Assembly: GCF_008704495.1 (NCBI RefSeq)
Contig: NZ_CP023699.1
Span: forward strand, 7,998,001 to 8,062,000
Origin: Streptomyces kanamyceticus
GTDB lineage: Bacteria > Actinomycetota > Actinomycetes > Streptomycetales > Streptomycetaceae
DNA: 64,000 bases
Direction of reading: 5' to 3'
Both the position numbers and the translations under genes were made by a program. Below are positions 1 through 64,000 of the stretch, one piece after another. Under the pieces are notes generated by a model. That model worked only from the letters and a program-made list of their open reading frames with translations, was not told the DNA's origin and made no database searches. Positions within the stretch are counted from its first letter, which is position 1. Each line of letters opens with the position of its first letter.

Positions 1-1152
1 CCCGTCGCGTACGTCTCGCTGCGCTCCACCTACCGCCACGAGGCCGACTCGATCATCGGCTTCCAGATGCTGAACGACCCCACCTACGTCAAGGACGCCC
101 CGACGTTCATGAAGGCGGCGCAGCACATCAGCTACGCCTTCAACTGGTTCTACGCCGACTCGCGCGACATCGCGTACTACAACAGCGGCGCCAACCCCGA
201 GCGTGCCGACAGCGTCGACCCCGCCCTGCCGGTCAAGGCCCAACAGGCGTACGAATGGCAGGACTTCGACCCGGTGGACAACACCTCGGCGCAGACGCCG
301 CCCGCCGAGCACCCGCAGTCCGTCAACCAGGACTACTACATCTCCTGGAACAACAAGCAGGCCAAGGACTTCAACACGGCGGGCTTCGGCATGAGCGCCG
401 TGCACCGCGGCGATCTGCTCGACGGGCGGGTCAAGAAGCTCACCGAGGAGGGCGGCGTCACCCGCGCCGCGCTCACCCGGGCCATGTCGGAGGCGGCCGT
501 CACCGACCTGCGCGGCGAACAGGTGCTGCCCGAGCTGTTGAAGGTGCTGCGCGGTAAGCCCGTCACCGAACCGCAACTCGCCAAGGCCATCGGGCAGTTG
601 GAGGCGTGGCGCAAGGCGGGCGCGCAGCGCAACCAGACGGCGGCGGGCTCCAAGACGTACGCCCACCCCGACGCCGTACGCGTCATGGACGCCTGGTGGC
701 CGCTGCTCATCGAGGCCGAGTTCAAGCCCGGCCTCGGCAAGGACCTCTACGACTCGCTGACCGGGGTGCTGCCCATCGACGAGTCGCCCTCCGCGGGCCA
801 CGGACCCACCGGGGCGCACGCGGGCTCCGCCTTCCAGTCCGGCTGGTGGGGCTATGCCGACAAGGACCTGCGCAAGGTCCTCGGCCAGCCGGTGAAGGGC
901 GAACTCGCCGACGACTACTGCGGGGACGGCAAGCTGGACGCCTGCCGCGACGCCCTGCTCGCCACCCTCACCCAGGCCGTCGCCAAGCCCGCCACCGAGG
1001 TCTACCCCGGTGACGACGCCTGCGAGGCGGGCGACCAGTGGTGCTCGGACGCCGTCATCCACCGGGCGCTCGGCGGCATCACGCACCGGCCGATCCAGTG
1101 GCAGAACCGCCCGACGTACCAGCAGGTCGTCGAGTTCCCCGAGCACCGCTGA
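1..1152 (+). CDS. Penicillin acylase family protein, C-terminal part (5' end outside window)
   Basis: The open frame runs in from base 1 (PVAYVSLRSTYRHEADSI...) and stops with TGA at 1152, leaving 383 codons. The sequence fits the C-terminal half of the beta chain of penicillin/cephalosporin/aculeacin acylases (Ntn hydrolases). Supporting signs are the STYRHE-SIIGFQMLNDP segment, aromatic and Asn-rich stretches such as QDYYISWNNKQAKDF, and a late SGWWGYADKDL segment. These enzymes are normally secreted or periplasmic, self-cleave before a catalytic Ser at the beta-chain N terminus, and hydrolyse amide or acyl-homoserine-lactone bonds. That Ser lies upstream of the window, so activity cannot be judged. 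Several Cys pairs near the C terminus suggest an exported, disulphide-bonded protein. Family assignment is fairly secure; substrate unknown. Confidence 0.8.
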   Translation, partial: PVAYVSLRSTYRHEADSIIGFQMLNDPTYVKDAPTFMKAAQHISYAFNWFYADSRDIAYYNSGANPERADSVDPALPVKAQQAYEWQDFDPVDNTSAQTPPAEHPQSVNQDYYISWNNKQAKDFNTAGFGMSAVHRGDLLDGRVKKLTEEGGVTRAALTRAMSEAAVTDLRGEQVLPELLKVLRGKPVTEPQLAKAIGQLEAWRKAGAQRNQTAAGSKTYAHPDAVRVMDAWWPLLIEAEFKPGLGKDLYDSLTGVLPIDESPSAGHGPTGAHAGSAFQSGWWGYADKDLRKVLGQPVKGELADDYCGDGKLDACRDALLATLTQAVAKPATEVYPGDDACEAGDQWCSDAVIHRALGGITHRPIQWQNRPTYQQVVEFPEHR

Positions 1153-1161
1153 ACAGGCGGT

Positions 1162-2460
1162 TCAGGCCGAGGCGATCCGCCCCGCCGCGAACACGACCCG
1201 CGCCAGCTCCTGGTGGCAGATGTCGCTGTGCGCCCCGGCGGGCGGAGCGCCCCGGCGCACCACCGAGGCCGCGTCCACGCTCACGCACCCCGTGGTGGGC
1301 ACGGTCTGGCCGAGGGTGATGCGCGCGGTGTCGTCCACGGCCTTGATCCCGTCGTAGCCGATGGCGCCCCACCGCTCCCACAGGTCCAGGAAGCTCGTGG
1401 AGTCGCCCGCCAGCTTCGACGCCAGCGGATAGAGCTTGCCGAGCGCGAAGTCGTGCCGCGAGTAGCAGGAGACCAGCGGTCCGTCGATCCGCCGCTGTAC
1501 GCCGTGCAGGGCGCCGCCGCGCGTCCTGTCCTGCGGCAGCCGGTCGGCGAACGCGTAGTGCGAGAAGGCCCCTTCGAGCAGGGTCACCGACTTCACGGCG
1601 CGCACGTCGGCGGGCATCCCGCGCAGGGCGTACGACACGAGCCTGCCGCCGAAGCTGTGCCCGATCAGATGCACCCGGACCGTCGGTACGTCACGGGCGA
1701 GCAGGCCGATCGCCGGGCCGAGGCCCAACTGGCCGATCGCGCCCGCCCGTCGCTTCATCGCGTAGTAGGTGCCCTGCCGCAGCAGCTCGTGCGCGCCGTT
1801 CCACAGCCGTTTGCGCAGCCGCCCGAAGAGCTCGGGCTGCCCGTCGGCGTAGAGCGCGGCCGCGAACACCTCACAGACCTGGACCGCGTCGTCGGTGAGC
1901 ATGGCGGGCTCGCCCGCGCCGGTGTCCTCGCCGAAGTGCCGGGCCGGGTGGGACTCGCGCAGCGAGACCAGATCACGGACGAGCCGCCCGAACTCATACA
2001 TCCGGGAGGGCACTTCGGAGCGTTCGGCGAGCAGCTCGGCGATCCGGTCGAGCTCCGCGTGATGCTCGGGGAAGGCCCGCTCCAGGGCCTGCCGGGTGAC
2101 CTCGTCGAGCACGGGATCACCGGGCGGCGCCCCGGCCGCGGTGGCGGACGGGGGGAAGTCGGGGATGGGCTCGTCGGCGAAGCGGATGGCGGGCCAGAGC
2201 ACGCCGACGTAACCGAGGCGCACCCGCGCCCCTGACATGGCCTGGCAGGGGGCGAAGAAGCGCTCGTACAGGCGCCTCGCGTCCCGCTGCTCGTTGTTCC
2301 AGCCGTGCGCGAAGACCAGCAGATCCGTGACGCGTTCACGTTCCGCGCCGGACAGCAGCTCTTCGCGCTGCGCGGTGTCGACGTCGCCGTCGGCGTCGAA
2401 GGTCAATTCCCAGTAGGGCTCCACGCCGGTATGGTCCTGCGCCCCGGCGCCACTGGCCAT
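1162..2460 (-). CDS. Alpha/beta-hydrolase-like protein (432 aa)
   Basis: A cytosolic-looking protein with no signal peptide. Near residue 265 it has VHLIGHSFGGR, a nucleophile elbow G-H-S-F-G with Ser269 as candidate nucleophile. At about residue 50 an AHGWNNE motif looks like the oxyanion-hole strand of lipase/esterase folds. The central part (110-230) is helical and charged and has no family I recognise. Related actinomycete proteins are sometimes labelled serine-threonine protein kinase, but no kinase motif is present here. Start is the ATG at 2460. It is convergent with the acylase gene, with 9 bp between the stop codons. Substrate unknown; hydrolase fold moderately sure. Confidence 0.7.
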   Translation of the reverse strand: MASGAGAQDHTGVEPYWELTFDADGDVDTAQREELLSGAERERVTDLLVFAHGWNNEQRDARRLYERFFAPCQAMSGARVRLGYVGVLWPAIRFADEPIPDFPPSATAAGAPPGDPVLDEVTRQALERAFPEHHAELDRIAELLAERSEVPSRMYEFGRLVRDLVSLRESHPARHFGEDTGAGEPAMLTDDAVQVCEVFAAALYADGQPELFGRLRKRLWNGAHELLRQGTYYAMKRRAGAIGQLGLGPAIGLLARDVPTVRVHLIGHSFGGRLVSYALRGMPADVRAVKSVTLLEGAFSHYAFADRLPQDRTRGGALHGVQRRIDGPLVSCYSRHDFALGKLYPLASKLAGDSTSFLDLWERWGAIGYDGIKAVDDTARITLGQTVPTTGCVSVDAASVVRRGAPPAGAHSDICHQELARVVFAAGRIASA

Positions 2461-2560
2461 ACACCGCGCACCACCCGACGGCGCGCGACGCGGCGCCGGT
2501 GCCGGTACCCACCCCCGCGGGGACCGGTCCCGGCGCGCGTCACGCGCGGCCGGGTGGGGA

Positions 2561-3148
2561 TCAGACGCCGGACTTGCGCTGCTTCGCGTACCGGTTCACC
2601 GGCGGCAGCCAGCACAGCACGACCGCGACCACCGCCGTGAGCAGCGCGGCCAGGCTCAGCATGGTGACGGAATCCGGTTCGTAGTCACCGAGGATGAGGA
2701 TGTGCGGGAAGAGCGCCACGACGCCCGCGACGGTGAGCAGTACCCGCGACCAGGTGGCGGCGCCGCGGCGCGCGACGAGCCCGAGGACGAGCAGGCACAC
2801 CGCGGTGAACAGGGCGAACCCCGCACGGGCGGTGAGCGTGCCCGCCCGGTCGCTCACCAACTCGTCCCAGATCGGCCCCGACAGGGCCTTGATGTCGGCC
2901 GGGGTCGTCCCCGAGGGGAGTCCGACGACGTCCGGATGGTCCGCGATGACGTCGTTGATGTTCTCCTCGGCCAGGTCCTCGCCGCCCGCGAAGACGAGCA
3001 CCGCCCCGACGGCGGCGGTCGCGGCGGAGGCCAGCGCCGTCCAGAACAGGGCGGTGAGGGTGCCGGGCCGCTTGGCCGCGCGCCGCGTGGGGGGTGCGCC
3101 CGCACCCGGCGGTGCGGTGGGCGCGGGTGCGGCCTGGTAATGGCTCAC
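2561..3148 (-). CDS. Four-helix integral membrane protein of unknown function (195 aa)
   Basis: Start is the GTG at 3148, with AAGGAG about 10 nt upstream; an in-frame extension to 3223 has no ribosome site. The protein opens with a Pro/Ala-rich, positively charged cytosolic tail (residues 1-35). It has about four hydrophobic helices: ALFWTALASAATAAVGAVLV, FALFTAVCLLVLGLVA, VLLTVAGVVALFPHILIL and LAALLTAVVAVVLCWLP. Between helices 1 and 2 is an acidic extracytoplasmic loop (EDLAEENINDVIADHPDVV). The tail ends NRYAKQRKSGV. No enzyme motif is visible and I do not recognise a characterised family. It is divergent from the LysR gene. Confidence 0.75.
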   Translation of the reverse strand: MSHYQAAPAPTAPPGAGAPPTRRAAKRPGTLTALFWTALASAATAAVGAVLVFAGGEDLAEENINDVIADHPDVVGLPSGTTPADIKALSGPIWDELVSDRAGTLTARAGFALFTAVCLLVLGLVARRGAATWSRVLLTVAGVVALFPHILILGDYEPDSVTMLSLAALLTAVVAVVLCWLPPVNRYAKQRKSGV

Positions 3149-3341
3149 GAGCGTAACTCTCCTTGCAGAGATGAATGATCGGGTGGGATTGGCTCGACCA
3201 TTCCACGGGTACGGGGAACGCATCCAGCATTTTCTGGAAGAAATCCCCAGATAGTTTCCGCTGAACTCCGGATCAGTTTCCCGCTGTGGTTATGCTGCAA
3301 TGCCGTAAATCCAGAGGGAGTCGGAGAGCGAGAACTCGCAC

Positions 3342-4361
3342 ATGGCATTATCAGGGCCCCAGCAGTACCCCACGGATCTCCTTGACACCACGATGGACCA
3401 GTTGCGCACCCTGCTCGCGGTCCGCGAGAGCGGCACCGCACTGGCCGCGGCCCGGCTGCTCGGCCGCGAGCAGTCCAGCGTGCAGAAGCAACTGGACACG
3501 ATGAACCGCACGTTCGGGACGCTGTGCGGCGAGGCGCTCGTCCTCAAGCGGGGCCGCGGCAAGGACGTCCAGTTCACCCCCACCGGCGAGGCCCTCGTCG
3601 AGCTGGCCAGGCGCACCCTGGACCAGTGGACGGAGGGCATCCACGACGCCAGACGCAGACTCGGCAGAACCCTCTCCGTGGGCTCGACCCGCTACACGCT
3701 CGGGTTCCTCCTGGACGCGGTGGAGCGGGTGAGCGAGGCGTACGAACGCCGTGGCGTCGACCTGAAGGTCACCCATGTGCGTACCGGCGACCTCTTCGCC
3801 AAACTGCAGGCCAAAGAGCTCGACCTGGTCTGCGGCAGCATCGTGGTGACCCAGGGCCAAGAGGCCGAACTCGACCCCTACGAGATCGTCGAGTGGCGCC
3901 GCAGCGGACTCTCGCTGCTCACCAACCTGCCCGTGGAGAAGCTGCCCGGCCCCTCCGTCACCGCGGCCGAGCTGACGCGGCTGCCGCTCGTGGTCTCGGC
4001 GGGCGGCCTCATCGCCCGCTTCCTCACCGCCTGGTACGGCCCCGACTACCGCAAGGAGCTGGCCGTGGCCGCGGAGATAGAGGCCGCGCACTACGGCTTC
4101 GAGCTGCTGCGCTCGGGCGTGGTCAGCGGCGCGATGCTGGTGACGCGGGGCATCGGGCAGGCCGCGGAGAACGGCAGCCTGCCGGAGGCGGGCGGGCTGC
4201 GGCGCCTGGACATCGTCGGGGACGTCGGGCCGCGGACGGAGGTGCTCGTCGGGGTGTTCACGCGCCGCGGCGACCGCGCCTCGTGCGGTCCAGGGCATCC
4301 GCTGAATCTCTTGTGGGACGCGCTGTCGAAGGAGAACGAACGCTGGTGGCTCAGCCGCTGA
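3342..4361 (+). CDS. LysR-type transcriptional regulator with a TTA codon
   Basis: The N-terminal winged HTH spans roughly residues 15-80 (MDQLRTLLAVRESGTALAAA then LLGREQSSVQKQLD). A LysR substrate-binding domain follows to the end (339 aa). Start chosen is the ATG at 3342; the third codon is TTA (bases 3348-3350), the only in-frame TTA I found in the window, so translation may depend on the bldA tRNA. An alternative start at ATG 3393 would remove it. Upstream, TCCAG-N6-CTGGA (3223-3238) is a dyad that could be an autoregulatory LysR site. The gene converges on an MFS transporter; whether it controls that gene or the divergent membrane protein is not shown by sequence. Confidence 0.85.
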   Translation: MALSGPQQYPTDLLDTTMDQLRTLLAVRESGTALAAARLLGREQSSVQKQLDTMNRTFGTLCGEALVLKRGRGKDVQFTPTGEALVELARRTLDQWTEGIHDARRRLGRTLSVGSTRYTLGFLLDAVERVSEAYERRGVDLKVTHVRTGDLFAKLQAKELDLVCGSIVVTQGQEAELDPYEIVEWRRSGLSLLTNLPVEKLPGPSVTAAELTRLPLVVSAGGLIARFLTAWYGPDYRKELAVAAEIEAAHYGFELLRSGVVSGAMLVTRGIGQAAENGSLPEAGGLRRLDIVGDVGPRTEVLVGVFTRRGDRASCGPGHPLNLLWDALSKENERWWLSR

Positions 4362-4402
4362 ATTCGGACATCAATAGTGGTCTAGACGTGTGGAGAATAT
4401 CC

Positions 4403-4449
4403 GCGCGGCACACAATGCCGCGCACAATGCGGCGTACACCGCATTGTGC
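4403..4449. terminator. Overlapping hairpins between convergent LysR and MFS genes
   Basis: Two nested dyads fill the 103-bp gap: an 8-bp stem (4403-4410 with 4416-4423, loop CACAA) and an 11-bp perfect stem (4422-4432 with 4439-4449, loop CGTACA). The stems share bases 4422-4423, so only one can form fully. CACAATGC recurs in both. A bidirectional terminator is the simplest reading. Confidence 0.6.
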
Positions 4450-4464
4450 GAATTCGGGGGAGAT

Positions 4465-5808
4465 TCAGTCGAGTTCCCGCTCCCGCGTCTCCGGCAGCGC
4501 GAGCACGCACACCAGCGATACGAGGGCCATGGCGCTCACGTACCAGCCCACCGAAGAGGAGCCGAACGCGGACTGCAGCCGGGTCGCCACCAGCGGGGAG
4601 ACCGCGCCGCCGAGCACGCCGCCCAGGTTGTACGCGAGCGAGGCACCCGAGTAGCGCACGTTCGTGGAAAACAGCTCCGGAAGGTACGCGCCCATCGGGC
4701 CGTAGACCACGCCCATGCAGAACAGCGCGCCGCCGAGCGCGAGGGCGATCAGCACCGGCTGTTCGGTGTCCAGGAGCGGGAAGAGGACCAGGCCCCAGAC
4801 CACCGCGAGCCCCGCGCCCGCGAGGACGAGCCTGCGCCGTCCCGCCCCGTCCGAGCGGGTCGCGGCGAGCCAGGTGCCGGCCGCGAGGAAGAGGCAGGCC
4901 ACCAGGGAGAGGCCGAGCATGGTGTTGCGTGAGACGTGCAGGGTGCCGGTCGCGTACGCCAGGCAGTACGTCGTGGCGGTGTAGAAGAGGCCGTACGCGA
5001 CGACCATCCCGCCCGCGCCGAGCAGGAGTTCGCGCGGGTGGCGGCGGAGCACGTCGAGCGCGGGGACCTTGCTGGCCTCCCGCGCCTCCATGACCTTGGC
5101 GAAGACCGGCGTCTCGCTGATCCTGAGGCGCACGAAGAGCCCCACGCCGACGAGCAGGAACGAGAGCAGGAAGGGCACGCGCCAGCCCCACGAGTGGAAC
5201 GCGTCGTCGGAGAGCGCGGACGAGAGCAGCCAGAAGACGCCGGTCGCCGCGAAGAAGCCGACGGACGGGCCGAGTTGGGGGAAGGCGGCGTACAGGCCGC
5301 GCTTCTTCTTCGGCGCGTGCTCCACCGCGAGCAGCGCGGCGCCGCCCCACTCGCCGCCCAGCCCGATGCCCTGGAGGAAGCGGAGCAGGATCAGCAGGAC
5401 CGGCGCCCAGATGCCCAACGTGTCGTATCCGGGCAGGAGTCCGACGAGCGCGGTGGACAGGCCCATCAGGAGAAGTGAGGCCACCAGGACCGATTTGCGG
5501 CCCACCCGGTCCCCGAAGTGGCCGAAGATCACCGAGCCGATGGGCCGGGCCGCGAACGCCACCGCGTAGGTGGAGAACGAGGCGAGGGTGGCGTTGACCG
5601 GGTCGAGGGTCGGGAAGAACGCGTCGTTGAGGACGAGCGCGGCCGCCGTGCCGTAGATGTAGAAGTCGTAGAACTCGATGGCCGTCCCGATGAAGGAGGC
5701 CACGGCCACCCTGCGCAGGCTCTCCCGGTTCGATCCTGTCGGCTCGTTCTCGCCCTGGACCTGCTGATTCGCTGTTTCTGCCGCTGTCTCTCTCGCTTCA
5801 CTTCGCAC
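4465..5808 (-). CDS. MFS transporter, metabolite:H+ symporter (MHS) type
   Basis: A 12-helix major facilitator. MHS hallmarks are the first segment ASFIGTAIEFYDFYIYGTAAAL, the loop 2-3 signature GHFGDRVGRKSVLVAS, LLRFLQGIGLGGEWGGAALL, and the mid-loop RLRISETPVFAKV before the second six-helix bundle. Members such as ShiA, ProP and KgtP move shikimate, osmolytes or dicarboxylates with protons; the substrate here cannot be read. Start GTG 5808 is preferred because GAGAG sits 8 nt upstream; GTG 5817 is in frame but has no spaced ribosome site. The C terminus ends LPETREREL, typical of the family. Convergent with the LysR gene. Confidence 0.88.
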   Translation of the reverse strand: MRSEARETAAETANQQVQGENEPTGSNRESLRRVAVASFIGTAIEFYDFYIYGTAAALVLNDAFFPTLDPVNATLASFSTYAVAFAARPIGSVIFGHFGDRVGRKSVLVASLLLMGLSTALVGLLPGYDTLGIWAPVLLILLRFLQGIGLGGEWGGAALLAVEHAPKKKRGLYAAFPQLGPSVGFFAATGVFWLLSSALSDDAFHSWGWRVPFLLSFLLVGVGLFVRLRISETPVFAKVMEAREASKVPALDVLRRHPRELLLGAGGMVVAYGLFYTATTYCLAYATGTLHVSRNTMLGLSLVACLFLAAGTWLAATRSDGAGRRRLVLAGAGLAVVWGLVLFPLLDTEQPVLIALALGGALFCMGVVYGPMGAYLPELFSTNVRYSGASLAYNLGGVLGGAVSPLVATRLQSAFGSSSVGWYVSAMALVSLVCVLALPETRERELD

Positions 5809-5867
5809 GAGCGGCACTCTCGTGGTGGATGTAGGGGGCAGTCAATACTTGATACGGCTGGTCTCGG

Positions 5868-7193
5868 TCACTGAGACTGCCGGTGGGCCGCCGTGACCTC
5901 GTGCAGATGGATCAGGATGTCGTGCGAAGGGGCGAGCCGGATCTTGTACGGGCCGTCGGGCCACCCCGAGCCGATGCTGCGGGTCGTGCGCGCCATGCTC
6001 AGCCACTTCCTGGTGGGAGCGGGCAGGGTGCGCAGGTCCACGAAGTAGTCGTCGTGGCGCACCTTGTCCAGCGTGTGCTCGTTCATGCCGCGCGTCGCCG
6101 GGCCGACCGAACGGGGCTTCCACACCTCGGAGTCCGGGCCCTGCGCCATGAAGCCACCCCGGTCGAAGGTGAATCCGATGCTCGCGTACCGCTTGCCGAT
6201 GCTGTCGCGCAGGAAGGCGCCCTGCATCTTCGGGTAGCGCGGGTCGTAGGACTCGTACGCGACGTGCGCGTTGTGGGCGGAGAGGAGTACCTTGCCGCCG
6301 TGGTACCGCTGCCACCACGCCGTATTCTCCGCCATGATCCGGTCGCGGTAGAGCATCGCGTCGCGCTGTCCGTCGGCCGTGTCGAGCGGGAAGGCGTACA
6401 TGTCCGCGGTCTGCGCGACGGACAGGGCGTGGTGCAGGGCCAGTTCGTAGGCCTTGGCGCCGCCCGCGGGCCGTCGTTCCTTCAGCAGGTCGTACGCCGC
6501 CCAGGCCTTCTTCGTCAGCGCTTTGCGCTCGGCGAGCGGCAGTCCCATGTAGGTGTCGCCATCGGTCAGGCGGCGCAGCGGCGCGTACGAGTCGTCGATC
6601 GCGGGCCGCAGGTCCGGCTCGTGGGCCCGCACGTAGTCGCGCACCCCGTCGAACAACTCGACGCCCTGCTCGGGGTAGTTGAGGTCGTTGCCCATGAAGC
6701 GCAGCTCGCGCGCCGGGTGCTTGTCGTTGTACGCGCGCATCCAGGTGAGCAGATGGACGTACTCCTCGGTGTCCCACGGCGTCTTCGCCAGCTCGCGGTG
6801 GACGAGCTCGCGCACGTCACCCTTGCCGCCCCGCACGTAGGCGTCGAGGCGCAGTCCGGTCGTCCAGCTCATCTCCTGGGTGAAGGTGGTGAACCCCTTC
6901 TCCTTCACGAGATGGCGGAACACCCGCTCCTTCATGGTGAAGAACTCGTGCGAACCGTGGGTCGCCTCGCCCAGGCCCACCACCGACGCGCCGCCCACCA
7001 TCCGGCCGAGCGCCCGCAGGTCCGCACTGCTCCCGCCCGGCGCTGTGGACCGCAGCGGGTGGGCCGCGCGCTCGATCGCCGCGACCGGATCGGCGGGCCG
7101 GGGCGCCGCTCCCGCGCTCTGCGGCGCGACCAGCGCCCCCGCTCCGGCCGCGACCAGCAGCAGTGGCACCACTCGGCGCGTCACCCGTGTCAT
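5868..7193 (-). CDS. Secreted erythromycin esterase family protein (441 aa)
   Basis: The signal peptide is clear (MTRVTRRVVPLLLVAAGAGA, cleavage probably after SAGAA), so the product is exported. The family signature VVGLGEATHGSHEFFTMK lies at residues 71-88 with E76, H79, H82 and E83, the candidate catalytic/metal-like residues of EreA/EreB-type esterases. A second conserved motif, LLSAHNAHVAYES, lies near residue 310. Start ATG 7193 has GAGGAGG about 5 nt upstream. EreA/B hydrolyse the macrolide lactone inside the cell. A secreted, signal-bearing relative in an actinomycete more likely has another substrate, so I do not call it a resistance gene. It lies 128 bp downstream of the NamZ-like gene on the same strand, but a terminator separates them. 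Confidence 0.82.
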   Translation of the reverse strand: MTRVTRRVVPLLLVAAGAGALVAPQSAGAAPRPADPVAAIERAAHPLRSTAPGGSSADLRALGRMVGGASVVGLGEATHGSHEFFTMKERVFRHLVKEKGFTTFTQEMSWTTGLRLDAYVRGGKGDVRELVHRELAKTPWDTEEYVHLLTWMRAYNDKHPARELRFMGNDLNYPEQGVELFDGVRDYVRAHEPDLRPAIDDSYAPLRRLTDGDTYMGLPLAERKALTKKAWAAYDLLKERRPAGGAKAYELALHHALSVAQTADMYAFPLDTADGQRDAMLYRDRIMAENTAWWQRYHGGKVLLSAHNAHVAYESYDPRYPKMQGAFLRDSIGKRYASIGFTFDRGGFMAQGPDSEVWKPRSVGPATRGMNEHTLDKVRHDDYFVDLRTLPAPTRKWLSMARTTRSIGSGWPDGPYKIRLAPSHDILIHLHEVTAAHRQSQ

Positions 7194-7291
7194 GTCGTCC
7201 TCCTCGTCCCGCCCGCGTGGACTCCCGCGCGGTGAACCGGAGATCACGGTCTCGTGCGGGCGGGCGCGGTGCCATGGAGCGGGCACCCCGA

Positions 7292-7319
7292 CCCGTGGTG
7301 GGGTCTGCCCCACCACGGG
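7292..7319 (-). terminator. Terminator after the NamZ-like gene
   Basis: A perfect 12-bp stem (7292-7303 with 7308-7319, loop TCTG) starts 2 nt beyond the stop codon of the gene read from the minus strand. There is no U-run, usual for Streptomyces. It implies separate transcription of the downstream esterase-like gene. Confidence 0.65.
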
Positions 7320-7321
7320 CC

Positions 7322-8572
7322 TCAGGAGTAGCGCAGATACCGGCGGCGCACCGCGCGGAAGCGGGCGAGATCGTCCTGCCAGGCGCCCACCACCTCGTCC
7401 GTCCCCGCGCCCGCGTCGATCATCGTGCGCACCCGGGCCGATCCGGTGAGCTTGTCGATCCAGTGGTCGGAGCGCCAGGCGAAGCCGCTCCACACCTTCT
7501 TCGCCGTGACCAGGAGCGCGATGCCGGTGCGCACCGGGTCGTACGACTCCCTTTCGTGCACGTGGAGTTGGACGCCGCCGATGGTCCTTCCCCGGAACTT
7601 GTCGAAGGTGGGGGCGAAGTACGCCTCCCTGAAGTGCACGCCCGGCAGGCCGATCCTGTCGAGGGCCGCCGCCCACGCGCGGTCGATGCCGTCGGCGCCG
7701 AGCAGTTCGAAGGGGCGGGTCGTGCCGCGGCCCTCGGAGAGGTTCGTGCCCTCGAACAGGCAGGTGCCGCCGTAGGCCAGGGCGGTGTCGGGCGTCGGCA
7801 TGTTCGGGCTCGGCGGGACCCACGGCAGCCCCGACGCGTCGTGGAAGTCGGTGCGCCGCCAGCCCGCCATCAGGACCGACGTCAGCTCGGCGGGCCGCTT
7901 CAGGAACTCCCCGTTGAACAGCCCCGCCAGCTCCGCGACCGTCATGCCGTGCGTCTGCGCGATCGGCGCACGGCCCACGAAGCTCGCGTACCGAGGCTGC
8001 AGGACGGGTCCGTACGCCTCGCGGCCCGTCACCGGATTGGGCCGGTCGAGCACCACCAGGCGCTTGCCCGCGAGGCGCGCGGCCACCATGCAGTCGTAGA
8101 GCGTCCAGATGTACGTGTAGAAGCGGGCGCCCACGTCCTGGATGTCGAAGACGAGGGTCTCGGCGCGAGACGCGGTGAAGACGTCGGCCAGGGCCTCGCC
8201 GCTCTTTTGGTACGTGTCGAACACGGGCAGCCCTGTGGCCGGATCGTCGTACCTGCCCTGGGAGCCGCCCGCCTGCTCGGTGCCGCGGAAGCCGTGCTCG
8301 GGGCCGAACACCGCGACCAGCTCCACCCGCTCGTCGGCGTGCATCACGTCCACGACGTGCCGCACGTCGCGGGTCACGCCGGTCGGGTTGGTGATGACGC
8401 CGACCCGCTGTCCTTCGAGGAGCCGGTAGCCGTCGGCGGCGAGGCGCTCGAATCCGGTGCGCAGCCGGGGGCCCGGTCCAGGCCCGGTGCGCGGGGTGGC
8501 GGCGGCCGGGGCCGCGGGCGTCATGGCGGTTCCCGCGGTGGCGGCGAGCAGTCCGCGTCGGGAGAGGTTCAT
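7322..8572 (-). CDS. NamZ-like exo-beta-N-acetylmuramidase (DUF1343), exported
   Basis: A 416-residue protein with a Tat-like leader MNLSRRGLLAATAGTAM followed by a small Ala/Pro-rich stretch, so probably exported and folded before export. The body matches DUF1343: VGVITNPTGVTRDVRHVVDV, VAVFGPEHGFRGTEQAG, VFDIQDVGARFYTYIWTL, VLDRPNPVTG, and PSPNMPTPDTALAYGGTCL-FEGTNLSEGRGTTRPFE. The characterised Bacillus member NamZ removes MurNAc from the non-reducing end of peptidoglycan fragments. By family, this one may act in cell-wall turnover. Start ATG 8572 fixes the leader in frame. It is followed by a hairpin terminator and a secreted erythromycin-esterase-like protein. Confidence 0.85.
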   Translation of the reverse strand: MNLSRRGLLAATAGTAMTPAAPAAATPRTGPGPGPRLRTGFERLAADGYRLLEGQRVGVITNPTGVTRDVRHVVDVMHADERVELVAVFGPEHGFRGTEQAGGSQGRYDDPATGLPVFDTYQKSGEALADVFTASRAETLVFDIQDVGARFYTYIWTLYDCMVAARLAGKRLVVLDRPNPVTGREAYGPVLQPRYASFVGRAPIAQTHGMTVAELAGLFNGEFLKRPAELTSVLMAGWRRTDFHDASGLPWVPPSPNMPTPDTALAYGGTCLFEGTNLSEGRGTTRPFELLGADGIDRAWAAALDRIGLPGVHFREAYFAPTFDKFRGRTIGGVQLHVHERESYDPVRTGIALLVTAKKVWSGFAWRSDHWIDKLTGSARVRTMIDAGAGTDEVVGAWQDDLARFRAVRRRYLRYS

Positions 8573-8640
8573 GGGCCCGCACGCTAGTGGCCGCGGGGGC
8601 GCCGGGGAACGAACCCGGCCCGTGCGCCCCCCTTTCGCCA

Positions 8641-8656
8641 CGACATACCGACTGGT
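8641..8656. promoter_or_regulatory. Operator copy 1 of the acyl-CoA module (CGACATACCGACTGGT)
   Basis: These 16 bases recur exactly, reverse complemented, at 14241-14256 before the opposite-strand operon of the same module. The core ACCGAC-N2-GTTAGT (8647-8660) is a partial dyad; the second copy has a perfect CCGAC-N2-GTCGG dyad. It sits 76-91 bp upstream of the SDR start. Likely target of the TetR encoded at 11188; inferred from repetition and context. Confidence 0.6.
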
Positions 8657-8731
8657 TAGTCTGCCAGCGATACCGAGCAATGCCGAGGCGCCGGGGGAGC
8701 CTGCCGAGCCGCAGGTCGAAGGAGAACGATC

Positions 8732-9496
8732 GTGGAGACCTTGCAGGACAAGGGAGTTGTCGTGACCGGCGCGGGAGGCGGCATCGGGGCCGCGCTCGCC
8801 CGCCGCTTCGCCGCCGCGGGAGCGCGCGTCGCCGTCAACGACATGGACGGCGCCAAGGCCAAGGCCGTCGCCGACGAGGTGGGCGGCATCGCCGTGCCGG
8901 GCGACGCCTCCGTGATCGCGCGGGAGGCGGCGGACGCGCTCGGCGGCACCGTCGACGTGTACTGCGCCAACGCCGGGCTCGGCTCCGGCGGCAGCGAGGC
9001 GGCCCCCGAGGAGGTCTGGGCCGCGGCCTGGGACGTCAACGTCATGGCGCACGTGCGGGCGGCCCAGGAGCTGCTGCCCGGCTGGCTGGAGCGGGGCAGC
9101 GGCCGCTTCGTCTCGACCGTCTCCGCCGCCGGACTGCTCACCATGATCGGCGCCGCGCCCTACAGCGTCACCAAGCACGGCGCGTACGCCTTCGCCGAGT
9201 GGCTCTCGCTCACCTACCGGCACCGCGGCATCAAGGTCCACGCGATCTGCCCGCAGGGCGTGCGCACCGACATGCTCGCCGCCACCGGCACCGCGGGCGA
9301 CCTCGTGCTCGCGCCCACCGCGATCGAGCCCGACGACGTCGCGGACGCGCTCTTCGCGGGCATGGCGGAGGACCGCTTCCTGATCCTCCCGCACCCCGAG
9401 GTCGACGCGTACTACCGGGCCCGCGCCGCGACGCCCGACAAGTGGCTGACCGGCATGAACCACATCCAGCAGAAGTGGGAGGAGGCGGAGCGGTGA
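8732..9496 (+). CDS. SDR family oxidoreductase (254 aa)
   Basis: A classical short-chain dehydrogenase: TGAGGGIG cofactor loop at 12-19, ANAG at 79-82, Ser131, Tyr144 and Lys148 (YSVTK) as catalytic triad, and an ICPQGVRTDM segment after the active site. An acidic residue after strand beta-2 (NDMDG) suggests NAD(H) preference. Start is the GTG at 8732 with AAGGAG 6-7 nt upstream. It is first in a + strand operon whose stop overlaps the next start by GTGA, so it is translationally coupled to an acyl-CoA ligase. With the acyl-CoA dehydrogenase and kinase genes opposite, it probably acts in catabolism of a fatty acyl or alkyl compound. Substrate unknown. Confidence 0.88.
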   Translation: METLQDKGVVVTGAGGGIGAALARRFAAAGARVAVNDMDGAKAKAVADEVGGIAVPGDASVIAREAADALGGTVDVYCANAGLGSGGSEAAPEEVWAAAWDVNVMAHVRAAQELLPGWLERGSGRFVSTVSAAGLLTMIGAAPYSVTKHGAYAFAEWLSLTYRHRGIKVHAICPQGVRTDMLAATGTAGDLVLAPTAIEPDDVADALFAGMAEDRFLILPHPEVDAYYRARAATPDKWLTGMNHIQQKWEEAER

Positions 9497-11166
9497 GCGA
9501 CACGACCTCGGTCTACGCGGCCAAGCCCTGGCTCGCGCGGCTCAACGACGCCCAGCGCGGCCCCGTACGGCCCGCCGCGTCCGTCGTGCACGCCTTCCGC
9601 GCGGCCGTGGAGCGGGCGCCCGACCACACCGCCCTCGCCTACTTCGACGGGCGCCTGAGCTACCGCGAGACGGACGCGCTCACCGACTCCGTGGCCGGAC
9701 ACCTGGCCGCGCGCGGCATCGAACGCGGCGACCGCGTCGCGATCCTCCTGCAGAACACCCCGCACTTCGTGATCGCGCTGCTCGGCGCCTGGAAGGCGGG
9801 CGCCACGGTCGTCCCCGTCAACCCCATGTACAAGTCGGCGGAGGTCGGACACGTCCTCGCCGACGCGGGAGTGGCCGCGCTGATCTGCGCGGACCGCGCC
9901 TGGGAGACGTATCTGCGCGAGACGGCGGCGGACTCCCCGGTCCGCGTCGTGCTCACCGCCTGCCAGCTCGACCTCCAGACGCGCGACGACCCCCGGGTCC
10001 TCGACTTCGAGCGGCTGCCCCCGGCGGCCGACGCCGACGACCTGGTGGCGGTGGCGAGCCGGGGACTCGCCGCGCCCGCCGACCGCGAGCTCGGCCCGTC
10101 CGACATCGCGCTGATCAGCTACACCTCGGGCACCAGCGGCACCCCCAAGGGCGCCATGAACACCCACCACAACATCACCTACAACGCCGAGCGCCAGCGC
10201 GTCGGCTGCGCGCTGCCGCAGGGCTCCTGCTACTTCGCGATGGCGCCGCTCTTCCACATCACCGGCATGGTCGCGCAGATCGCCGCGTGCATCGCCAACG
10301 CGGGCACGCTCGCGCTCGCCTACCGGTTCGAGGCCGGTGTCGTCCTCGACGCCTTCGCCGAGCACCGGCCCGCCTACACGGTCGGCCCCTCGACCGCGTT
10401 CATGGCGCTCGCCGCCCACCCGAAGGCGACCCGCGCGCACTTCGACTCCTTCCGGATGGTCTCCTCGGGCGGCGCCCCGCTGCCGCCGGCCCTGGTGGAG
10501 AAGTTCCGCGCCGCCTTCGGCCCCTACCTCCACAACGGCTACGGCCTCACCGAGTGCACCGCGCCCTGCGCCGCCGTGCCGCCGGGCCAGGAGGCGCCCG
10601 TCGACCCGGTCTCGGGCACCCTGGCCGTCGGCGTCCCGGGACCCGAGACGGTCGTACGCATCGTGGACGACCTCGGCGAGGAGGTGCCCTTCGGGGAGCA
10701 GGGCGAGATCGTGGTGCGCGGACCGCAGGTGGTGCCCGGCTACTGGCAGCGGCCCGAGGCCACCAGTGAGGCCTTCCCCGACGGGGAACTGCGCACCGGC
10801 GACATCGGGTTCATGGACCCGGCGGGCTGGCTCTACGTCGTCGACCGCAAGAAGGACATGATCAACGCGTCCGGCTTCAAGGTCTGGCCGCGCGAGGTCG
10901 AGGACGTCCTCTACTCCCACCCCGCGGTCCGCGAGGCGGCCGTCGTCGGGGTGCCCGACAGCTACCGCGGGGAGAGCGTCAAGGCGTACGTCAGCCTGCG
11001 TCCCGGCAACGACACCGGCGCCGACGAGCTGATCGCGTACTGCGAGGAGCGGCTCGCCGCCTACAAGTACCCGCGCGAGGTCGCGATCCTGACGGAGCTC
11101 CCGAAGACCACAAGTGGGAAGATCCTCCGGCGGGAACTGCGATCCCGCGCACGGAACAGTCAATGA
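9493..11166 (+). CDS. Acyl-CoA synthetase / AMP-dependent ligase (557 aa)
   Basis: An ANL-superfamily enzyme that adenylates a carboxylate and transfers it to CoA. The P-loop YTSGTSGTPKG is at 210-220; NGYGLTECT and LRTGDIGFMDPAGWLYVVDR-KKDMI supply the A5/A7/A8 motifs; the catalytic Lys of the C-terminal lid is K543 in KTTSGKILRREL. No carrier-protein domain is present, so it is a free-standing ligase of the FadD type, not an NRPS module. Start GTG 9493 overlaps the SDR stop. A TetR gene follows 12-21 nt downstream in the same operon. Confidence 0.9.
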   Translation: MSDTTSVYAAKPWLARLNDAQRGPVRPAASVVHAFRAAVERAPDHTALAYFDGRLSYRETDALTDSVAGHLAARGIERGDRVAILLQNTPHFVIALLGAWKAGATVVPVNPMYKSAEVGHVLADAGVAALICADRAWETYLRETAADSPVRVVLTACQLDLQTRDDPRVLDFERLPPAADADDLVAVASRGLAAPADRELGPSDIALISYTSGTSGTPKGAMNTHHNITYNAERQRVGCALPQGSCYFAMAPLFHITGMVAQIAACIANAGTLALAYRFEAGVVLDAFAEHRPAYTVGPSTAFMALAAHPKATRAHFDSFRMVSSGGAPLPPALVEKFRAAFGPYLHNGYGLTECTAPCAAVPPGQEAPVDPVSGTLAVGVPGPETVVRIVDDLGEEVPFGEQGEIVVRGPQVVPGYWQRPEATSEAFPDGELRTGDIGFMDPAGWLYVVDRKKDMINASGFKVWPREVEDVLYSHPAVREAAVVGVPDSYRGESVKAYVSLRPGNDTGADELIAYCEERLAAYKYPREVAILTELPKTTSGKILRRELRSRARNSQ

Positions 11167-11187
11167 CGCGAAAGGCAGGTGGCGGCA

Positions 11188-11784
11188 GTGGCCAGGACGA
11201 CGGACGGTGACGGCACGCCCGTCCCGCAGCGGCTGCTCGCCGCCGCCACCCGGCTCTTCGCCGACCGCGGCTACGACCGCACGTCGGTGCAGGAGATCGT
11301 GGAGGCGGCCGGTGTCACCAAGGGCGCGCTCTACCACTACTTCGGCTCCAAGGACGACCTGCTGCACGAGGTCTACGCCCGGATGCTCCGCGTCCAGCAG
11401 GAGCGGCTCGACGCCATCGCGGACGCGGACGCCCCCGTCGAGCGGCGGGTCCGCGACGCCGCGGCCGACGTCGTGGTCACCACCATCGACAACCTCGACG
11501 ACGCGTCGATCTTCTTCCGCTCCATGCACCACCTGAGCCCGGAGAAGAACAAGCAGGTGCGCGCGGAACGGCGCCGCTACCACGAGCGGTTCCGCGCGCT
11601 CATCGAGGAGGGCCAGGCATCCGGCGTCTTCTCCACGGCGACGCCGGCGGACCTGGTGGTGGACTACCACTTCGGCTCCGTCCACCACCTGTCCACGTGG
11701 TATCGGCCCGATGGTCCGCTCTCTCCGCAGCAGGTTGCGGACCACTTGGCGGACCTGCTCCTCAGGGCCCTGCGGGCCCCCTAA
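11188..11784 (+). CDS. TetR family transcriptional regulator
   Basis: The N-terminal HTH (QRLLAAATRLFADRGYDRTSVQEIVEAAGVTKGALYHYFGSKDDLL, in pieces from about residue 12 to 57) is a textbook TetR domain. A roughly 140-residue ligand/dimer domain follows. I use GTG 11188 because a GGTGG lies 5 nt upstream; GTG 11179 is also in frame. It is the last gene of the SDR-ligase operon and stands between that operon and the opposite-strand acyl-CoA dehydrogenase operon. Both outer promoters carry the same dyad operator, so it is probably the local repressor, relieved by an acyl-CoA or free acid ligand (inference from family behaviour). Confidence 0.88.
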   Translation: MARTTDGDGTPVPQRLLAAATRLFADRGYDRTSVQEIVEAAGVTKGALYHYFGSKDDLLHEVYARMLRVQQERLDAIADADAPVERRVRDAAADVVVTTIDNLDDASIFFRSMHHLSPEKNKQVRAERRRYHERFRALIEEGQASGVFSTATPADLVVDYHFGSVHHLSTWYRPDGPLSPQQVADHLADLLLRALRAP

Positions 11785-11936
11785 GGGGCGCGGGGCTGTG
11801 ACATTTGCGGCTCCGCCGCGTGGGCGCGCTCAGCCCCCGCCGGGGCGCGGTCGCGTCTGCCGCGGCAGGTCCTACGGCGAGTGCGGCTCGCCGAGGGTTG
11901 CTCGCGCAGTTCCCCGCGCCCCTACGGGGCCACCAG
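11774..11936. repeat. Dispersed intergenic repeat between convergent genes
   Basis: The gap between the TetR and acyl-CoA dehydrogenase stops is framed by near-complementary ends (around 11774-11794 and 11912-11932: GGGGCGCGGGG opposite CCCCGCGCCCC), able to fold a long stem. Bases 11784-11828 recur with two mismatches at 28619-28663, and the same GGGGCGCGGGGAAC core builds the tandem array at 19.1-19.7 kb. No gene is seen here; it probably acts as a bidirectional terminator. Confidence 0.6.
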
Positions 11937-13151
11937 CTACACGTACTTCTTCAGCTCACGCCGCGCCAGCGACCGCAGATGAACCTCGTCCGGCCCATCA
12001 GCCAAGCGCAGCGTCCGCGCGCCTGCCCACAGTTCGGCGAGCGGAAAGTCCTGGCTCACGCCCCCGGCGCCATGGAGCTGCACCGCGCGGTCGAGGATGT
12101 CGACCACCGCGCGCGGCGTCGCGATCTTGATGGACTGGATCTCCGTGTGCGCGCCCTTGTTGCCGACGGTGTCCATCAGCCAGGCCGTCTTGAGTACGAG
12201 CAGACGCAGCTGCTCCACCGCGACCCGCGCGTCCGCGATCCACTCCTGCACCACGCCCTGCTGGGCCAGCGGCTTGCCGAAGGCCGTACGCGACACCGCG
12301 CGCCTGCACATCAGCTCGATGGCGCGCTCGGCCATGCCGATCAGGCGCATGCAGTGGTGGATGCGGCCGGGGCCGAGCCGCGCCTGCGCGATGGCGAAGC
12401 CGCCGCCCTCCTCGCCGATCAGGTTCGAGGCGGGGACCCTGACGTTGTCGAAGACGACCTCTGCGTGGCCGCCGTGGTAGTGGTCCTCGTACCCGTACAC
12501 CTTCATGGCGCGCCGCACTTCGAGGCCGGGGGTGTCGCGCGGGACGAGCACCATCGACTGCTGGCGGCGGATGTCGGAGGCGTCCGGGTCCGTCTTGCCC
12601 ATCACGATGAAGATCTTGCAGTCGGGGTTCATCGCCCCGGAGATGTACCACTTGCGGCCCGAGATGACGTATTCGTCGCCCTGCCGCTCGATCAGCGTGG
12701 TGATGTTCGTGGCGTCGGAGGAGGCCACCTCGGGTTCGGTCATCGCGAACGCCGAACGGATCTCACCGGCGAGCAGCGGCTCCAGCCACTGCTTGCGCTG
12801 CTCGTCCGTGCCGAACTGCGCGAGGACCTCCATGTTGCCGGTGTCGGGCGCCGCGCAGTTCAGCGCGGTGGGCGCCAACTGCGGGGAGCGCCCGGTGATT
12901 TCGGCGAGCGGCGCGTACTGGAGGTTGGTGAGCCCCGCGCCGTGCTCCGCGTCGGGAAGGAAGAGGTTCCACAGGCCCTGCCTGCGGGCCTCGGCCTTCA
13001 GCTCCTCCACGACCGAGGGCGTGTCCCACGGTGACGCGAGCAGGGCGCGCTGCTCCTCGACGACCTGCTCGGCCGGGTGGACGTGCTCCTCCATGAAGGC
13101 GAGCAGCTTGGCGCGCAGCTCTTCGGTGCGCGCGTCGAATGCGAAGTCCAT
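11937..13151 (-). CDS. Acyl-CoA dehydrogenase (404 aa)
   Basis: The three ACAD parts are recognisable: an N-terminal helical domain (to about 130), a middle beta-domain with FAMTEPEVASSDATNI and GRKWYISGAMNPDCKIFIVMG, and a C-terminal helical domain with ARLGPGRIHHCMRLIGMAERAIELM, QGVVQEW and the ending TLRLADGPDEVHLRSLARREL. It is a FAD enzyme that introduces the alpha,beta double bond of an acyl-CoA and passes electrons to ETF. The GPDEVH ending resembles the ACAD10/11-like branch that often travels with an APH-type kinase, and such a kinase is immediately upstream in the same operon (9 bp gap). Start ATG 13151. Confidence 0.92.
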   Translation of the reverse strand: MDFAFDARTEELRAKLLAFMEEHVHPAEQVVEEQRALLASPWDTPSVVEELKAEARRQGLWNLFLPDAEHGAGLTNLQYAPLAEITGRSPQLAPTALNCAAPDTGNMEVLAQFGTDEQRKQWLEPLLAGEIRSAFAMTEPEVASSDATNITTLIERQGDEYVISGRKWYISGAMNPDCKIFIVMGKTDPDASDIRRQQSMVLVPRDTPGLEVRRAMKVYGYEDHYHGGHAEVVFDNVRVPASNLIGEEGGGFAIAQARLGPGRIHHCMRLIGMAERAIELMCRRAVSRTAFGKPLAQQGVVQEWIADARVAVEQLRLLVLKTAWLMDTVGNKGAHTEIQSIKIATPRAVVDILDRAVQLHGAGGVSQDFPLAELWAGARTLRLADGPDEVHLRSLARRELKKYV

Positions 13152-13160
13152 GGCTGTCTC

Positions 13161-14192
13161 TCAGCCTTCCTGTCGTCCCTGGAGGGTGGTGAGGCCGTGC
13201 TCGATGAAGACCGGGACCAGCTCGCCGATCCGGTCGAAGCCCGCGCCGACGGTCTGGCCGAGCGTGAAGCGGTAGTGGATGCCCTCCAGGATCACGGCGA
13301 GCTTGAACCACGCGAAGGCCGTGTACCAGGAGATGGCGCCGACGTCGCGGCCCGACCGCGTGGCGTACCGCTCGACGAGCTCGGCCGGGTCCGGGTGGCC
13401 AGGCGCGCCCGCCGTGGTGCTGATGGGGGAGTCGGGCAGCTCCAGCTTGACGCTGTACATGGCCAGGAGGCCCAGGTCGGTGAGGGGGTCGCCGAGCGTG
13501 GACATCTCCCAGTCGAGCACCGCCCTGATCCGGTCGGACCCGTCGATCAGGACGTTGTCGAGCCGGTAGTCGCCGTGGATGACGGTCGCCGCGGGCGATG
13601 CGGGCAGCGCGCGGCCGAGGGCGGCGTGCAGCTCGTCGATGCCCGCGAGGTCGCGGCCGCGGGACGCGTCCAGTTGCTTGCCCCAGCGGCGCAGCTGCCG
13701 GTCGAGGAAGCCGTCAGGGCGCCCGAAGTCACGGAGGCCGACCGCTTCGGGGTCCACGGCGTGCAGGTCGACGAGGGTGTCGACGAGGGTGAACACCGCG
13801 GCGCGGGTCCGCTCGGCGCCGAGCGGCGCGAGCTGTTCGGCGGTGCGGTAGGGGGTGCCCTCCACGAACTCCATGACGTAGAAGGGCGAGCCGATGACCG
13901 ACTCGTCCTCGCACAGGAGCACCGGCTTCGGCACCGGCACGTCCGTCGGGTGCAGCGCGCTGATCACCCGGTGCTCGCGCTTCATGTCGTGCGCGGTGGC
14001 GAGCACGTGGCCCAGCGGGGGGCGCCGCACCACCCAGCGCGCCGCGCCGTCGGTCACGGCGTACGTGAGGTTGGAGCGGCCGCCCTCGATGAGCCGGGCC
14101 GAGAGCGGCCCGCCGACCAGGCCTGGCCGTTCGCGGTCGAGGTGGCCGCGCAACGTCTCCAGGTCGAGGCCCGGTGGGTGGACTGCGCTCAT
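13161..14192 (-). CDS. APH-like phosphotransferase family protein paired with acyl-CoA dehydrogenase
   Basis: A 343-residue kinase-fold protein: IEGGRSNLTYAV replaces the glycine loop (35-46), Brenner motif HGDYRLDN at 206-213 gives the catalytic Asp, and LDWEMSTLGDPLTDLG (226-241) the metal-binding Asp. It belongs to the aminoglycoside-phosphotransferase superfamily but to the subgroup found beside or fused to acyl-CoA dehydrogenases. In ACAD10/11 proteins the kinase phosphorylates a 4-hydroxyacyl-CoA so that the dehydrogenase part can eliminate it. A similar role here is inference. Start ATG 14192. First gene of its operon; a dyad operator lies 46-64 nt upstream. Confidence 0.85.
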   Translation of the reverse strand: MSAVHPPGLDLETLRGHLDRERPGLVGGPLSARLIEGGRSNLTYAVTDGAARWVVRRPPLGHVLATAHDMKREHRVISALHPTDVPVPKPVLLCEDESVIGSPFYVMEFVEGTPYRTAEQLAPLGAERTRAAVFTLVDTLVDLHAVDPEAVGLRDFGRPDGFLDRQLRRWGKQLDASRGRDLAGIDELHAALGRALPASPAATVIHGDYRLDNVLIDGSDRIRAVLDWEMSTLGDPLTDLGLLAMYSVKLELPDSPISTTAGAPGHPDPAELVERYATRSGRDVGAISWYTAFAWFKLAVILEGIHYRFTLGQTVGAGFDRIGELVPVFIEHGLTTLQGRQEG

Positions 14193-14237
14193 CTGTCACT
14201 CCTGATCGGCGAGGCGGTGGCGTGCCACACCATGATG

Positions 14238-14256
14238 CCGACCAGTCGGTATGTCG
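14238..14256. promoter_or_regulatory. Operator copy 2 of the acyl-CoA module
   Basis: A perfect dyad CCGAC-CA-GTCGG (14238-14249) runs into GTATGTCG. Bases 14241-14256 are the exact reverse complement of 8641-8656. It lies just upstream of the kinase-dehydrogenase operon, a position suited to repression by the TetR at 11188. Confidence 0.62.
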
Positions 14257-14294
14257 TCTAGGGGGGCGTCCCCGTCGCCCCTGCCGCGGAGCGC

Positions 14295-14591
14295 TCAGTG
14301 ATCGTCCCAGTGCCCGTCATGGGCAGCATGCCGATGCCCGTCGTGCAGGTAGTCGACGTGATCGGCGTGGGTGACGGAGTCATGGCCGCAGCCGGAGCCG
14401 TGCTGGTGGTCATGCCCCTGGTGGGCCACGTGCCCACCCGGCTCGCACTCGTCGTAGTGGTCGGTGTGCAACCGGTGCAGATGGCCGTCGTGCGCGTAGT
14501 CGACGTGGTCGCCGTGCGGCACCTCGGGATGGCCGCAGGCGGGGCCGTGGACGTGGTCGTGGACGGGGTGTTCGTGGTGGAGCGTGGTCAT
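14295..14591 (-). CDS. Histidine-rich, probable metal-binding small protein (98 aa)
   Basis: Roughly a quarter of the residues are His, with many Asp and a few Cys. The protein is built from a duplicated unit: DHVDYAHDGHLHRLHTDHYD (residues about 29-48) returns as DHVDYLHDGHRHAAHDGHWDDH at the C terminus. HGPACGHPEVPHGDH and HQHGSGCGHDSVTHADH precede each unit, so the whole is two tandem halves, each with one CxH-type site. There is no membrane helix or signal peptide. Zn or Ni storage/buffering is the likely role. Start ATG 14591 has GAAGG 8 nt upstream; the upstream in-frame GTG lacks one. No Zur-like box was recognised upstream. Confidence 0.72.
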   Translation of the reverse strand: MTTLHHEHPVHDHVHGPACGHPEVPHGDHVDYAHDGHLHRLHTDHYDECEPGGHVAHQGHDHQHGSGCGHDSVTHADHVDYLHDGHRHAAHDGHWDDH

Positions 14592-14708
14592 GACGCACAC
14601 CTTCGGCGAGGGGAGGGGCTGACTCTCTCAGGCTAGCCCCCTATGCCCGTTTGATGGCGTTATGGGAATGTGGTGCATGTTTCCCCGACCTCCGCGAACG
14701 GCGACCCC

Positions 14709-15644
14709 ATGAAGGCGATCAGTTACCGCAGCTACGGCGGACCCGAAGTCCTCGAGTACGGCGAGGTGCGCGACCCCAAGGTCGGCCCCGACTCCGTCCT
14801 GGTGAAGGTGCGGGCCGCCGCCGTGAACCCCGTCGACTGGAAGTGCCGCGAGGGCTACCTCGACGCCGCCCTCGACCCGGTCTTCCCCGTGATCCCGGGC
14901 TGGGACGTGGCCGGTGTGGTGGTCCAGCCGGGCGCGTCGGTGCCGGAGTTCGCCGTCGGCGACGAGGTCATCGGCTACGTGCGCGAGGACTTCCTCTCGC
15001 GCGGCACGTTCGCCGAGTACGTCGCCGCGCCCGTGCGCACCCTCGCCCGCAAGCCGCGCAACCTCACCTTCGAGGAGGCCGCGGGGCTGCCGCTGGCCGG
15101 GCTCACCGCCTACCAGGTGATCGTCAAGGCCCTGGAGGTCACCGAGGGCGACGTCGTGCTCGTGCACGCGGCCGCGGGCGGGGTCGGCTCGCTCGCCGTC
15201 CAGCTGGCCCGGCACGCGGGCGCCCGCGTCATCGGCACCGCGAGCGAGCGCAACCACGACTATCTGCGCGAGCTCGGCGCGGAGCCCGTCACCTACGGGG
15301 ACGGGCTCGTCGACCGCGTCAGGGCCCTGGCGCCCGAGGGCGTCGACGCGGCCTTCGACACGGTCGGGGGCGACGCGCTCAAGGCATCGGCCGAACTCCT
15401 CGCCCCGGGCGGCAGGCTCGCCTCCATCGCGGACGGCGGAGTGATCGGTCTGGGTGGCCACTACTGCTTCGTACGTCCCGACGCCGCCGACCTCCAGCGT
15501 CTGACGGAACTCGCCGAGCAGGACGTCCTGACCGTCCACGTCGACGAGACGTTCCCACTGGAACGGGCGGCCGACGCGCACCGGCTGAACGCGGAGGGGC
15601 GTACCCGGGGCAAGGTCGTCGTCACGGTGGAGTGGGCGGACTGA
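14709..15644 (+). CDS. NADP-dependent quinone oxidoreductase / zinc-type alcohol dehydrogenase-like (MDR) protein
   Basis: An MDR enzyme of 311 residues: GroES-like N domain (AAAVNPVDWKCREGYLD, GWDVAGVVVQPGASVPEFAVGDEV), then a Rossmann domain with GLPLAGLTAYQVI and VLVHAAAGGVGSLAVQLARHAGARVIGTA. No structural or catalytic Zn cysteines are present, so it belongs to the zinc-independent quinone reductase/enoyl-reductase branch. Start ATG 14709 (MKAISYRSYGGPEVLEYG) is the conserved family N terminus; an in-frame upstream ATG at 14670 would add 13 unlikely residues. Divergent from the His-rich protein gene. Confidence 0.88.
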   Translation: MKAISYRSYGGPEVLEYGEVRDPKVGPDSVLVKVRAAAVNPVDWKCREGYLDAALDPVFPVIPGWDVAGVVVQPGASVPEFAVGDEVIGYVREDFLSRGTFAEYVAAPVRTLARKPRNLTFEEAAGLPLAGLTAYQVIVKALEVTEGDVVLVHAAAGGVGSLAVQLARHAGARVIGTASERNHDYLRELGAEPVTYGDGLVDRVRALAPEGVDAAFDTVGGDALKASAELLAPGGRLASIADGGVIGLGGHYCFVRPDAADLQRLTELAEQDVLTVHVDETFPLERAADAHRLNAEGRTRGKVVVTVEWAD

Positions 15645-15686
15645 TATCGCGTTGTCCGTGCCGCACCCCTGTGCCAGGGTTTCGCG

Positions 15687-16241
15687 GTGAGGACTTCCCC
15701 GAGTGACCTGTTGCGCTGGCAGTTCGAGCTGACCTGGTCGCTGTTCGAGTACCACCTGGAGCGCCTGGAGCCCGCGGACTTCCTGTGGGAGCCGGACGCC
15801 GAGTGCTGGACCCTCCGCGAGGACGACGACGGCGGCTGGGTTCCCGACTGGCAGGACACCGAGCCGGACCCGGTGCCGTTGCCCACCATCGGCTGGGTGA
15901 GCTGGCACCTGGGCTGGTGGCTGAGCGTGGCCACCGATCACGTGCACGGCCGGGAGCCGCGGGCGCGGGCGGACATCGCGTGGCCGGGGCCGGGCGATGC
16001 GACGGTCGCCTGGCTGCGCGGCCTTCGGGGCGACTGGCTGAGCGGTCTCGCCGGGCTCACCGACGCCGACCTCGACGGCGCCGCGGTGTTTCCGTGGGAG
16101 AACGACCCCGAACGGACCGTCGCCCACATGGTGACCTGGGTCAACGCGGAGCTCATGAAGAACGTCGCGGAGATCGGCCAGCTGCGGCTGCGGCGCGCCG
16201 CGTCCCCGCGGCGCGCCGAGGCGGGCGGCACCGGCGCCTAG
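15687..16241 (+). CDS. DinB family protein (184 aa)
   Basis: A DinB/YfiT-type four-helix protein. LLRWQFELTWSLFEYHLERL begins helix 1; GWVSWHLGWWLSVATDHVHG and TVAHMVTWVNAELMKNVAEI supply the His residues that usually bind a metal in this fold. Actinomycete relatives include mycothiol-dependent thiol transferases, but the substrate is not determinable. Start GTG 15687, 42 bp after the upstream oxidoreductase. The last codons lie in a 24-bp segment duplicated downstream. Confidence 0.75.
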   Translation: MRTSPSDLLRWQFELTWSLFEYHLERLEPADFLWEPDAECWTLREDDDGGWVPDWQDTEPDPVPLPTIGWVSWHLGWWLSVATDHVHGREPRARADIAWPGPGDATVAWLRGLRGDWLSGLAGLTDADLDGAAVFPWENDPERTVAHMVTWVNAELMKNVAEIGQLRLRRAASPRRAEAGGTGA

Positions 16242-16291
16242 CGGCTCCGCACCGGGGCAGGCGACATCGGCGCCCAGCGGCTCCGCACCGG
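16232..16291. repeat. Direct repeat duplicating the end of the DinB gene
   Basis: Bases 16232-16255 (containing the TAG stop) recur at 16268-16291 with a single T-to-C change that turns TAG into CAG. The period is 36 bp. It looks like a recent tandem duplication of the gene's 3' end. Confidence 0.7.
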
Positions 16292-16300
16292 CAGCCCACC

Positions 16301-16621
16301 TCAGAACACCATCGCCGCCGCGCACACCGCGAACGCCAGGGTGCACAGCGCCGCCGCCCGCGCGGTACCGAGGGCGAGCGTCCGCGGCCTGCACGCGCTC
16401 AGGGCGACCATCCTGCGGTGCGCGACGGCCAGGAACCCCAGCCAGAGCAGCAGGCACAGCGCGCAGGCGAGCACGCCGGGCACCGTCGGCCCGTGGTGCA
16501 GCGCGGCCCGTCCGGCGAGCACGGCGGCGACCGTGCACGACAGCGTCGTACGCCGCCACGCGAGCCGCGTGCGCTCCGGCTGCAGCCCGGGATCGCGGAC
16601 CTGCTCCCCGGCCGGTGTCAC
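16301..16621 (-). CDS. DUF202 membrane protein, second of a pair (106 aa)
   Basis: Short YidH/DUF202-type protein. The signature PERTRLAWRRTTLSCTVAAVLAGRAAL lies at 15-40, followed by two more helices (VLACALCLLLWLGFLAVA and LCTLAFAVCAAAMVF). The GTG start at 16621 overlaps the stop of the preceding DUF202 gene as GTGA, so the two are translationally coupled and probably form a complex. Function of DUF202 proteins is not established. Confidence 0.75.
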   Translation of the reverse strand: MTPAGEQVRDPGLQPERTRLAWRRTTLSCTVAAVLAGRAALHHGPTVPGVLACALCLLLWLGFLAVAHRRMVALSACRPRTLALGTARAAALCTLAFAVCAAAMVF

Positions 16622-17010
16622 CCCTCCCACCCGAAGAGCACGACCACCACCATGGCGAGCGCGACCACCGCGACGGCGAGACCGAGGAACGTCGGGAAGC
16701 GGCTCGCGGGCAGGTCCTCGCCGCGCCGCATGGCCCGCTCGCAGCGCACCCAGTGGTTCACCGCGCGCAGTGAGCAGAGCACGCCCGCGGCGAGCAGCGC
16801 GAGCGCGAGCCCGATGCGCCACGCCCAGCGCAGGTCCGGCAGGAACTGGTCCACGGCGAACCCGCCGCCGATCAGCGCGAGCGCGGTGCGCAGCCAGGCC
16901 AGGAAGGTGCGTTCGTTGGCGAGCGAGAAGCGGTAGTCGGGGGTGTCGCCGTCCTCGCGGATGCGCTCGGGCGCGAACCACAGCCTCAGGCTCTGTACGA
17001 AATTGCTCAC
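16618..17010 (-). CDS. DUF202 / YidH-like membrane protein, first of a pair (130 aa)
   Basis: Contains the fuller DUF202 motif YRFSLANERTFLAWLRTALALIGGGFAVDQFLPDLR at about 27-62 (quoted pieces: LANERTFLAWLRTALALIGG), then GLALALLAAGVLCSLRAV and FLGLAVAVVALAMVVVVLFG helices. GTG start at 17010; no strong ribosome site. Its stop overlaps the next gene's GTG start. The two genes look like an ancient duplication in which the second copy lost the loop between helices 1 and 2. Confidence 0.78.
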   Translation of the reverse strand: MSNFVQSLRLWFAPERIREDGDTPDYRFSLANERTFLAWLRTALALIGGGFAVDQFLPDLRWAWRIGLALALLAAGVLCSLRAVNHWVRCERAMRRGEDLPASRFPTFLGLAVAVVALAMVVVVLFGWEG

Positions 17011-17033
17011 GGGCGCACCATAAGCCGTGCCGG

Positions 17034-17579
17034 TCAGGCCGCGCGGAAGGCCCTCAGCCGGTGGTGGGCGTCGAGGCCGTCCGGCACCCACTCCCACTCG
17101 CCGAGCCGCCGCTCCAGCTCGTCGTCGGTGACGAAGCCGTGCCAGGCGACCTCCTCGACCTGCGGGTCCACCGGCAGCTCGCAGCGCACCTCGTAGAGGA
17201 AGGACCACCAGGAGTGCCCGGCGCCGTCGTCGTACAGGAACTTGAACAGCGGGGTGGGGCGCGGCAGTCCCTGGACGCCCAGCTCCTCCTGCGCCTCGCG
17301 CAGCGCCGCGTCGTCGTACGACTCGCCCGCCCCGACCACACCGCCGACGAACATGTCGTACCGCGAAGGGAAGACCAGCTTGGTCGGGGTGCGCCGGTGC
17401 ACGAAGAGACGGCCCTGGGCGTCCCGCACCTCGATGAACACGCAGCGGTGCCGCAGGCCCCGCGCGTACGCCTCGCCGCGCGGTGCCTCACCCACGATCT
17501 CGTCGTGCTCGTCGACGATGGTCAGGATCTCTTCGCGGGGGTCGGCCTGCCCGGCTGCTGAGTCAGTCATGCCGACCAT
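17034..17579 (-). CDS. NUDIX hydrolase (IPP-isomerase-like subgroup)
   Basis: The NUDIX box G-x5-E-x7-REUXEE-x-GU is complete: GGVVGAGESYDDAALREAQE then ELGV, near residues 79-102. The upstream EEILTIVDEHDEIVGEAPRGEAYARGLRHRCVFI and the RRTPTKLVFPSRYDMF stretch resemble the YfcD/IPP-isomerase-like branch. It hydrolyses a nucleoside-diphosphate-linked substrate using a divalent cation; which one is unknown. ATG 17579 has GAGG close upstream; ATG 17570 (MTDSAAGQ) is an equally possible start. Confidence 0.85.
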   Translation of the reverse strand: MVGMTDSAAGQADPREEILTIVDEHDEIVGEAPRGEAYARGLRHRCVFIEVRDAQGRLFVHRRTPTKLVFPSRYDMFVGGVVGAGESYDDAALREAQEELGVQGLPRPTPLFKFLYDDGAGHSWWSFLYEVRCELPVDPQVEEVAWHGFVTDDELERRLGEWEWVPDGLDAHHRLRAFRAA

Positions 17580-17585
17580 CCAACC

Positions 17586-18997
<1,412 letters not shown>

Positions 18998-19035
18998 CCC
19001 CCCACTCTAATGCCGCCCATTATTAAAAGCGAGAA

Positions 19036-19750
19036 CGGGCTCGTAAGGGGAGAACGGGCCCCGCAGGGGTCGCGGGGAACGGCGCGCCAAGCCACGTCGA
19101 ACCCGCAGGATGCGAACGCCGTCGCGGGCAAGGGCGCCCTGTAAGGGGCGCGGGGAACGGCGCGATCAGCCACAGCGGTCCCGCGGGATGCGAACGCCGC
19201 CGCAGGCGAGGCGCCCCGCAGGGGGTGCGGGGAGCGGCGCGCCAAGCTGGATCGAATCCGCAGGATGCGACCCGTAAGGGGCGCGGGGAACGGCGCGACG
19301 AGCCACAGCGGTCCCGCGGGATGCGAACGCCGCCGCAGGCGAGGCGCCCCGCAGGGGGTGCGGGGAGCGGCGCGCCAAGCTAGATCGAACCCGCAGGATG
19401 CGACTCGTAAGGGGCGCGGGGAACGGCGCGACGAGCCACAGCGGTCCCGCGGGATGCGAACGCCGCCGCAGGCGACGCACCCCGCAGGGGTCGCGGGGAG
19501 CGGCGCGCCAAGCTAGATCGAACCCGCAGGATGCGACCCGTAAGGGGCGCGGGGAACGGCGCGATCAGCCACCGCGGCCCCGCAGAACGCGAACGCCGCC
19601 GCAGGCGAGAGCACCCCGCAGGGGTCGCGGGGAACGGCGCGATCAGCCACCGCGGCCCCGCAGAACGCGAACGCCGCCGCAGGCGAGAGCACCCCGCAGG
19701 GGTCGCGGGGAACGGCGCCGACCAGCCACCGCGGACCCGCAGAACGCCCA
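19036..19750. repeat. Tandem array of 133-bp and 78-bp GC-rich repeats
   Basis: The phrase GTAAGGGGCGCGGGGAACGG starts at 19141, 19274, 19407 and 19540, exactly 133 bp apart, giving three full 133-bp units. Each unit is two related half-units of about 66 bp (one with CGCGATCAGCCACAGCGG or CGCGACGAGCCACAGCGG, one with GGCGCGCCAAGC). From 19611 the period changes to 78 bp (GCACCCCGCAGGGGTCGCGG at 19611 and 19689). A more degenerate start lies at 19036-19140. No gene is seen in this roughly 760-bp gap, and all frames through it are repeat translations. The core matches the dispersed elements at 11.8 and 28.6 kb. Confidence 0.85.
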
Positions 19751-19760
19751 CGCCCCCGCC

Positions 19761-20648
19761 TCACGCCCGCTGGAATTCCCGCTCCCCGGCCGCGCCCCCA
19801 CGCGGCATCGCCGGGTGCATACCCAACAGCACGACCCCCACCACGATCCCCAGCAACCCACCCGCCTCCCAGGCGAGCGCCCCCGCGTCCGCGCGCAGCC
19901 GGTCGCCGAGGAAACCGACCCCGCACGCGATCCCCGCCAACGGCTGCGCCGCCGTGAGCGCGGGCAGGGACATCCGCAGCGGAGCCGTCTCGAAGGCGCT
20001 CTGGACGAGGACGAGGCCCGCGACGCCGAGCGCGATGACCCCGTACGGCTGCCACCCGGTGACAAGCCCCGCCCAGCCGTCCGCGGACAACCGCTGCCCG
20101 CTCACCCGCGTCAACGCGTCCTGCACGCCGTAGAGGAGCCCGGCGGCGAGCGCGAGGAGGGCGGGGCCCGCGCTGAGGCGGGACCGCTTGGCGTACGCCG
20201 TGAGCAGCAGCGCGCCGCCGGTCATCACGCCGATGATCAGCCAGTGCCGCACCGGATCCGTCACCGCGGCCCCGCCGCGCGGCTGGCCCGCCACGATGAA
20301 CGCCGTGACGCCGCCCGCGAGCAGCGTGAGCCCGGCCCAGCCCTGGCGGCCGAGCTGCTGACCGGTCTGGCGGCGCGAGAGGGCGAGCGCGAAGAGCAGG
20401 TTCGTGGCGAGCAGCGGCTCGACGAGCGTCACCTCGCCGTGCCCGAGGGCGACCGCGCCGAGCGCCATGCCGCACACCATCAGACCGATCCCGGCGAGCC
20501 AGCGCGGCACCCGCATCAGGTCGAGCAGCAGCCGGGGCGAGAGGAAGTCGCTCAGGGGCGCGTGCCGCGCCGCGTTCTGCTGGAGTACGAAGCCGAAGCC
20601 GAGGCAACAGGCGGCGCCGACGGAGAGGAGGAGGACCGTAACCGGCAC
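19761..20648 (-). CDS. DMT/EamA-type membrane transporter (295 aa)
   Basis: Ten hydrophobic helices in two EamA-like halves, starting VTVLLLSVGAACCLGFGFVLQQ and containing ALGHGEVTLVEPLLATNLLF and, in half two, PLRMSLPALTAAQPLAGIACG-VGFLGD, the end-of-domain EamA pattern. Substrate is not predictable. GTG 20648 is chosen because GAGG lies 8 nt upstream; an in-frame GTG three codons earlier is possible. Its downstream side is the tandem repeat array. Confidence 0.78.
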   Translation of the reverse strand: MPVTVLLLSVGAACCLGFGFVLQQNAARHAPLSDFLSPRLLLDLMRVPRWLAGIGLMVCGMALGAVALGHGEVTLVEPLLATNLLFALALSRRQTGQQLGRQGWAGLTLLAGGVTAFIVAGQPRGGAAVTDPVRHWLIIGVMTGGALLLTAYAKRSRLSAGPALLALAAGLLYGVQDALTRVSGQRLSADGWAGLVTGWQPYGVIALGVAGLVLVQSAFETAPLRMSLPALTAAQPLAGIACGVGFLGDRLRADAGALAWEAGGLLGIVVGVVLLGMHPAMPRGGAAGEREFQRA

Positions 20649-20710
20649 GTGAGGCACCTCGGGACTCAAGGCGGGTCGGGGGACAGGGACTTGGCGGGAC
20701 GTTCCGGCAG

Positions 20711-20750
20711 AGCGGCAGAGCGGCAAAGCGGCAAAGCGACAGAGCGGCGG
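20711..20750. repeat. Five 8-bp direct repeats (AGCGGCAA-like)
   Basis: Units AGCGGCAG, AGCGGCAA, AGCGGCAA, AGCGACAG and AGCGGCGG are contiguous. They lie in the 252-bp divergent gap between the transporter (minus) and the FAD dehydrogenase (plus). A slippage-prone promoter element; no gene is seen in the gap. Confidence 0.65.
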
Positions 20751-20900
20751 GTACTTGCCCGACGATAGTCCCCTTCGTCCCGCTCCGCGCACGCCCGCTT
20801 GACGAACTTCCGCCGTCTGTCGGTTGACGTCCACCGCCGCGCTGCCCAGGATCTGACCCATCAGTAACTTCGCGGGACCTTGTCGAGGAGGACGACCCCT

Positions 20901-22556
20901 ATGGCGTACGACGCAGATGTGATCGTGATCGGGGCGGGGCTCGCCGGGCTCGCGGCGACCGCGGAGCTCGTCGACGCGGGCCGCCGGGTCATCCTCGTCG
21001 ACCAGGAACCCGAGCAGTCGCTCGGCGGCCAGGCGCACTGGTCCTTCGGCGGGCTCTTCTTCGTCGACTCGCCGGAGCAGCGCCGCCTGCGGATCAAGGA
21101 CTCGCACGCGCTGGCCATGCAGGACTGGCTGGGGACCGCCGGATTCGACCGTCCGGAGGACCACTGGCCGCGCAAGTGGGCCGAGGCGTACGTCGACTTC
21201 GCGGCCGGTGAGAAGCGGTCCTGGCTGCACGGGCAGGGCGTGCGGTTCTTCCCGGTCGTCGGCTGGGCCGAACGCGGCGGCTACGACGCGCAGGGGCACG
21301 GGAACTCGGTGCCGCGCTTCCACATCACCTGGGGGACGGGCCCCGGCCTGCTCGCGCCGTTCGTCCGCCGGGTGCGCGAAGGCGTGTCGCGGGGCCTGGT
21401 CCAGCTGAAGTTCCGGCACCGCGTCAGCGGCCTGGGGCGCAGCGCGGGCGCCGTCGACACGGTCACCGGCGAGGTCCTGGAGGACTCGTCCGTGGAGCGC
21501 GGCAAGGCCAGCAGCCGTGAGGTGACGGGATCCTTCGAGTTCCGGGCGCAGGCGGTGATCGTCACCTCCGGCGGCATCGGCGGCAACCACGATCTCGTAC
21601 GCGCCAACTGGCCGACGCGGCTCGGCAGCCCGCCCGAGAAGATGATCTCCGGGGTGCCCGCGCACGTGGACGGCAGGATGCTCGGCATCGCCGAGGACGC
21701 GGGCGCGCGCCTGATCAACCGCGACCGCATGTGGCACTACACCGAGGGCATCGAGAACTGGCACCCCATCTGGGACAAGCACGGCATCCGCATCCTGCCA
21801 GGACCCTCCTCGCTCTGGCTGGACGCGCGCGGCCACCGCCTTCCCGTGCCGCTCTTCCCCGGCTTCGACACCCTCGGCACGCTCGAACACATCATGGGCA
21901 CGGGGTACGACTACACGTGGTTCGTGCTCAACCAGCGCATCATCGGCAAGGAGTTCACGCTCAGCGGGTCCGAGCAGAACCCGGACCTGACCGGCAAGTC
22001 GGTGCGCGGGGTCATCGACCGGGCGCGGGCCGAAGTGCCCGGACCCGTCAAGGCGTTCATGGACCACGGCGCCGACTTCGTCGTCGAGAAGGACCTGGGC
22101 GCCCTCGTGCGCGGCATGAACGCGCTCACCAAGGAACCGCTGATCGACGAGGCCGCGCTGCGCCGCACCCTGGCCGCGCGCGACCGCGAGATCGCCAACC
22201 CGTTCACCAAGGACCTCCAGGTCACAGCCATCCGCGGGGCCCGCAAGTTCCTCGGCGACCGGCTCATCAGGGCCGCGGCCCCGCACCGGATCCTGGACCC
22301 CAAGGCGGGACCGCTGATCGCCGTGCGCCTCAACATCCTCACGCGCAAGACGCTAGGCGGCCTGGAGACCGACCTGTCCTCGCGGGTCCTGACCGAGGGT
22401 GGCAAGCCGCTGGAGGGTGTCTACGCGGCGGGCGAGGCCGCCGGGTTCGGCGGCGGGGGCGTGCACGGGTACCGCTCCCTGGAGGGCACCTTCCTCGGCG
22501 GCTGCCTCTTCTCGGGCCGTGCGGCGGGGCGCGCGGCGGCGGCCGCGGTGCGGTAG
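20901..22556 (+). CDS. FAD-binding dehydrogenase, KstD/fumarate-reductase flavoprotein type (551 aa)
   Basis: Starts with the dinucleotide fold DADVIVIGAGLAGLAATAEL (GAGLAG at 11-16) and ends with the second FAD motif LEGVYAAGEAAGFGGGGVHGYRSLEGTFLGGCLFSGRAAG, split here for brevity. The middle VIVTSGGIGGNHDLVRANWP and GPGLLAPFVRRV match large flavoproteins related to 3-ketosteroid delta-1-dehydrogenase and succinate dehydrogenase flavoproteins. A cytosolic oxidoreductase; substrate unknown. ATG 20901 has GAGGAGG about 10 nt upstream; earlier in-frame codons are not preceded by a ribosome site. Confidence 0.88.
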   Translation: MAYDADVIVIGAGLAGLAATAELVDAGRRVILVDQEPEQSLGGQAHWSFGGLFFVDSPEQRRLRIKDSHALAMQDWLGTAGFDRPEDHWPRKWAEAYVDFAAGEKRSWLHGQGVRFFPVVGWAERGGYDAQGHGNSVPRFHITWGTGPGLLAPFVRRVREGVSRGLVQLKFRHRVSGLGRSAGAVDTVTGEVLEDSSVERGKASSREVTGSFEFRAQAVIVTSGGIGGNHDLVRANWPTRLGSPPEKMISGVPAHVDGRMLGIAEDAGARLINRDRMWHYTEGIENWHPIWDKHGIRILPGPSSLWLDARGHRLPVPLFPGFDTLGTLEHIMGTGYDYTWFVLNQRIIGKEFTLSGSEQNPDLTGKSVRGVIDRARAEVPGPVKAFMDHGADFVVEKDLGALVRGMNALTKEPLIDEAALRRTLAARDREIANPFTKDLQVTAIRGARKFLGDRLIRAAAPHRILDPKAGPLIAVRLNILTRKTLGGLETDLSSRVLTEGGKPLEGVYAAGEAAGFGGGGVHGYRSLEGTFLGGCLFSGRAAGRAAAAAVR

Positions 22557-22774
22557 GCCGCGGAAGCAGAGCCAGAAGTAAAGCCGGTAAAGCCAGAAGT
22601 GAAGCGCATACATCGGGGGACCGGGGGTTACCCCAGGTGGGGAGCGAAGTCGGCAGATTCTGAGATGAGTTGGTGAAGGGCCAGCGTACGGGCGGGTCTT
22701 GACGCGGAGTGCCGCGTACCGCTTTGCTGTGCGTGATCATCCGAACGCAGCCGCGCCGGGGAGGACGTCCCGCG

Positions 22775-23740
22775 GTGTCACCACCCCCACCCCCACTGGG
22801 CCGTTCCCGCAAGAAGCGGACGGCGCACGCCTTCGACGCCGCACTCGACGACGCCGAACTCGTCGTCGCACGCACCGCGTTGACCCAGGGCCGCTGGACC
22901 GAGGCCCGTGCCCTGCTCGCCGCCACCGGGAACGACTGGGACCGCAGGGGCCACCGCTTCGACGTTCTCGCGCAGGAACCCACCACCGAGGCCTGGGCGC
23001 GCGACTGGCGGCTCGCCGAGCCCGAGAGCTACGACGCCGAGGTGCTGCTCGCCTTCGCCGCCGTGCACAAGGCGCTGCGCGGCAAGGCGCGTTCGGACAA
23101 GGTGCGCGCCCGCTGCCGCGAGGCGGCCGCGCGGCAGCCCGCCGACCCGACGCCGTGGCTCGCGCTGCTCCTGCTCGAACGGTCCCTCGGCCGCGAGGAG
23201 GACGTCGTACGCCTCTTCGACGAGGTCCGCCACCGGCACCCCGAGCACCACCACGCCCACCACCTCATGGTGGCCAGGCTCGCCGAGCGGCGCCCCGACG
23301 CCGGGCAGGACCCGATGCACGAGGTCTACGACTTCGCTTCCTGGGCGGTCGAACAGGCACCCGCCGCCTCGCCGTTGGCGGTCCTGCCGGTCGTCGCGCA
23401 CGCCGAGCGCTACCGGGTGCTCGCCGTCGCGGGCCTGGAATCCGTCGATCCGGCCGCCTCCGGGCACTGGACGGGCCGCCGCGCCCGCGGCGTGATGAAG
23501 GCCGCCTTCGACTGGTGGCTGGAGTGGGAGAGGCCCGGCGCCGCCCCCGCGCATCCGCGCGCCTGCATCGACCTCAACTTCCTCGCCCACGCCAAGTCCT
23601 GCGAAGGCAGGGCGGCCGAGGCGGCCGCGCTCTTCCACCGCATCGGCAGGCACGCGACCCCGGCCCCCTGGTCGTACCCGGACCGGGATCCCTACGAGGC
23701 GTTCGGCGCCGCCCGGGCCGCGGCGCTCGGATCGACCTGA
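22775..23740 (+). CDS. Conserved helical-repeat (TPR-like) protein of unknown function (321 aa)
   Basis: Predicted all-alpha protein with helix-turn-helix pairs such as LTQGRWTEARALLAATGNDW and PTPWLALLLLERSLGREED, then HHHAHHLMVARLAERRPD and ACIDLNFLAHAKSCEGRAAE, suggesting TPR-like or SEL1-like scaffolding. The N terminus has a Pro run (VSPPPPPLGRSRKKR). No signal peptide, no membrane segment. GTG 22775 is chosen, with GGAGG 9-10 nt upstream. I do not recognise a named family. Confidence 0.72.
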   Translation: MSPPPPPLGRSRKKRTAHAFDAALDDAELVVARTALTQGRWTEARALLAATGNDWDRRGHRFDVLAQEPTTEAWARDWRLAEPESYDAEVLLAFAAVHKALRGKARSDKVRARCREAAARQPADPTPWLALLLLERSLGREEDVVRLFDEVRHRHPEHHHAHHLMVARLAERRPDAGQDPMHEVYDFASWAVEQAPAASPLAVLPVVAHAERYRVLAVAGLESVDPAASGHWTGRRARGVMKAAFDWWLEWERPGAAPAHPRACIDLNFLAHAKSCEGRAAEAAALFHRIGRHATPAPWSYPDRDPYEAFGAARAAALGST

Positions 23741-23839
23741 GCATGCGCCCGCCGATCAGTACCCCGTACCCCGCACCCCGCACCAGTTCTCCCACACCCC
23801 CACACCCCGCATCAGTTCCCCCGAAAGGACAACCGCGCC

Positions 23840-25405
23840 ATGGCGACGGGCAGTTCGCGCACGAGCGGCAGCAGCACCCTCGGTGATCCGATGGGCGACA
23901 CCGGCATCAGCACGTACAAGGGCCAGGAGACCGCGCTGCGGGCCGGGCGGCTCGGCACGGCGGGGCTGCTGCTCTCCGTGCTCGCCGCGACCGGGCCCCT
24001 GATGGTCGTCGCCGGTGTCATGCCCACTACATACGGCGTGATGGGGGTCGTCGGGCAGCCCCTGCTCTTCCTCATCCTCGGCGTCGTCCTCGCCCTCTTC
24101 AGCTTCGGCTACGCGGAGATGAGCCGCCACGTCCACAACGCGGGCGCCTTCTACGCGTACATATCCCGGGGCCTCGGCGGCACCGCGGGCGCCGGTGCCG
24201 CGCTCGTCGCGCTCGTCGCCTACAGCGCGCTGCAGGCGGGCCTGTACGGCATGCTCGGCTTCGAGGTGTCCGGGCTGCTCCAGACGTACTTCGACGTCGA
24301 AGTCGCCTGGTGGATCCCGGCGCTCGTCGCCGTCGCCGTCGTCGCGGTCCTCGCCTGGCTGAAGATCGACCTGAACGCGCGCGTGCTCGGCGTGCTGCTG
24401 CTCGTCGAGGTGGCGCTCGTCGTCATCTTCGACATCGCGGCCGTCGCGGACCCGGCCAAGGAGGGACTGTCCCTGCACGCGTTCAACCCGGACACCCTCA
24501 GCGGCGCGGGCGTGGCCACCTCGCTCTGCTTCTGCATCGCGGCCTTCACCGGCTTCGAGCAGGCGCCCGTGTACGCCGAGGAGACCAGCCGTCCGCAGGT
24601 CGTCGTCGCCCGGGTGATGTTCTTCGCGGTGGGCTTCGTCGCGGTCTTCTTCGCCTTCAGCTCCTGGGCTCTCACGGTCGCAGCGGGCCCCTCCGGCATC
24701 GTCCCCGCCGCCCAGGAACAGAGCGCGGGGCTGCTGTTCAACCTCACCGAGTCCCGGCTCGGCGGCACCTTCACCGACGTACTCCACGTGCTCTTCGTGA
24801 CCGGCATGTTCGCGGCGATCCTCAGCTTCCACAACGTCGTCGCGCGCTACGCCTTCGCGATGGGCCGCGAGCGGCTGCTGCCCGCCGCGTTCGGCCGCAC
24901 CAACACCTCGACCGGCGCGCCTGGCACCGGATCGCTGCTCCAGACCGTCGTCTCCGTCGTGGTCGTCATCGGCTTCGCCGTCGCCGACGACGGCCCCGCG
25001 GGCGACCCGACCGCGCCCGTCCTGCACCTGTTCACCTGGGGCGGCAACATCGGCGCGCTCGGCGTGATCCTCCTGATGGCCACCGCGTCGATCGCCGTCA
25101 TCGTCTTCTTCGTCCGCAGGGGAGCGGCCCGCGCCCAGGTCTGGCGGATCACCGCGTCCGCGCTCGCCACGGTCGGCCTGCTCGTCATCGCCGGGTACAC
25201 CGTCAAGGACTTCGACGTCCTGGTCGGCGCGGGCAAGGACTCGGCGCTCAGCTGGGTGCTGCCCGGCGTCATCTTCCTGGCCGCCGTGATCGGCGTGGTC
25301 TACGGCGCCGTCCTGCGCGCCAGGAACCCCGCGGCGCACGCCCGCATCGGGCTCGGCAACGAGGCGTTCCAGCTGGAGAAGGCGTCCGGCTCCGCGGAGA
25401 TGTGA
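23840..25405 (+). CDS. APC family amino acid/polyamine permease (521 aa)
   Basis: Twelve predicted helices. LLLSVLAATGPLMVVAGVMP is TM1 with the unwound segment, GYAEMSRHVHNAGAFYAYIS is the APC consensus around TM3, and ATSLCFCIAAFTGFEQAPVYAEE is TM6 with its conserved Glu/Phe pattern. Cytosolic tails at both ends. Probably an H+-coupled amino acid or amine importer; the substrate is not readable. ATG 23840 has GAAAGG upstream. A near-repeat ACCCCGCACCAGTTC / ACCCCGCATCAGTTC lies in the leader. Confidence 0.87.
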   Translation: MATGSSRTSGSSTLGDPMGDTGISTYKGQETALRAGRLGTAGLLLSVLAATGPLMVVAGVMPTTYGVMGVVGQPLLFLILGVVLALFSFGYAEMSRHVHNAGAFYAYISRGLGGTAGAGAALVALVAYSALQAGLYGMLGFEVSGLLQTYFDVEVAWWIPALVAVAVVAVLAWLKIDLNARVLGVLLLVEVALVVIFDIAAVADPAKEGLSLHAFNPDTLSGAGVATSLCFCIAAFTGFEQAPVYAEETSRPQVVVARVMFFAVGFVAVFFAFSSWALTVAAGPSGIVPAAQEQSAGLLFNLTESRLGGTFTDVLHVLFVTGMFAAILSFHNVVARYAFAMGRERLLPAAFGRTNTSTGAPGTGSLLQTVVSVVVVIGFAVADDGPAGDPTAPVLHLFTWGGNIGALGVILLMATASIAVIVFFVRRGAARAQVWRITASALATVGLLVIAGYTVKDFDVLVGAGKDSALSWVLPGVIFLAAVIGVVYGAVLRARNPAAHARIGLGNEAFQLEKASGSAEM

Positions 25406-25468
25406 CGGAACGCTGACGGCGGCCCGCGGCCCCTGGCCCGCGGGGGCCGCGAGTGCTCGAATCGAAGA

Positions 25469-26212
25469 GTGACCACGCGACAGACGCGACAGACCGGAGC
25501 GGACGACGGCGGCGGAACCCCCGTCGGCCGCCGCATCGTCCTCGGCATGCTCGGCCTCGGCGCCCTCGGGGTGGCCGCCGCGCCCCCGCTCCAGCGCGGC
25601 CTGGAGTCCTTCCTCGGCGCCGCCGCCGACAAGGACCCCACGGGCCTGACCCAACTCCTGCCCAACGGCGGCGGGTTCCGCTACTACTCGGTCGCCGCCT
25701 CCGTGCCGCACCGGAGCCCGTCGTCGTACCGCCTGAAGATCGACGGACTCGTCGAGCGGCCCGTCACCCACACCCTGTCCGCGCTGCGCGCCTTCCCCCA
25801 GACGCGTCTCGTCCGCGACGTGCAGTGCGTGACGGGCTGGCGGGTGCCGAGGACGCCGTTCGAGGGGGTACGGCTCGCCCGGCTCCTGGACGCCGCCGGG
25901 GTGCGCCCGGCGGCCCGCGCCGTACGGTTCACCTGCTTCGACGGGACGTACAGCGAGAGCCTCACCCTCGAACAGGCCCGCCGGAAGGACGTCCTCGTCG
26001 CCCTGCGCATGCAGGACGCGCCGCTCAACCACACCCACGGCGGTCCCGTCCGCCTCTACGCCGCCCCGATGTACTTCTACAAGTCGGCCAAGTGGCTCTC
26101 CGGCATCACGCTGACCGACGAGGTCGTGCCCGGCTACTGGGAGCGGCGCGGCTACGACGTGGACGCGTGGGTCGGCCGGTCGAACGGACGCGACGATGAG
26201 CCGACTGTCTGA
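25469..26212 (+). CDS. Molybdopterin-dependent oxidoreductase, sulfite-oxidase/MsrP fold (247 aa)
   Basis: The Mo-ligating Cys is Cys120 in LVRDVQCVTGWRVP, in the family motif. Flanking signatures are YRLKIDGLVERPVTHTL, FEGVRLARLLDAAGV, HTHGGPVRLYAAPMYFYKSAKW (split) and GYWERRGYDVDAWVG at the end. The N terminus GRRIVLGMLGLGALGVAAAP is a hydrophobic, RR-preceded leader compatible with Tat export and anchoring. The next gene overlaps by 17 nt and encodes a cytochrome b subunit, so the pair resembles MsrP-MsrQ-type or other membrane-tethered Mo oxidoreductases. Substrate unknown; methionine sulfoxide reduction is one possibility. Confidence 0.85.
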   Translation: MTTRQTRQTGADDGGGTPVGRRIVLGMLGLGALGVAAAPPLQRGLESFLGAAADKDPTGLTQLLPNGGGFRYYSVAASVPHRSPSSYRLKIDGLVERPVTHTLSALRAFPQTRLVRDVQCVTGWRVPRTPFEGVRLARLLDAAGVRPAARAVRFTCFDGTYSESLTLEQARRKDVLVALRMQDAPLNHTHGGPVRLYAAPMYFYKSAKWLSGITLTDEVVPGYWERRGYDVDAWVGRSNGRDDEPTV

Positions 26213-26810
26213 GGTGGCCGGGGCGCCGGTACGGGTACGGCGGTTCAGCCGTGCCCAACGTTCGGTGCATCGCCTCACGGCCGTGCTGATGGGGGTGTGC
26301 GTGGCGAGCGCCGCCTGCCTCTACGTCCCCCAGCTCGCCGAACTCGTGGGCCGCCGCGCCCTGGTGGTCACCGTCCACGAGTGGTCCGGGCTGCTGCTCC
26401 CCGCCCCGTTCCTCGCGGGCCTGGCATCCCGCGCCTTCCGCGGCGACCTGCGCCTGCTCAACCGCTTCGGCCCGCACGACGGCGCGTGGCTGCGGTCCGT
26501 GCTCCGACGGCGGCCGCGGCCCGGCGCGGGCAAGTTCAACGCGGGCCAGAAGCTGTTCGCCGGGTGGCTGGCCGGAGCGGTCCTCGTGATGCTCGGCACG
26601 GGGCTCCTCATGTGGTTCACGCACCTCGCACCCCTGGTGTGGCGCACGGGGAGCACGTTCGTGCACGACTGGCTGGCGCTGGCCATCGGCGTGGTGCTCG
26701 CGGGGCACGTGGGGATGGCGCTCGGGGATCCCGAGGCGCGGCGGGGAATGCGGACCGGGTCCGTGGACCCGGGGTGGGCGGAGCGGGAGCATTCGCTCTG
26801 GCGGCGGTGA
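26196..26810 (+). CDS. Cytochrome b561/FdnI-like membrane haem subunit (204 aa)
   Basis: Four helices with haem-ligand His candidates: His in RAQRSVHRLTAVLMGVCVA (TM1), VTVHEWSGLLL (TM2), FVHDWLALAIGVVLAGHVGM (TM4). This is the pattern of the formate dehydrogenase gamma / cytochrome b561 superfamily. It overlaps the Mo enzyme gene by 17 nt, so the two are co-translated and likely form a quinone-linked redox complex at the membrane. Confidence 0.82.
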   Translation: MSRLSEVAGAPVRVRRFSRAQRSVHRLTAVLMGVCVASAACLYVPQLAELVGRRALVVTVHEWSGLLLPAPFLAGLASRAFRGDLRLLNRFGPHDGAWLRSVLRRRPRPGAGKFNAGQKLFAGWLAGAVLVMLGTGLLMWFTHLAPLVWRTGSTFVHDWLALAIGVVLAGHVGMALGDPEARRGMRTGSVDPGWAEREHSLWRR

Positions 26811-26831
26811 GGTGGCATGGGGCCGGTGTCC

Positions 26832-27147
26832 ATCGCCGGCTGCGCCGAGCTCGTCCTCAAGCGCCGGACAGGCTCAATGTTTTGGCCCCCGCCGTCGTCG
26901 GCTTTGATCGCCGGCTGCGCCGAGCTCGTCCTCAAACGCCGGACGGGCTGAAATTCCCCCGGCCGGGCTGAATTCCCCCAGCCAGGCTGAATTCCCCCCC
27001 CAACAGGGCTGAGACGTTCGCGGCCGGGCTGCGCATCGCAGCCCGGCCGTGGAAGCCTCAGCCCTGGTGAGAGCAATTCAGCCCTTGAGGGGCGGAGCAT
27101 TTCAGGCCGGGGGGGGGCGAAAATTCAGCCCCTCCGGCGTTTGAGGA
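26832..27147. repeat. Intergenic direct and inverted repeats
   Basis: A 43-bp segment (ATCGCCGGCTGCGCCGAGCT...) at 26832-26874 recurs at 26907-26949 with two mismatches. Its end (TCCTCAAACGCCGGACGGGC, from about 26929) faces an inverted copy at about 27122-27147. Short GGGCTGAATTCCCCC units sit between, and a run of nine Gs lies near 27110. The 373-bp gap between convergent genes holds no gene. Confidence 0.75.
27021..27049. terminator. Strong hairpin between convergent cytochrome and gntP genes
   Basis: A perfect 13-bp GC stem (27021-27033 with 27037-27049) with loop CAT lies inside the repeat-rich gap between two convergent genes. Confidence 0.65.
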
Positions 27148-27183
27148 GCGGGGTCCGGGGCGGAGCCCCGAGGAGACGGCGCG

Positions 27184-28581
27184 CTAGATGACCAAGGACA
27201 GCAGCAGCACCAACCCACCCGCCACCACAGAGATGATCGTCTCCATCACCGACCACGTCTTGATCGTCTGGCCGACGTCCAGGCCGAAGTACTCCTTGAC
27301 CAGCCAGAACCCCGCGTCATTGACATGCGAGAAGAAAAGCGAACCCGCACCGATGGCCAGGACGAGCAGCGCCGTGTGCGACGTCGACATGTCCGCCGCG
27401 AGCGGAGCGACGAGCCCCGCCGCCGAAATCGTCGCGACCGTCGCCGAACCCGTCGCCAGCCGGATCGCCACCGCGATCAGCCAGGCGAGCAGCAGCGCGG
27501 GGATCGACCAGTCCTTGGAGAAGTCCAGGATCATCTGGCCCACACCGATGTCGATGAGCGTCGTCTTGAAGCCGCCGCCCGCGCCCACGATCATCAGCAC
27601 GCCCGCGATCGGGGCGAGCGACTTCTCGACCGTCGTCGAGAGCCGGTCCTTGGTGAAGCCCGCCGCGCGGCCCAGCGTGAACATCCCGACGATCACCGCC
27701 GCGAGCAGCGCGATCAGCGGCGAACCGATGACGTCGAAGACCCGCTGCACGGTGGTCTCGGGGTCGTCCACCACGATGTCCACCAGCGCCTTGGCCAGCA
27801 TCAGGACGACGGGCAGCAGCACCGTGGCGACGGTCGCGCCGAAGCCGGGGCGCTTGTCCAGGTCCTCCGAGGGACGCTGCGGGATCATCTTCTCGGGGGC
27901 GGGGACGTCCACCCAGCGGGCCGCGACCTTCGCGAACAGCGGGCCCGCGATGATCACCGTCGGGATGGCGACGAGGACGCCGAGCGCGAGCGTGACGCCG
28001 AGGTTGGCGTCGACCGCGTCGATCGCCACGAGCGGACCCGGGTGCGGCGGGATGAGCCCGTGCATCACGGACAGACCGGCGAGCGCCGGGATGCCGATGC
28101 GCATCAGCGAGTAGTTGCCGCGCTTGGCGACCATGAGGACGACCGGGATCAGCAGCACGATGCCGACCTCGAAGAAGAGCGGCAGACCGATCACCGAGGC
28201 GATGAGCACCATCGCCCAGGGCATCGCGCGCCCGCCCGCCCTGGCCAGGATCGTGTCGACGATCTGGTCGGCGCCGCCGGAGTCGGCGAGCAGCTTGCCG
28301 AGGATGGCGCCGAGGGCGATGAGGACGCCGACGCCCGCGACGGTCGAGCCGAGGCCGGTGGTGAAACTGGCGATCGCCTTGTCCAGCGGCGCGCCCGCGA
28401 AGGCGCCGAGCGCGAGCGACCCGATGGTCAGCGCGAGGAAGGCGTGCAGCTTGAACTTGGTGATGAGCAGGACGATGACGGCGATGCCCGCGAGGACGGC
28501 GATCCCCAGCTGGGCATGGCCCGCCGAGGTGATCGGCTCGACGGGGTCCGCTGCCAGCATCTCGACGCTGAGATGGGTCAC
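27184..28581 (-). CDS. gntP: Gluconate:H+ symporter, GntP family (465 aa)
   Basis: About 12-14 hydrophobic segments across 465 residues. Family landmarks are LGAILGKLLADSGGADQIVDTI, PLFFEVGIVLLIPVVLMVAK, HGLIPPHPGPLVAIDAV and the late ATGSATVATISAAGLVAPL and FSHVNDAGFWLVKEYF. GntP proteins import gluconate or related sugar acids with protons. Gluconokinase is the next gene upstream on the same strand and a FadR-type regulator is divergent, so gluconate is well supported. ATG 28581. Confidence 0.9.
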   Translation of the reverse strand: MTHLSVEMLAADPVEPITSAGHAQLGIAVLAGIAVIVLLITKFKLHAFLALTIGSLALGAFAGAPLDKAIASFTTGLGSTVAGVGVLIALGAILGKLLADSGGADQIVDTILARAGGRAMPWAMVLIASVIGLPLFFEVGIVLLIPVVLMVAKRGNYSLMRIGIPALAGLSVMHGLIPPHPGPLVAIDAVDANLGVTLALGVLVAIPTVIIAGPLFAKVAARWVDVPAPEKMIPQRPSEDLDKRPGFGATVATVLLPVVLMLAKALVDIVVDDPETTVQRVFDVIGSPLIALLAAVIVGMFTLGRAAGFTKDRLSTTVEKSLAPIAGVLMIVGAGGGFKTTLIDIGVGQMILDFSKDWSIPALLLAWLIAVAIRLATGSATVATISAAGLVAPLAADMSTSHTALLVLAIGAGSLFFSHVNDAGFWLVKEYFGLDVGQTIKTWSVMETIISVVAGGLVLLLSLVI

Positions 28582-28618
28582 GGTTCTTTCCTTGTGCGTG
28601 GGTACGGGAGCGCCCCTC

Positions 28619-28663
28619 AGGGGCGCGGGGCTGTGACATGTGCGGCTCCGCCGCGCGGGCGCG
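28619..28663. repeat. Dispersed 45-bp element between gntK and gntP
   Basis: Two mismatches from 11784-11828 (AGGGGCGCGGGGCTGTGACA then TGCGGCTCCGCCGCG). It lies in the 114-bp gap between the kinase and transporter genes, and could attenuate transcription between them. Confidence 0.65.
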
Positions 28664-28695
28664 ACCAGCCCAATGCGGCCCGCAGAGTGGAACAG

Positions 28696-29208
28696 CTAGC
28701 GGAGTTCGAGGCCGTGAAGCGCCGAGAAAGCCCGATCGGCGATCTCCTCGGGCCCACCCGAGACATCGACGTCGACACCCGCCTCATCCGCCCCGAGAGG
28801 CTGAAGCGTGGCGAACTGCGAGTCGAGAAGCGCGGTCGGCATGAAATGCCCCTGCCGGTGCGACATCCGCTCCTCGATGAGGACCCTGTCACCGGTCAGG
28901 TGGACGAAGACGACCCCGGGAGCGGCAGCGCGCAGCCGGTCGCGATAGGAGCGCCTGAGCGCCGAGCTGCTGACCACCCCGCCGCGTCCTGCCCTGCCGT
29001 GCGCCCAGGCGCCGATGGCGTCGAGCCACGGCCACCTGTCGTCGTCGGTGAGCGGTGTGCCGGAGGACATCTTCTGGATGTTCTCCGCCGGGTGGAAGTC
29101 GTCGCCTTCGGCGTAGGGAACGCCGAGCCGGTCCGCGAGCAGGGGGCCGATCGTGGTCTTGCCGGTTCCTGCCACGCCCATGACTACGACGACGTGGGGG
29201 GTGCTCAT
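28696..29208 (-). CDS. gntK: Gluconokinase (170 aa)
   Basis: Walker A GVAGTGKT at 11-18, then LADRLGVPYAEGDDFHPAENIQKM and GTPLTDDDRWPWLDAIGAW, the diagnostic GntK/IdnK stretch. SSALRRSYRDRLR and FVHLTGDRVLIEERMSHRQGHFMP complete the match. It phosphorylates D-gluconate to 6-phosphogluconate for the pentose phosphate pathway. Start ATG 29208. It is first of the kinase-GntP pair and divergent from the FadR-type regulator. Confidence 0.93.
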   Translation of the reverse strand: MSTPHVVVVMGVAGTGKTTIGPLLADRLGVPYAEGDDFHPAENIQKMSSGTPLTDDDRWPWLDAIGAWAHGRAGRGGVVSSSALRRSYRDRLRAAAPGVVFVHLTGDRVLIEERMSHRQGHFMPTALLDSQFATLQPLGADEAGVDVDVSGGPEEIADRAFSALHGLELR

Positions 29209-29307
29209 CGTTGGTGCCTCGCTGTCTTCATGTCTTCATCGACATCGGCCGCGCGGACCGGGACCGAAGGGGGGAGTGGCCCCGGTCCACGCGTTCACGC
29301 CACTGAA

Positions 29308-29355
29308 ACCTATTAGGTCTGACGAATTCAAGCCCCTGTGACATAAAAGTCTGAC
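29308..29355. promoter_or_regulatory. Paired FadR/GntR-type operators in the gluconate divergent promoter
   Basis: The heptamer GTCTGAC, fitting the GntR/FadR GT-N3-AC core, occurs at 29317-29323 and 29349-29355. Centres are 32 bp apart, about three helical turns. The second lies in the dyad AAGTCTGACTT; an extra dyad ACCTATTAGGT (29308-29318) touches the first. Placed between gntK and the regulator gene, they are likely its binding sites. Confidence 0.6.
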
Positions 29356-29391
29356 TTATTGTTCCCGCGCCTCTCCTCGTAGGCTTCCGTC

Positions 29392-30093
29392 ATGACCGCA
29401 CAGGCCCGAGGGCTGCACTCCCGCGTACTGGAAAGCCTCGGGCCCGCCATCACCGCGGGCGAGTACCCGCCCGGCAGCGTGCTGCGCACCGACGAGCTGG
29501 CCCAGCGCCTGGAGGTGTCCCGCTCCGTGATGCGCGAGGCGGTCCGGGTCCTGGAGTCCATGCACCTGGTCGCGTCGCGCCGCCGCGTGGGCGTGACCGT
29601 ACTGCCCACCGAGGAGTGGAACGTCTACGACCCGCAGGTCATCCGGTGGCGTCTTGCGGGCGCCGACCGGCCGCGCCAGCTGCGCTCGCTCACGGTGCTG
29701 CGGTCCGCGATCGAGCCCGTCGCCGCGGGACTGGCGGCCCGGTACGCCACCGCCGAGCAGTGCGCCGAGCTCACCGCGTGCGCGCTCGGCATGGTCGCCC
29801 ACTCGCGCGGGCACCAGCTGGAGGGCTATCTGAAGCACGACGTGGCCTTCCACCGGGTGATCCTGAACGCCTCGGGCAACGAGATGTTCGCGCGGCTCGG
29901 CGACGTCGTCGCCGAGGTCCTGACGGGACGTACCGCGCACCAGGTGATGTTCGAGGACCCCGACCCGCCCGCCGTCACCCTGCACGTCCGGGTCGCCGAG
30001 GCGGTACGGGAGGGTGACGCGGCCCGCGCCGAGGCCCTGACGCGGGAGATCGCCGAGGGCGCCCTCCAGGAGCTGGACATCCTCGCGCCCTGA
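29392..30093 (+). CDS. FadR/GntR family regulator, probable gluconate repressor
   Basis: 233 residues. The GntR winged HTH spans about residues 10-75 (LESLGPAITAGEYPPGSVLR, ELAQRLEVSRSVMREAVRVL, ASRRRVGVTV). The FCD ligand domain follows with its metal/ligand residues in HDVAFHRVIL, ASGNEMFARL and the terminal HVRVAEAVREGDAARAEALT. It is divergent from gntK-gntP, and the promoter between them has two spaced GTCTGAC sites, so it is probably the gluconate-responsive repressor (GntR role by context). ATG 29392. Confidence 0.88.
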   Translation: MTAQARGLHSRVLESLGPAITAGEYPPGSVLRTDELAQRLEVSRSVMREAVRVLESMHLVASRRRVGVTVLPTEEWNVYDPQVIRWRLAGADRPRQLRSLTVLRSAIEPVAAGLAARYATAEQCAELTACALGMVAHSRGHQLEGYLKHDVAFHRVILNASGNEMFARLGDVVAEVLTGRTAHQVMFEDPDPPAVTLHVRVAEAVREGDAARAEALTREIAEGALQELDILAP

Positions 30094-30155
30094 CGCAGGG
30101 GAGCCCCGGGCGGTCGGCGGCAGGGACACCCGTGCGATCGGCGACAATGGACACC

Positions 30156-30575
30156 ATGTCCCGACGCGCCGCCCGCCCCGCCCGTACCGCACGCCCCGTG
30201 AACTGCCCCTGCGGTCACCCCGTGCCGTACGAGAAGTGCTGCGGCAGGCTGCACCGGGGCGAGGCCGCGGCGGCCACCCCCGAGGAGCTGATGCGCTCGC
30301 GCTACAGCGCCTTCGCGGTCCGCGACGAGGGCTACCTCCTGCGCACCTGGCACCCCAGGACCCGGCCGCCGCGCGTGGAGTTCGACCCCGGGACGCGCTG
30401 GACGGGCCTGGACATCGAGGACACCACCGAGGGCACGGCGTTCCACCCGAGGGGCACGGTCACCTTCCTGGCCCGGTACACCGAGGGCGGCCGTGCGTAC
30501 GCCCTGCACGAGCACAGCACGTTCGAACGCGTCGACGGGGCCTGGGTGTACGTCGACGGCACGTTCGTCGACTGA
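30156..30575 (+). CDS. YchJ/UPF0225 family SEC-C motif protein (139 aa)
   Basis: The N terminus carries a Zn-binding SEC-C motif, NCPCGHPVPYEKCCGRLHRG (Cys at about 20, 22, 31, 32). The YchJ-type NTF2-like domain follows, including TPEELMRSRYSAFAVRDEGYLLRTWHP in two adjoining segments and GTVTFLARYTEGGRAYALHE. Cellular role of the family is not well defined. Start ATG 30156 (MSRRAARP); an in-frame ATG at 30147 is possible. Confidence 0.85.
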   Translation: MSRRAARPARTARPVNCPCGHPVPYEKCCGRLHRGEAAAATPEELMRSRYSAFAVRDEGYLLRTWHPRTRPPRVEFDPGTRWTGLDIEDTTEGTAFHPRGTVTFLARYTEGGRAYALHEHSTFERVDGAWVYVDGTFVD

Positions 30576-30942
30576 GCCGAGGGCCACCGCGCGCCGAATC
30601 GGAAGCGGACGCGTGTCCGAGACCCGACGCGACCCGGCCACCGGCGTACCCGTGCGCGTGGGACTGCTGGCAAGCGGAGGTTCACACGGGGTGTGTCCGC
30701 GGCGCGCGGGGTGGGTCCGCGCGTGGCCCGCGAAGCCGCCGACGGGCCCAAATGCCCTGGCCCGCCCGCCTGTTCGAGGCTGCTGAGCGGCCGTGCACAT
30801 AGGCGGGAACCGTCGCTGCGGCCGACCGGTACCGCCAGTAGCGTCTGCCTGCTCCCTGTCCCTTTCGCGGTACCGCACACGCACAAGCGGCCGCGGTCCC
30901 GCGCACGCAGTCCCGTACGCCGCGCGAAGAAAGAGGCGCCCG
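30576..30942. other. 367-bp intergenic region upstream of the haem dioxygenase operon
   Basis: No supported gene. It contains short imperfect repeats of GGGTGTGTCCGCG / GGGTGGGTCCGCG (about 30688-30722) and, near the end, GTACCGCACACGCACAAGCGG. The ribosome site AAAGAGG precedes ATG 30943. I see no convincing promoter consensus. Confidence 0.5.
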
Positions 30943-33828
30943 ATGGCCGACACCGGACAGCACCAGCAGAGCCAGCAGAGCTACGAGCGCTACCAGGGCG
31001 GCAGTCCTGAAGCGGAACGCCGGCTGTTCGAGCGCCTGGCACAGGAACTGATGAAGGTTCAGGAGAAGAACCGGCGCGGCGCGGGAGCCGCCGTCCCCGG
31101 ACGCGCCTTCCACGAGAAGGCAGCGCTCGGCGTGGAGAACGCCAGGCTGCGCTTCCACGACGAACTGCCCGACGCCCTGCGGCAGGGCTTCGCACAGCCC
31201 GGCGCCGAGTACCCGGCGACCGTGCGGCTCTCCAACGCCAGCGGCATCCGGCAGGCCGACGGAGCACCCGACCTGCGCGGCGTCGCCGTGCGCGTCACGG
31301 TGTCCACCGAGGAGAGCCACGACCTGCTCGCCACCAACCACCCGGTGTCGCACGCCCGCGACGCCCGCGAGTTCGTCGCCTTCGCCAAGGCGATGGCGGG
31401 CGCCACGACCCCGCTGCGCAAGGCCTTCGGGCTGCTGGTCAAACTCCCGCTCGCCGTCGGCCTCTCCACCGCCACCCGCATGCGCCGCAACGTGCGGGCC
31501 GCCGCCCGGCACACCGTCGAAAGCCTGGCAGGCGAGACGTACTGGAGCCGCGGCGCCATCCTGTGGGGCGAGGCGGGCCCGGTCCGCTACCTGCTGCGCC
31601 CCACGGGCAGCGCCACCACCGCCAAGCCCGGCTCCAGGAGCCGCGATCCGCAGTACCTGCGGCGCGAGTTGGAGACCCGGCTCGCCCGCCAGGACGTCGC
31701 CTTCGAGCTCTGCGTCCAGCGGTACGTCGACGCCGGGCGCACCCCCGTCGAGGACGGCTCCGTGGAGTGGCTGGAGTCCGTCGCACCCGCGCTGCCGGTG
31801 GCCACGCTCACCGTGCCGAGCCAGGACCTCGACACCGCCGAGGCCCGCGCGGCGGGCGGCCGCGTCGAGGTGACGGGCTTCAACCCCTGGTACACCACCG
31901 ACGACTTCCGTCCGCTCGGCAACCTCAACAGGGCCCGCAAGGCCGCCTACGAGGCGAGCTCCGCCTACCGGCACGGACTGCGCTTCGTCACCGAGGAGCC
32001 GCTGCGCAACAAGGTGCTCGGCGCGCCCGTCGGCGCCGCGTTCCGCCTCCTGAACCGCGCGGTGCCCTGGCACAAGCTGCCGTTGGCGGCGAGCCTGCTC
32101 AACCTCGTCTTCCTGCGCAAGGTGCTGCGCCGCTTCAACCTCATCGACACCGATCTGCACGAGGCGCCCCCGAAGGCGGGCCCCGTGCCCGCGCCCATCG
32201 ACGAGAGGCTGCGCACGGCGCGGTCCTACGACGGGACGTACAACGACCTCTCCGCACCCCGGATGGGCGCCGTCGGCGCGCCCTTCGGGCGCAACCTGAA
32301 ACCGGAGTACCGGCCCGACCTCTTCGACACCCCGAACCCGGTCACCGTCAGCCGCCAACTCCTGTACCGCGACACCTTCCTGCCCGCCACCTCGCTGAAC
32401 GTGCTGGCCGCCGCATGGATCCAGTTCCAGGTCCACGACTGGGTCAACCACCCGCGTCACAAGCCCGGCGGCAAGGCCGTCGAGGTGCCGCTGCCGCCCG
32501 GCAGCACCTGGCACAACACCCCGGGCGGACCCGCCGAGCACGTGATGCGCTTCGCCGAGAACGAGGGCATCGAGCTGCCCGGCGACCAGCCGCCGCTCCT
32601 CTTCGCCAACGCCGCCTCGCACTGGTGGGACGGGTCGGAGGTGTACGGCGAGAGCGAGCAGACCGCGGCGTACCTGCGAGAACCCGACGGCGGCGACAAG
32701 CTCCGCCTCGAAGAGGGCCATCTGCCCATCGGCCAGAACGGCATCCCGCTGACCGGCTTCGCGGAGAGCTGGTGGCTGGGCCTGAGCGCCATGCACACGC
32801 TCTTCGCCCGCGAGCACAACGCGGTCTGCGACGCGCTGCGCCAGGCCTATCCCTCGATGAGCGCCGAGAGCCGGTACCACACGGCACGCCTGGTCGTCTC
32901 CGCCCTCATCGCCAAGATCCACACCGTGGAGTGGACGCCCGCGATCCTCGCCACCGAGGCGATCGACCTCGGTCTGCACACCAACTGGGACGGGCCGCCG
33001 CAGAGTTGGCTCAACAAGCTGGGCCTGTGGCTCCTTGAGGCCCATTCGCTGACGGGCATCCCCAAGACGCTGCCCGACCACCACGGCGTGCCGTACTCCC
33101 TCACCGAGGACTTCGTCACCGTCTACCGGATGCACCCGCTGATCCCCGACGACTACGAGATGCGCGAACACCGCTTCGGGCAGCGCCTGGAGACGCTCAC
33201 CTTCAACGACGTCCAGGGCCGCGCCGCCGAGGCGGCCATCCGCAAGACGGGCCTCGCCGACACGCTGTACTCCCTCGGCATCGCCCACCCCGGCGCGATC
33301 ACGCTGCACAACTTCCCGCGCGCGCTCCAGCGGTTCGAGCGCGACGGCGAGATCATCGACCTCTCCGTGGTCGACCTGGTGCGCACCCGCAGGCGCGGCG
33401 TGCCCCGCTACAACGACTTCCGCGCGGGCCTGCACAAGGAGCGCATCCGGCGCTTCGAGGACCTCAGCGAGGACCCCGAGACCGTCGCGCGCCTCAAGGA
33501 CGTCTACCGCTCGGTCGACGAGATCGACACCGTCGTAGGGCTGTTCGCCGAGAACCCGCCGCACGGCTTCGGCTTCAGCGACACGGCCTTCCGCATCTTC
33601 ATCCTGATGGCCACCCGGCGGCTGCAGAGCGACCGCTTCCTGACCGTCGACTTCCGCCCCGAGATCTACACCCCGCTCGGCATGGACTGGGTGCAGAAGG
33701 GCGGCATGAAGTCGGTGCTCCTGCGGCACGCCCCGGAACTCGCGGGCCTGCTGCCGCGCGGCGCCAGCGCGTTCGCGCCCTGGCGTCAGGTGCCGCCGGT
33801 CAGCGGCGGCGGACATGCCGGAGGGTGA
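30943..33828 (+). CDS. Catalase-like / alpha-dioxygenase two-domain haem protein (961 aa)
   Basis: Two haem domains in one chain. Residues about 25-400 are catalase/allene-oxide-synthase-like: distal His candidate H57 in PGRAFHEKA, EYPATVRLSNASGIRQADGA, LLATNHPVSHARD, and a proximal RxxxY motif R332-Y336 (RKAAY) in the usual tyrosinate-ligand context. Residues about 420-961 match plant alpha-dioxygenases/cyclooxygenase-type peroxidases: LNVLAAAWIQFQVHDWVNH (distal H498), FAREHNAVCD, LIAKIHTVEWT, and VYRMHPLIPD, where Y728 and H731 keep the Tyr-x-x-His spacing of the COX/DOX tyrosyl-radical Tyr and proximal His. Predicted chemistry: oxygenation of a fatty acid to a hydroperoxide, then conversion of that hydroperoxide by the N-terminal domain. 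ATG 30943 has AAAGAGG 6 nt upstream. Overlaps the next gene by 14 nt. Confidence 0.85.
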   Translation: MADTGQHQQSQQSYERYQGGSPEAERRLFERLAQELMKVQEKNRRGAGAAVPGRAFHEKAALGVENARLRFHDELPDALRQGFAQPGAEYPATVRLSNASGIRQADGAPDLRGVAVRVTVSTEESHDLLATNHPVSHARDAREFVAFAKAMAGATTPLRKAFGLLVKLPLAVGLSTATRMRRNVRAAARHTVESLAGETYWSRGAILWGEAGPVRYLLRPTGSATTAKPGSRSRDPQYLRRELETRLARQDVAFELCVQRYVDAGRTPVEDGSVEWLESVAPALPVATLTVPSQDLDTAEARAAGGRVEVTGFNPWYTTDDFRPLGNLNRARKAAYEASSAYRHGLRFVTEEPLRNKVLGAPVGAAFRLLNRAVPWHKLPLAASLLNLVFLRKVLRRFNLIDTDLHEAPPKAGPVPAPIDERLRTARSYDGTYNDLSAPRMGAVGAPFGRNLKPEYRPDLFDTPNPVTVSRQLLYRDTFLPATSLNVLAAAWIQFQVHDWVNHPRHKPGGKAVEVPLPPGSTWHNTPGGPAEHVMRFAENEGIELPGDQPPLLFANAASHWWDGSEVYGESEQTAAYLREPDGGDKLRLEEGHLPIGQNGIPLTGFAESWWLGLSAMHTLFAREHNAVCDALRQAYPSMSAESRYHTARLVVSALIAKIHTVEWTPAILATEAIDLGLHTNWDGPPQSWLNKLGLWLLEAHSLTGIPKTLPDHHGVPYSLTEDFVTVYRMHPLIPDDYEMREHRFGQRLETLTFNDVQGRAAEAAIRKTGLADTLYSLGIAHPGAITLHNFPRALQRFERDGEIIDLSVVDLVRTRRRGVPRYNDFRAGLHKERIRRFEDLSEDPETVARLKDVYRSVDEIDTVVGLFAENPPHGFGFSDTAFRIFILMATRRLQSDRFLTVDFRPEIYTPLGMDWVQKGGMKSVLLRHAPELAGLLPRGASAFAPWRQVPPVSGGGHAGG

Positions 33829-35245
33829 AGGACACCGGGGAGTCTCCGGTGGCGGTGGTGGTGACGGTGACGGCGATGCGGGCCGCCCCGGTCACCCCGG
33901 TCTCGCGGACCTGTTCGCCAGGCCGCTCCTGGAGACGCTCTGGCGCCGCCGCACGCACCGGGTGAGCCGCGGCGCCGACGTCCCCGCGGGCTCGATGAGC
34001 TACCGCTCCCCGCACGAGCCGCGCCCCCTGTCCGAGCTGGAGGAGGCGGTCCTGATCGCGCTGACCGGGTGCACCGGTCTGACGATGCCGGACCGTCCCT
34101 TCGACGACCCGCGCGACGGCACGCCCATCATGGCGAAGCCGAACATGACCATGGCGGGCCGCACCGCGGGCAGCCCGGACAACGCGCAGGCCACGCACTT
34201 CTTCCTGATCAACGACTCGGGCACGTACTTCCTGCGCAGGCTGCCCCCGGCCCCCTCCGAGCCCCTGGACGCGCGGCGCCTGGTCGAGCGGGCGCGGCTC
34301 GCCAAGGTCCGCGTCCTTGACCACCGTCTCGACGTCGCCGAAGGGCTGCGCGACTTCCCGGCCTACCTCGACTCCAACCGCTTCCTGTCCAACCTGCCGG
34401 GAACGACGCTCCTGTTCCCCGTCGTGGACCTCTCCCACCAGTACATCAACGCCCTGATGTACCTGCTCACCCAGCCCGACAAGGCCCGCCCCACGCTCGT
34501 CGACGACCGCAACTTCTACCGCCCCGCGGGCGTGCGGAAGTGGGTCCGCAACGGCTTCCTCAACGGCGACCTGAAGCTGCCGCTCGGCGCGCTCGGCCCG
34601 CTGCGCACCCAGATCGAGGCGGACCTGCTCCTGCAGAACCTGATGCTGACCGCGGAGGCGATGGGGCTCGGCGCCTGGATCCACGCCTCCGTCAACCCTC
34701 AAATCGCCCTGGGCGACCCGAAGTTCTCCCGCGCCTACGGCCGCATGCTCGGCTTCTCCTTCGTCACCCCGCGCTGGCGCCTGCCCGACCTGTGGCGCTG
34801 GCACGTCCCGCTCCCCACGTACGCGACGCTGCGCGCGCATCCGGTGGGCCTGACGTCCCCCGAGGGCGAGACGCTGATCGCGGCCGCCTGCCCGCCCGCC
34901 CACCGCACGATGCGCGAGGCGGTCGACGCGGTGATCCGCGACAAGTTCGGGCCCGGCGGCGTCTACGGCGACAAGGACGTGTTCGCGCACATCTACAAGG
35001 AGGAGTACGGGCAGCGCTATCTGGCGGAGGCCAGCGCGTACGAGGAACGGGTCGTCGAGTGCGCGCGGGACATCTGCGCGTACATCCACGACACGCACCG
35101 CCGCTTCCCCGCGCATACGGACGCGATCCACGTGCCCGGCGTGTGGCTCCAGGTCCACCACGTGGAGAGCGAGTACTACGAGAGGTTCTTCAGGCACGGG
35201 CTGACCGATGCGCACCGTCGGCACGAGGACCTCTGGGACGGCTGA
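33815..35245 (+). CDS. Nitroreductase-like protein coupled to the haem dioxygenase (476 aa)
   Basis: Starts at ATG 33815 inside the end of the dioxygenase gene, so the two are translationally coupled. A Gly/Asp-rich leader (VSGGGGGDGDGDAGRPGHPG) precedes the domain. LSELEEAVLIALTGCTGLTM and, later, LPLGALGPLRTQIEADLLLQ followed by NLMLTAEAMGLGAWI resemble the first helix and the FMN-proximal region of nitroreductase-fold enzymes. The remaining C-terminal 180 residues (DKDVFAHIYKEEYGQRYLAE, RFPAHTDAIHVPGVWLQVHH) have no family I recognise. A flavin-dependent reductase acting on an oxylipin product is plausible but unproven. Confidence 0.72.
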   Translation: MPEGEGHRGVSGGGGGDGDGDAGRPGHPGLADLFARPLLETLWRRRTHRVSRGADVPAGSMSYRSPHEPRPLSELEEAVLIALTGCTGLTMPDRPFDDPRDGTPIMAKPNMTMAGRTAGSPDNAQATHFFLINDSGTYFLRRLPPAPSEPLDARRLVERARLAKVRVLDHRLDVAEGLRDFPAYLDSNRFLSNLPGTTLLFPVVDLSHQYINALMYLLTQPDKARPTLVDDRNFYRPAGVRKWVRNGFLNGDLKLPLGALGPLRTQIEADLLLQNLMLTAEAMGLGAWIHASVNPQIALGDPKFSRAYGRMLGFSFVTPRWRLPDLWRWHVPLPTYATLRAHPVGLTSPEGETLIAAACPPAHRTMREAVDAVIRDKFGPGGVYGDKDVFAHIYKEEYGQRYLAEASAYEERVVECARDICAYIHDTHRRFPAHTDAIHVPGVWLQVHHVESEYYERFFRHGLTDAHRRHEDLWDG

Positions 35246-35256
35246 CCGCACGGGGA

Positions 35257-36816
35257 TCACACCAGGGACGGCACCACGCAGTCGATCAGGAAGGGTCCCG
35301 GCTCCGCGAGGCCCCGCTTCAGGAGGGCCGCGAACTCCTCGGCCGTCTCCGCCCGTTCGGCGGGAACGCCCATGCCGCGCGCCAGCGCGACGAAGTCGAG
35401 GGGCGGGCCCGAGAGGTCGAGCAGCCGACGGGCCCGGGCCCCCGCCGTGTGGGCCCCCACCGCCGCCAGCTCCAGATTCAGGATCGCGTACGACCGGTTG
35501 TCGAAGACCACGGTCGTGATGTCGAGCCCTTCCCTGGCCTGCGTCCACAGCGCCTGCACCGTGTACATCGCGGCGCCGTCCCCGACCAGCGCGAGCACGG
35601 GCCTGTCGGGGCAGGCCACCGCGGCGCCCACGGCGAGCGGCAGGCCCTGCCCCATCGCCCCGCCGGTCAGCGTCAGCCAGTCGTGCGGCGGCGCGCCCGC
35701 CGTCGCGCCGGGCAGCCAGAGCCCGGAGGTGTTGGCCTCGTCGACGACCACGGCACCCTCGGGCAGCAGCGCCCCGATCACGGCGGCCGCCGACTCGGCG
35801 GTGAGGTCACCCGAGGGCAGCGCGGGCCGCGCGGCCTCCTCCCGTACGGGGGACCCGGGCCCCAGCACCTCCGCGAGCCCCGCGAGCGCCGCCGTCACGT
35901 CCTCCGGGCCCGCCGCGAGCGTGTGCACCTCGCACCCCTCGGGCACCAGAGCGCCGTCCTGCCCGGGATAGGCGAAGAAGGCGACGGGCGAAGCGGCCCC
36001 GGCGAGCACCAGGTGCCGTACGCCCGCGAGGCGGCGCCGCGCGTCGCTGGGGAGATAGGGGAGCCGCTCGACGACGGGGCGACCCGCGCCGCGCTCGGCG
36101 CGGGCGGGGAACGTCTCGTACAGCAGCGCCGCGCCGGTCGCCGCGGCGATCCGCGCCGCGGCCGCGAGCCCGGCCCCGCGCACGGCCTCGCCGCCCAGCA
36201 GCACGGCCGCGCTCTTGCCGCTCCGCAGCGCGTCGGCGGCGCCGGTCACCGCGTCCACCGAGACGAGCCCGCGCCGGGCGGGGCCGGGCCGCGCGGCGGC
36301 GGGCGGGTCGCCCGCGTCCGACCAGGACACGTCGGCGGGCACCACCAGGGTCGCGATGCGCCCGGGCGGCCCGGTCGCCGCGGCCACCGCGTCCGCGACG
36401 TCGCCCGCGAGTTCGGCGGCGTGATACGTACGCCGGGTCCAGCCCGAGACCGTACCGGCGAGCGCCTGGATGTCGGACTCCAGGGGCGCGTCGAGCCGCT
36501 TGTGGCGCAGCGCGTGGTCGCCGACGACGTTGACCAGCGGGGTCGCGGCGCGCCGCGCGTTGTGCAGGTTGGCGAGGCCGCCCGCGAGCCCCGGGCCCAG
36601 GTGCAGGAGCGTGCACGCGGGCCGTCCCGTCATCCGCCCGTACCCGTCGGCCGCGCCCGTGGCCACGCCCTCGAAGAGGCAGAGCACGGGCCGCAGTTCG
36701 GACACGTCCTCAAGAGCCGCCACGAAGTGCATCTCGGAGGTCCCCGGATTGGCGAAGCAGGCGCGGACCCCCGCGCCCACGAGTCCGTCGATCAGGATCT
36801 GCGCTCCGTTCGGCAT
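35257..36816 (-). CDS. Thiamine-diphosphate-dependent enzyme, acetolactate synthase/benzoylformate decarboxylase-like (519 aa)
   Basis: Three-domain ThDP enzyme. The N-terminal PYR domain has the activating Glu at E49 (PVLCLFEGVATGAADGYGRM). The C-terminal PP domain has the cofactor motif GDGAAMYTVQALWTQAREGL ... FDNRSYAI (GDG-x24-27-N). Related to acetolactate synthase-like large subunits and mandelate-pathway MdlC; a small regulatory subunit is not present nearby, so branched-chain amino acid synthesis is unlikely. A decarboxylase or carboligase of a 2-oxo acid is the likely role. ATG 36816. It is convergent with the nitroreductase-like gene, and a GlxA-type regulator lies upstream on the same strand. 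Confidence 0.86.
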   Translation of the reverse strand: MPNGAQILIDGLVGAGVRACFANPGTSEMHFVAALEDVSELRPVLCLFEGVATGAADGYGRMTGRPACTLLHLGPGLAGGLANLHNARRAATPLVNVVGDHALRHKRLDAPLESDIQALAGTVSGWTRRTYHAAELAGDVADAVAAATGPPGRIATLVVPADVSWSDAGDPPAAARPGPARRGLVSVDAVTGAADALRSGKSAAVLLGGEAVRGAGLAAAARIAAATGAALLYETFPARAERGAGRPVVERLPYLPSDARRRLAGVRHLVLAGAASPVAFFAYPGQDGALVPEGCEVHTLAAGPEDVTAALAGLAEVLGPGSPVREEAARPALPSGDLTAESAAAVIGALLPEGAVVVDEANTSGLWLPGATAGAPPHDWLTLTGGAMGQGLPLAVGAAVACPDRPVLALVGDGAAMYTVQALWTQAREGLDITTVVFDNRSYAILNLELAAVGAHTAGARARRLLDLSGPPLDFVALARGMGVPAERAETAEEFAALLKRGLAEPGPFLIDCVVPSLV

Positions 36817-36897
36817 GGCGATCCGCCTCTGCTCGGTGGGCAGGGTGCGCGGGAGCGTCGGTGGCCGACGTCCGGCGCGTGGGAGGGGTGCCAGTCT

Positions 36898-37932
36898 TCA
36901 CGGAGTCCGGTCCTGGACGGCAGCCGGGATCCGGCCAGCCGGATCGGGCCCGCCCGGGCCGAACCTGCGCCGGTAGTCGCTCGGGCTGAGCCCCGTCTCG
37001 CGGCGCAGCCTGGCGCGCAGATTGGCGGCCGTACCGAGGCCGCTGCGGCGCGCGACGACGTCCAGACGTTCCTCGCCGCGCTCGATGAGTCGGCAGGCCA
37101 GGGCCACGCGCTCGCCGGTGAGCCAGGCCAGCGGGGTGGTGCCGAGCTGGGCGCGGAAGCGGCGGTGCAAGGTGGCGGGGCTGACCCCCGCGCGTGCCGC
37201 GAGACCCGGCACGGAGAGGGATTCCCCGAGCCGCTCCTGCGCCCAGGCGAGCAGCGGGGCGAGCGACTCGTCCCGCACCTGCGGAACGGGCCGCTCCACG
37301 AACTGCCGCTGGCCTCCGTCCCGGTGGGCCGCGAAGACGAGTCGCCTGCTCACGGAGTTGGCGACCTCGGCGCCGAAGTCCCTCCGTACGATGTGCAGCC
37401 CCAGATCGAGGGCGGCCGAACTGCCCGCCGCGGTGAGGATGTCCCCGTCGTCGACGAAGAGCACGTCCGGTTCGAGCCGCACGGCCGGAAACCGCTCCCG
37501 GAAGGCGTCCGCCCACTGCCAGTGCGCGGTGGCCCTGCGCCCGTCGAGCACCCCGGCCTCGGCGAGGGTGAAGGCGCCGCTGCAGAAGCCCACCAAGCGG
37601 GCCCCGCGCGCGTGCGCCCCGCGGACGGCGTCCAGGACGGCGGGCCGCCGCGGGACCTCGGTGTCGGGCCTGTTGGGCACGATCAGGGTGTCCGCGGAGT
37701 CGGCCGCTTCGAGCCCCGCGACTCCGGTGAGCGTGAAGAACCCGTCCCGCATCAGGGTGCCGGGCTCCGGCGAGCAGAGCGTGAAGTCATAGAGTTCGCG
37801 GCCGAGTTCGGGCCTGCGCAGGCCGAAGACCTCCGTGGCGCAGCCGAGCTCGAAGGGGTTGGAGTTCTCGTCGACGATCACCACGACGCGGTGGAGGCGG
37901 CCGGGCGGCGGCTGCGAGGATCCTTGTGGCAT
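36898..37932 (-). CDS. GlxA-type AraC family regulator (344 aa)
   Basis: The N-terminal DJ-1/PfpI-like domain (RVVVIVDENSNPFELGCATEVFG, in pieces; ARLVGFCSGAFTLAEAGVLD with the nucleophile-elbow Cys; ATAHWQWADAFRERFP) is followed by a C-terminal AraC HTH (SLSVPGLAARAGVSPATLHR, DVVARRSGLGTAANLRARLR, ETGLSPSDYRRRFG). Such regulators usually control a neighbouring catabolic or stress gene. It lies 81 bp upstream of the ThDP enzyme on the same strand, so may be co-transcribed with it, and is divergent from the cupin. ATG 37932. Confidence 0.88.
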   Translation of the reverse strand: MPQGSSQPPPGRLHRVVVIVDENSNPFELGCATEVFGLRRPELGRELYDFTLCSPEPGTLMRDGFFTLTGVAGLEAADSADTLIVPNRPDTEVPRRPAVLDAVRGAHARGARLVGFCSGAFTLAEAGVLDGRRATAHWQWADAFRERFPAVRLEPDVLFVDDGDILTAAGSSAALDLGLHIVRRDFGAEVANSVSRRLVFAAHRDGGQRQFVERPVPQVRDESLAPLLAWAQERLGESLSVPGLAARAGVSPATLHRRFRAQLGTTPLAWLTGERVALACRLIERGEERLDVVARRSGLGTAANLRARLRRETGLSPSDYRRRFGPGGPDPAGRIPAAVQDRTP

Positions 37933-37984
37933 GTGCGATTTCTAGCACTCACACCCCGTGGCCCGCACGGCCGAGGATCGCTGC

Positions 37985-38380
37985 ATGAGCACCGAACCCC
38001 TCTCCCTCGACCAGGCCCTCGCCTCCTTCGACGCCCTGTGGAGCCCGCGCATCGTCACGCGGGTCAACGACTACGACGTACGCGTCGCGAAGGTCGAGGG
38101 CGAGCACCTCTGGCACGTCCACGACGACACCGACGAGTTCTTCCTCGTACTCGGCGGCGAGCTCCACATCGACCTGCGCGAACCGGCGGGGGAGCGCCGG
38201 GTCACGCTCCCCGCGGGCTCGGTCTTCACCGTCCCGTCCGGCGTCGAGCACAAGCCGTACGCCCCGGACGGCGCGCGCATCCTCCTCTTCGAGCCCAGCG
38301 GGACCCTGACGGTGGGCGACCGGCACGACGAGATCCCGGACCACGTGGACGCGACGACGGGGCACGCGCTCACCGTCTGA
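37985..38380 (+). CDS. Cupin domain protein (131 aa)
   Basis: One small cupin barrel. Motif 1 is LWHVHDDTDEFFLVLGGELH, with two His and one Glu as potential metal ligands; motif 2 is PAGSVFTVPSGVEHKPY. The DHVDATTGHALTV tail is typical of DUF-type cupins. Enzyme or sensor role unknown. Start ATG 37985; GTG 37958 is in frame but weaker. Divergent from the AraC regulator and convergent with kdpB1, 12 bp between stops. Confidence 0.85.
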   Translation: MSTEPLSLDQALASFDALWSPRIVTRVNDYDVRVAKVEGEHLWHVHDDTDEFFLVLGGELHIDLREPAGERRVTLPAGSVFTVPSGVEHKPYAPDGARILLFEPSGTLTVGDRHDEIPDHVDATTGHALTV

Positions 38381-38392
38381 AGCCCCGCGTGG

Positions 38393-40555
38393 CTACGCGA
38401 GACCGGGGACCGTCGCGATCAGCAGGTCGATCAGCTTGATCCCGACGAACGGCGCGATGAGCCCGCCCAGGCCGTAGACGGCCAGGTTGCGGCGCAGCAG
38501 GTCCTGCGCGGAGGCCGGTACGTAGCGGACTCCGCGCAGGGCCAGCGGGATCAGGACGACGATGATCAGCGCGTTGAAGATGATCGCCGAGGTGATCGCG
38601 GAGGTCGGGCTGTGCAGGCCCATGACGTTCAGCGACTCCAGGCCCGGATAGGCCCCGGCGAACATGGCGGGGATGATCGCGAAGTACTTCGCGACGTCGT
38701 TCGTGATCGAGAAGGTGGTGAGCGCGCCCCGGGTGATGAGGAGTTGCTTGCCGATCTCGACGATCTCGATGAGCTTGGTCGGGTTGGAGTCCAGGTCCAC
38801 CATGTTCCCGGCCTCCTTGGCGGCGGAGGTACCGGTGTTCATGGCCACGCCGACATCGGCCTGGGCGAGCGCGGGCGCGTCGTTGGTGCCGTCACCGGTC
38901 ATCGCGACGAGCTTGCCGCCCTCCTGCTCGCGCTTGATCAGCAGCAGCTTGTCCTCGGGCGTCGCCTCCGCCAAGTAGTCGTCCACGCCCGCCTCCTGGG
39001 CGATCGCGCGGGCCGTCAGCTGATTGTCGCCGGTGATCATGACGGTGCGGATGCCCATGCGGCGCAGCTCGGCGAAGCGCTCCCTGATCCCGTCCTTGAC
39101 GACGTCCTTGAGCTGGATCGCGCCGAGCACCCGCGGCCCGTCCCCGTCGTGCACCGCGACGAGCAGCGGGGTGCCGCCCGCCTGCGCGATCGCGTCGGTG
39201 TACTCGCGCGCCTCGCGCGGCACGCGCCCGCCGTAGCTCTCCACCCACGCGATCACCTGGGCCGCCGCGCCCTTGCGGATCGCGCAGAGCGCCCCGTTCT
39301 CCCAGCCCATGTCGACGCCGCTCATGCGGGTCTGCGCGCTGAACGGCACGAACCGCGTGTGGCCCAGCTCCCCGTCCGCGGGCTCCCGCAGGCCGTACGC
39401 GTTCTTCGCGAGGACGACCACGGAGCGGCCCTCGGGGGTCTCGTCGGCCAGCGAGGAGAGCTGGGCGGCGTCCGCGAGGGCGAGTCCGTCGATGCCGGGC
39501 AGCGGCACGAAGGCCGCGGCCTCGCGGTTGCCGAGCGTGATGGTGCCCGTCTTGTCGAGCAGCAGGGTGTTGACGTCGCCCGCCGCCTCGACCGCGCGCC
39601 CGCTCATCGCGAGGACGTTGCGCTGGACGAGCCGGTCCATGCCCGCGATGCCGATGGCGGAGAGCAGCGCGCCGATCGTCGTCGGGATGAGCGTGACGAG
39701 CAGGGCCACCAGGACCGTCGTCGACTGGGCGGCCCCCGCGTACGAGGCCATGGGCTGGAGCGAGACGACGACCAGGATGAACGCGACGGTGAGCGCGGCG
39801 AGCAGGATGTTCAGCGCGATCTCGTTGGGCGTCTTCTGCCGGGCGGCGCCCTCGACCAGCGCGATCATGCGGTCGAGGAAGGAGTTGCCGGGCCGGGACG
39901 TGACCCGCACGACGATGCGGTCGGACAGTACCGTCGTGCCGCCGGTGACCCCGCTGCGGTCGCCGCCCGACTCGCGGATGACGGGCGCCGATTCGCCGGT
40001 GACGGCGGACTCGTCGACCGCCGCGACGCCCTCGACGACCTCGCCGTCGGCCGGGATCGTCCCGCCCGCCGCGACGACGACGAAGTCGAAGGGCTGGAGC
40101 TCGGCGGCGGACACGGCCTCCGTCGTGGCGTGGCCGACGTCCGTGCCGACCCGCCAGTTGTCGCGCAGGCGCAGCGCCACCGTGTCCGTGCGCGCCTTGC
40201 GCAGCGAGGCGGCCTGCGCCCTGCCGCGGCCCTCGGCGACCGCCTCCGCGAGGTTGGCGAAGAGCACGGTGAGCCACAGCCAGCCGCCGATGACCCAGGT
40301 GAACACCGCGGGGTGGAGGAGCGCGGAGAGCGTGGTGAGCACGGCGCCGACGGCGACGACGAACAGCACGGGGGTGCGGACGAGCGCGCGCGGATGCAGT
40401 TTCCGTACGGCCTCCGGGAGGGCGGCGAGCAGATGGCGCGGCTGGAAGAGCCCGGCGGGGCGGCGCCGCGCCGAGCGGCGTACGGCGGGCGGGGGCGGGG
40501 GAGCGGGCGCGACGGGAGCGGGAGCGGGGGTGTGGGTGGGGGCGGCGGAGGGCAT
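38393..40555 (-). CDS. kdpB: Orphan KdpB: K+-transporting P-type ATPase catalytic subunit (720 aa)
   Basis: A full-length P-type ATPase of the KdpB class with phosphorylation motif [10 protein letters not shown] (Asp334), [60 protein letters not shown] and the [20 protein letters not shown] ending unique to KdpB. No KdpA, KdpC or KdpF accompanies it. It is strongly similar to the operon KdpB at 50194 throughout, but differs at the Pro-rich N terminus ([15 protein letters not shown]) and in scattered positions. KdpB alone cannot form a K+ channel; K+ passes through KdpA, so this copy may swap into the KdpFABC complex. ATG 40555; a repeated-unit box (40640-40690) lies 85 bp upstream. Confidence 0.9.
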
Positions 40556-40639
40556 GCGGGGGAATCTATGGCTCCGGGGACCCTCAAAACCCCTGTGACG
40601 TGGGGTATTTGCGGCTCTCTTACGGACGCGTCGCACCGC

Positions 40640-40690
40640 GCGTCAAGCCTGCGTCAAGGGGGCGGGGCGAGGCGTCAGGGCGGCATCAAG
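40640..40690. promoter_or_regulatory. Putative KdpE-type direct-repeat box 1
   Basis: Units GCGTCAAG (40640), GCGTCAAG (40651), GCGTCAGG (40672) and GCATCAAG (40683). Starts are spaced 11, 21 and 11 bp, as in three other sites in the K+ island. It lies in the divergent gap between kdpB1 and the VOC gene; the units read toward the VOC gene. Confidence 0.65.
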
Positions 40691-40737
40691 GCGACTCGAA
40701 CCGGTGTGCGCCACCCCGCAGACTGATCGGCGCGGGG

Positions 40738-40793
40738 GGCGGTGACCGTCCGGCCGGGACCACGAGGGGGGTCGCGGCCGGACGGTCACCGCC
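40738..40793. promoter_or_regulatory. 19-bp perfect inverted repeat in a divergent promoter region
   Basis: Arms 40738-40756 and 40775-40793 are exact complements (GGTGACCGTCCGGCCG core) with an 18-nt loop. It lies between two divergent genes, where a terminator is not needed, so it is either a palindromic protein site or a leader hairpin of the VOC gene. Confidence 0.55.
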
Positions 40794-40882
40794 GTCGGGC
40801 CAGCCCGTTCACCGGACCATCGATCAGCTCTGCGCGGTCTCCTCCGAGCGCTTTCTACTCAAATTTGACTAGACTGGCCCGC

Positions 40883-41584
40883 ATGCCAGAGAAAACCATC
40901 CCCCTCCTCCCGTGCCAGGAGATCCAGCCGGTGGTCGACTTCTACACCGCGCTGGGTTTCGAGACGACCTACCTCCAAAAGAGCCCGTACGCCTACGCCG
41001 CCTTCGAGCGAGGCGCCATCGAGCTGCAGTTCTTCGCCATGAAGGGGTACGACCCGAAGGAGTCCTACTCCGGCTGCTACGTCCTCACCGACGACGTGGC
41101 GGCACTGCACGCCGCCTTCCGCGCCGGGCTCAAGGCGGCGTACGGCAGGATCCCCGCCCGGGGGCTGCCCCGCATCGGACCGCTCAAGGACATGTCGTAC
41201 GGAATGCGGCAGTTCCTGATGAGCGACCCCGGCGGCAACAGCATCCGCGTCGGGCAGGCGATCGGCGAGGACCAGTCGATGCGCCCCGCGCCCAAGGGGA
41301 CCTTCGCGCGCGCCCTGCACACGGCGGACCTGTTCGCCGACTCCAAGGAGGACCTGCCGGGGGCCGCGAAGATCATCGATCGCGCGCTCGGCCTGACGGA
41401 CGAGCGGCCCACGCCCGAACAGGAAGTGCGCCTGCTCGTCCTGCGCGGCGACATCGCCCAGCGGATCGGCGACGACACCCTGGCCGAGAGCTTCCTCGCC
41501 CGCGCGGCCGGGGTCGAACTCACCGACGGGGAAAGGGAGTCGACACACGACGCCCTCGCGCGCCTCGCCGAGCTGCGGGACTGA
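40883..41584 (+). CDS. VOC-fold (glyoxalase/bleomycin-resistance-like) protein with C-terminal helical extension
   Basis: Residues 1-125 form a VOC module (PLLPCQEIQPVVDFYTALGF, AAFERGAIELQFFAMKGYDP, GMRQFLMSDPGGNSIRVGQA). Residues 130-233 add a helical tail with TPR-like character (LPGAAKIIDRALGLTDERPT, VRLLVLRGDIAQRIGDDTLAES). Related proteins are annotated as bleomycin resistance proteins. No resistance role is shown by sequence. ATG 40883. The A/T-rich ACTCAAATTTGACTAGACT immediately upstream may be a promoter, with a very short leader. It sits between kdpB1 and the second kdpD, so it could be part of the K+ regulon. Confidence 0.8.
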   Translation: MPEKTIPLLPCQEIQPVVDFYTALGFETTYLQKSPYAYAAFERGAIELQFFAMKGYDPKESYSGCYVLTDDVAALHAAFRAGLKAAYGRIPARGLPRIGPLKDMSYGMRQFLMSDPGGNSIRVGQAIGEDQSMRPAPKGTFARALHTADLFADSKEDLPGAAKIIDRALGLTDERPTPEQEVRLLVLRGDIAQRIGDDTLAESFLARAAGVELTDGERESTHDALARLAELRD

Positions 41585-41593
41585 GTCCCCCGC

Positions 41594-41644
41594 ACGTCAG
41601 AGCCTCGTCAAAGTCCCCGCTCGCGACGCCAGGACCGCGTCAAG
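41594..41644 (+). promoter_or_regulatory. Putative KdpE-type direct-repeat box 2
   Basis: Units ACGTCAGA (41594), TCGTCAAA (41605), ACGCCAGG (41626) and GCGTCAAG (41637), spaced 11, 21 and 11 bp. It lies 95 bp upstream of the second kdpD gene and reads in its direction. Confidence 0.62.
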
Positions 41645-41660
41645 GCCCGTGTCCCCGGCG

Positions 41661-41699
41661 GCCCTTGGGGGAGGGCGTGAGGCACGCTCCCCCAAGGGC
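41661..41699 (+). promoter_or_regulatory. Leader hairpin upstream of the second kdpD
   Basis: GCCCTTGGGGGAG (41661-41673) pairs with CTCCCCCAAGGGC (41687-41699); an inner CGTG-AGG-CACG stem closes the loop with a GG bulge. It sits 39 nt before the start codon, within the likely transcript. May be a structural 5' leader or an attenuator. Confidence 0.5.
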
Positions 41700-41738
41700 A
41701 TCCGCCCGGGAAACCGCCCCGCCGGACCAAGGGGTGCC

Positions 41739-44288
41739 ATGAGCGATGACGTACGACCCGGAGCGCTGAAGGTCTATCTGGGGGCGGCCCCCGGCGTCGG
41801 CAAGACCTGCCGCATGCTCGACGAGGCGCACCGCAGGGCCGCCCGCGGCACCGACGTGGTCGTCGGGGCCGTCGCGTGCCACGGCCGCCCGCACACCGAG
41901 GCGATGCTCGCGGGCCTGGAGGTGCTGCCGTCCGCCGGGGGCGGCCTCGACCTCGCGGCACTGCTCGCACGCCGCCCGCGCCTCGCCGTCGTCGACGACC
42001 TCGCGGAGATCAACACCCCTGGAGGCGGCCGCCGTTCGCGCCGCTGGCAGGACATCGAGGAGCTCCTCGCGGCCGGTGTCGACGTCATCACCGCCGTCGA
42101 CATCCGGCACCTGGAGTCCCTCAACGACGTCGTCGAGAAGATCACCCGGGTGCCCGTCACCGAGACCGTCCCCGACCGCGTCGTCCGCCGCGCCCGGCAG
42201 ATCGAGCTGGTCGACATGGACCCCGAGGCGCTGCGCCGCCGCATGGCGCACGGCGGTATCCACGCCCCCGAGGACATGGACGCGGCCCTCGCCCACCACT
42301 TCCGCCCCGGCAACCTCACCGCGCTGCGCGAACTGGCCCTGCGCTGGCTGGCCGGACACGTCGGCGAGCAGCTCAGGAGCCACCGGAGCGAGCACGGCGG
42401 CGACGGCGTCCGCGAGGCCCGCGAGCGCGTCGTCGTCGCGCTCACCGGCGGCCCCGAGGGCGAGACCCTGATCCGCCGCGCCGCCCGCATCGGCGATCTG
42501 CCCCGCACCCTCGGCGCCCCGCACTCCGGGGGCGACCTGCTCGCCGTGCACGTGGCCCGCAGCGACGGCCTCGCCGCGGGGGCCTCGCACGCCGCCCTGG
42601 TCCGCCAGCGCCGCCTGGTGGAGAGCCTCGGCGGCAGCTACCACTCGGTCGTCGGCGACCACGTGCCCACCTCCCTGGTCGAGTTCGCCCGCGCGGAGAA
42701 CGCCACCCAGCTCGTCCTCGGCACCAGCAGACGCGGCCGCCTGGAGCGCTTCCTGACCGGCAGCGGCATCGGCGAGACCGTCGTCGCGCTCTCCGACGAC
42801 ATCGACGTCCACATGGTCACGCACGAACGCGCGGGCGGCGGCCGGGTGTTGCCCTCCCTGCGCCGTACGCTGCCGCACTCGCGCCTGATCGCGGGCCCGG
42901 TCGCGGGACTCGTCCTGCCGCTGCTCCTCACCGCCACCCTCGCGCTCGACGGGATGCGCGGCACCCTGAACCTCACCAGCGAGGCGCTGCTCTTCCTGCT
43001 CACCGTGGTCGGCGTGGCCTGCATCGGCGGCGTCGCCTCCGCCGTCCTCGCCTCGGTCACGGCGTCGCTGCTGCTCAACTACTGGTTCATGCCGCCGATC
43101 GGCCACTTCACTCTCGGCGACCCCAACAGCATGGTCGCGCTCGGGGTGTTCGCCGTCGTCGCGGCCACCGTGGCCGCCGTCGTGGACCGCTCGCTGCGGC
43201 TCTCCCGGCGCTCGGCGCGCGCCACCGCGGAGGCCGAGACGATGTCCTCGCTGGCGGGCAGCATCGTCCGCGGCGACCATGCCATCCCCGCGCTCCTGGA
43301 ACGCACCAGGGAGACCTTCGGCATGGAGTCCGCCGAACTCGTCGACGAACTCCCCGATAGCGACGGGGCGTTGGTCGGCGTGCCGGTCGGCACCGGCTCC
43401 TTCCTGGTGCTGCGAGGACGCCCGCTGCCGTCCTCCGCGCGCCGCGTCCTCGCCGCCTTCGCCGCACACGTCGGCGCCGCCCTGGAGCGCGCCAGGCTGG
43501 CCGAGGCCGCCGCCGAGGTCGAGCCGGTCAAGGCCGCCGACCGGATGCGCACCGCGCTGCTGCGGGCGGTCGGCCACGACCTGCGCACCCCGCTGGCCGC
43601 GGGATGGGCCGCCGTCGCCTCGCTGCGCAGCCGCGACGTCCAGTTCTCCGCCGAGGACCGCGACGCGCTGCTCGCCACCGCCGACGAGTCCCTCGCCAAG
43701 CTGGACCGCCTGGTGGAGAACCTCCTCGACCTGAGCAGGCTGGAGGCGGGCGCGCTCACCCTCAAACTCCGGGCCACCGCCCTGGAGGAGGTCCTGGCGC
43801 CCGCCCTCGACGCGCTGCCGGAGGGCGGGCCCCGCATCGAGACGCAGCATCTGGAGGGGATCCCCGCCGTCCTCGCCGACCCGCCCCTCCTGGAGCGCGT
43901 GCTCGCCAACCTGATGGGCAACGCGGTCCGCCACTCGCCGCCCCACGAGCCGGTCCTCGTCTCGGCGAGCGCGCTCGCCGACCGCGTCGAACTGCGCGTC
44001 GTCGACCGGGGCCCCGGACTGCCTCCGACGGGCCGCGAGCGGCTCTTCGAACCGTTCCAGCGGCTCGGCGACACCGACAACAGCACCGGGCTCGGCCTCG
44101 GACTCGCGCTCTCGCGCGGTCTGACCGAGGCCATGGACGGCACGCTCACCCCGGAGGACACCCCGGGCGGCGGGCTCACGATGGTGCTGTCACTGCCCTG
44201 CGCGGAGTGGCCCGCGGACCTCAGCCCACGTGTACCCGCGGCCGCCGCTCCGGGTCCGGCTCGGCCCGGCGCAGCACCTCCCGGGTGA
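41739..44288 (+). CDS. kdpD: Second KdpD-like sensor histidine kinase (849 aa)
   Basis: KdpD architecture throughout. The N-terminal KdpD domain has Walker [10 protein letters not shown] at about 14-22 and a USP domain with [11 protein letters not shown] and [15 protein letters not shown]. Four TM helices follow ([68 protein letters not shown]). A GAF-like region, then HisKA with H613 (GHDLRTPL), and HATPase with [11 protein letters not shown] and [11 protein letters not shown] complete it. The Walker-B region reads [14 protein letters not shown] where the operon KdpD has ALVDELPHTNIPG. No response regulator is adjacent; the only kdpE here is at 53105. ATG 41739. The 3' end overlaps the convergent permease gene by 68 bp. 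Confidence 0.88.
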
Positions 44289-46161
44289 CGGGGGCGACCT
44301 CGCCGTCGCCGAAGACGAGGAAGCGCAGCAGATGGCTGAGCGGGTTGCCCTCGGTCCAGTTGAAGTAGGCGTGCGGGACCTGGCCGGTGCGGTCGCGGAT
44401 CTCGATCAGGACCGCCGCGATGGTGTTGGGCACCCCGGGCCCCGTCACCCGCAGCCTGCGCGAAGCGTGCTTCTCGTCGCCGCACACCGTCAGCGAGGTG
44501 GTGAAGTCGGAGGAGTTGTGGACCAGGACCTCCAGGAAGAGCACGGGCTTGCCGCCCGGGATGTGGGTCTGCTCGCGCTGGCTGTACTCCTTGGCGCGGT
44601 ACTCGGCGGTGCTGTGCTCCTGCGGTTCGTTGGCGATGATCCGCACGGGGCCCGACGCGGCGACCTCGTCGATGAGCCGCGCCGCCGTCTCGTCGAACAC
44701 CACGCCCGTCGCCCGCAGTTCGAAGGCCCGGTGCACCCGCGAGGCGAAGGACGTCAGGACGATCCCGAGGATGAAGAGCGCCGCGATCTTGATGCCGTCG
44801 GGCCGCTCGACGACATTGGTGACCAGGGTGTACGCGAACACGGCGGTGATCAGGCCGAAGCCGAGGGTGGCCGCCCGGTGCCCCCGGTGGCGCACGGCGA
44901 CCGTCGAGGCGAAGGCGGCGGACAGCATCAGGACGAGGACGCCGGTGGCGTACGCGCCGCTCTGCGCGTCGACGTCGGCGTTGAACCAGAGCGTGATGCC
45001 CACCGCGATCGCCATGAAGACGAGGACCAGCGGCCGCACCGCCCGCGTCCACTCGGGCGCCATGCCGTAGCGCGGCAGGTAGCGCGGCACGATGTTGAGC
45101 AGCCCGGCGAGCGCGGAGGCCCCGGCGAACCACAGGATGGCGATCGTCGAGACGTCGTAGAGCGTGCCGAACACCTCGCCCAGGTGTTCGTGCGCCAGAT
45201 AGGCGAGGGCCCGCCCGTTGGCCGGGCCGCCCTTCTCGAAGTCGTCCTGCGGGATCAGGATCGTCGTCGCCAGGCTGGAGAGCAGCAGGAAGCAGCTCAT
45301 CAGGAGCGCCGCCGTGGTCAGCAGCTTGCGGGTGTCCCTGATCCGGCCCGCCGGTTTCTCGTAGGTGTCCGTGTCGTCGCCCCGGACCTGCGGCATCACC
45401 GCCACCCCGGTCTCGAACCCGGACATGCCGAGCGCCAGCTTCGGGAAGACGAGCACCGCGACGCCGACCATGACGAACGGCGAGGAGTGCTCGGCCGTCA
45501 TCGCGCTCCACCAGTCGCCGACGCGCACCGGCTCGCTGAGCACCAGCCACACCGAGGTGGCGAGCACGATGAGGTTGAGCAGGAGGAAGACGCCGACCAG
45601 GGCGACGGCGACGCCGATCGCCTCGCGGAACCCCTTGAGGAAGACCGCGCCGAGCGCCGCGATCAGGACGAGGGTGATCAGGACGTTCTCGCCGTCCAGC
45701 CAGTGCGGGGCGAAGGGGTTCTCCACGACGTGCGCGGAGGCGTCGGCGGCGGACAGCGTGATGGTGATGATGAAGTCCGTGGCGGCGAACCCGAGCAGGA
45801 CGAGGACGAACATCTTCCCCGACCACCAGGGGAGCAGCCGCTCCAGCATGTGGATCGAGCCCTCGCCGTGCGGCGACTCCTTGGCCACCCTGCGGTAGAC
45901 CGGCAGCGCGCCGAGCAGCGTCAGGGCGATCAGGACCAGGGTGGCGAGCGGCGAGAGCAGTCCGGCGGCGAGGGCCGCGATGCCCGGCTGGTAGCCGAGC
46001 GTGGAGAAGTAGTCCACGCCGGTCAGACACATCACGCGCCACCACTTGTGGCCCTGGTGCTCGGCGGGCGGGGTGCCGTGCGGGCCCTGGTGCCGGGCGG
46101 ACAGCTCGGTCAGACCTTCGAGGAGCCAGGCGCGCAGAGGGTGCGGGGACTTCGCGGTCAT
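44221..46161 (-). CDS. KUP-like APC-superfamily permease, probable K+ transporter (646 aa)
   Basis: About 12 TM helices to roughly residue 500, then a long cytosolic domain. KUP-like stretches are [59 protein letters not shown] and [20 protein letters not shown]. The tail includes [19 protein letters not shown] and a [15 protein letters not shown] segment. Many pipelines would call it an amino acid transporter, but its place among kdp and kimA-like genes and the shared box favour K+ uptake. ATG 46161, just 20 bp from box 3. Convergent overlap with the second kdpD. Substrate call moderate. Confidence 0.78.
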
Positions 46162-46181
46162 GCGCACATCGTCGCGCGGGG

Positions 46182-46232
46182 GCGTCAAGAGTGCGTGAAG
46201 ACCGGGCCGTTCCGCGCGAAGAACGCGCAAGG
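46182..46232. promoter_or_regulatory. Putative KdpE-type direct-repeat box 3
   Basis: Units GCGTCAAG (46182), GCGTGAAG (46193), GCGCGAAG (46214) and GCGCAAGG (46225), with 11, 21 and 11-bp steps. It lies between the divergent KUP-like and KimA-like genes: 21 bp from the former's start, 125 bp from the latter's. A palindrome AAAGCGCTTT follows at 46233-46242. Confidence 0.6.
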
Positions 46233-46356
46233 AAAGCGCTTTTGCGCGCGGAACCGGACAGAACCTGGGCGCACCTGCCCACGGCCGGACTCGTACGCGC
46301 CGCAGCGCGGGGTCCATCCGCCCCCGAGCCCCCGGGGCCCCAGAAGGAGTACGCGC

Positions 46357-48198
46357 ATGTCCGTCCTGACCAGCAAGCCGGGGACCACCCCCCTCGACGA
46401 GGAACCGCCCGATACCGGTGAGAAGCACCGGCTCACCGCCGTCACCGGGCTCGCGGCCCTGTCCCTCGACGCGATGGCGTCCGTCGCGTACGGCCCCGAG
46501 GCGATCGTGCTCGTGCTGGCCGCCGCGGGCGGCTACGGCCTCGGCTTCACCCTCCCGGTCACCCTCGCGATCGCCGCCCTGCTCGCGGTCCTCGTCGCCT
46601 CCTACCGCCAGGTGATCGCCGCCTTCCCCGACGGCGGCGGCTCCTACGCCGTGGCCAAGACGCACCTCGGCCGCCGCACCAGCCTGGTCGCCGCCGCCTC
46701 GCTCGTCCTCGACTACGTCCTGAACGTCGCGGTCGCCGTCACCGCCGGTGTCGCCGCCCTGACCTCGGCCTTCCCCGAGCTGTACGGCGATCGCCTGTGG
46801 CTCTGCCTGGCCGTGCTCGTCCTGATCACCGGCATCAATCTGCGCGGCATCGTCGACTCCGCACGGGCCTTCATCGCCCCGACCGCGGTCTTCGTCCTCT
46901 CGATGCTCACCCTGATAGCCGTCGGCCTCTTCCGCTCGTCCCCGGTCAGCACCGAGGCCGCGCGGGGCCATGCCTCGGTCGTCGCCGACAACGCCACCAC
47001 CGTCGGCGCGCTGCTGCTGCTCAAGGCGTTCGCCTCCGGCTGCTCCGCGCTGACCGGCGTCGAGGCCATCGCCAACGCCGTGCCGTCCTTCCGCGCCCCG
47101 CGCGCCAAGCGCGCCCAGCACGCGGAGATCGCCCTCGGTGCCGTACTCGGCGTCATGCTGATCGGCCTCGCCGTGCTGATCTCCCGCTTCCACCTGCAGC
47201 CCGTCGAGGGCGTCACCGTGCTCGCCCAGCTCGCGGACGCCTCCCTCGGCCACAACTGGGCCTTCTACGTCATCCAGTTCGCGACGATGATCCTGCTCGC
47301 CCTCTCCGCGAACACCTCCTTCGGCGGCCTGCCCGTCCTCCTGAAGCTGCTCGCCCGCGACAACTTCCTGCCGCACGTCTTCGCCCTCAAGGCCGACCGC
47401 CAGGTCCACCGGCACGGCGTCCTGACCCTCGCCGCGATCTCCGCCGCCCTGCTCGTCTTCTCCGGCGGCGACACCAACACCCTCGTGCCGCTCTTCGCCA
47501 TCGGCGTCTTCGTCGGCTTCACCATCGCGCAGACCGGCATGGTCCTGCACTGGCACCGCGAGCGCGGCCCGAAGTGGCTCGGCAAGGCCCTCCTGAACGG
47601 CCTGGGAGCGGTCCTCACCGGCGTCAGCGCGGTCGTCGTCACCGCCACCAAGTTCCACGACGGCGCCTGGCTGATCGTGGTCGCCCTGCCCCTCCTGGTC
47701 GCCGCCTTCGAGACCGTCCACCGGGCCTACGCCCGCATCGGCGAGCGGCTGGGCCTTGGCCGGGTACCGGAGTGCCCGCACCGCGACCGCTCCCTCGTGA
47801 TCGTCCCCGTCTCCTCCCTGTCCCGCCTGACCAGCGAGGCCCTGACCGCCGCCGTCTCGCTCGGCGACGAGGTCCGCGCGGTGACCGTCTGCCACACCGA
47901 CCCGGAGGACCGGGCGCAGGTCGAGGCCCTGGAGCGGGACTGGGCGCTGTGGGGCCCGGGTGTGGACCTGGTCCGCGTTCCCGCCGAGCGCCGCACCATC
48001 GGCAGGCCCATCGCCGCGTACGTACGGGAGATCGAGGCGGCCCGGCCCGGCACCCGCGTCACCGTGCTGATCCCCGAGGTCGAGCCGGCCCGCGCCTGGC
48101 AGCGGATCCTGCAGAACCAGCGCGGCGCGGTGGTCGCCCACGCGGTCCGCAGGGACACCGACGCGGCCATCTGCAGGCTGCGTTTCCGGCTCTCCTGA
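46357..48198 (+). CDS. KimA-like K+ transporter, APC superfamily (613 aa)
   Basis: N-terminal [20 protein letters not shown], then [20 protein letters not shown] and [20 protein letters not shown] match the KimA/YdaO family of high-affinity K+ symporters. Helices continue to about 455, followed by a roughly 140-residue cytosolic USP-like domain ([26 protein letters not shown]-free, ending RLRFRLS). KimA proteins import K+ with protons and are inhibited by c-di-AMP. ATG 46357 with AGAAGGAG 7-8 nt upstream. No ydaO-type riboswitch is visible upstream; box 3 is. Paired back to back with a KUP-like permease. Confidence 0.85.
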
Positions 48199-48216
48199 CA
48201 GGGGCGCCGCCAGCGG

Positions 48217-48267
48217 TCGTAAGAGAGCCGTCAAGAGGCCTCTTGACGGCGTATGGACGGCGTCAAC
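48217..48267 (+). promoter_or_regulatory. Putative KdpE-type direct-repeat box 4, upstream of kdpFABCED
   Basis: Units TCGTAAGA (48217), CCGTCAAG (48228), GCGTATGG (48249) and GCGTCAAC (48260), with the same 11, 21 and 11-bp steps. A 24-bp perfect palindrome (48227-48250, half-site GCCGTCAAGAGG) is superimposed and starts 28 bp after the kimA-like stop, so it may double as that gene's terminator. The box ends 87 bp before the first small ORF. Confidence 0.68.
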
Positions 48268-48354
48268 GGCGGCGGGATCCGGCCGAAACAGCGGTTTCCT
48301 CTAATCGTCAGACCAAGTAGTTCATCCATCCACTTCCTTCCTCAGGAGCTCACG

Positions 48355-48438
48355 ATGGCCGACGTGGCCTTCGTCGTCACCACGATCGCGGTTTTCGCGC
48401 TGGTGGCACTCGTCGCCAAGGGGGTGACCAAGCTGTGA
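48355..48438 (+). CDS. 27-residue membrane peptide upstream of KdpF
   Basis: [27 protein letters not shown], written in two parts: [20 protein letters not shown] and AKGVTKL. One hydrophobic helix with a basic C terminus. CAGGAG lies 7 nt before the ATG. Its TGA overlaps the GTG of kdpF (GTGA), so the two are coupled. It resembles KdpF in size and topology, hinting at a second small subunit. Below normal annotation length, but the ribosome site and coupling support it. Confidence 0.65.
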
Positions 48439-48524
48439 CTGCCGAGAACATCGTCGGCCTGATCGTGGCCGTCGCCCTGCTGGGTTATCTCGTCCTCGCC
48501 CTCGTCTTCCCGGAGAGGTTCTGA
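48435..48524 (+). CDS. kdpF: KdpF, small subunit of K+-transporting ATPase (29 aa)
   Basis: Encodes [20 protein letters not shown] then LALVFPERF. The single helix with the [12 protein letters not shown] ending is the actinobacterial KdpF signature. It stabilises the KdpFABC complex in the membrane. GTG start overlaps the preceding peptide's stop; kdpA begins 8 bp after its stop. Confidence 0.88.
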
Positions 48525-48532
48525 GCACAGAT

Positions 48533-50197
48533 ATGAGCCCCGTTCTTGCTGGTGTGCTCCAGCTGCTGGCGCTGATAGCGGCGCTGGCCCTCGCATACCG
48601 CCCGCTCGGCGACTACATGGCCCACGTCTACTCCTCGAAGAAGCACCTTCGCGCGGAGAAGTGGATCTACAAGGCCATCGGCGCCAACCCCGACACCGAG
48701 ATGCGCTGGCCCGCGTACCTGCGCGGCGTCCTCGCCTTCTCGGCGGTCGGCGTCCTCTTCCTCTACCTGATGCAGCGGCTCCAGGGCTCGCTGCCCGGAT
48801 CGCTCGGCTTCAAGTCGATCGACCCGGACCAGGCGTTCAACACCGCCGCGTCGTTCGTCGCCAACACCAACTGGCAGTCGTACTCCGGCGAACAGGCCAT
48901 GGGCCACGTCGTGCAGACCGGCGGCCTCGCCGTACAGAACTTCGTCTCGGCGGCCGTGGGGATCGCCGTGGCGGTGGCCCTCGTGCGCGGCTTCGCCCGC
49001 TCCCGCACCGGTGAGCTCGGCAACTTCTGGTCCGACCTGGTGCGCGGCACCGTCCGCATCCTGATCCCGATCTCCGTGATCGGCGCGCTGGTCCTGGTCG
49101 CCTGCGGCGCCATCCAGAACTTCTCCGGCATCCACGAGGTCGGCCAGTTCATGGGCGGCAAGCAGGAGTGGAACGGCGGCGCGGTCGCCTCCCAGGAGGT
49201 CATCAAGGAGCTGGGCACCAACGGAGGCGGCTACTTCAACGCCAACTCCGCCCACCCCTTCGAGAACCCCAACGGACTCTCGAACCTCTTCGAGGTCTTC
49301 CTGATCCTCGTCATCCCGTTCGCGCTGACCCGCACCTTCGGCAAGATGGTCGGTTCGGTCCGGCAGGGCTACGCGATCCTCGCCACGATGGCGACGATCT
49401 GGATCGGCTTCACGGCGCTGATGATGTGGACCGAGTTCCACCACGGCGGCCCGGCCTTCGACCTCGCGGGCGGGGCGATGGAGGGCAAGGAGACCCGGTT
49501 CGGCATCGGCGGCTCGGCGATCTTCTCGGTCGCCACCACGCTGACCTCCACGGGCGCGGTCAACTCCTTCCACTCCTCCAACACCGGCTTCGGCGGCGGC
49601 ATCGACATGCTGGGCATGCAGCTCGGCGAGATCGCCCCCGGCGGCACCGGGTCCGGCCTCTACGGCATGCTGATCATGGCGATCATCGCGGTGTTCATCG
49701 CGGGCCTGATGGTCGGCCGTACGCCGGAGTACCTGGGCAAGAAGATCGGCACCCGCGAGATCAAGTTCGCGGCCTGCTACATCCTCATCACCCCGGCCCT
49801 CGTCCTCGGCTTCACGGCCGTGTCGATGGCACTGCCCACGCCCAAGGACTCGATGCTCAACAGCGGGGCGCACGGCTTCTCCGAGATCCTGTACGCCTTC
49901 ACGTCCGGCGCCAACAACAACGGCTCGGCGTTCGGCGGTCTGAGCGCGGACACCAACTGGTTCAACACCACGATCGGCCTCGCGATGCTGCTCGGCCGCT
50001 TCCTGCCCATGGTGTTCGTCCTCGCGCTCGCCGGATCGCTCGCCGAGCAGAAGCCGATCCCGGCCACCGCGGGCACCCTGCGCACCGAAAAGCCGCTCTT
50101 CACCGGATTGCTGGTCGGCACCATCATGATCATTACCGGTCTCACCTACTTCCCCGCCCTCGCGCTGGGACCGCTTGCCGAGGGGCTGGCGTCATGA
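48533..50197 (+). CDS. kdpA: KdpA, K+-binding/translocating subunit (554 aa)
   Basis: Four-fold M1-P-M2 architecture of the SKT superfamily. Selectivity-filter-like segments are visible: [47 protein letters not shown] and [14 protein letters not shown]. The first region [15 protein letters not shown] is conserved in KdpA. It takes K+ from outside at high affinity, driven by KdpB. ATG 48533. The TGA overlaps the kdpB ATG (ATGA). Confidence 0.96.
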
Positions 50198-52335
50198 GCA
50201 CACCCATAAAGAAGCAAGAAGAGCGGGCAGCCGCTCCGGCCGCCGCCCTCGCCCCGCACACGGACGTGCCCAGCGGCAACAAGTCCGCCGACGACGGCAA
50301 GGTGGGCGCGGGCCTCTTCGACCCCGCCCAACTCCTCAAGTCCCTGCCGGACGCGGTCCGCAAGCTGCACCCGCGGGTCATGGTCAAGTCCCCGGTCATG
50401 TTCGTGGTCCTGGTCGGCTCGGTGGTCACCACCGTGCTCGCCGTGAAGGACCCGACCGACTGGTTCGGCTGGGCGATCACCGCCTGGCTCTGGCTGACCA
50501 CGATCTTCGCCAACCTCGCGGAGGCGGTCGCCGAGGGCCGCGGCAAGGCGCAGGCCGACACCCTGCGCAAGGCCAAGACCGACACCGTCGCGCGCCGCCT
50601 GACCGGCGGCTCCGAGGAGTCGGTGCCCGGCACCGAGCTGCGCATCGGCGACCTGGTCGTCTGCGAGGCGGGCGACATCATCCCCGGCGACGGTGACGTC
50701 GTCGAGGGCGTGGCCTCCGTCGACGAGTCCGCGATCACCGGCGAATCGGCCCCCGTCATCCGGGAGTCGGGCGGCGACCGCTCGGCCGTCACGGGCGGTA
50801 CGAAGGTCCTCTCCGACCGCATCGTCATCAAGATCACGACGAAGCCCGGCGAGACGTTCATCGACCGCATGATCAACCTGGTCGAGGGCGCCGCCCGGCA
50901 GAAGACGCCCAACGAGATCGCGCTGAACATCCTCCTCGCGTCCCTCACCATCGTCTTCCTGCTCGCCGTCGTCACCCTCAAGCCCTTCGCCATCTACGCG
51001 GGCGCCGACGACCAGACCTCGATGATCGTCCTGACGGCGCTGCTCGTCTGCCTCATCCCGACGACCATCGGCGCCCTGCTCTCCGCCATCGGCATCGCGG
51101 GCATGGACCGCCTGGTCCAGCGCAACGTCCTCGCCATGTCGGGCCGGGCCGTCGAAGCGGCGGGCGACGTGTCGACCCTGCTCCTGGACAAGACCGGCAC
51201 CATCACCCTCGGCAACCGCCAGGCCGCCGAGTTCCTGCCGGTGCGCGGCACCACCGAGGCCGAGGTCGCCGACGCCGCCCAGCTCTCCTCGCTGGCCGAC
51301 GAGACCCCCGAGGGCCGCTCCATCGTCGTACTCGCCAAGGAGAAGTACGGCCTGCGCGAGCGCCACCAGGGCGAGCTGACCGGCGCCGAATGGGTGCCGT
51401 TCACCGCGCAGACCCGCATGTCGGGTGTGGACGTCGACGGACGCAAGGTGCGCAAGGGCGCGACCGGATCGGTCATCGCCTGGGTCAAGGAACGTGGTGG
51501 CGAGGTCGCCGAGGATGCGCAGGAACTCAACGACCGCATTTCACAGGCTGGTGGCACGCCGCTCCTTGTGGCTCTGGAAGACGCTGACGGTGCGCGCGTC
51601 CTCGGAGTGATCCACCTCAAGGACGTGGTCAAGGAGGGCATGCGCGAGCGGTTCGACGAACTGCGCCGCATGGGCATCAAGACCGTCATGATCACGGGTG
51701 ACAACCCGCTGACCGCCAAGGCGATCGCGGACGAGGCGGGCGTGGACGACTTCCTCGCCGAGGCCACGCCCGAGGACAAGATGGCGCTGATCAAGCGCGA
51801 GCAGGCGGGCGGCAAGCTCGTCGCCATGACCGGTGACGGCACCAACGACGCCCCGGCGCTCGCCCAGGCGGACGTCGGCGTGGCCATGAACACCGGTACC
51901 TCGGCCGCCAAGGAGGCCGGGAACATGGTGGACCTGGACTCCAACCCGACCAAGCTCATCGAGATCGTCGAGATCGGCAAGCAACTCCTCATCACCCGGG
52001 GCGCGCTCACGACCTTCTCGATCGCCAACGACGTCGCGAAGTACTTCGCGATCATCCCCGCCATGTTCGCGGTCGCCTATCCCTCGCTCGACAAGCTCAA
52101 CATCATGAACTTGTCGTCGCCCGAGTCGGCGATCCTCTCCGCGGTCATCTTCAACGCGCTGATCATCATCGCGCTCGTGCCGCTCGCGCTGAAGGGCGTG
52201 CGCTACCGGCCGATGAGCGCCGACAAGATGCTCCGGCGCAACCTCGGGATCTACGGCCTGGGCGGGCTCGTCGCCCCGTTCATCGGCATCAAGATCATCG
52301 ACGTACTCATCTCCCTCATCCCCGGGATCGGCTGA
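50194..52335 (+). CDS. kdpB: KdpB, catalytic ATPase subunit of the Kdp complex (713 aa)
   Basis: P-type ATPase with [20 protein letters not shown], phosphorylation site [10 protein letters not shown] (Asp332), [20 protein letters not shown] and seven helices. Transmembrane [20 protein letters not shown] includes residues coupled to KdpA. It hydrolyses ATP to drive K+ uptake. Overlaps kdpA by 4 bp; kdpC starts 5 bp later. A close paralogue stands alone at 38393-40555. Confidence 0.96.
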
Positions 52336-52340
52336 TCGCC

Positions 52341-53018
52341 ATGAACAACTCCGTAGGAAACACAGCCCGGTTGATAGGAGCAGGCCTTCGCGCCCTGCTC
52401 GTCCTGACCGTGATCTGCGGCGTCATCTACCCGCTCGCGGTGACCGGCGTCGCCCAGGCCCTGTTCCCCGGCAAGGCGAACGGCTCCGAGGTGAGCGCGG
52501 ACGGCAAGGTCGTCGGCTCCGAACTCATCGGCCAGCGCTACGACCTGCCGCTCAAGAAGGGCCAGGAGACGCCCGAGCCCGACCTCAAGTGGTTCCAGCC
52601 GCGCCCCTCCAACGGCCTCGGCTCCAACCAGGCCAACGGCGTCAACACGCAGTACAACCTGCTCGTCTCCGGCGCCACCAACCTCGCCGGTGACAACAAG
52701 GACCTGATCCAGCAGGTGAAGGACGCCAAGGCGGCCGTCATCAAGGACAACTCCACCGCGGACCACAAGGTCAAGCCCTCCGACGTGCCCGCCGAAGCGG
52801 TCACCTCCTCGGGCTCCAGCCTTGACCCGCACATCTCCCCGCAGTACGCCGACCTCCAGGTGCACCGCATCGCGGCCAGGAACCACCTGGGCGTCGAGCA
52901 GGTCCAGAAGCTGGTCGACGGGCACACCGACGGACGGATCCTCGGCTTCGTGGGCGAGCCGCGCGTCAACGTCCTCCAGCTCAACATCGCCCTCAAGGAA
53001 CTGACCGAGAAGGGCTGA
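52341..53018 (+). CDS. kdpC: KdpC, periplasmic-side chaperone subunit (225 aa)
   Basis: One N-terminal helix (ALLVLTVICGVIYPLAVTGV) then an extracytoplasmic domain. Signatures are SELIGQRYDLP, WFQPRPSNGLGSNQANGV, AVTSSGSSLDPHISPQYADL and QVHRIAARNHLGVEQV. KdpC supports K+ binding and complex assembly. ATG 52341. The sequence is a little longer than the E. coli protein because of an extended VPAEAV-preceding loop. Confidence 0.94.
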   Translation: MNNSVGNTARLIGAGLRALLVLTVICGVIYPLAVTGVAQALFPGKANGSEVSADGKVVGSELIGQRYDLPLKKGQETPEPDLKWFQPRPSNGLGSNQANGVNTQYNLLVSGATNLAGDNKDLIQQVKDAKAAVIKDNSTADHKVKPSDVPAEAVTSSGSSLDPHISPQYADLQVHRIAARNHLGVEQVQKLVDGHTDGRILGFVGEPRVNVLQLNIALKELTEKG

Positions 53019-53104
53019 TGGGCTTAACCGTCACAGGCGGGAGCCGAGGGCCCTGGCACACGCCCGGGTCCCTCGGCTCCCGCCACGAGGAAGAAGGCAC
53101 TCCG

Positions 53105-53788
53105 ATGACCCGGGTCCTTGTGGTGGAGGACGACGCACAGCTCGTACGGGCTCTCGTGATCAACCTGGAGGCGCGCGCCTACGCCGTGGACGCGGCCCCC
53201 GACGGAGCCACCGCGCTCCGGCTCGCCGCCGCCGGGCAGCCCGACGTCATCGTCCTGGACCTGGGCCTGCCCGACATGGACGGCATCGACGTACTGAAGG
53301 CCCTGCGCGGCTGGACCCGCGTACCGGTCCTCGTGCTCACCGCGCGGCGCGCCTCCGACGAGAAGGTCGAGGCCCTCGACGCGGGAGCCGACGACTACAT
53401 CACCAAACCGTTCAGCATGGACGAACTCCTCGCCCGGCTGCGCGCCGCGGTCCGCCGCACCGAGTCCACCCCGGTCTCCCAGGAGAGCGTCGTGGTCACC
53501 ACCGACGACTTCTCCGTCGACCTGGTGGCCAAGCGGGTCACCCGGCGCGGCCGCGACATACGCCTGACCCCGACGGAGTGGCAGCTCCTCGAAATACTGA
53601 TCTGCAACCCGGGACGGCTCATCACCCAGCGCCAGCTCCTGCTCGACGTGTGGGGCCCCTCCCACGGCACCAAGACCAACTATCTCCGGGTCTACATGGC
53701 CCAGTTGAGACGCAAACTGGAAGCGGACCCCTCCCATCCCCGGTACCTCATCACGGAGCCGGGCATGGGATACCGCTTCGAGAGCTGA
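53105..53788 (+). CDS. kdpE: KdpE, OmpR/PhoB-family response regulator (227 aa)
   Basis: Receiver domain with phospho-Asp D52 (IVLDLGLPDMDGID) and Lys101 (DYITKPFSMDEL). The C-terminal winged helix (RRGRDIRLTPTEWQLLEILI, TNYLRVYMAQLRRKLEADPS) is of the OmpR/PhoB type, which usually binds tandem 11-bp-spaced direct repeats. ATG 53105 (MTRVLVVEDD); an upstream ATG at 53018 would add 29 residues. It lies downstream of kdpC and just before kdpD. Candidate ligand of the four direct-repeat boxes. Confidence 0.94.
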   Translation: MTRVLVVEDDAQLVRALVINLEARAYAVDAAPDGATALRLAAAGQPDVIVLDLGLPDMDGIDVLKALRGWTRVPVLVLTARRASDEKVEALDAGADDYITKPFSMDELLARLRAAVRRTESTPVSQESVVVTTDDFSVDLVAKRVTRRGRDIRLTPTEWQLLEILICNPGRLITQRQLLLDVWGPSHGTKTNYLRVYMAQLRRKLEADPSHPRYLITEPGMGYRFES

Positions 53789-53814
53789 CGACCGGCGGAC
53801 GGATTCCAGAACAC

Positions 53815-56322
53815 ATGGCACGCGGCACCCTCAGGATCTACCTCGGCTCCGCACCCGGCGTCGGCAAGACGTACGCGATGCTCTCCGAGGCACACCGTCG
53901 CGTCGAGCGCGGCACCGACTGCGTGGTCGCGTTCGTGGAGCACCACGAAAGGCCGCGCACCGAGGTGATGCTGCACGGCCTCGAAGTCATCCCGCGCCGC
54001 CAGTTGGAGTACCGCGGCACGGCCTTCACCGAGATGGACCTCGACGCGGTCCTCGCCCGCCGCCCCGCCGTCGCCCTCGTCGACGAACTCCCGCACACCA
54101 ACATCCCCGGATCGCGCAACGCCAAGCGCTGGCAGGACATCGAGGAACTCCTCCAGGCGGGCATCGACGTCGTCTCCACGGCCAACATCCAGCACCTGGA
54201 GTCCCTCGGAGACGTCGTCGAATCCATCACCGGCGTACGCCAGAAGGAGACGGTGCCCGACGAGGTGGTGCGCCGCGCCGACCAGATCGAGCTGGTCGAC
54301 ATGTCGCCCCAGGCGCTGCGCCGCCGCATGGCGCACGGCAACATCTACCAGCCCGACAAGGTCGACGCCGCGCTCTCCAAGTACTTCAGGCCCGGCAACC
54401 TCACCGCCCTGCGCGAACTCGCGCTCCTGTGGACCGCCGACCGCGTCGACGAGTACCTCACCGAGTACCGCGCCGAACACCGCGTCAAGAAGATCTGGGG
54501 CTCGCGCGAACGCATCGTCGTCGGCCTCACCGGCGGCGCCGAGGGCAGCACCCTGCTGCGCCGCGCGGCCCGCCTCGCCGAGAAGGGCGCGGGCGGCGAG
54601 GTGCTCGCCGTCTACATCTCCCGCAGCGACGGCCTCAGCTCGGGCTCGCCCAAGGAACTCGCCGTCCAGCGCACCCTGGTGGAAGACCTCGGCGGCACCT
54701 TCCACCACGTCGTCGGCGACGACATACCGGCCGCGCTCCTCGACTTCGCGCGCGGCGTCAACGCCACCCAGATCGTCCTCGGCGTCTCGCGCCGCAAGAC
54801 CTGGCAGTACGTCTTCGGGCCCGGCGTCGGCGCCACCGTGGCCCGCGAATCGGGCCCCGACCTCGACGCCCACCTCGTCACGCACGACGCGGTCGGCACC
54901 GGACGCGGACTCCCGGTGGCCAGGAGCTTCAGACTCGGCCGTGCCCGGCGCCTGGGCGGCTGGCTGATCGGCGTGGCGGGCCCGGTGCTGCTCACCTACC
55001 TGCTCAGCACCTGGGCGCCCGGCGTGGGCCTCGCCAACGACATGCTGCTCTATCTGTCGCTGACCGTCGCGGCCGCGATACTGGGCGGCGCCTGGCCCGC
55101 GCTCGTCTCGGCGGGCGTCGGCTCACTGCTCCTGAACTGGTACTTCACGCCACCCATCGGCAAGTTGACCATCAACGACCCGAAGAACATCGTCGCTCTG
55201 GTCATCTTCGTCGGGGTCGCGGTGGCCGTCGCGTCGGTCGTGGACCTCGCCGCCCGGCGCACCCATCAGGCGGCCAGGCTGCGCGCCGAATCGGAGATCC
55301 TCTCCTTCCTCGCGGGCAGCGTGCTGCGCGGCGAGACCAGTCTGGAGGCCCTCCTGGAACGGGTCCGCGAGACCTTCGCCATGGAGTCCGTCGCCCTCCT
55401 GGAACGCGCGAGCGACGTCGAACCCTGGACCTGCGCGGGCCGGGTCGGCACGGCCCTGCCACTCGACCGCCCCGAGGACGCCGACGTGGACATGCCCGTC
55501 GGCGACCACATGGCCCTCGCGCTCTCGGGCCGGGTGCTGCCCGCGGAGGACCGCCGCGTCCTCGCCGCGTTCGCCGCGCAGGCCGCCGTCGTCCTGGACC
55601 GCCAGCGGCTCCAAGGGGAGGCGAAGGAGGCCCGCGCGCTCGCCGAGGGCAACCGCATCCGCACCGCGCTGCTCGCCGCCGTCAGCCATGATCTGCGTAC
55701 GCCGCTCGCGGGCATCAAGGCCGCCGTCTCCTCACTGCGCTCCGACGACGTCGAATGGTCCGAGGAGGACGAGGCGGAACTCCTGGAGGGCATCGAGGAC
55801 GGCGCCGACCGCCTGGAACACCTGGTCGGCAACCTCCTCGACATGTCCCGCCTGCAGACCGGCACGGTGTCCCCGCTGATCCGCGAGATCGACCTCGACG
55901 AGGTCGTGCCGATGGCGCTGGGCGGCGTACCGGAGGACAGCGTCGACCTGGACATCCCGGAGAACCTCCCGATGGTCACGGTCGACAAGGGCCTCCTGGA
56001 GCGCGCGGTCGCCAACATCGTCGAGAACGCCGTGAAGTACAGCCCCGAGGGCGCCCGCGTCCTGGTCTCGGCGAGCGCCATCGGCGACCACGTCGAACTC
56101 CGCGTGGTGGACCGAGGACCCGGCGTCCCCGACACCGCCAAGGACCGCATCTTCGAACCGTTCCAGCGCTACGGAGACGCGCCGCGCGGCGCGGGAGTGG
56201 GCCTGGGCCTCGCGGTCGCCCGCGGCTTCACGGAGTCGATGAACGGCACGCTCACCGCCGAGGACACCCCCGGCGGCGGCCTCACGATGGCCCTCACGCT
56301 GTGGGCGGCCCGGTCGGAGTAA
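53815..56322 (+). CDS. kdpD: KdpD, K+-responsive sensor histidine kinase (835 aa)
   Basis: KdpD domain with Walker A GSAPGVGKT at 11-19 and ALVDELPHTNIPG; USP domain with VLAVYISRSDGLSSGSPKEL; four TM helices (VAGPVLLTYLLSTWAPGVGL onwards, SLLLNWYFTPPIGKL). A GAF-like part and HisKA with H625 ([10 protein letters not shown]) come next, then HATPase with NAVKYSPEGARV and GVGLGLAVARG. It senses K+ limitation and phosphorylates KdpE. ATG 53815, 26 bp after kdpE. Similar architecture to the second KdpD at 41739. Confidence 0.95.
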   Translation: MARGTLRIYLGSAPGVGKTYAMLSEAHRRVERGTDCVVAFVEHHERPRTEVMLHGLEVIPRRQLEYRGTAFTEMDLDAVLARRPAVALVDELPHTNIPGSRNAKRWQDIEELLQAGIDVVSTANIQHLESLGDVVESITGVRQKETVPDEVVRRADQIELVDMSPQALRRRMAHGNIYQPDKVDAALSKYFRPGNLTALRELALLWTADRVDEYLTEYRAEHRVKKIWGSRERIVVGLTGGAEGSTLLRRAARLAEKGAGGEVLAVYISRSDGLSSGSPKELAVQRTLVEDLGGTFHHVVGDDIPAALLDFARGVNATQIVLGVSRRKTWQYVFGPGVGATVARESGPDLDAHLVTHDAVGTGRGLPVARSFRLGRARRLGGWLIGVAGPVLLTYLLSTWAPGVGLANDMLLYLSLTVAAAILGGAWPALVSAGVGSLLLNWYFTPPIGKLTINDPKNIVALVIFVGVAVAVASVVDLAARRTHQAARLRAESEILSFLAGSVLRGETSLEALLERVRETFAMESVALLERASDVEPWTCAGRVGTALPLDRPEDADVDMPVGDHMALALSGRVLPAEDRRVLAAFAAQAAVVLDRQRLQGEAKEARALAEGNRIRTALLAAVSHDLRTPLAGIKAAVSSLRSDDVEWSEEDEAELLEGIEDGADRLEHLVGNLLDMSRLQTGTVSPLIREIDLDEVVPMALGGVPEDSVDLDIPENLPMVTVDKGLLERAVANIVENAVKYSPEGARVLVSASAIGDHVELRVVDRGPGVPDTAKDRIFEPFQRYGDAPRGAGVGLGLAVARGFTESMNGTLTAEDTPGGGLTMALTLWAARSE

Positions 56323-56327
56323 CGCAA

Positions 56328-56352
56328 AAGACCCCACGTGATGTGGGGTCTT
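56328..56352. terminator. Terminator shared by kdpD and tRNA-Leu
   Basis: Perfect 10-bp stem AAGACCCCAC / GTGGGGTCTT with loop GTGAT. Read on the minus strand it is followed by TTTT, so it is an intrinsic terminator for the tRNA; read on + it starts 5 bp after the kdpD stop. Confidence 0.8.
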
Positions 56353-56356
56353 CAGC

Positions 56357-56444
56357 TGGTGTCCGAGGGGGGACTTGAACCCCCACGCCCGATAAAGGGC
56401 ACTAGCACCTCAAGCTAGCGCGTCTGCCATTCCGCCACCCGGAC
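56357..56444 (-). tRNA. tRNA-Leu (anticodon GAG)
   Basis: An 88-nt class II tRNA with encoded CCA. The acceptor stem pairs GTCCGGG with CTCGGAC; the anticodon arm is CTAGC-TTGAGGT-GCTAG, giving anticodon GAG (reads CUC). The long variable arm (GTGCCCTTTATCGGGCGT) and the T arm GGGGGTTCAAGTCCCCC are clear. Confidence 0.95.
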
Positions 56445-56630
56445 AAGGTGTCTGTCTTCGCGGGGTTTTCCCCGCGGCGACAGAGAGAACATTACCAGGC
56501 TTCCGGGGGCACTCGATCACCCGTCCTCCGCTGTGAACGGCGCATGACGACACCCGCCCGGCCTTGGGTGATGAGGTCGGGAGAGAGAGGATGAGGGGGA
56601 CCACCAGCTGCGAATGCGGGAGGAGCCAGC

Positions 56631-57956
56631 GTGAGCGGGTCCAGCACGGGCAAGGCCGTCACCGGCGAGGACGAGGTCGTCGACCTCTGTCGTGAACTGA
56701 TCCAGATCGATACGAGCAACTACGGCGACCACTCGGGCCCGGGGGAGCGCAAGGCCGCCGAGTACGTGGCCGAGAAGCTCGCCGAGGTCGGGCTCGAACC
56801 GAAGATCTTCGAGTCCCGCCCAGGCAGGGCCTCCACCGTCGCCAGGATCGAGGGCGAGGACCCGTCGCGGCCCGCGCTGCTCATCCACGGCCACACGGAC
56901 GTCGTGCCCGCCAACGCCGCGGACTGGACGCACCACCCCTTCTCCGGGGAGATCGCGGACGGCTGTGTGTGGGGCCGGGGCGCCGTCGACATGAAGGACA
57001 TGGACGCGATGACCCTCGCGGTCATCCGTGAGCGCATGCGCACGGGCCGCAAGCCCCCGCGCGACATCGTCCTCGCGTTCCTCGCGGACGAGGAGGCGGG
57101 CGGTACGTACGGGGCGCGGCACCTCGTCGACAACCACCCCGACCTCTTCGAAGGATGCACGGAGGCGATCAGCGAGGTCGGCGGCTTCTCCTTCACCGTC
57201 AACGAGAACCTGCGGCTCTACCTCGTCGAGACGGCGCAGAAGGGCATGCACTGGATGAAGCTGACCGTGGACGGCACCGCAGGCCACGGTTCGATGATCC
57301 ACAAGGACAACGCGATCACCGAGCTGTCCGAGGCCGTCGGGCGCCTGGGACGGCACAAGTTCCCGGTGCGCGTCACCAAGACGCTGCGGCACTTCCTCGA
57401 CGAGCTCGGCGACGCCCTCGGCACCGAGCTCGACCCGGAGAACATGGACGAGACGCTCGCCAAGCTCGGCGGCATCGCCAAGCTCATCGGCGCCTCATTG
57501 CAGAACACCGCCAACCCGACGCAGCTCGGCGCCGGTTACAAGGTGAACGTGATCCCCGGGCAGGCCACCGCGCACGTCGACGGCCGCTACCTGCCGGGCT
57601 ACGAGGAGGAGTTCCTCGCCGACCTGGACCGGATCCTCGGCCCGAACGTGCGGCGCGAGGACGTGCACGCGGACAAGGCGCTGGAGACCACGTTCGACGG
57701 CGCCCTGGTCGACGCCATGCAGATCGCCCTGCGCGCCGAGGACCCGATCGCGCGCGCCGTGCCGTACATGCTCTCGGCCGGTACGGACGCCAAGTCCTTC
57801 GACGACCTGGGGATCCGGGGCTTCGGCTTCGCGCCGCTGAAGCTGCCGCCGGAGCTGGACTTCGCGGGCATGTTCCACGGCGTCGACGAGCGGGTGCCGG
57901 TGGACGGCCTGAAGTTCGGGGTGCGGGTGCTCGACCGTTTCATCGACGCCTCCTGA
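56631..57956 (+). CDS. M20 family metallopeptidase/amidohydrolase (441 aa)
   Basis: Metal-site motifs of M20: ALLIHGHTDVVPAN (His with following Asp), GRGAVDMKDMDA (bridging Asp), and AFLADEEAGGTYGARHLVDN (catalytic Glu pair). The dimerisation domain has TVDGTAGHGSMIHKDNAI. The late motif DFAGMFHGVDERVPVDGLKF holds the final His. It probably cleaves a peptide or N-acyl-amino acid in the cytosol; specific substrate unknown. GTG 56631 has GGGAGGAG upstream. Confidence 0.9.
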   Translation: MSGSSTGKAVTGEDEVVDLCRELIQIDTSNYGDHSGPGERKAAEYVAEKLAEVGLEPKIFESRPGRASTVARIEGEDPSRPALLIHGHTDVVPANAADWTHHPFSGEIADGCVWGRGAVDMKDMDAMTLAVIRERMRTGRKPPRDIVLAFLADEEAGGTYGARHLVDNHPDLFEGCTEAISEVGGFSFTVNENLRLYLVETAQKGMHWMKLTVDGTAGHGSMIHKDNAITELSEAVGRLGRHKFPVRVTKTLRHFLDELGDALGTELDPENMDETLAKLGGIAKLIGASLQNTANPTQLGAGYKVNVIPGQATAHVDGRYLPGYEEEFLADLDRILGPNVRREDVHADKALETTFDGALVDAMQIALRAEDPIARAVPYMLSAGTDAKSFDDLGIRGFGFAPLKLPPELDFAGMFHGVDERVPVDGLKFGVRVLDRFIDAS

Positions 57957-58099
57957 CCGGAGACACTTCTTGACGGGAACCGTCCGATTTGCGCGCTGAA
58001 ACGACTTTCCAACAATCGCCAGCGCGTACGTACTTGACTGAAAAGAGTGAAAGGAGTCATGGGCTCGTAGCCCCACAACTTCCCCCTCGTTACAGGTGA

Positions 58100-58122
58100 T
58101 GCAGTCCGCGGCTGGGACTGCA
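58100..58122 (+). promoter_or_regulatory. Leader hairpin 20 bp before chpH
   Basis: TGCAGTCC / GGACTGCA form an 8-bp stem (58100-58107 with 58115-58122) and a 7-nt loop, ending just before the ribosome site AAGGAGGA. It could affect translation or mRNA stability of the abundant chaplin transcript. Confidence 0.45.
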
Positions 58123-58142
58123 TTTGCCAACAAGGAGGAATA

Positions 58143-58376
58143 ATGATCAAGAAGGTCGTCGCTGCTGCGGCTGCCACTGGTGGTCTCGTGCTCGCTGGCG
58201 CGGGCATCGCCGCTGCCGACGCCGGTGCCCAGGGTGCCGCCGTGAAGTCCCCCGGTGTCGTCTCGGGCAACGTCATCCAGGTGCCCGTGCACGTGCCGGT
58301 GAACGCCTGTGGCAACACGGTCTCCGTGATCGGGCTGCTGAACCCCGCCTTCGGCAACACCTGCATCAACAAGTGA
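58143..58376 (+). CDS. chpH: Short chaplin, ChpH-like (77 aa)
   Basis: Signal peptide (MIKKVVAAAAATGGLVLAGA, cut near AAADA), then one chaplin domain: SPGVVSGNVIQVPVHVPVNA, CGNTVSVIGLLNPAFGNTCINK split at Cys56 and Cys74, which form the chaplin disulphide. ChpH is secreted and polymerises into the amyloid rodlet layer of aerial hyphae and spores; it is active without a wall anchor. ATG 58143 with AAGGAGGA upstream. chpC follows in the same direction, as in S. coelicolor. Confidence 0.95.
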   Translation: MIKKVVAAAAATGGLVLAGAGIAAADAGAQGAAVKSPGVVSGNVIQVPVHVPVNACGNTVSVIGLLNPAFGNTCINK

Positions 58377-58409
58377 CGTTGTTGTGCCTCACCCCTTGAG
58401 GGTCTGAGT

Positions 58410-58452
58410 CCGTCGGCCCCGGAGTGCGTGCCATGCGCTCCGGGGCCGACGG
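58410..58452 (+). terminator. Terminator between chpH and chpC
   Basis: A 15-bp perfect stem (58410-58424 with 58438-58452) with a 13-nt loop lies 34 bp after the chpH stop. Separates the highly expressed short chaplin from chpC. Confidence 0.7.
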
Positions 58453-58515
58453 GCATTTCGCGCCCGGGCAAGGAGGCCCGGGCGTTTTCCGGAAGGCAAA
58501 AGGCAGGGAACAGCT

Positions 58516-59319
58516 ATGCGACAGGTCACGCGCAAAGGTCTGATGACCGTGGCGGCCGCGACCGGCGTACTCGCCGTGACCGGCGGCTACGCGCACGCGG
58601 ACTCCGGTGCCGAGGGCAGCAGCTCGCAATCGCCCGGTGTGCTGTCGGGCAATTCCGTCCAGCTCCCGGTTGACGCTCCTGTCAACGCGTGCGGCAACAC
58701 GGTGAACGTCGTCGGAGTCCTCAACCCCGCGATGGGCAACGACTGCGCCAACGGCTCCCACCACGGGGGCGGCAGCGGCTCGCACAAGCCGGGCGGCGGG
58801 TCCACGGCGAACGGCCACACCAGCGATTCACCCGGCGTCGGCTCCGGCAACACCGTGCAGGTGCCGGTCAACGCGCCGGTGAACGTCTGCGGCAACAGCG
58901 TCACCGTCGGCGGCCTCGGCAACGCGGCCACCGGCAACGACTGCGCCAACGAAGGGGGCGAGGCGGTGACCCCGCCCGGCTCCAAGCCGCCGGGGAGTCC
59001 GGAGCACCCCGGTAAGCCGGAGCAGCCAGGCACGCCCGAGCACCCCGGTAAGCCGGAACACCCGGGTTCGCCGGAGCACCCCGGCAAGCCGGAGCAGCCG
59101 GGCAAGCCCCACCAGCCCGGCAAGGCGCACTCTCCGGTGAGCCCGTCCGACCGTGCCATGCCGAACCACCCGGGCACGCAGAGCATCACCCCGCCTGAGG
59201 GGACCTCGCAGCTCGCGGAGACCGGCACCTCGATGCCGGTCGGCCTCGCGCTGCCGGTGGGCGCGGGCGCACTGCTCGCGGGCACCGTGCTGTACCGCAG
59301 GGCTCGGGCGAACGCCTGA
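58516..59319 (+). CDS. chpC: Long chaplin with two chaplin domains and sortase signal, ChpC-like (267 aa)
   Basis: Signal peptide to about residue 29. Chaplin domain 1 (SPGVLSGNSVQLPVDAPVNA... ending GNDCAN) lies at 38-80 and domain 2 (SPGVGSGNTVQVPVNAPVNV... ending GNDCAN) at about 108-151. A Pro/Glu/Gly repeat region (repeated PEHPGK / PEQPGK) follows to about 205, then the sortase motif LAETG at 233-237, a hydrophobic helix and RRARANA tail. It is anchored to the wall by a class E sortase and recruits short chaplins. ATG 58516. Ends in a long hairpin. Confidence 0.94.
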   Translation: MRQVTRKGLMTVAAATGVLAVTGGYAHADSGAEGSSSQSPGVLSGNSVQLPVDAPVNACGNTVNVVGVLNPAMGNDCANGSHHGGGSGSHKPGGGSTANGHTSDSPGVGSGNTVQVPVNAPVNVCGNSVTVGGLGNAATGNDCANEGGEAVTPPGSKPPGSPEHPGKPEQPGTPEHPGKPEHPGSPEHPGKPEQPGKPHQPGKAHSPVSPSDRAMPNHPGTQSITPPEGTSQLAETGTSMPVGLALPVGAGALLAGTVLYRRARANA

Positions 59320-59342
59320 GTGACCCCGCGTGCGAGCACGCC

Positions 59343-59384
59343 GAAACGGAGCGGGCCCCGCTGTTGCGGGGCCCGCTCCGTTTC
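59343..59384. terminator. Bidirectional terminator between chpC and DUF5703
   Basis: A perfect 18-bp stem (59343-59360 with 59367-59384) with loop CTGTTG and flanking AAA/TTT on each arm's outer end. Between convergent genes. Confidence 0.8.
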
Positions 59385-59393
59385 TCCCGTTTC

Positions 59394-59582
59394 TCACCAG
59401 GTGGCCCTCAGCTGGCGGATGATCCGCCGCTTCAGCCGCACCCGACGGCTCCCGTCGGAGTGCAGGCTCAGGCGATCCAACTCCCAGTGCCCGTACTCCG
59501 CGTGGTCCGTCAGCAAGCGGGTGGCTTCCTTGCGGGTCACCCCGCGCGGTACGTACACGTCGACAAATTCGTATTCCGGCAT
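59394..59582 (-). CDS. DUF5703 family small protein (62 aa)
   Basis: MPEYEFVDVYVPRGVTRKEA then TRLLTDHAEYGHWELDRLSL and a basic tail ending RLKRRIIRQLRATW. Conserved in actinomycetes near chaplin genes; no known function. No TM segment. ATG 59582; convergent with chpC. Confidence 0.85.
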   Translation of the reverse strand: MPEYEFVDVYVPRGVTRKEATRLLTDHAEYGHWELDRLSLHSDGSRRVRLKRRIIRQLRATW

Positions 59583-59629
59583 CGCATCTATTGTGCGGGC
59601 ATGGGCCCGGTACGGATAGCGTCTGCACT

Positions 59630-60367
59630 ATGTCTGATGCTGCGCAGCCCACCGCTGCCGAGGTACGTGCCGCCGCCGAGGCGGTCAAGACCGCGCTCGA
59701 CCGACACCTGGCCGCGGTCGAACGCAGGTCGGGCGAGGACGATCCGGCCGTCTACGAGGCGTTCAACGAGCTCGCCGCCGCTGCCGAGGAGTACGACGAA
59801 CTCCTCTACGACCGCTACGACGAGGTCACACCCTTCGAGATCCCCGGCACGGAGGACGCCCTGCCGCCGTACCAGGGCCCGGCGGAGGCGAACGCCCTGA
59901 GCGTGCTGATCCGCCGCGACTACGCCGTGGTGGAGCCGCAGCGGCTGCTCGCCCAGGCCCAGCGGGTCGCCGACCTCGACGAGGAGGGCGAGGGCGAGGG
60001 CGCGGGTCCCGCCGACACCGTGCACGGCGCGCTCGGGGTCCTCTTCGGCGAGTTCGAACCGGACGAAATCGCCTCCCGGCACAAGGAGTTCGGTCTGGAG
60101 GAGGGCGACTCCACGCTCTGGGTCACGGCCGCGGACGCGCCCGCCGATCCGGGGGAGTGGCTCGACGCCCCCTTCGACCAGGCCGACCCGCACCGGGTGG
60201 TGTGCCGCTTCGACGTCAGCGCGGTCTTCGACGACGAGCTGGACGACGACGCCCTGGACGGGGTCGACGTGGACGTGGACATCGACCCCGACCTGGTGGT
60301 GCCCCTCGACGAGATCGAGGACGCGGCGGGCGAAGCGGACGCGGCGGACCGGGGCGTCGGGCACTGA
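59630..60367 (+). CDS. Acidic conserved protein of unknown function (245 aa)
   Basis: Starts MSDAAQPTAAEVRAAAEAVK (ATG 59630). Very acidic, with a C-terminal Asp-rich run (DDELDDDALDGVDVDVDIDP) and no Cys pattern or TM segment. Helical N-terminal half (LAAVERRSGEDDPAVYEAFN). I do not recognise the family; homologues appear to be actinomycete-specific. Divergent from DUF5703, with 47 bp between starts. Confidence 0.75.
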   Translation: MSDAAQPTAAEVRAAAEAVKTALDRHLAAVERRSGEDDPAVYEAFNELAAAAEEYDELLYDRYDEVTPFEIPGTEDALPPYQGPAEANALSVLIRRDYAVVEPQRLLAQAQRVADLDEEGEGEGAGPADTVHGALGVLFGEFEPDEIASRHKEFGLEEGDSTLWVTAADAPADPGEWLDAPFDQADPHRVVCRFDVSAVFDDELDDDALDGVDVDVDIDPDLVVPLDEIEDAAGEADAADRGVGH

Positions 60368-60480
60368 GGGCGAGAGCCCGCTGACACCGGCACCGATACG
60401 GACACCGGCACCGACAAGCGCGCCGCTCCTCGAAGGGGCGGCGCGCTTGTCCGTGTCCGGGGCCGGGAGCGGCCGTCCGC

Positions 60481-62757
60481 TCAGACGGCCACCGACGGCA
60501 CCTGCGGGCGCAGCAGCGTCCGCAGACGCGTCGTACGGTCCTTCCAGAGGCGCTCCGCCACCGCGCGCGGCAGCGCCTGCTCCACGCCCTGCACCACCGA
60601 GAGGTGGCGCTCACCGCGGCTGAACGCGGTGTAGACCCACGGCCGGGTCAGCGCCTGCCCGGCGTCGCCCGGCAGCACCACGACCGCCGCGGGCCAGCGC
60701 AGCCCCGTCGCCTGGTGCGCGGTGAGCGCCCACGCGTGCCGCACCTCCTGCTCGACCCGCTCCTTGCCTACGACGACGGGGGCGCCGTCGCACTCCAGGT
60801 GCAGTCCTTCGGCGTCGGCCCGCACCACACGGCCGAGCGTCGTACGCCCCGCCGCTGGGACGTGGGCGACCCGGTCGCCGGGGTCGAAGCCGCCGAACCG
60901 GCCGGGTCCTGGGTTCAGCCGCTCCTTCAGGGCGGCGTTGAGCACGCGTGTGCCCGCGGCGCCGCCGTGCCCGGGGGTGATCACCTGGGTCTGCTCGGCG
61001 GGCACCCCGATCGCCCGCGGCACCGAGTCCGCGACGAGCTGCACGGTGCGGTGGATCGCCTCGGCGGCGTCGCGCACCGGGACGATCACGACCTCCTTGC
61101 CGGGCGCCTCGACCTGGTTCAGCTCGCCGATGCCGATGCCGGAGACCAGCTCGCCGATGGGGCCCGGGTCCGGGGTGCGCGAGACGACCTGGGGGCAGCA
61201 GCGCGCCGCGAGGAGATCCGCGAAGACCCGACCGGGACCCGCCGACCACAGCACGCCCGGGTCGCCGCTGAGCACCAGGCGGGCGCCGTCCGGCAGGGAC
61301 TCCGCGAGCATCGCCGCCGTCTCCACGTCCAGCTGCGGTGCGTCCAGGACCACGAGGAGGTCGAGCGCGAACGCGCCGTCCGCGTCCCGACCGGGGCCCT
61401 CGGCCCCGGCGAGCAGGCCCGCCACGGTCACCGCGGCCGCCTCGGGCACGCCCGGTGCCCGCGCCGCGCGGTGGCGTCCGTCGGCGCTGTGGGTGGCCAC
61501 GCAGACCCGCAGGCCCATCGCCGCGGCGGCCGCCACCAGGGCGGCGGGCTCCGTCCGCGCCGTCTCGCCGCCGGTGTGCAGCACCAGGCCGTGCCCCGCC
61601 ACGGCGCGGACCAGCTCGGCCGCGGAACCGGAGAGCTCGGCGGCCGCGGCTTCCCAGTCGTCCGCCGACGGGCCCGAAGCGTCGTCCTTGGTGAGGGAGT
61701 TGATCACTCGGGCGAGCCCGTCGGCCAGGCTCTCCTCCGCCAGCGCGTACCGCTCGAGTCCGATCAGGACGCGGACGGGGCGCTCCGGCTCCTCCTCCGC
61801 GCCGTCCTGCGCGTCCTCGTCGTCCGAGCGCTGGACCGGTACGTCGGCGCCCTCGACGGCGTCCTGGAAGACCAGGGCCTCGCCCTCGGCGAGGGCGCTC
61901 TGCACCGCCGCGTCCGGATCCGGCACCGCGCGCTGGCCGAGCGCGGCGGTCAGCGCCGAGGAGTCGAGTGCCGTGTGCCCGGCGGCGGCGGCCTGCTCCA
62001 GGAGCCAGACGGTGATCGCACGGCCCCTGCGCTCGTCGTCGGGCCCGCACTCGGCACCGAGCAGCGCCCGCGCGAACCCGTCGGCCTGCTCGGTCCTGAC
62101 GCCGGGAACGCGCAGCAACTGCCAGGGGTCCTCGCGCAGTTGGCCCTCGGCGCCCTCGCCGAGCGCGGCCGCCGTCGGCGCCGCGAGCGCGGCGGGGGCC
62201 CCTCCCTCGGTGAGCACGGTCCGCACCGCTTCGACGGACTCCTCCGCGGGAGCCGACGGCGCCGACGACAGCTGGGCGCGCACGGGCTCGGCGGCGGGGG
62301 AGGGCGCGGGCCTGCGCGGAGCGGGCTCCGGCTCACGGAAGGCACTGGCGACGGGCTGCTCGCCGCTCTCCACGGCGCGCACGGCGGCAAGGAGGTCGGC
62401 GGCGGTCCCGCTCAGCTTCGTCCCGGCGTCGATCGGGCCTTCCTTGGACGCCTTGCGCTGCTCGATCCGCTCCCGGAGCTCGCGCTGCGCGGCGATCTCC
62501 GCCTCGGTCTCCGACAGCTCGGCGGGCGCGGCGGGCTCGGTGGCTTCGGCGCTCTCGCCTTCACCGTCCGCGCCATCTGCGCTGTCCGTGCCGTCCCCGT
62601 CCCCGTCCCCGTCGCCGTCCTCGGCGTCGTCCGTGGCCTCCGCGTCGTCCGTGGTGTCCGTCGCGTCCGGGGCGGCGTCCGGCGTGCCCGGCCCGGCTTC
62701 CTCCGCGGCAGCGGTCTCCGCTTCCTCCGCGGCAGCGGCTTCGGGCTCCGTACTCAC
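60481..62757 (-). CDS. RecD2-like helicase-fold protein with decayed ATPase motifs (758 aa)
   Basis: An acidic, low-complexity N terminus (30-75) precedes a helix-hairpin-helix-like part (EDPWQLLRVPGVRTEQADGF, 209-228) as in RecD2/TraA helicases. The helicase region aligns in order but lacks catalytic residues: Walker A position has LHTGGETARTEPAAL (393-407) with no GKT; Walker B position has LLVVLDAPQLD (467-477) where DEAS is expected; SGDPGVLWSAGPGRVFADLL resembles motif III; LTAHQATGLRWPAAVVVL replaces HKSQGSEF and WVYTAFSRGERHLSVV matches motif VI. The frame is intact, so this is a coherent pseudo-helicase. GTG 62757 overlaps the preceding gene's stop. Confidence 0.75.
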   Translation of the reverse strand: MSTEPEAAAAEEAETAAAEEAGPGTPDAAPDATDTTDDAEATDDAEDGDGDGDGDGTDSADGADGEGESAEATEPAAPAELSETEAEIAAQRELRERIEQRKASKEGPIDAGTKLSGTAADLLAAVRAVESGEQPVASAFREPEPAPRRPAPSPAAEPVRAQLSSAPSAPAEESVEAVRTVLTEGGAPAALAAPTAAALGEGAEGQLREDPWQLLRVPGVRTEQADGFARALLGAECGPDDERRGRAITVWLLEQAAAAGHTALDSSALTAALGQRAVPDPDAAVQSALAEGEALVFQDAVEGADVPVQRSDDEDAQDGAEEEPERPVRVLIGLERYALAEESLADGLARVINSLTKDDASGPSADDWEAAAAELSGSAAELVRAVAGHGLVLHTGGETARTEPAALVAAAAAMGLRVCVATHSADGRHRAARAPGVPEAAAVTVAGLLAGAEGPGRDADGAFALDLLVVLDAPQLDVETAAMLAESLPDGARLVLSGDPGVLWSAGPGRVFADLLAARCCPQVVSRTPDPGPIGELVSGIGIGELNQVEAPGKEVVIVPVRDAAEAIHRTVQLVADSVPRAIGVPAEQTQVITPGHGGAAGTRVLNAALKERLNPGPGRFGGFDPGDRVAHVPAAGRTTLGRVVRADAEGLHLECDGAPVVVGKERVEQEVRHAWALTAHQATGLRWPAAVVVLPGDAGQALTRPWVYTAFSRGERHLSVVQGVEQALPRAVAERLWKDRTTRLRTLLRPQVPSVAV

Positions 62758-63734
62758 AGCGTGCTCCAGTCTTGATCGGGATAGCGGTGCACGGGCGCCG
62801 ACACATCGTCGAGCGCCTGGCAGATCTCGTCAGGAAGACTAAGGGTCTCCACTGACAAAGCGGCCGTGAGCTGCTGCGCGTTGCGCGCGCCGACGATCGG
62901 CGCGGTCACTCCGGGGCGGTCCCGGACCCAGGCGAGGGCGACCTGGAGCGGGGTCGCCGCCAGGCCGTCTGCGGCGGTGGCGACCGCGTCCACGATCCGG
63001 CTCGCCGCGTCGTCCAGATACGGCGCGACGAAGGGCGCCAACTGGTCGGACCCGCCGCGCGAGTCGGCCGGGGTCGAGTGGCGGTACTTGCCGGTGAGCA
63101 CGCCGCGGCCCAGTGGCGACGAGGGCAGCAGGCCCACGCCGAGGTCGACGGCCGCGGGCAGCACCTCACGCTCGATGCCGCGCTGCAGCAGGGAGTACTC
63201 CATCTGCGTACTGGCGAGACGGGTGCGTATGCCCGGCGCGGCGAGCTGCCAGGTCGCGGCCTTGGCGAGCTGCCAGCCGCAGAAGTTGGCGACTCCCGCA
63301 TAGCGGGCCCGGCCGCTGCTGACCGCGATGTCGAGCGCTTGCAGGGTCTCGTCCAGGGGCGCGTCCGGGTCGAACGCGTGGACCTGCCACAGGTCGACGT
63401 GGTCCGTGCCCAGGCGGGCGAGCGAGGCGTCGAGCGCGGCGAGCAGATGGCCGCGCGAGCCGTCGACGCGCCGCTCGGGGTCCGGCACGCTGCCCGCCTT
63501 GGTGGCGATGACCAGGTCGTGCCGGGGCACGAGCCGCTCCATCAGGCGCCCGAGCAGGTACTCGGCCTCCCCGTCGCCGTACACGTCGGCCGTGTCGACG
63601 AGGGTGCCGCCCGCCTCCCAGAACGCCTTCATGAGGTCGGCGGCGTCGTTCTCGTCGGTGTGCCCCCAGGTGAGGGTGCCGAGTCCGATGCGGGACACGC
63701 GCAGGCCGGTCCGGCCGAGATGCCTCTGCTCCAT
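62754..63734 (-). CDS. Aldo/keto reductase (326 aa)
   Basis: AKR (beta/alpha)8 barrel with LGRTGLRVSRIGLGTLTWGH at the N terminus, catalytic Asp/Tyr in DTADVYGDGEAEYLLGRLM, Lys in VIATKAGSV, and His in WQVHAFDPDAP. C-terminal GVTAPIVGARNAQQLTAAL fits the NADPH-binding loop. Substrate unknown. ATG 63734. Its stop overlaps the next gene's GTG start (GTGA), so AKR and pseudo-helicase are translationally coupled. Confidence 0.9.
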   Translation of the reverse strand: MEQRHLGRTGLRVSRIGLGTLTWGHTDENDAADLMKAFWEAGGTLVDTADVYGDGEAEYLLGRLMERLVPRHDLVIATKAGSVPDPERRVDGSRGHLLAALDASLARLGTDHVDLWQVHAFDPDAPLDETLQALDIAVSSGRARYAGVANFCGWQLAKAATWQLAAPGIRTRLASTQMEYSLLQRGIEREVLPAAVDLGVGLLPSSPLGRGVLTGKYRHSTPADSRGGSDQLAPFVAPYLDDAASRIVDAVATAADGLAATPLQVALAWVRDRPGVTAPIVGARNAQQLTAALSVETLSLPDEICQALDDVSAPVHRYPDQDWSTL

Positions 63735-63875
63735 GGGCGCTGAGATTACTGGCCGGATCCCTGCGGCGGGCGGGCCTGTGGACAAACCATCGACTGTGGA
63801 GAACTTGGTCACCCGCGCGCTACAGTCCCGGGCACAGGGACGTTACTCATGAGTACAGCGGTAAGGGGATCGGCC

Positions 63876-64000
63876 ATGCAGCTCGGTATCAACCTCGGCT
63901 ACTGGGGCGCCGGGATGGACGCGGACAATCTCGCCGTCGCCAGGGAGGCCGACAAGCTCGGCTACGCGGTCTGCTGGGCCGCCGAGGCGTACGGCTCGGA
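63876..64000 (+). CDS. LLM-class F420-dependent oxidoreductase, N-terminal part (3' end outside window)
   Basis: MQLGINLGYWGAGMDADNLA then VAREADKLGYAVCWAAEAYGS matches the N terminus of F420-dependent luciferase-like monooxygenase-fold oxidoreductases. The predicted beta-1 strand and following helix of the TIM barrel are intact. ATG 63876 has AAGGGG upstream; an in-frame ATG at 63849 (MSTAVRGSA-) is also possible. Truncated by the window end. Confidence 0.8.
   Translation, partial: MQLGINLGYWGAGMDADNLAVAREADKLGYAVCWAAEAYGS

Follow-up and report, generated by a model that had tools for sequence, protein, structure and literature searches.

The pho boxes recognized by PhoB and PhoP consist of 11-bp direct-repeat units, often several in tandem, located at or upstream of the -35; their arrays are made up of contiguous 11-bp units, and the units of the PHO box bound by PhoP are of the GTTCACC type. 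The KdpE site of E. coli is TTTATA-N5-TTTACA (PMC3264566). Two KdpE DNA-binding domains are found per site, and the isolated domain binds the two half-sites without cooperativity. In M. smegmatis, Ali et al. (2017) report KdpE binding to PkdpF by EMSA and DNase I footprint, a minimal 22-mer, CCGTAAAG-AAA-CCATCAAG-GCC, that is strongly bound, and an 18-bp probe lacking the first five bases (in unit 1) that is not bound; according to the same authors, M. tuberculosis and M. bovis do not have this 22-mer (PMC5401905). Our literature search found no KdpE-binding or K+-expression data for any Streptomyces. A KdpDE deletion in S. venezuelae is mentioned as showing no phenotype on sporulation medium or at 0.5 M NaCl/KCl, conditions other than low K+ (authors' unpublished data; PMC10117811).

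Four boxes in a potassium-uptake island

The window, that is, the whole stretch of 64,000 nucleotides of S. kanamyceticus DNA that was analysed, contains four boxes of 51 bp, each composed of 8-bp units at 0, +11, +32 and +43:

40640..40690, + strand, box A, GCGTCAAG-N3-GCGTCAAG-N13-GCGTCAGG-N3-GCATCAAG, 5' of kdpB2 and facing away from it
41594..41644, + strand, box B, ACGTCAGA-N3-TCGTCAAA-N13-ACGCCAGG-N3-GCGTCAAG, facing kdpD2
46182..46232, + strand, box C, GCGTCAAG-N3-GCGTGAAG-N13-GCGCGAAG-N3-GCGCAAGG, facing the kimA-like gene and away from the divergent KUP-like gene
48217..48267, + strand, box D, TCGTAAGA-N3-CCGTCAAG-N13-GCGTATGG-N3-GCGTCAAC, facing kdpFABCED

The preliminary description had placed units at x, x+11, x+32 and x+43 in four regions (40640, 41594, 46182 and 48217), and both coordinates and units were confirmed. 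Compared with four copies of GCGTCAAG, boxes A, B, C and D match at 30, 24, 26 and 23 of 32 letters and take first, third, second and fourth place, respectively, when every position of the window is ranked on either strand; the match that follows (22 letters) is a shifted overlap with box A and the best independent place reaches 21. The earlier judgement that such agreement is unlikely to arise by chance is borne out by a profile made from 78 sites, all from other genomes, so that the window sites were left out: box D scores highest (47.2), followed by C (40.1), A (39.6) and B (38.1), whereas the runner-up elsewhere in the window reaches 3.3 and Markov-simulated sequence (6 Mb, one strand) stays at or below 13.5.

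The whole 10.13-Mb genome was searched with a sequence-only model, R1, whose 82 training sites include the four window boxes. Among the best 150 of 14463 first-look candidates, the boxes hold ranks 1 to 4, at 35.1 (box A) to 30.7 bits and E values of 1.5e-7 to 3.9e-6; two sites outside the training set come next (28.6 bits, E 1.7e-5; 23.2 bits, E 9e-4), and these six matches at E<=0.01 are followed by a gap down to 16.1 bits (E 0.16). The four-unit pattern is not at background frequency, and the four boxes are real and far above chance. Single N3-spaced pairs with at most two mismatches are not enriched genome-wide (80 matches vs 107 for the reversed control); the rare feature is the four-unit arrangement, not the single pair. 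A 22-bp palindrome inside box D was dropped as a feature, the other kdpF boxes compared not keeping it.

The genes and other elements around the boxes are the following:

38393..40555, - strand, kdpB2, an orphan KdpB without adjacent KdpA or KdpC (TIGR01497, 982 bits; 73% identity to the KdpB of the operon)
40738..40793, + strand, long GC-rich hairpin just 3' of box A
40883..41584, + strand, VOC/glyoxalase-like gene between boxes A and B (PF00903)
41739..44288, + strand, kdpD2, second KdpD-type kinase (PF02702, Usp, DUF4118, HisKA, HATPase_c)
44221..46161, - strand, KUP/APC-like permease (name from the preliminary description)
46357..48198, + strand, KimA-like permease (name of the same origin; PF13520)
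48355..48438, + strand, 27-aa ORF (MADVAFVV...) between box D and kdpF, read from the sequence
48435..48524, + strand, kdpF, by position and sequence
48533..50197, + strand, kdpA, with orthologs in 88 of 101 genus genomes
50233..52335, + strand, kdpB, homology-supported part, exact start not fixed
52341..53018, + strand, kdpC
53105..53788, + strand, kdpE, OmpR/PhoB-family response regulator and proposed binder (PF00072 and PF00486)
53815..56322, + strand, kdpD, sensor kinase (PF02702; gene prediction)

KdpD2 is 51% identical to KdpD and has no adjacent response regulator. The KUP/APC-like permease had no match in Pfam and NCBIfam, and orthologs of the KimA-like permease are present in at least 34 of 101 genus genomes. 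The start region of the 27-aa ORF is kept in the relatives whose upstream sequences were compared. The hairpin region (40722-40805) folds at -68.5 kcal/mol (z -7.07), and none of 200 shuffles is as stable.

The box had been described as standing before every K+-uptake unit of the island. This holds for kdpFABCED and the KimA-like gene, but boxes A and C face away from kdpB2 and the KUP-like gene. Over 118 loci (the window plus sets of 37 and 80, some genomes overlapping), 20 cases have a box near kdpB2, which faces away from this gene in 19 (seven cases have none), and a box near the KUP-like gene faces away from it in 14 of 14 (16 have none). On this orientation we reject box A as a forward activator of kdpB2 and box C as one of the KUP-like gene; a divergent or repressive effect of these boxes on the two genes is possible. 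The forward gene of box A in relatives is GlnX-like, and a search for GlnX in the window gave no hit.

Conservation, spacing and promoter phasing

The box is not specific to the island: it also lies before the kdp operons of the class and before other Streptomyces genes. It precedes kdpA in 46 of 46 and kimA in 79 of 80 named loci tested; it was also found in all 30 kdpA loci fetched from the genus sample. In the named loci, 32 boxes face kdpD2 and 32 loci carry this gene. None of the 257 boxes in the 80 named loci, eight of which contain a training site verbatim, falls inside a mapped gene (mapped genes being those of ten query families only), and 20 column-permuted profiles gave no hit on these loci.

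A match at E<=0.01 is present in 87 of 88 genomes with kdpA vs four of 13 without it (Fisher p 3e-9, the genomes being phylogenetically non-independent), and the 88th has a match 261 bp before kdpA at E 0.023; the other whole-genome model searches scored the best 58 (kdpA co-occurrence) or the best 30 first-look candidates. Since KdpE homologs occur in 99 of the 101 genus genomes, a presence/absence test of the regulator is nearly useless. Neither of the two genomes without KdpE has a match at E<=0.01, and seven of the 13 kdpA-less genomes have a KdpE homolog and no match at that threshold, so a genome with KdpE need not have the box.

In other genomes the box also precedes core kdpDE genes (L168, L169, L175) and a TrkH gene (L202). 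The box-facing genes of relatives further include those for Usp, TrkH, GlnX-like and SAV_915/lysA proteins, as well as menG and recQ, which have no evident link to K+. The gene names behind the boxes of L166-L205 come from a simple gene finder; family models were run on ten of the proteins and, with a second library, on five, the others being named by resemblance of protein starts. The recurrence of the box upstream of potassium genes, in Streptomyces as in related families, marks out a hitherto unstudied network of genes for the potassium response, open to direct testing. With a handful of strong sites per genome, the 51-bp operator profile provides a ready list of candidate target genes and a precise binding test.

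Upstream of kdpA (30 Streptomyces loci: 23.17; mean 17.24, sd 1.02) and of kimA (37 loci: 22.54; mean 17.24, sd 0.83), as well as in 81 kdpA upstream regions of other families in the class (21.72; mean 17.5, sd 0.62), the spacing (11,32) each time ranks first among 189 pair/inter-pair combinations. The 81 regions are those of the full-length other-family kdpA hits minus one extra G263 copy, fragmentary hits of seven genomes (G122, G137, G152, G216, G234, G246, G275) being excluded; 35 of the 81 score below 20, and four reach 20 on the reverse strand. The longer arrays at L166 and L203 reiterate the pairs at 32 bp, an arrangement to be expected if the dimers cooperate. The core kdpD promoter of S. 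kanamyceticus carries one pair only.

A -10-like TANNNT is enriched at a fixed distance, +27, +28 and +29 past the box in respectively 26, 24 and 12 of 329 non-redundant boxes, the upstream control giving 0.09 per position. The strict TANNNT at +27 to +29 is absent from all four window boxes.

A putative KdpE operator and its alternatives

The REC and winged-helix domains and the full-length similarity of the island KdpE place it in the OmpR/PhoB family of response regulators. Its best NCBIfam match is NF007820 KdpE (247 bits, below the cutoff of 325) and it aligns over its full length with the E. coli KdpE structure (E 1.5e-62). The E. coli DNA-binding residues R193, R200 and T215 are conserved by alignment, and each of the 11 sequences compared (ten from other families and the core KdpE of the same genome) retains the motif TxYLRxYxAQLRxK. 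S. kanamyceticus has two KdpEs, island and core, with the same recognition helix, so the island protein need not be the sole binder.

The M. smegmatis 22-mer scores 25.3 against the Streptomyces profile as units 3-4 (columns 33-51), a value that none of 20000 letter shuffles reaches; it is one N3-spaced pair of the Streptomyces box, and the box is therefore best read as a KdpE operator. Among 198 genomes of the genus of G103, the published 22-mer has no exact occurrence and six with one or two mismatches, each upstream of a KdpA hit at the same locus. When units 3-4 are placed on the 22-mer, the four-unit scores of these six relatives are 42.7, 40.5, 34.8, 26.2, 12.3 and 5.0; their distal pair is weak, with unit 2 in register in five and unit 1 recognisable in one.

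We consider it very probable that the box is a KdpE operator in which half-site pairs, two in tandem with some three helical turns between them, would serve to activate K+ genes. The preliminary description had proposed KdpE as the binder, and the idea gains strong support from the M. smegmatis 22-mer, the other-family kdpA geometry and the conserved helix; its scope, the orientation of the boxes and the existence of a second KdpE call for amendments. One KdpE dimer, arranged head-to-tail as in other OmpR/PhoB regulators, would occupy each N3-spaced pair, whose two 8-bp units repeat at 11 bp. Since the 32 bp to the second, downstream pair correspond to about three helical turns, two dimers could share one face of the DNA and be able to touch each other. 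With 27-29 bp between the end of the box and the -10, the proximal dimer would be positioned at about -40, abutting RNA polymerase or immediately upstream of it, where it may activate transcription under K+ shortage. The island boxes face kdpFABCED, the kimA-like gene and kdpD2, box A facing the place of the relatives' GlnX-like gene; with this arrangement, KdpE would control the operon that encodes it together with a second permease and a further sensor.

We also lean, with rather modest confidence, towards an ancient actinomycete operator of two cooperating dimer sites, spaced at 32 bp and phased to the -10, governing in Streptomyces a K+-shortage regulon beyond Kdp. This regulon would comprise KimA-like permeases, TrkH, KdpDE, KdpD2, GlnX-type signalling membrane proteins, universal stress proteins, SAV_915/lysA-type genes and a nameless membrane protein family, and the two KdpEs, alike in their DNA specificity, may integrate different signals on a single set of operators.

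Several alternatives have to be weighed. The promoter-proximal pair alone could be the relevant KdpE site, the distal one acting independently (perhaps in a negative or fine-tuning manner) or serving the divergent gene. This scenario, unlikely but worth keeping in mind, would account for the strong binding of M. smegmatis KdpE to a 22-bp single pair, the degenerate unit 1 in five of the six relatives closest to the 22-mer, the one-pair core kdpD promoter, the boxes facing away from both kdpB2 and the KUP-like gene and the independent half-site binding of E. coli KdpE domains. Yet an inter-pair distance of 32 bp comes out on top of all those tested, both in Streptomyces and in other families, and it is the distance at which pairs are repeated in the longer arrays. 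The two-pair operator raises a general question: if a single pair is enough for M. smegmatis KdpE in vitro, why should two KdpE dimers be held at a fixed 32-bp phase?

It is improbable that another OmpR/PhoB-family regulator owns the box and that KdpE is a mere neighbour. PhoP and MtrA, for example, also have direct-repeat sites, and direct half-sites are common to the family; many related regulators exist in S. kanamyceticus, where the KdpE query gave 143 first-look candidates, and the kdpA-less genomes that have KdpE and no match would also fit. Nevertheless, the M. smegmatis KdpE site shows the same two units and spacing, the box precedes kdpA in many genomes of other families and kdpDE genes elsewhere, and it is rare otherwise, with six sites at E<=0.01 over the 10-Mb genome among the best 150 of 14463 candidates.

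That the conserved segment acts as RNA is very improbable. A c-di-AMP riboswitch is reported for kdpFABC in B. thuringiensis (PMC6488665), but an Rfam search of the window at gathering score returned only tRNA, with no c-di-AMP (ydaO) or other riboswitch. Situated 5' of the enriched -10, the box would not be transcribed from that promoter, and its conservation takes the form of short direct repeats. Lastly, a selective choice by eye of four loosely similar regions, to which the low letter matches of boxes B and D and the background frequency of single pairs might point, is rejected by the leave-window-out profile, the Markov and permuted-column controls and the conservation of the box in dozens of genomes, which leave it next to no credibility.

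Comparison with known regulator sites

Relative to the general consensus of pho boxes, the unit and the signal are different here: the core is CGTCA, the pairs recur every 32 bp and the genes concerned are mainly K+ genes. The E. coli KdpE site resembles the box in its two direct half-sites 11 bp apart and in the three conserved DNA-binding residues of its regulator, but it has AT-rich half-sites and one pair only, in contrast to the CGTCA-type units of Streptomyces; the box does not have the TTTATA/TTTACA elements, and of the half-site pattern it shares the 11-bp spacing only.

The M. smegmatis KdpE site has the CCGTAAAG-N3-CCATCAAG unit, the 11-bp spacing and the place before kdpFABC in common with the Streptomyces box, and the unit pair, this location and a KdpE with the recognition helix are all present at the locus studied here. 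The preliminary description knew of no KdpE consensus of this form in Streptomyces: an actinobacterial site had in fact been described, in M. smegmatis, but just one pair was reported there. That site was presented as a single '22 bp A-rich' motif, the term 'direct repeat' being absent from the main text (PMC5401905), and the accessible text deals with one operon and describes no second pair or 32-bp period, whereas the Streptomyces box has more targets. The M. smegmatis motif thereby gains structure: more than an A-rich 22-mer, it is one of the pairs making up a direct-repeat box that occurs in many families of the class.

The four-unit boxes and their geometry

The preliminary description had reported four repeat boxes in the potassium island, each made of four 8-bp units at 0, +11, +32 and +43 (two N3-spaced pairs). 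All four are confirmed at their positions, on the forward strand and in intergenic regions; the window is G000:C1:7998001-8062000 in a one-contig genome of 10.13 Mb.

40640..40690 (+), box A
41594..41644 (+), box B
46182..46232 (+), box C
48217..48267 (+), box D
48228-48249, perfect 22-bp palindrome CCGTCAAGAGGCCTCTTGACGG within box D
48355-48438 (+), 27-aa ORF (MADVAFVV...) 5' of kdpF

The island genes follow the order kdpB2, an orphan kdpB (-), a VOC gene (+), kdpD2, a second kdpD-type kinase gene (+), a KUP/APC-like permease (-), a kimA-like permease (+), and then the 27-aa ORF, kdpF, kdpA, kdpB, kdpC, kdpE and kdpD (all +). The start region of the small ORF was found again in relatives' kdp promoters, and the palindrome is absent from the other kdpF boxes compared.

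Compared letter by letter with GCGTCAAG placed at each of the offsets 0/11/32/43, the boxes score 30, 26, 24 and 23 of 32 letters and are, by this count, the top four positions on both strands of the 64 kb. An iterative search of the window and 74 fetched loci, mostly around kimA or kdpA of other genomes (1.8 Mb, both strands), at a cut-off that simulated sequence exceeds once per Mb on each strand, returned 134 distinct sites, including some 32-bp-shifted overlaps. Eighty-two of them were aligned gap-free, leaving a 78-site profile once the window's four are excluded. With this profile the boxes score 47.2, 40.1, 39.6 and 38.1, against 3.3 for the best other place in the window and a maximum of 13.5 in 6 Mb of simulated sequence. 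Among the best 150 of 14463 first-look candidates in the whole genome, the sequence-only model R1 recovers the four boxes, which are in its training set, and two more (6861742 and 9425414), and beyond those six sites meets background only. Single unit pairs are not enriched genome-wide (80 matches versus 107 for a reversed control), and the signal therefore resides in the four-unit arrangement.

The geometry was examined over 189 combinations of pair spacing and inter-pair offset, ranked by the mean best score of the bare consensus. The 11/32 combination ranks first in three sets: upstream of kdpA in 30 Streptomyces loci (23.17, against a mean of 17.24 and sd of 1.02 over all combinations), upstream of kimA in 37 loci (22.54, against 17.24 and 0.83), and in 81 kdpA upstream regions belonging to other families within the class (21.72, against 17.5 and 0.62). 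Odd units are looser (CGTMAGG) and even units stricter (CGTCAAG). Two boxes are extended by further pairs at the 32-bp step (L203 and L166, the latter being this genome's fifth site, with six units), which makes the pair the likely module and 32 bp the likely period.

Conservation and orientation

Relatives of kimA from named records provided 80 loci (1.48 Mb; 79 Streptomyces and one 'Actinobacteria bacterium'), eight of which contain a training site verbatim. They hold 257 boxes scoring above 20, none inside any gene mapped with ten query families, and 20 column-permuted profiles found no box in them. A box is present at kimA in 79 of 80 cases and at kdpA in 46 of 46. Across the genus, kdpA occurs in 88 of 101 genomes; the model matches at E of at most 0.01 in 87 of these 88 versus four of the 13 genomes without kdpA. 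The 88th (G037) has a box 261 bp before kdpA under laxer filters (E 0.023). In G078, one of the four kdpA-less exceptions, the best box (L172) is strong and adjoins, by eye, an apparent kdpC remnant and a KUP-like gene, which suggests a loss of kdpA and kdpB. Outside the genus, the Streptomyces profile scores at least 20 in 46 of 81 kdpA upstream regions versus four on the reverse strand, and in several of the remaining regions the units have drifted but their geometry is the same.

The claim that one box stands before every K+-uptake unit holds for kdpFABCED, the kimA-like gene and kdpD2, which the boxes face, but not for kdpB2 and the KUP-like gene, from which they face away. Box A, flanked by kdpB2 and kdpD2, is oriented away from the former. 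Among kdpB2 loci, boxes within 500 bp read away in 19 cases and towards the gene in one (seven have no box); near the KUP-like gene, 14 read away and none towards (16 have no box). In relatives, the gene forward of box A encodes a GlnX-family signalling membrane protein in 13 of 14 non-edge cases, the protein of locus L188 scoring 241.7 bits against NF058618, slightly below the cut-off of 250. No GlnX match was found in the window, which has in its place a strong hairpin and the VOC gene; box A thus lacks its usual partner in this window.

40738-40793, near-perfect GC-rich hairpin directly 3' of box A's expected start site

The region 40722-40805 has a folding energy of -68.5 kcal/mol (z -7.07), and a terminator, a small RNA or a relic are the candidates for this element.

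The wider set of box-facing genes

A box scoring above 28 with the profile built here is present in 38 of 40 further box loci of relatives, in none of the 38 inside a predicted gene. The genes facing these boxes include those for core KdpDE, Usp proteins, TrkH, UbiE/menG, GlnX-like proteins, SAV_915 proteins with lysA-like decarboxylases, and membrane proteins of 170-190 aa without a Pfam match; assignments rely on family models for representatives and on resemblance and position only for the others. The additional sites of this genome are:

G000:C1:6861742 (L166:4001-4083), fifth box, three consecutive pairs in 32-bp steps
G000:C1:9425414 (L167), sixth, weaker box, 23.2 bits

The fifth faces a membrane-like protein of 184 aa that matches neither Pfam nor NCBIfam, and it has on its opposite side a gene starting MTISRRTLLGTG; the ORF after the sixth resembles SAV_915 proteins by eye. 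Boxes precede small SAV_915-like proteins at L174, L178, L197, L200, L204 and L205 (family model on L174 only), and at some of these also a lysA-like decarboxylase gene (model on L205 only). A UbiE/menG-like methyltransferase gene lies 3' of a box in three genomes (L182 by model, L176 and L192 by resemblance). At L195, a stand-alone 385-aa KdpD sensor piece (2809-3966; KdpD and Usp domains, no kinase domain found) ends just 5' of a box, beyond which lies a gene that is TrkA-like by eye.

Promoter placement and KdpE as the predicted binder

Of 329 non-redundant boxes, 26 are followed by a strict TANNNT that begins 27 bp downstream, 24 by one at 28 bp and 12 by one at 29 bp, versus 0.09 per position upstream of the box. 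None of the four window boxes has it at 27-29 bp; A has CAGACT, and C and D weaker forms. If TANNNT is taken as the -10 element, the box would span about -90 to -40, the position of an activator touching polymerase, and might accommodate two KdpE dimers, head-to-tail and three turns apart.

The four-unit boxes are real and, as predicted response-regulator operators, ordinary in kind. What is new is their form, a predicted KdpE operator of four half-sites that recurs in many families of the class, and their extent, an expanded predicted set of target genes in Streptomyces. No paper describing a Streptomyces KdpE site appears among the matches listed from the open-licence literature; an S. venezuelae KdpDE mutant is described as having no phenotype on salt (PMC10117811), and S. 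coelicolor KdpDE (SCO5871/5872) is mentioned once, in a review's table (PMC9739842).

The predicted binder is taken to be KdpE, either copy probably being able to act, because of a mycobacterial site, conserved residues and a shared recognition helix. R193, R200 and T215, named for E. coli KdpE (PMC3264566), are conserved in the island KdpE; the second, core KdpE of this genome is 76% identical, with recognition helix TNYLRVYMAQLRRKLE common to both, and ten homologues from other families have a similar helix. An adjacent kdpE is not needed, since G004 keeps four boxes although its only KdpE match is over 3 Mb away from kdpA.

G000:C1:2725184-2728455 (L368), core KdpDE pair

Upstream of the core kdpD lies a single unit pair, GCATCAGG-GTT-ATGTCAAG, rather than four units.

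In M. smegmatis, EMSA and DNase I footprinting showed KdpE binding to a minimal CCGTAAAGAAACCATCAAGGCC before kdpFABC, and binding failed with an 18-bp probe lacking its first five bases (PMC5401905). This site corresponds to the unit-N3-unit of the Streptomyces box: the 22-mer scores 25.3 against profile columns 33-51, a value reached by none of 20000 shuffles. Its authors term it a 22 bp A-rich motif unlike other reported KdpE sites and state that it is absent from M. tuberculosis and M. bovis (PMC5401905); the words 'direct repeat' are absent from the main text. With one or two mismatches it occurs in six of 198 genomes related to the M. smegmatis lineage, always upstream of kdpA, with unit 2 in register in five of the six and unit 1 recognisable in one. 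E. coli KdpE likewise uses two half-sites with the 11-bp spacing of the box, but of AT-rich sequence, and its isolated DNA-binding domains are described as binding half-sites without cooperativity (PMC3264566).
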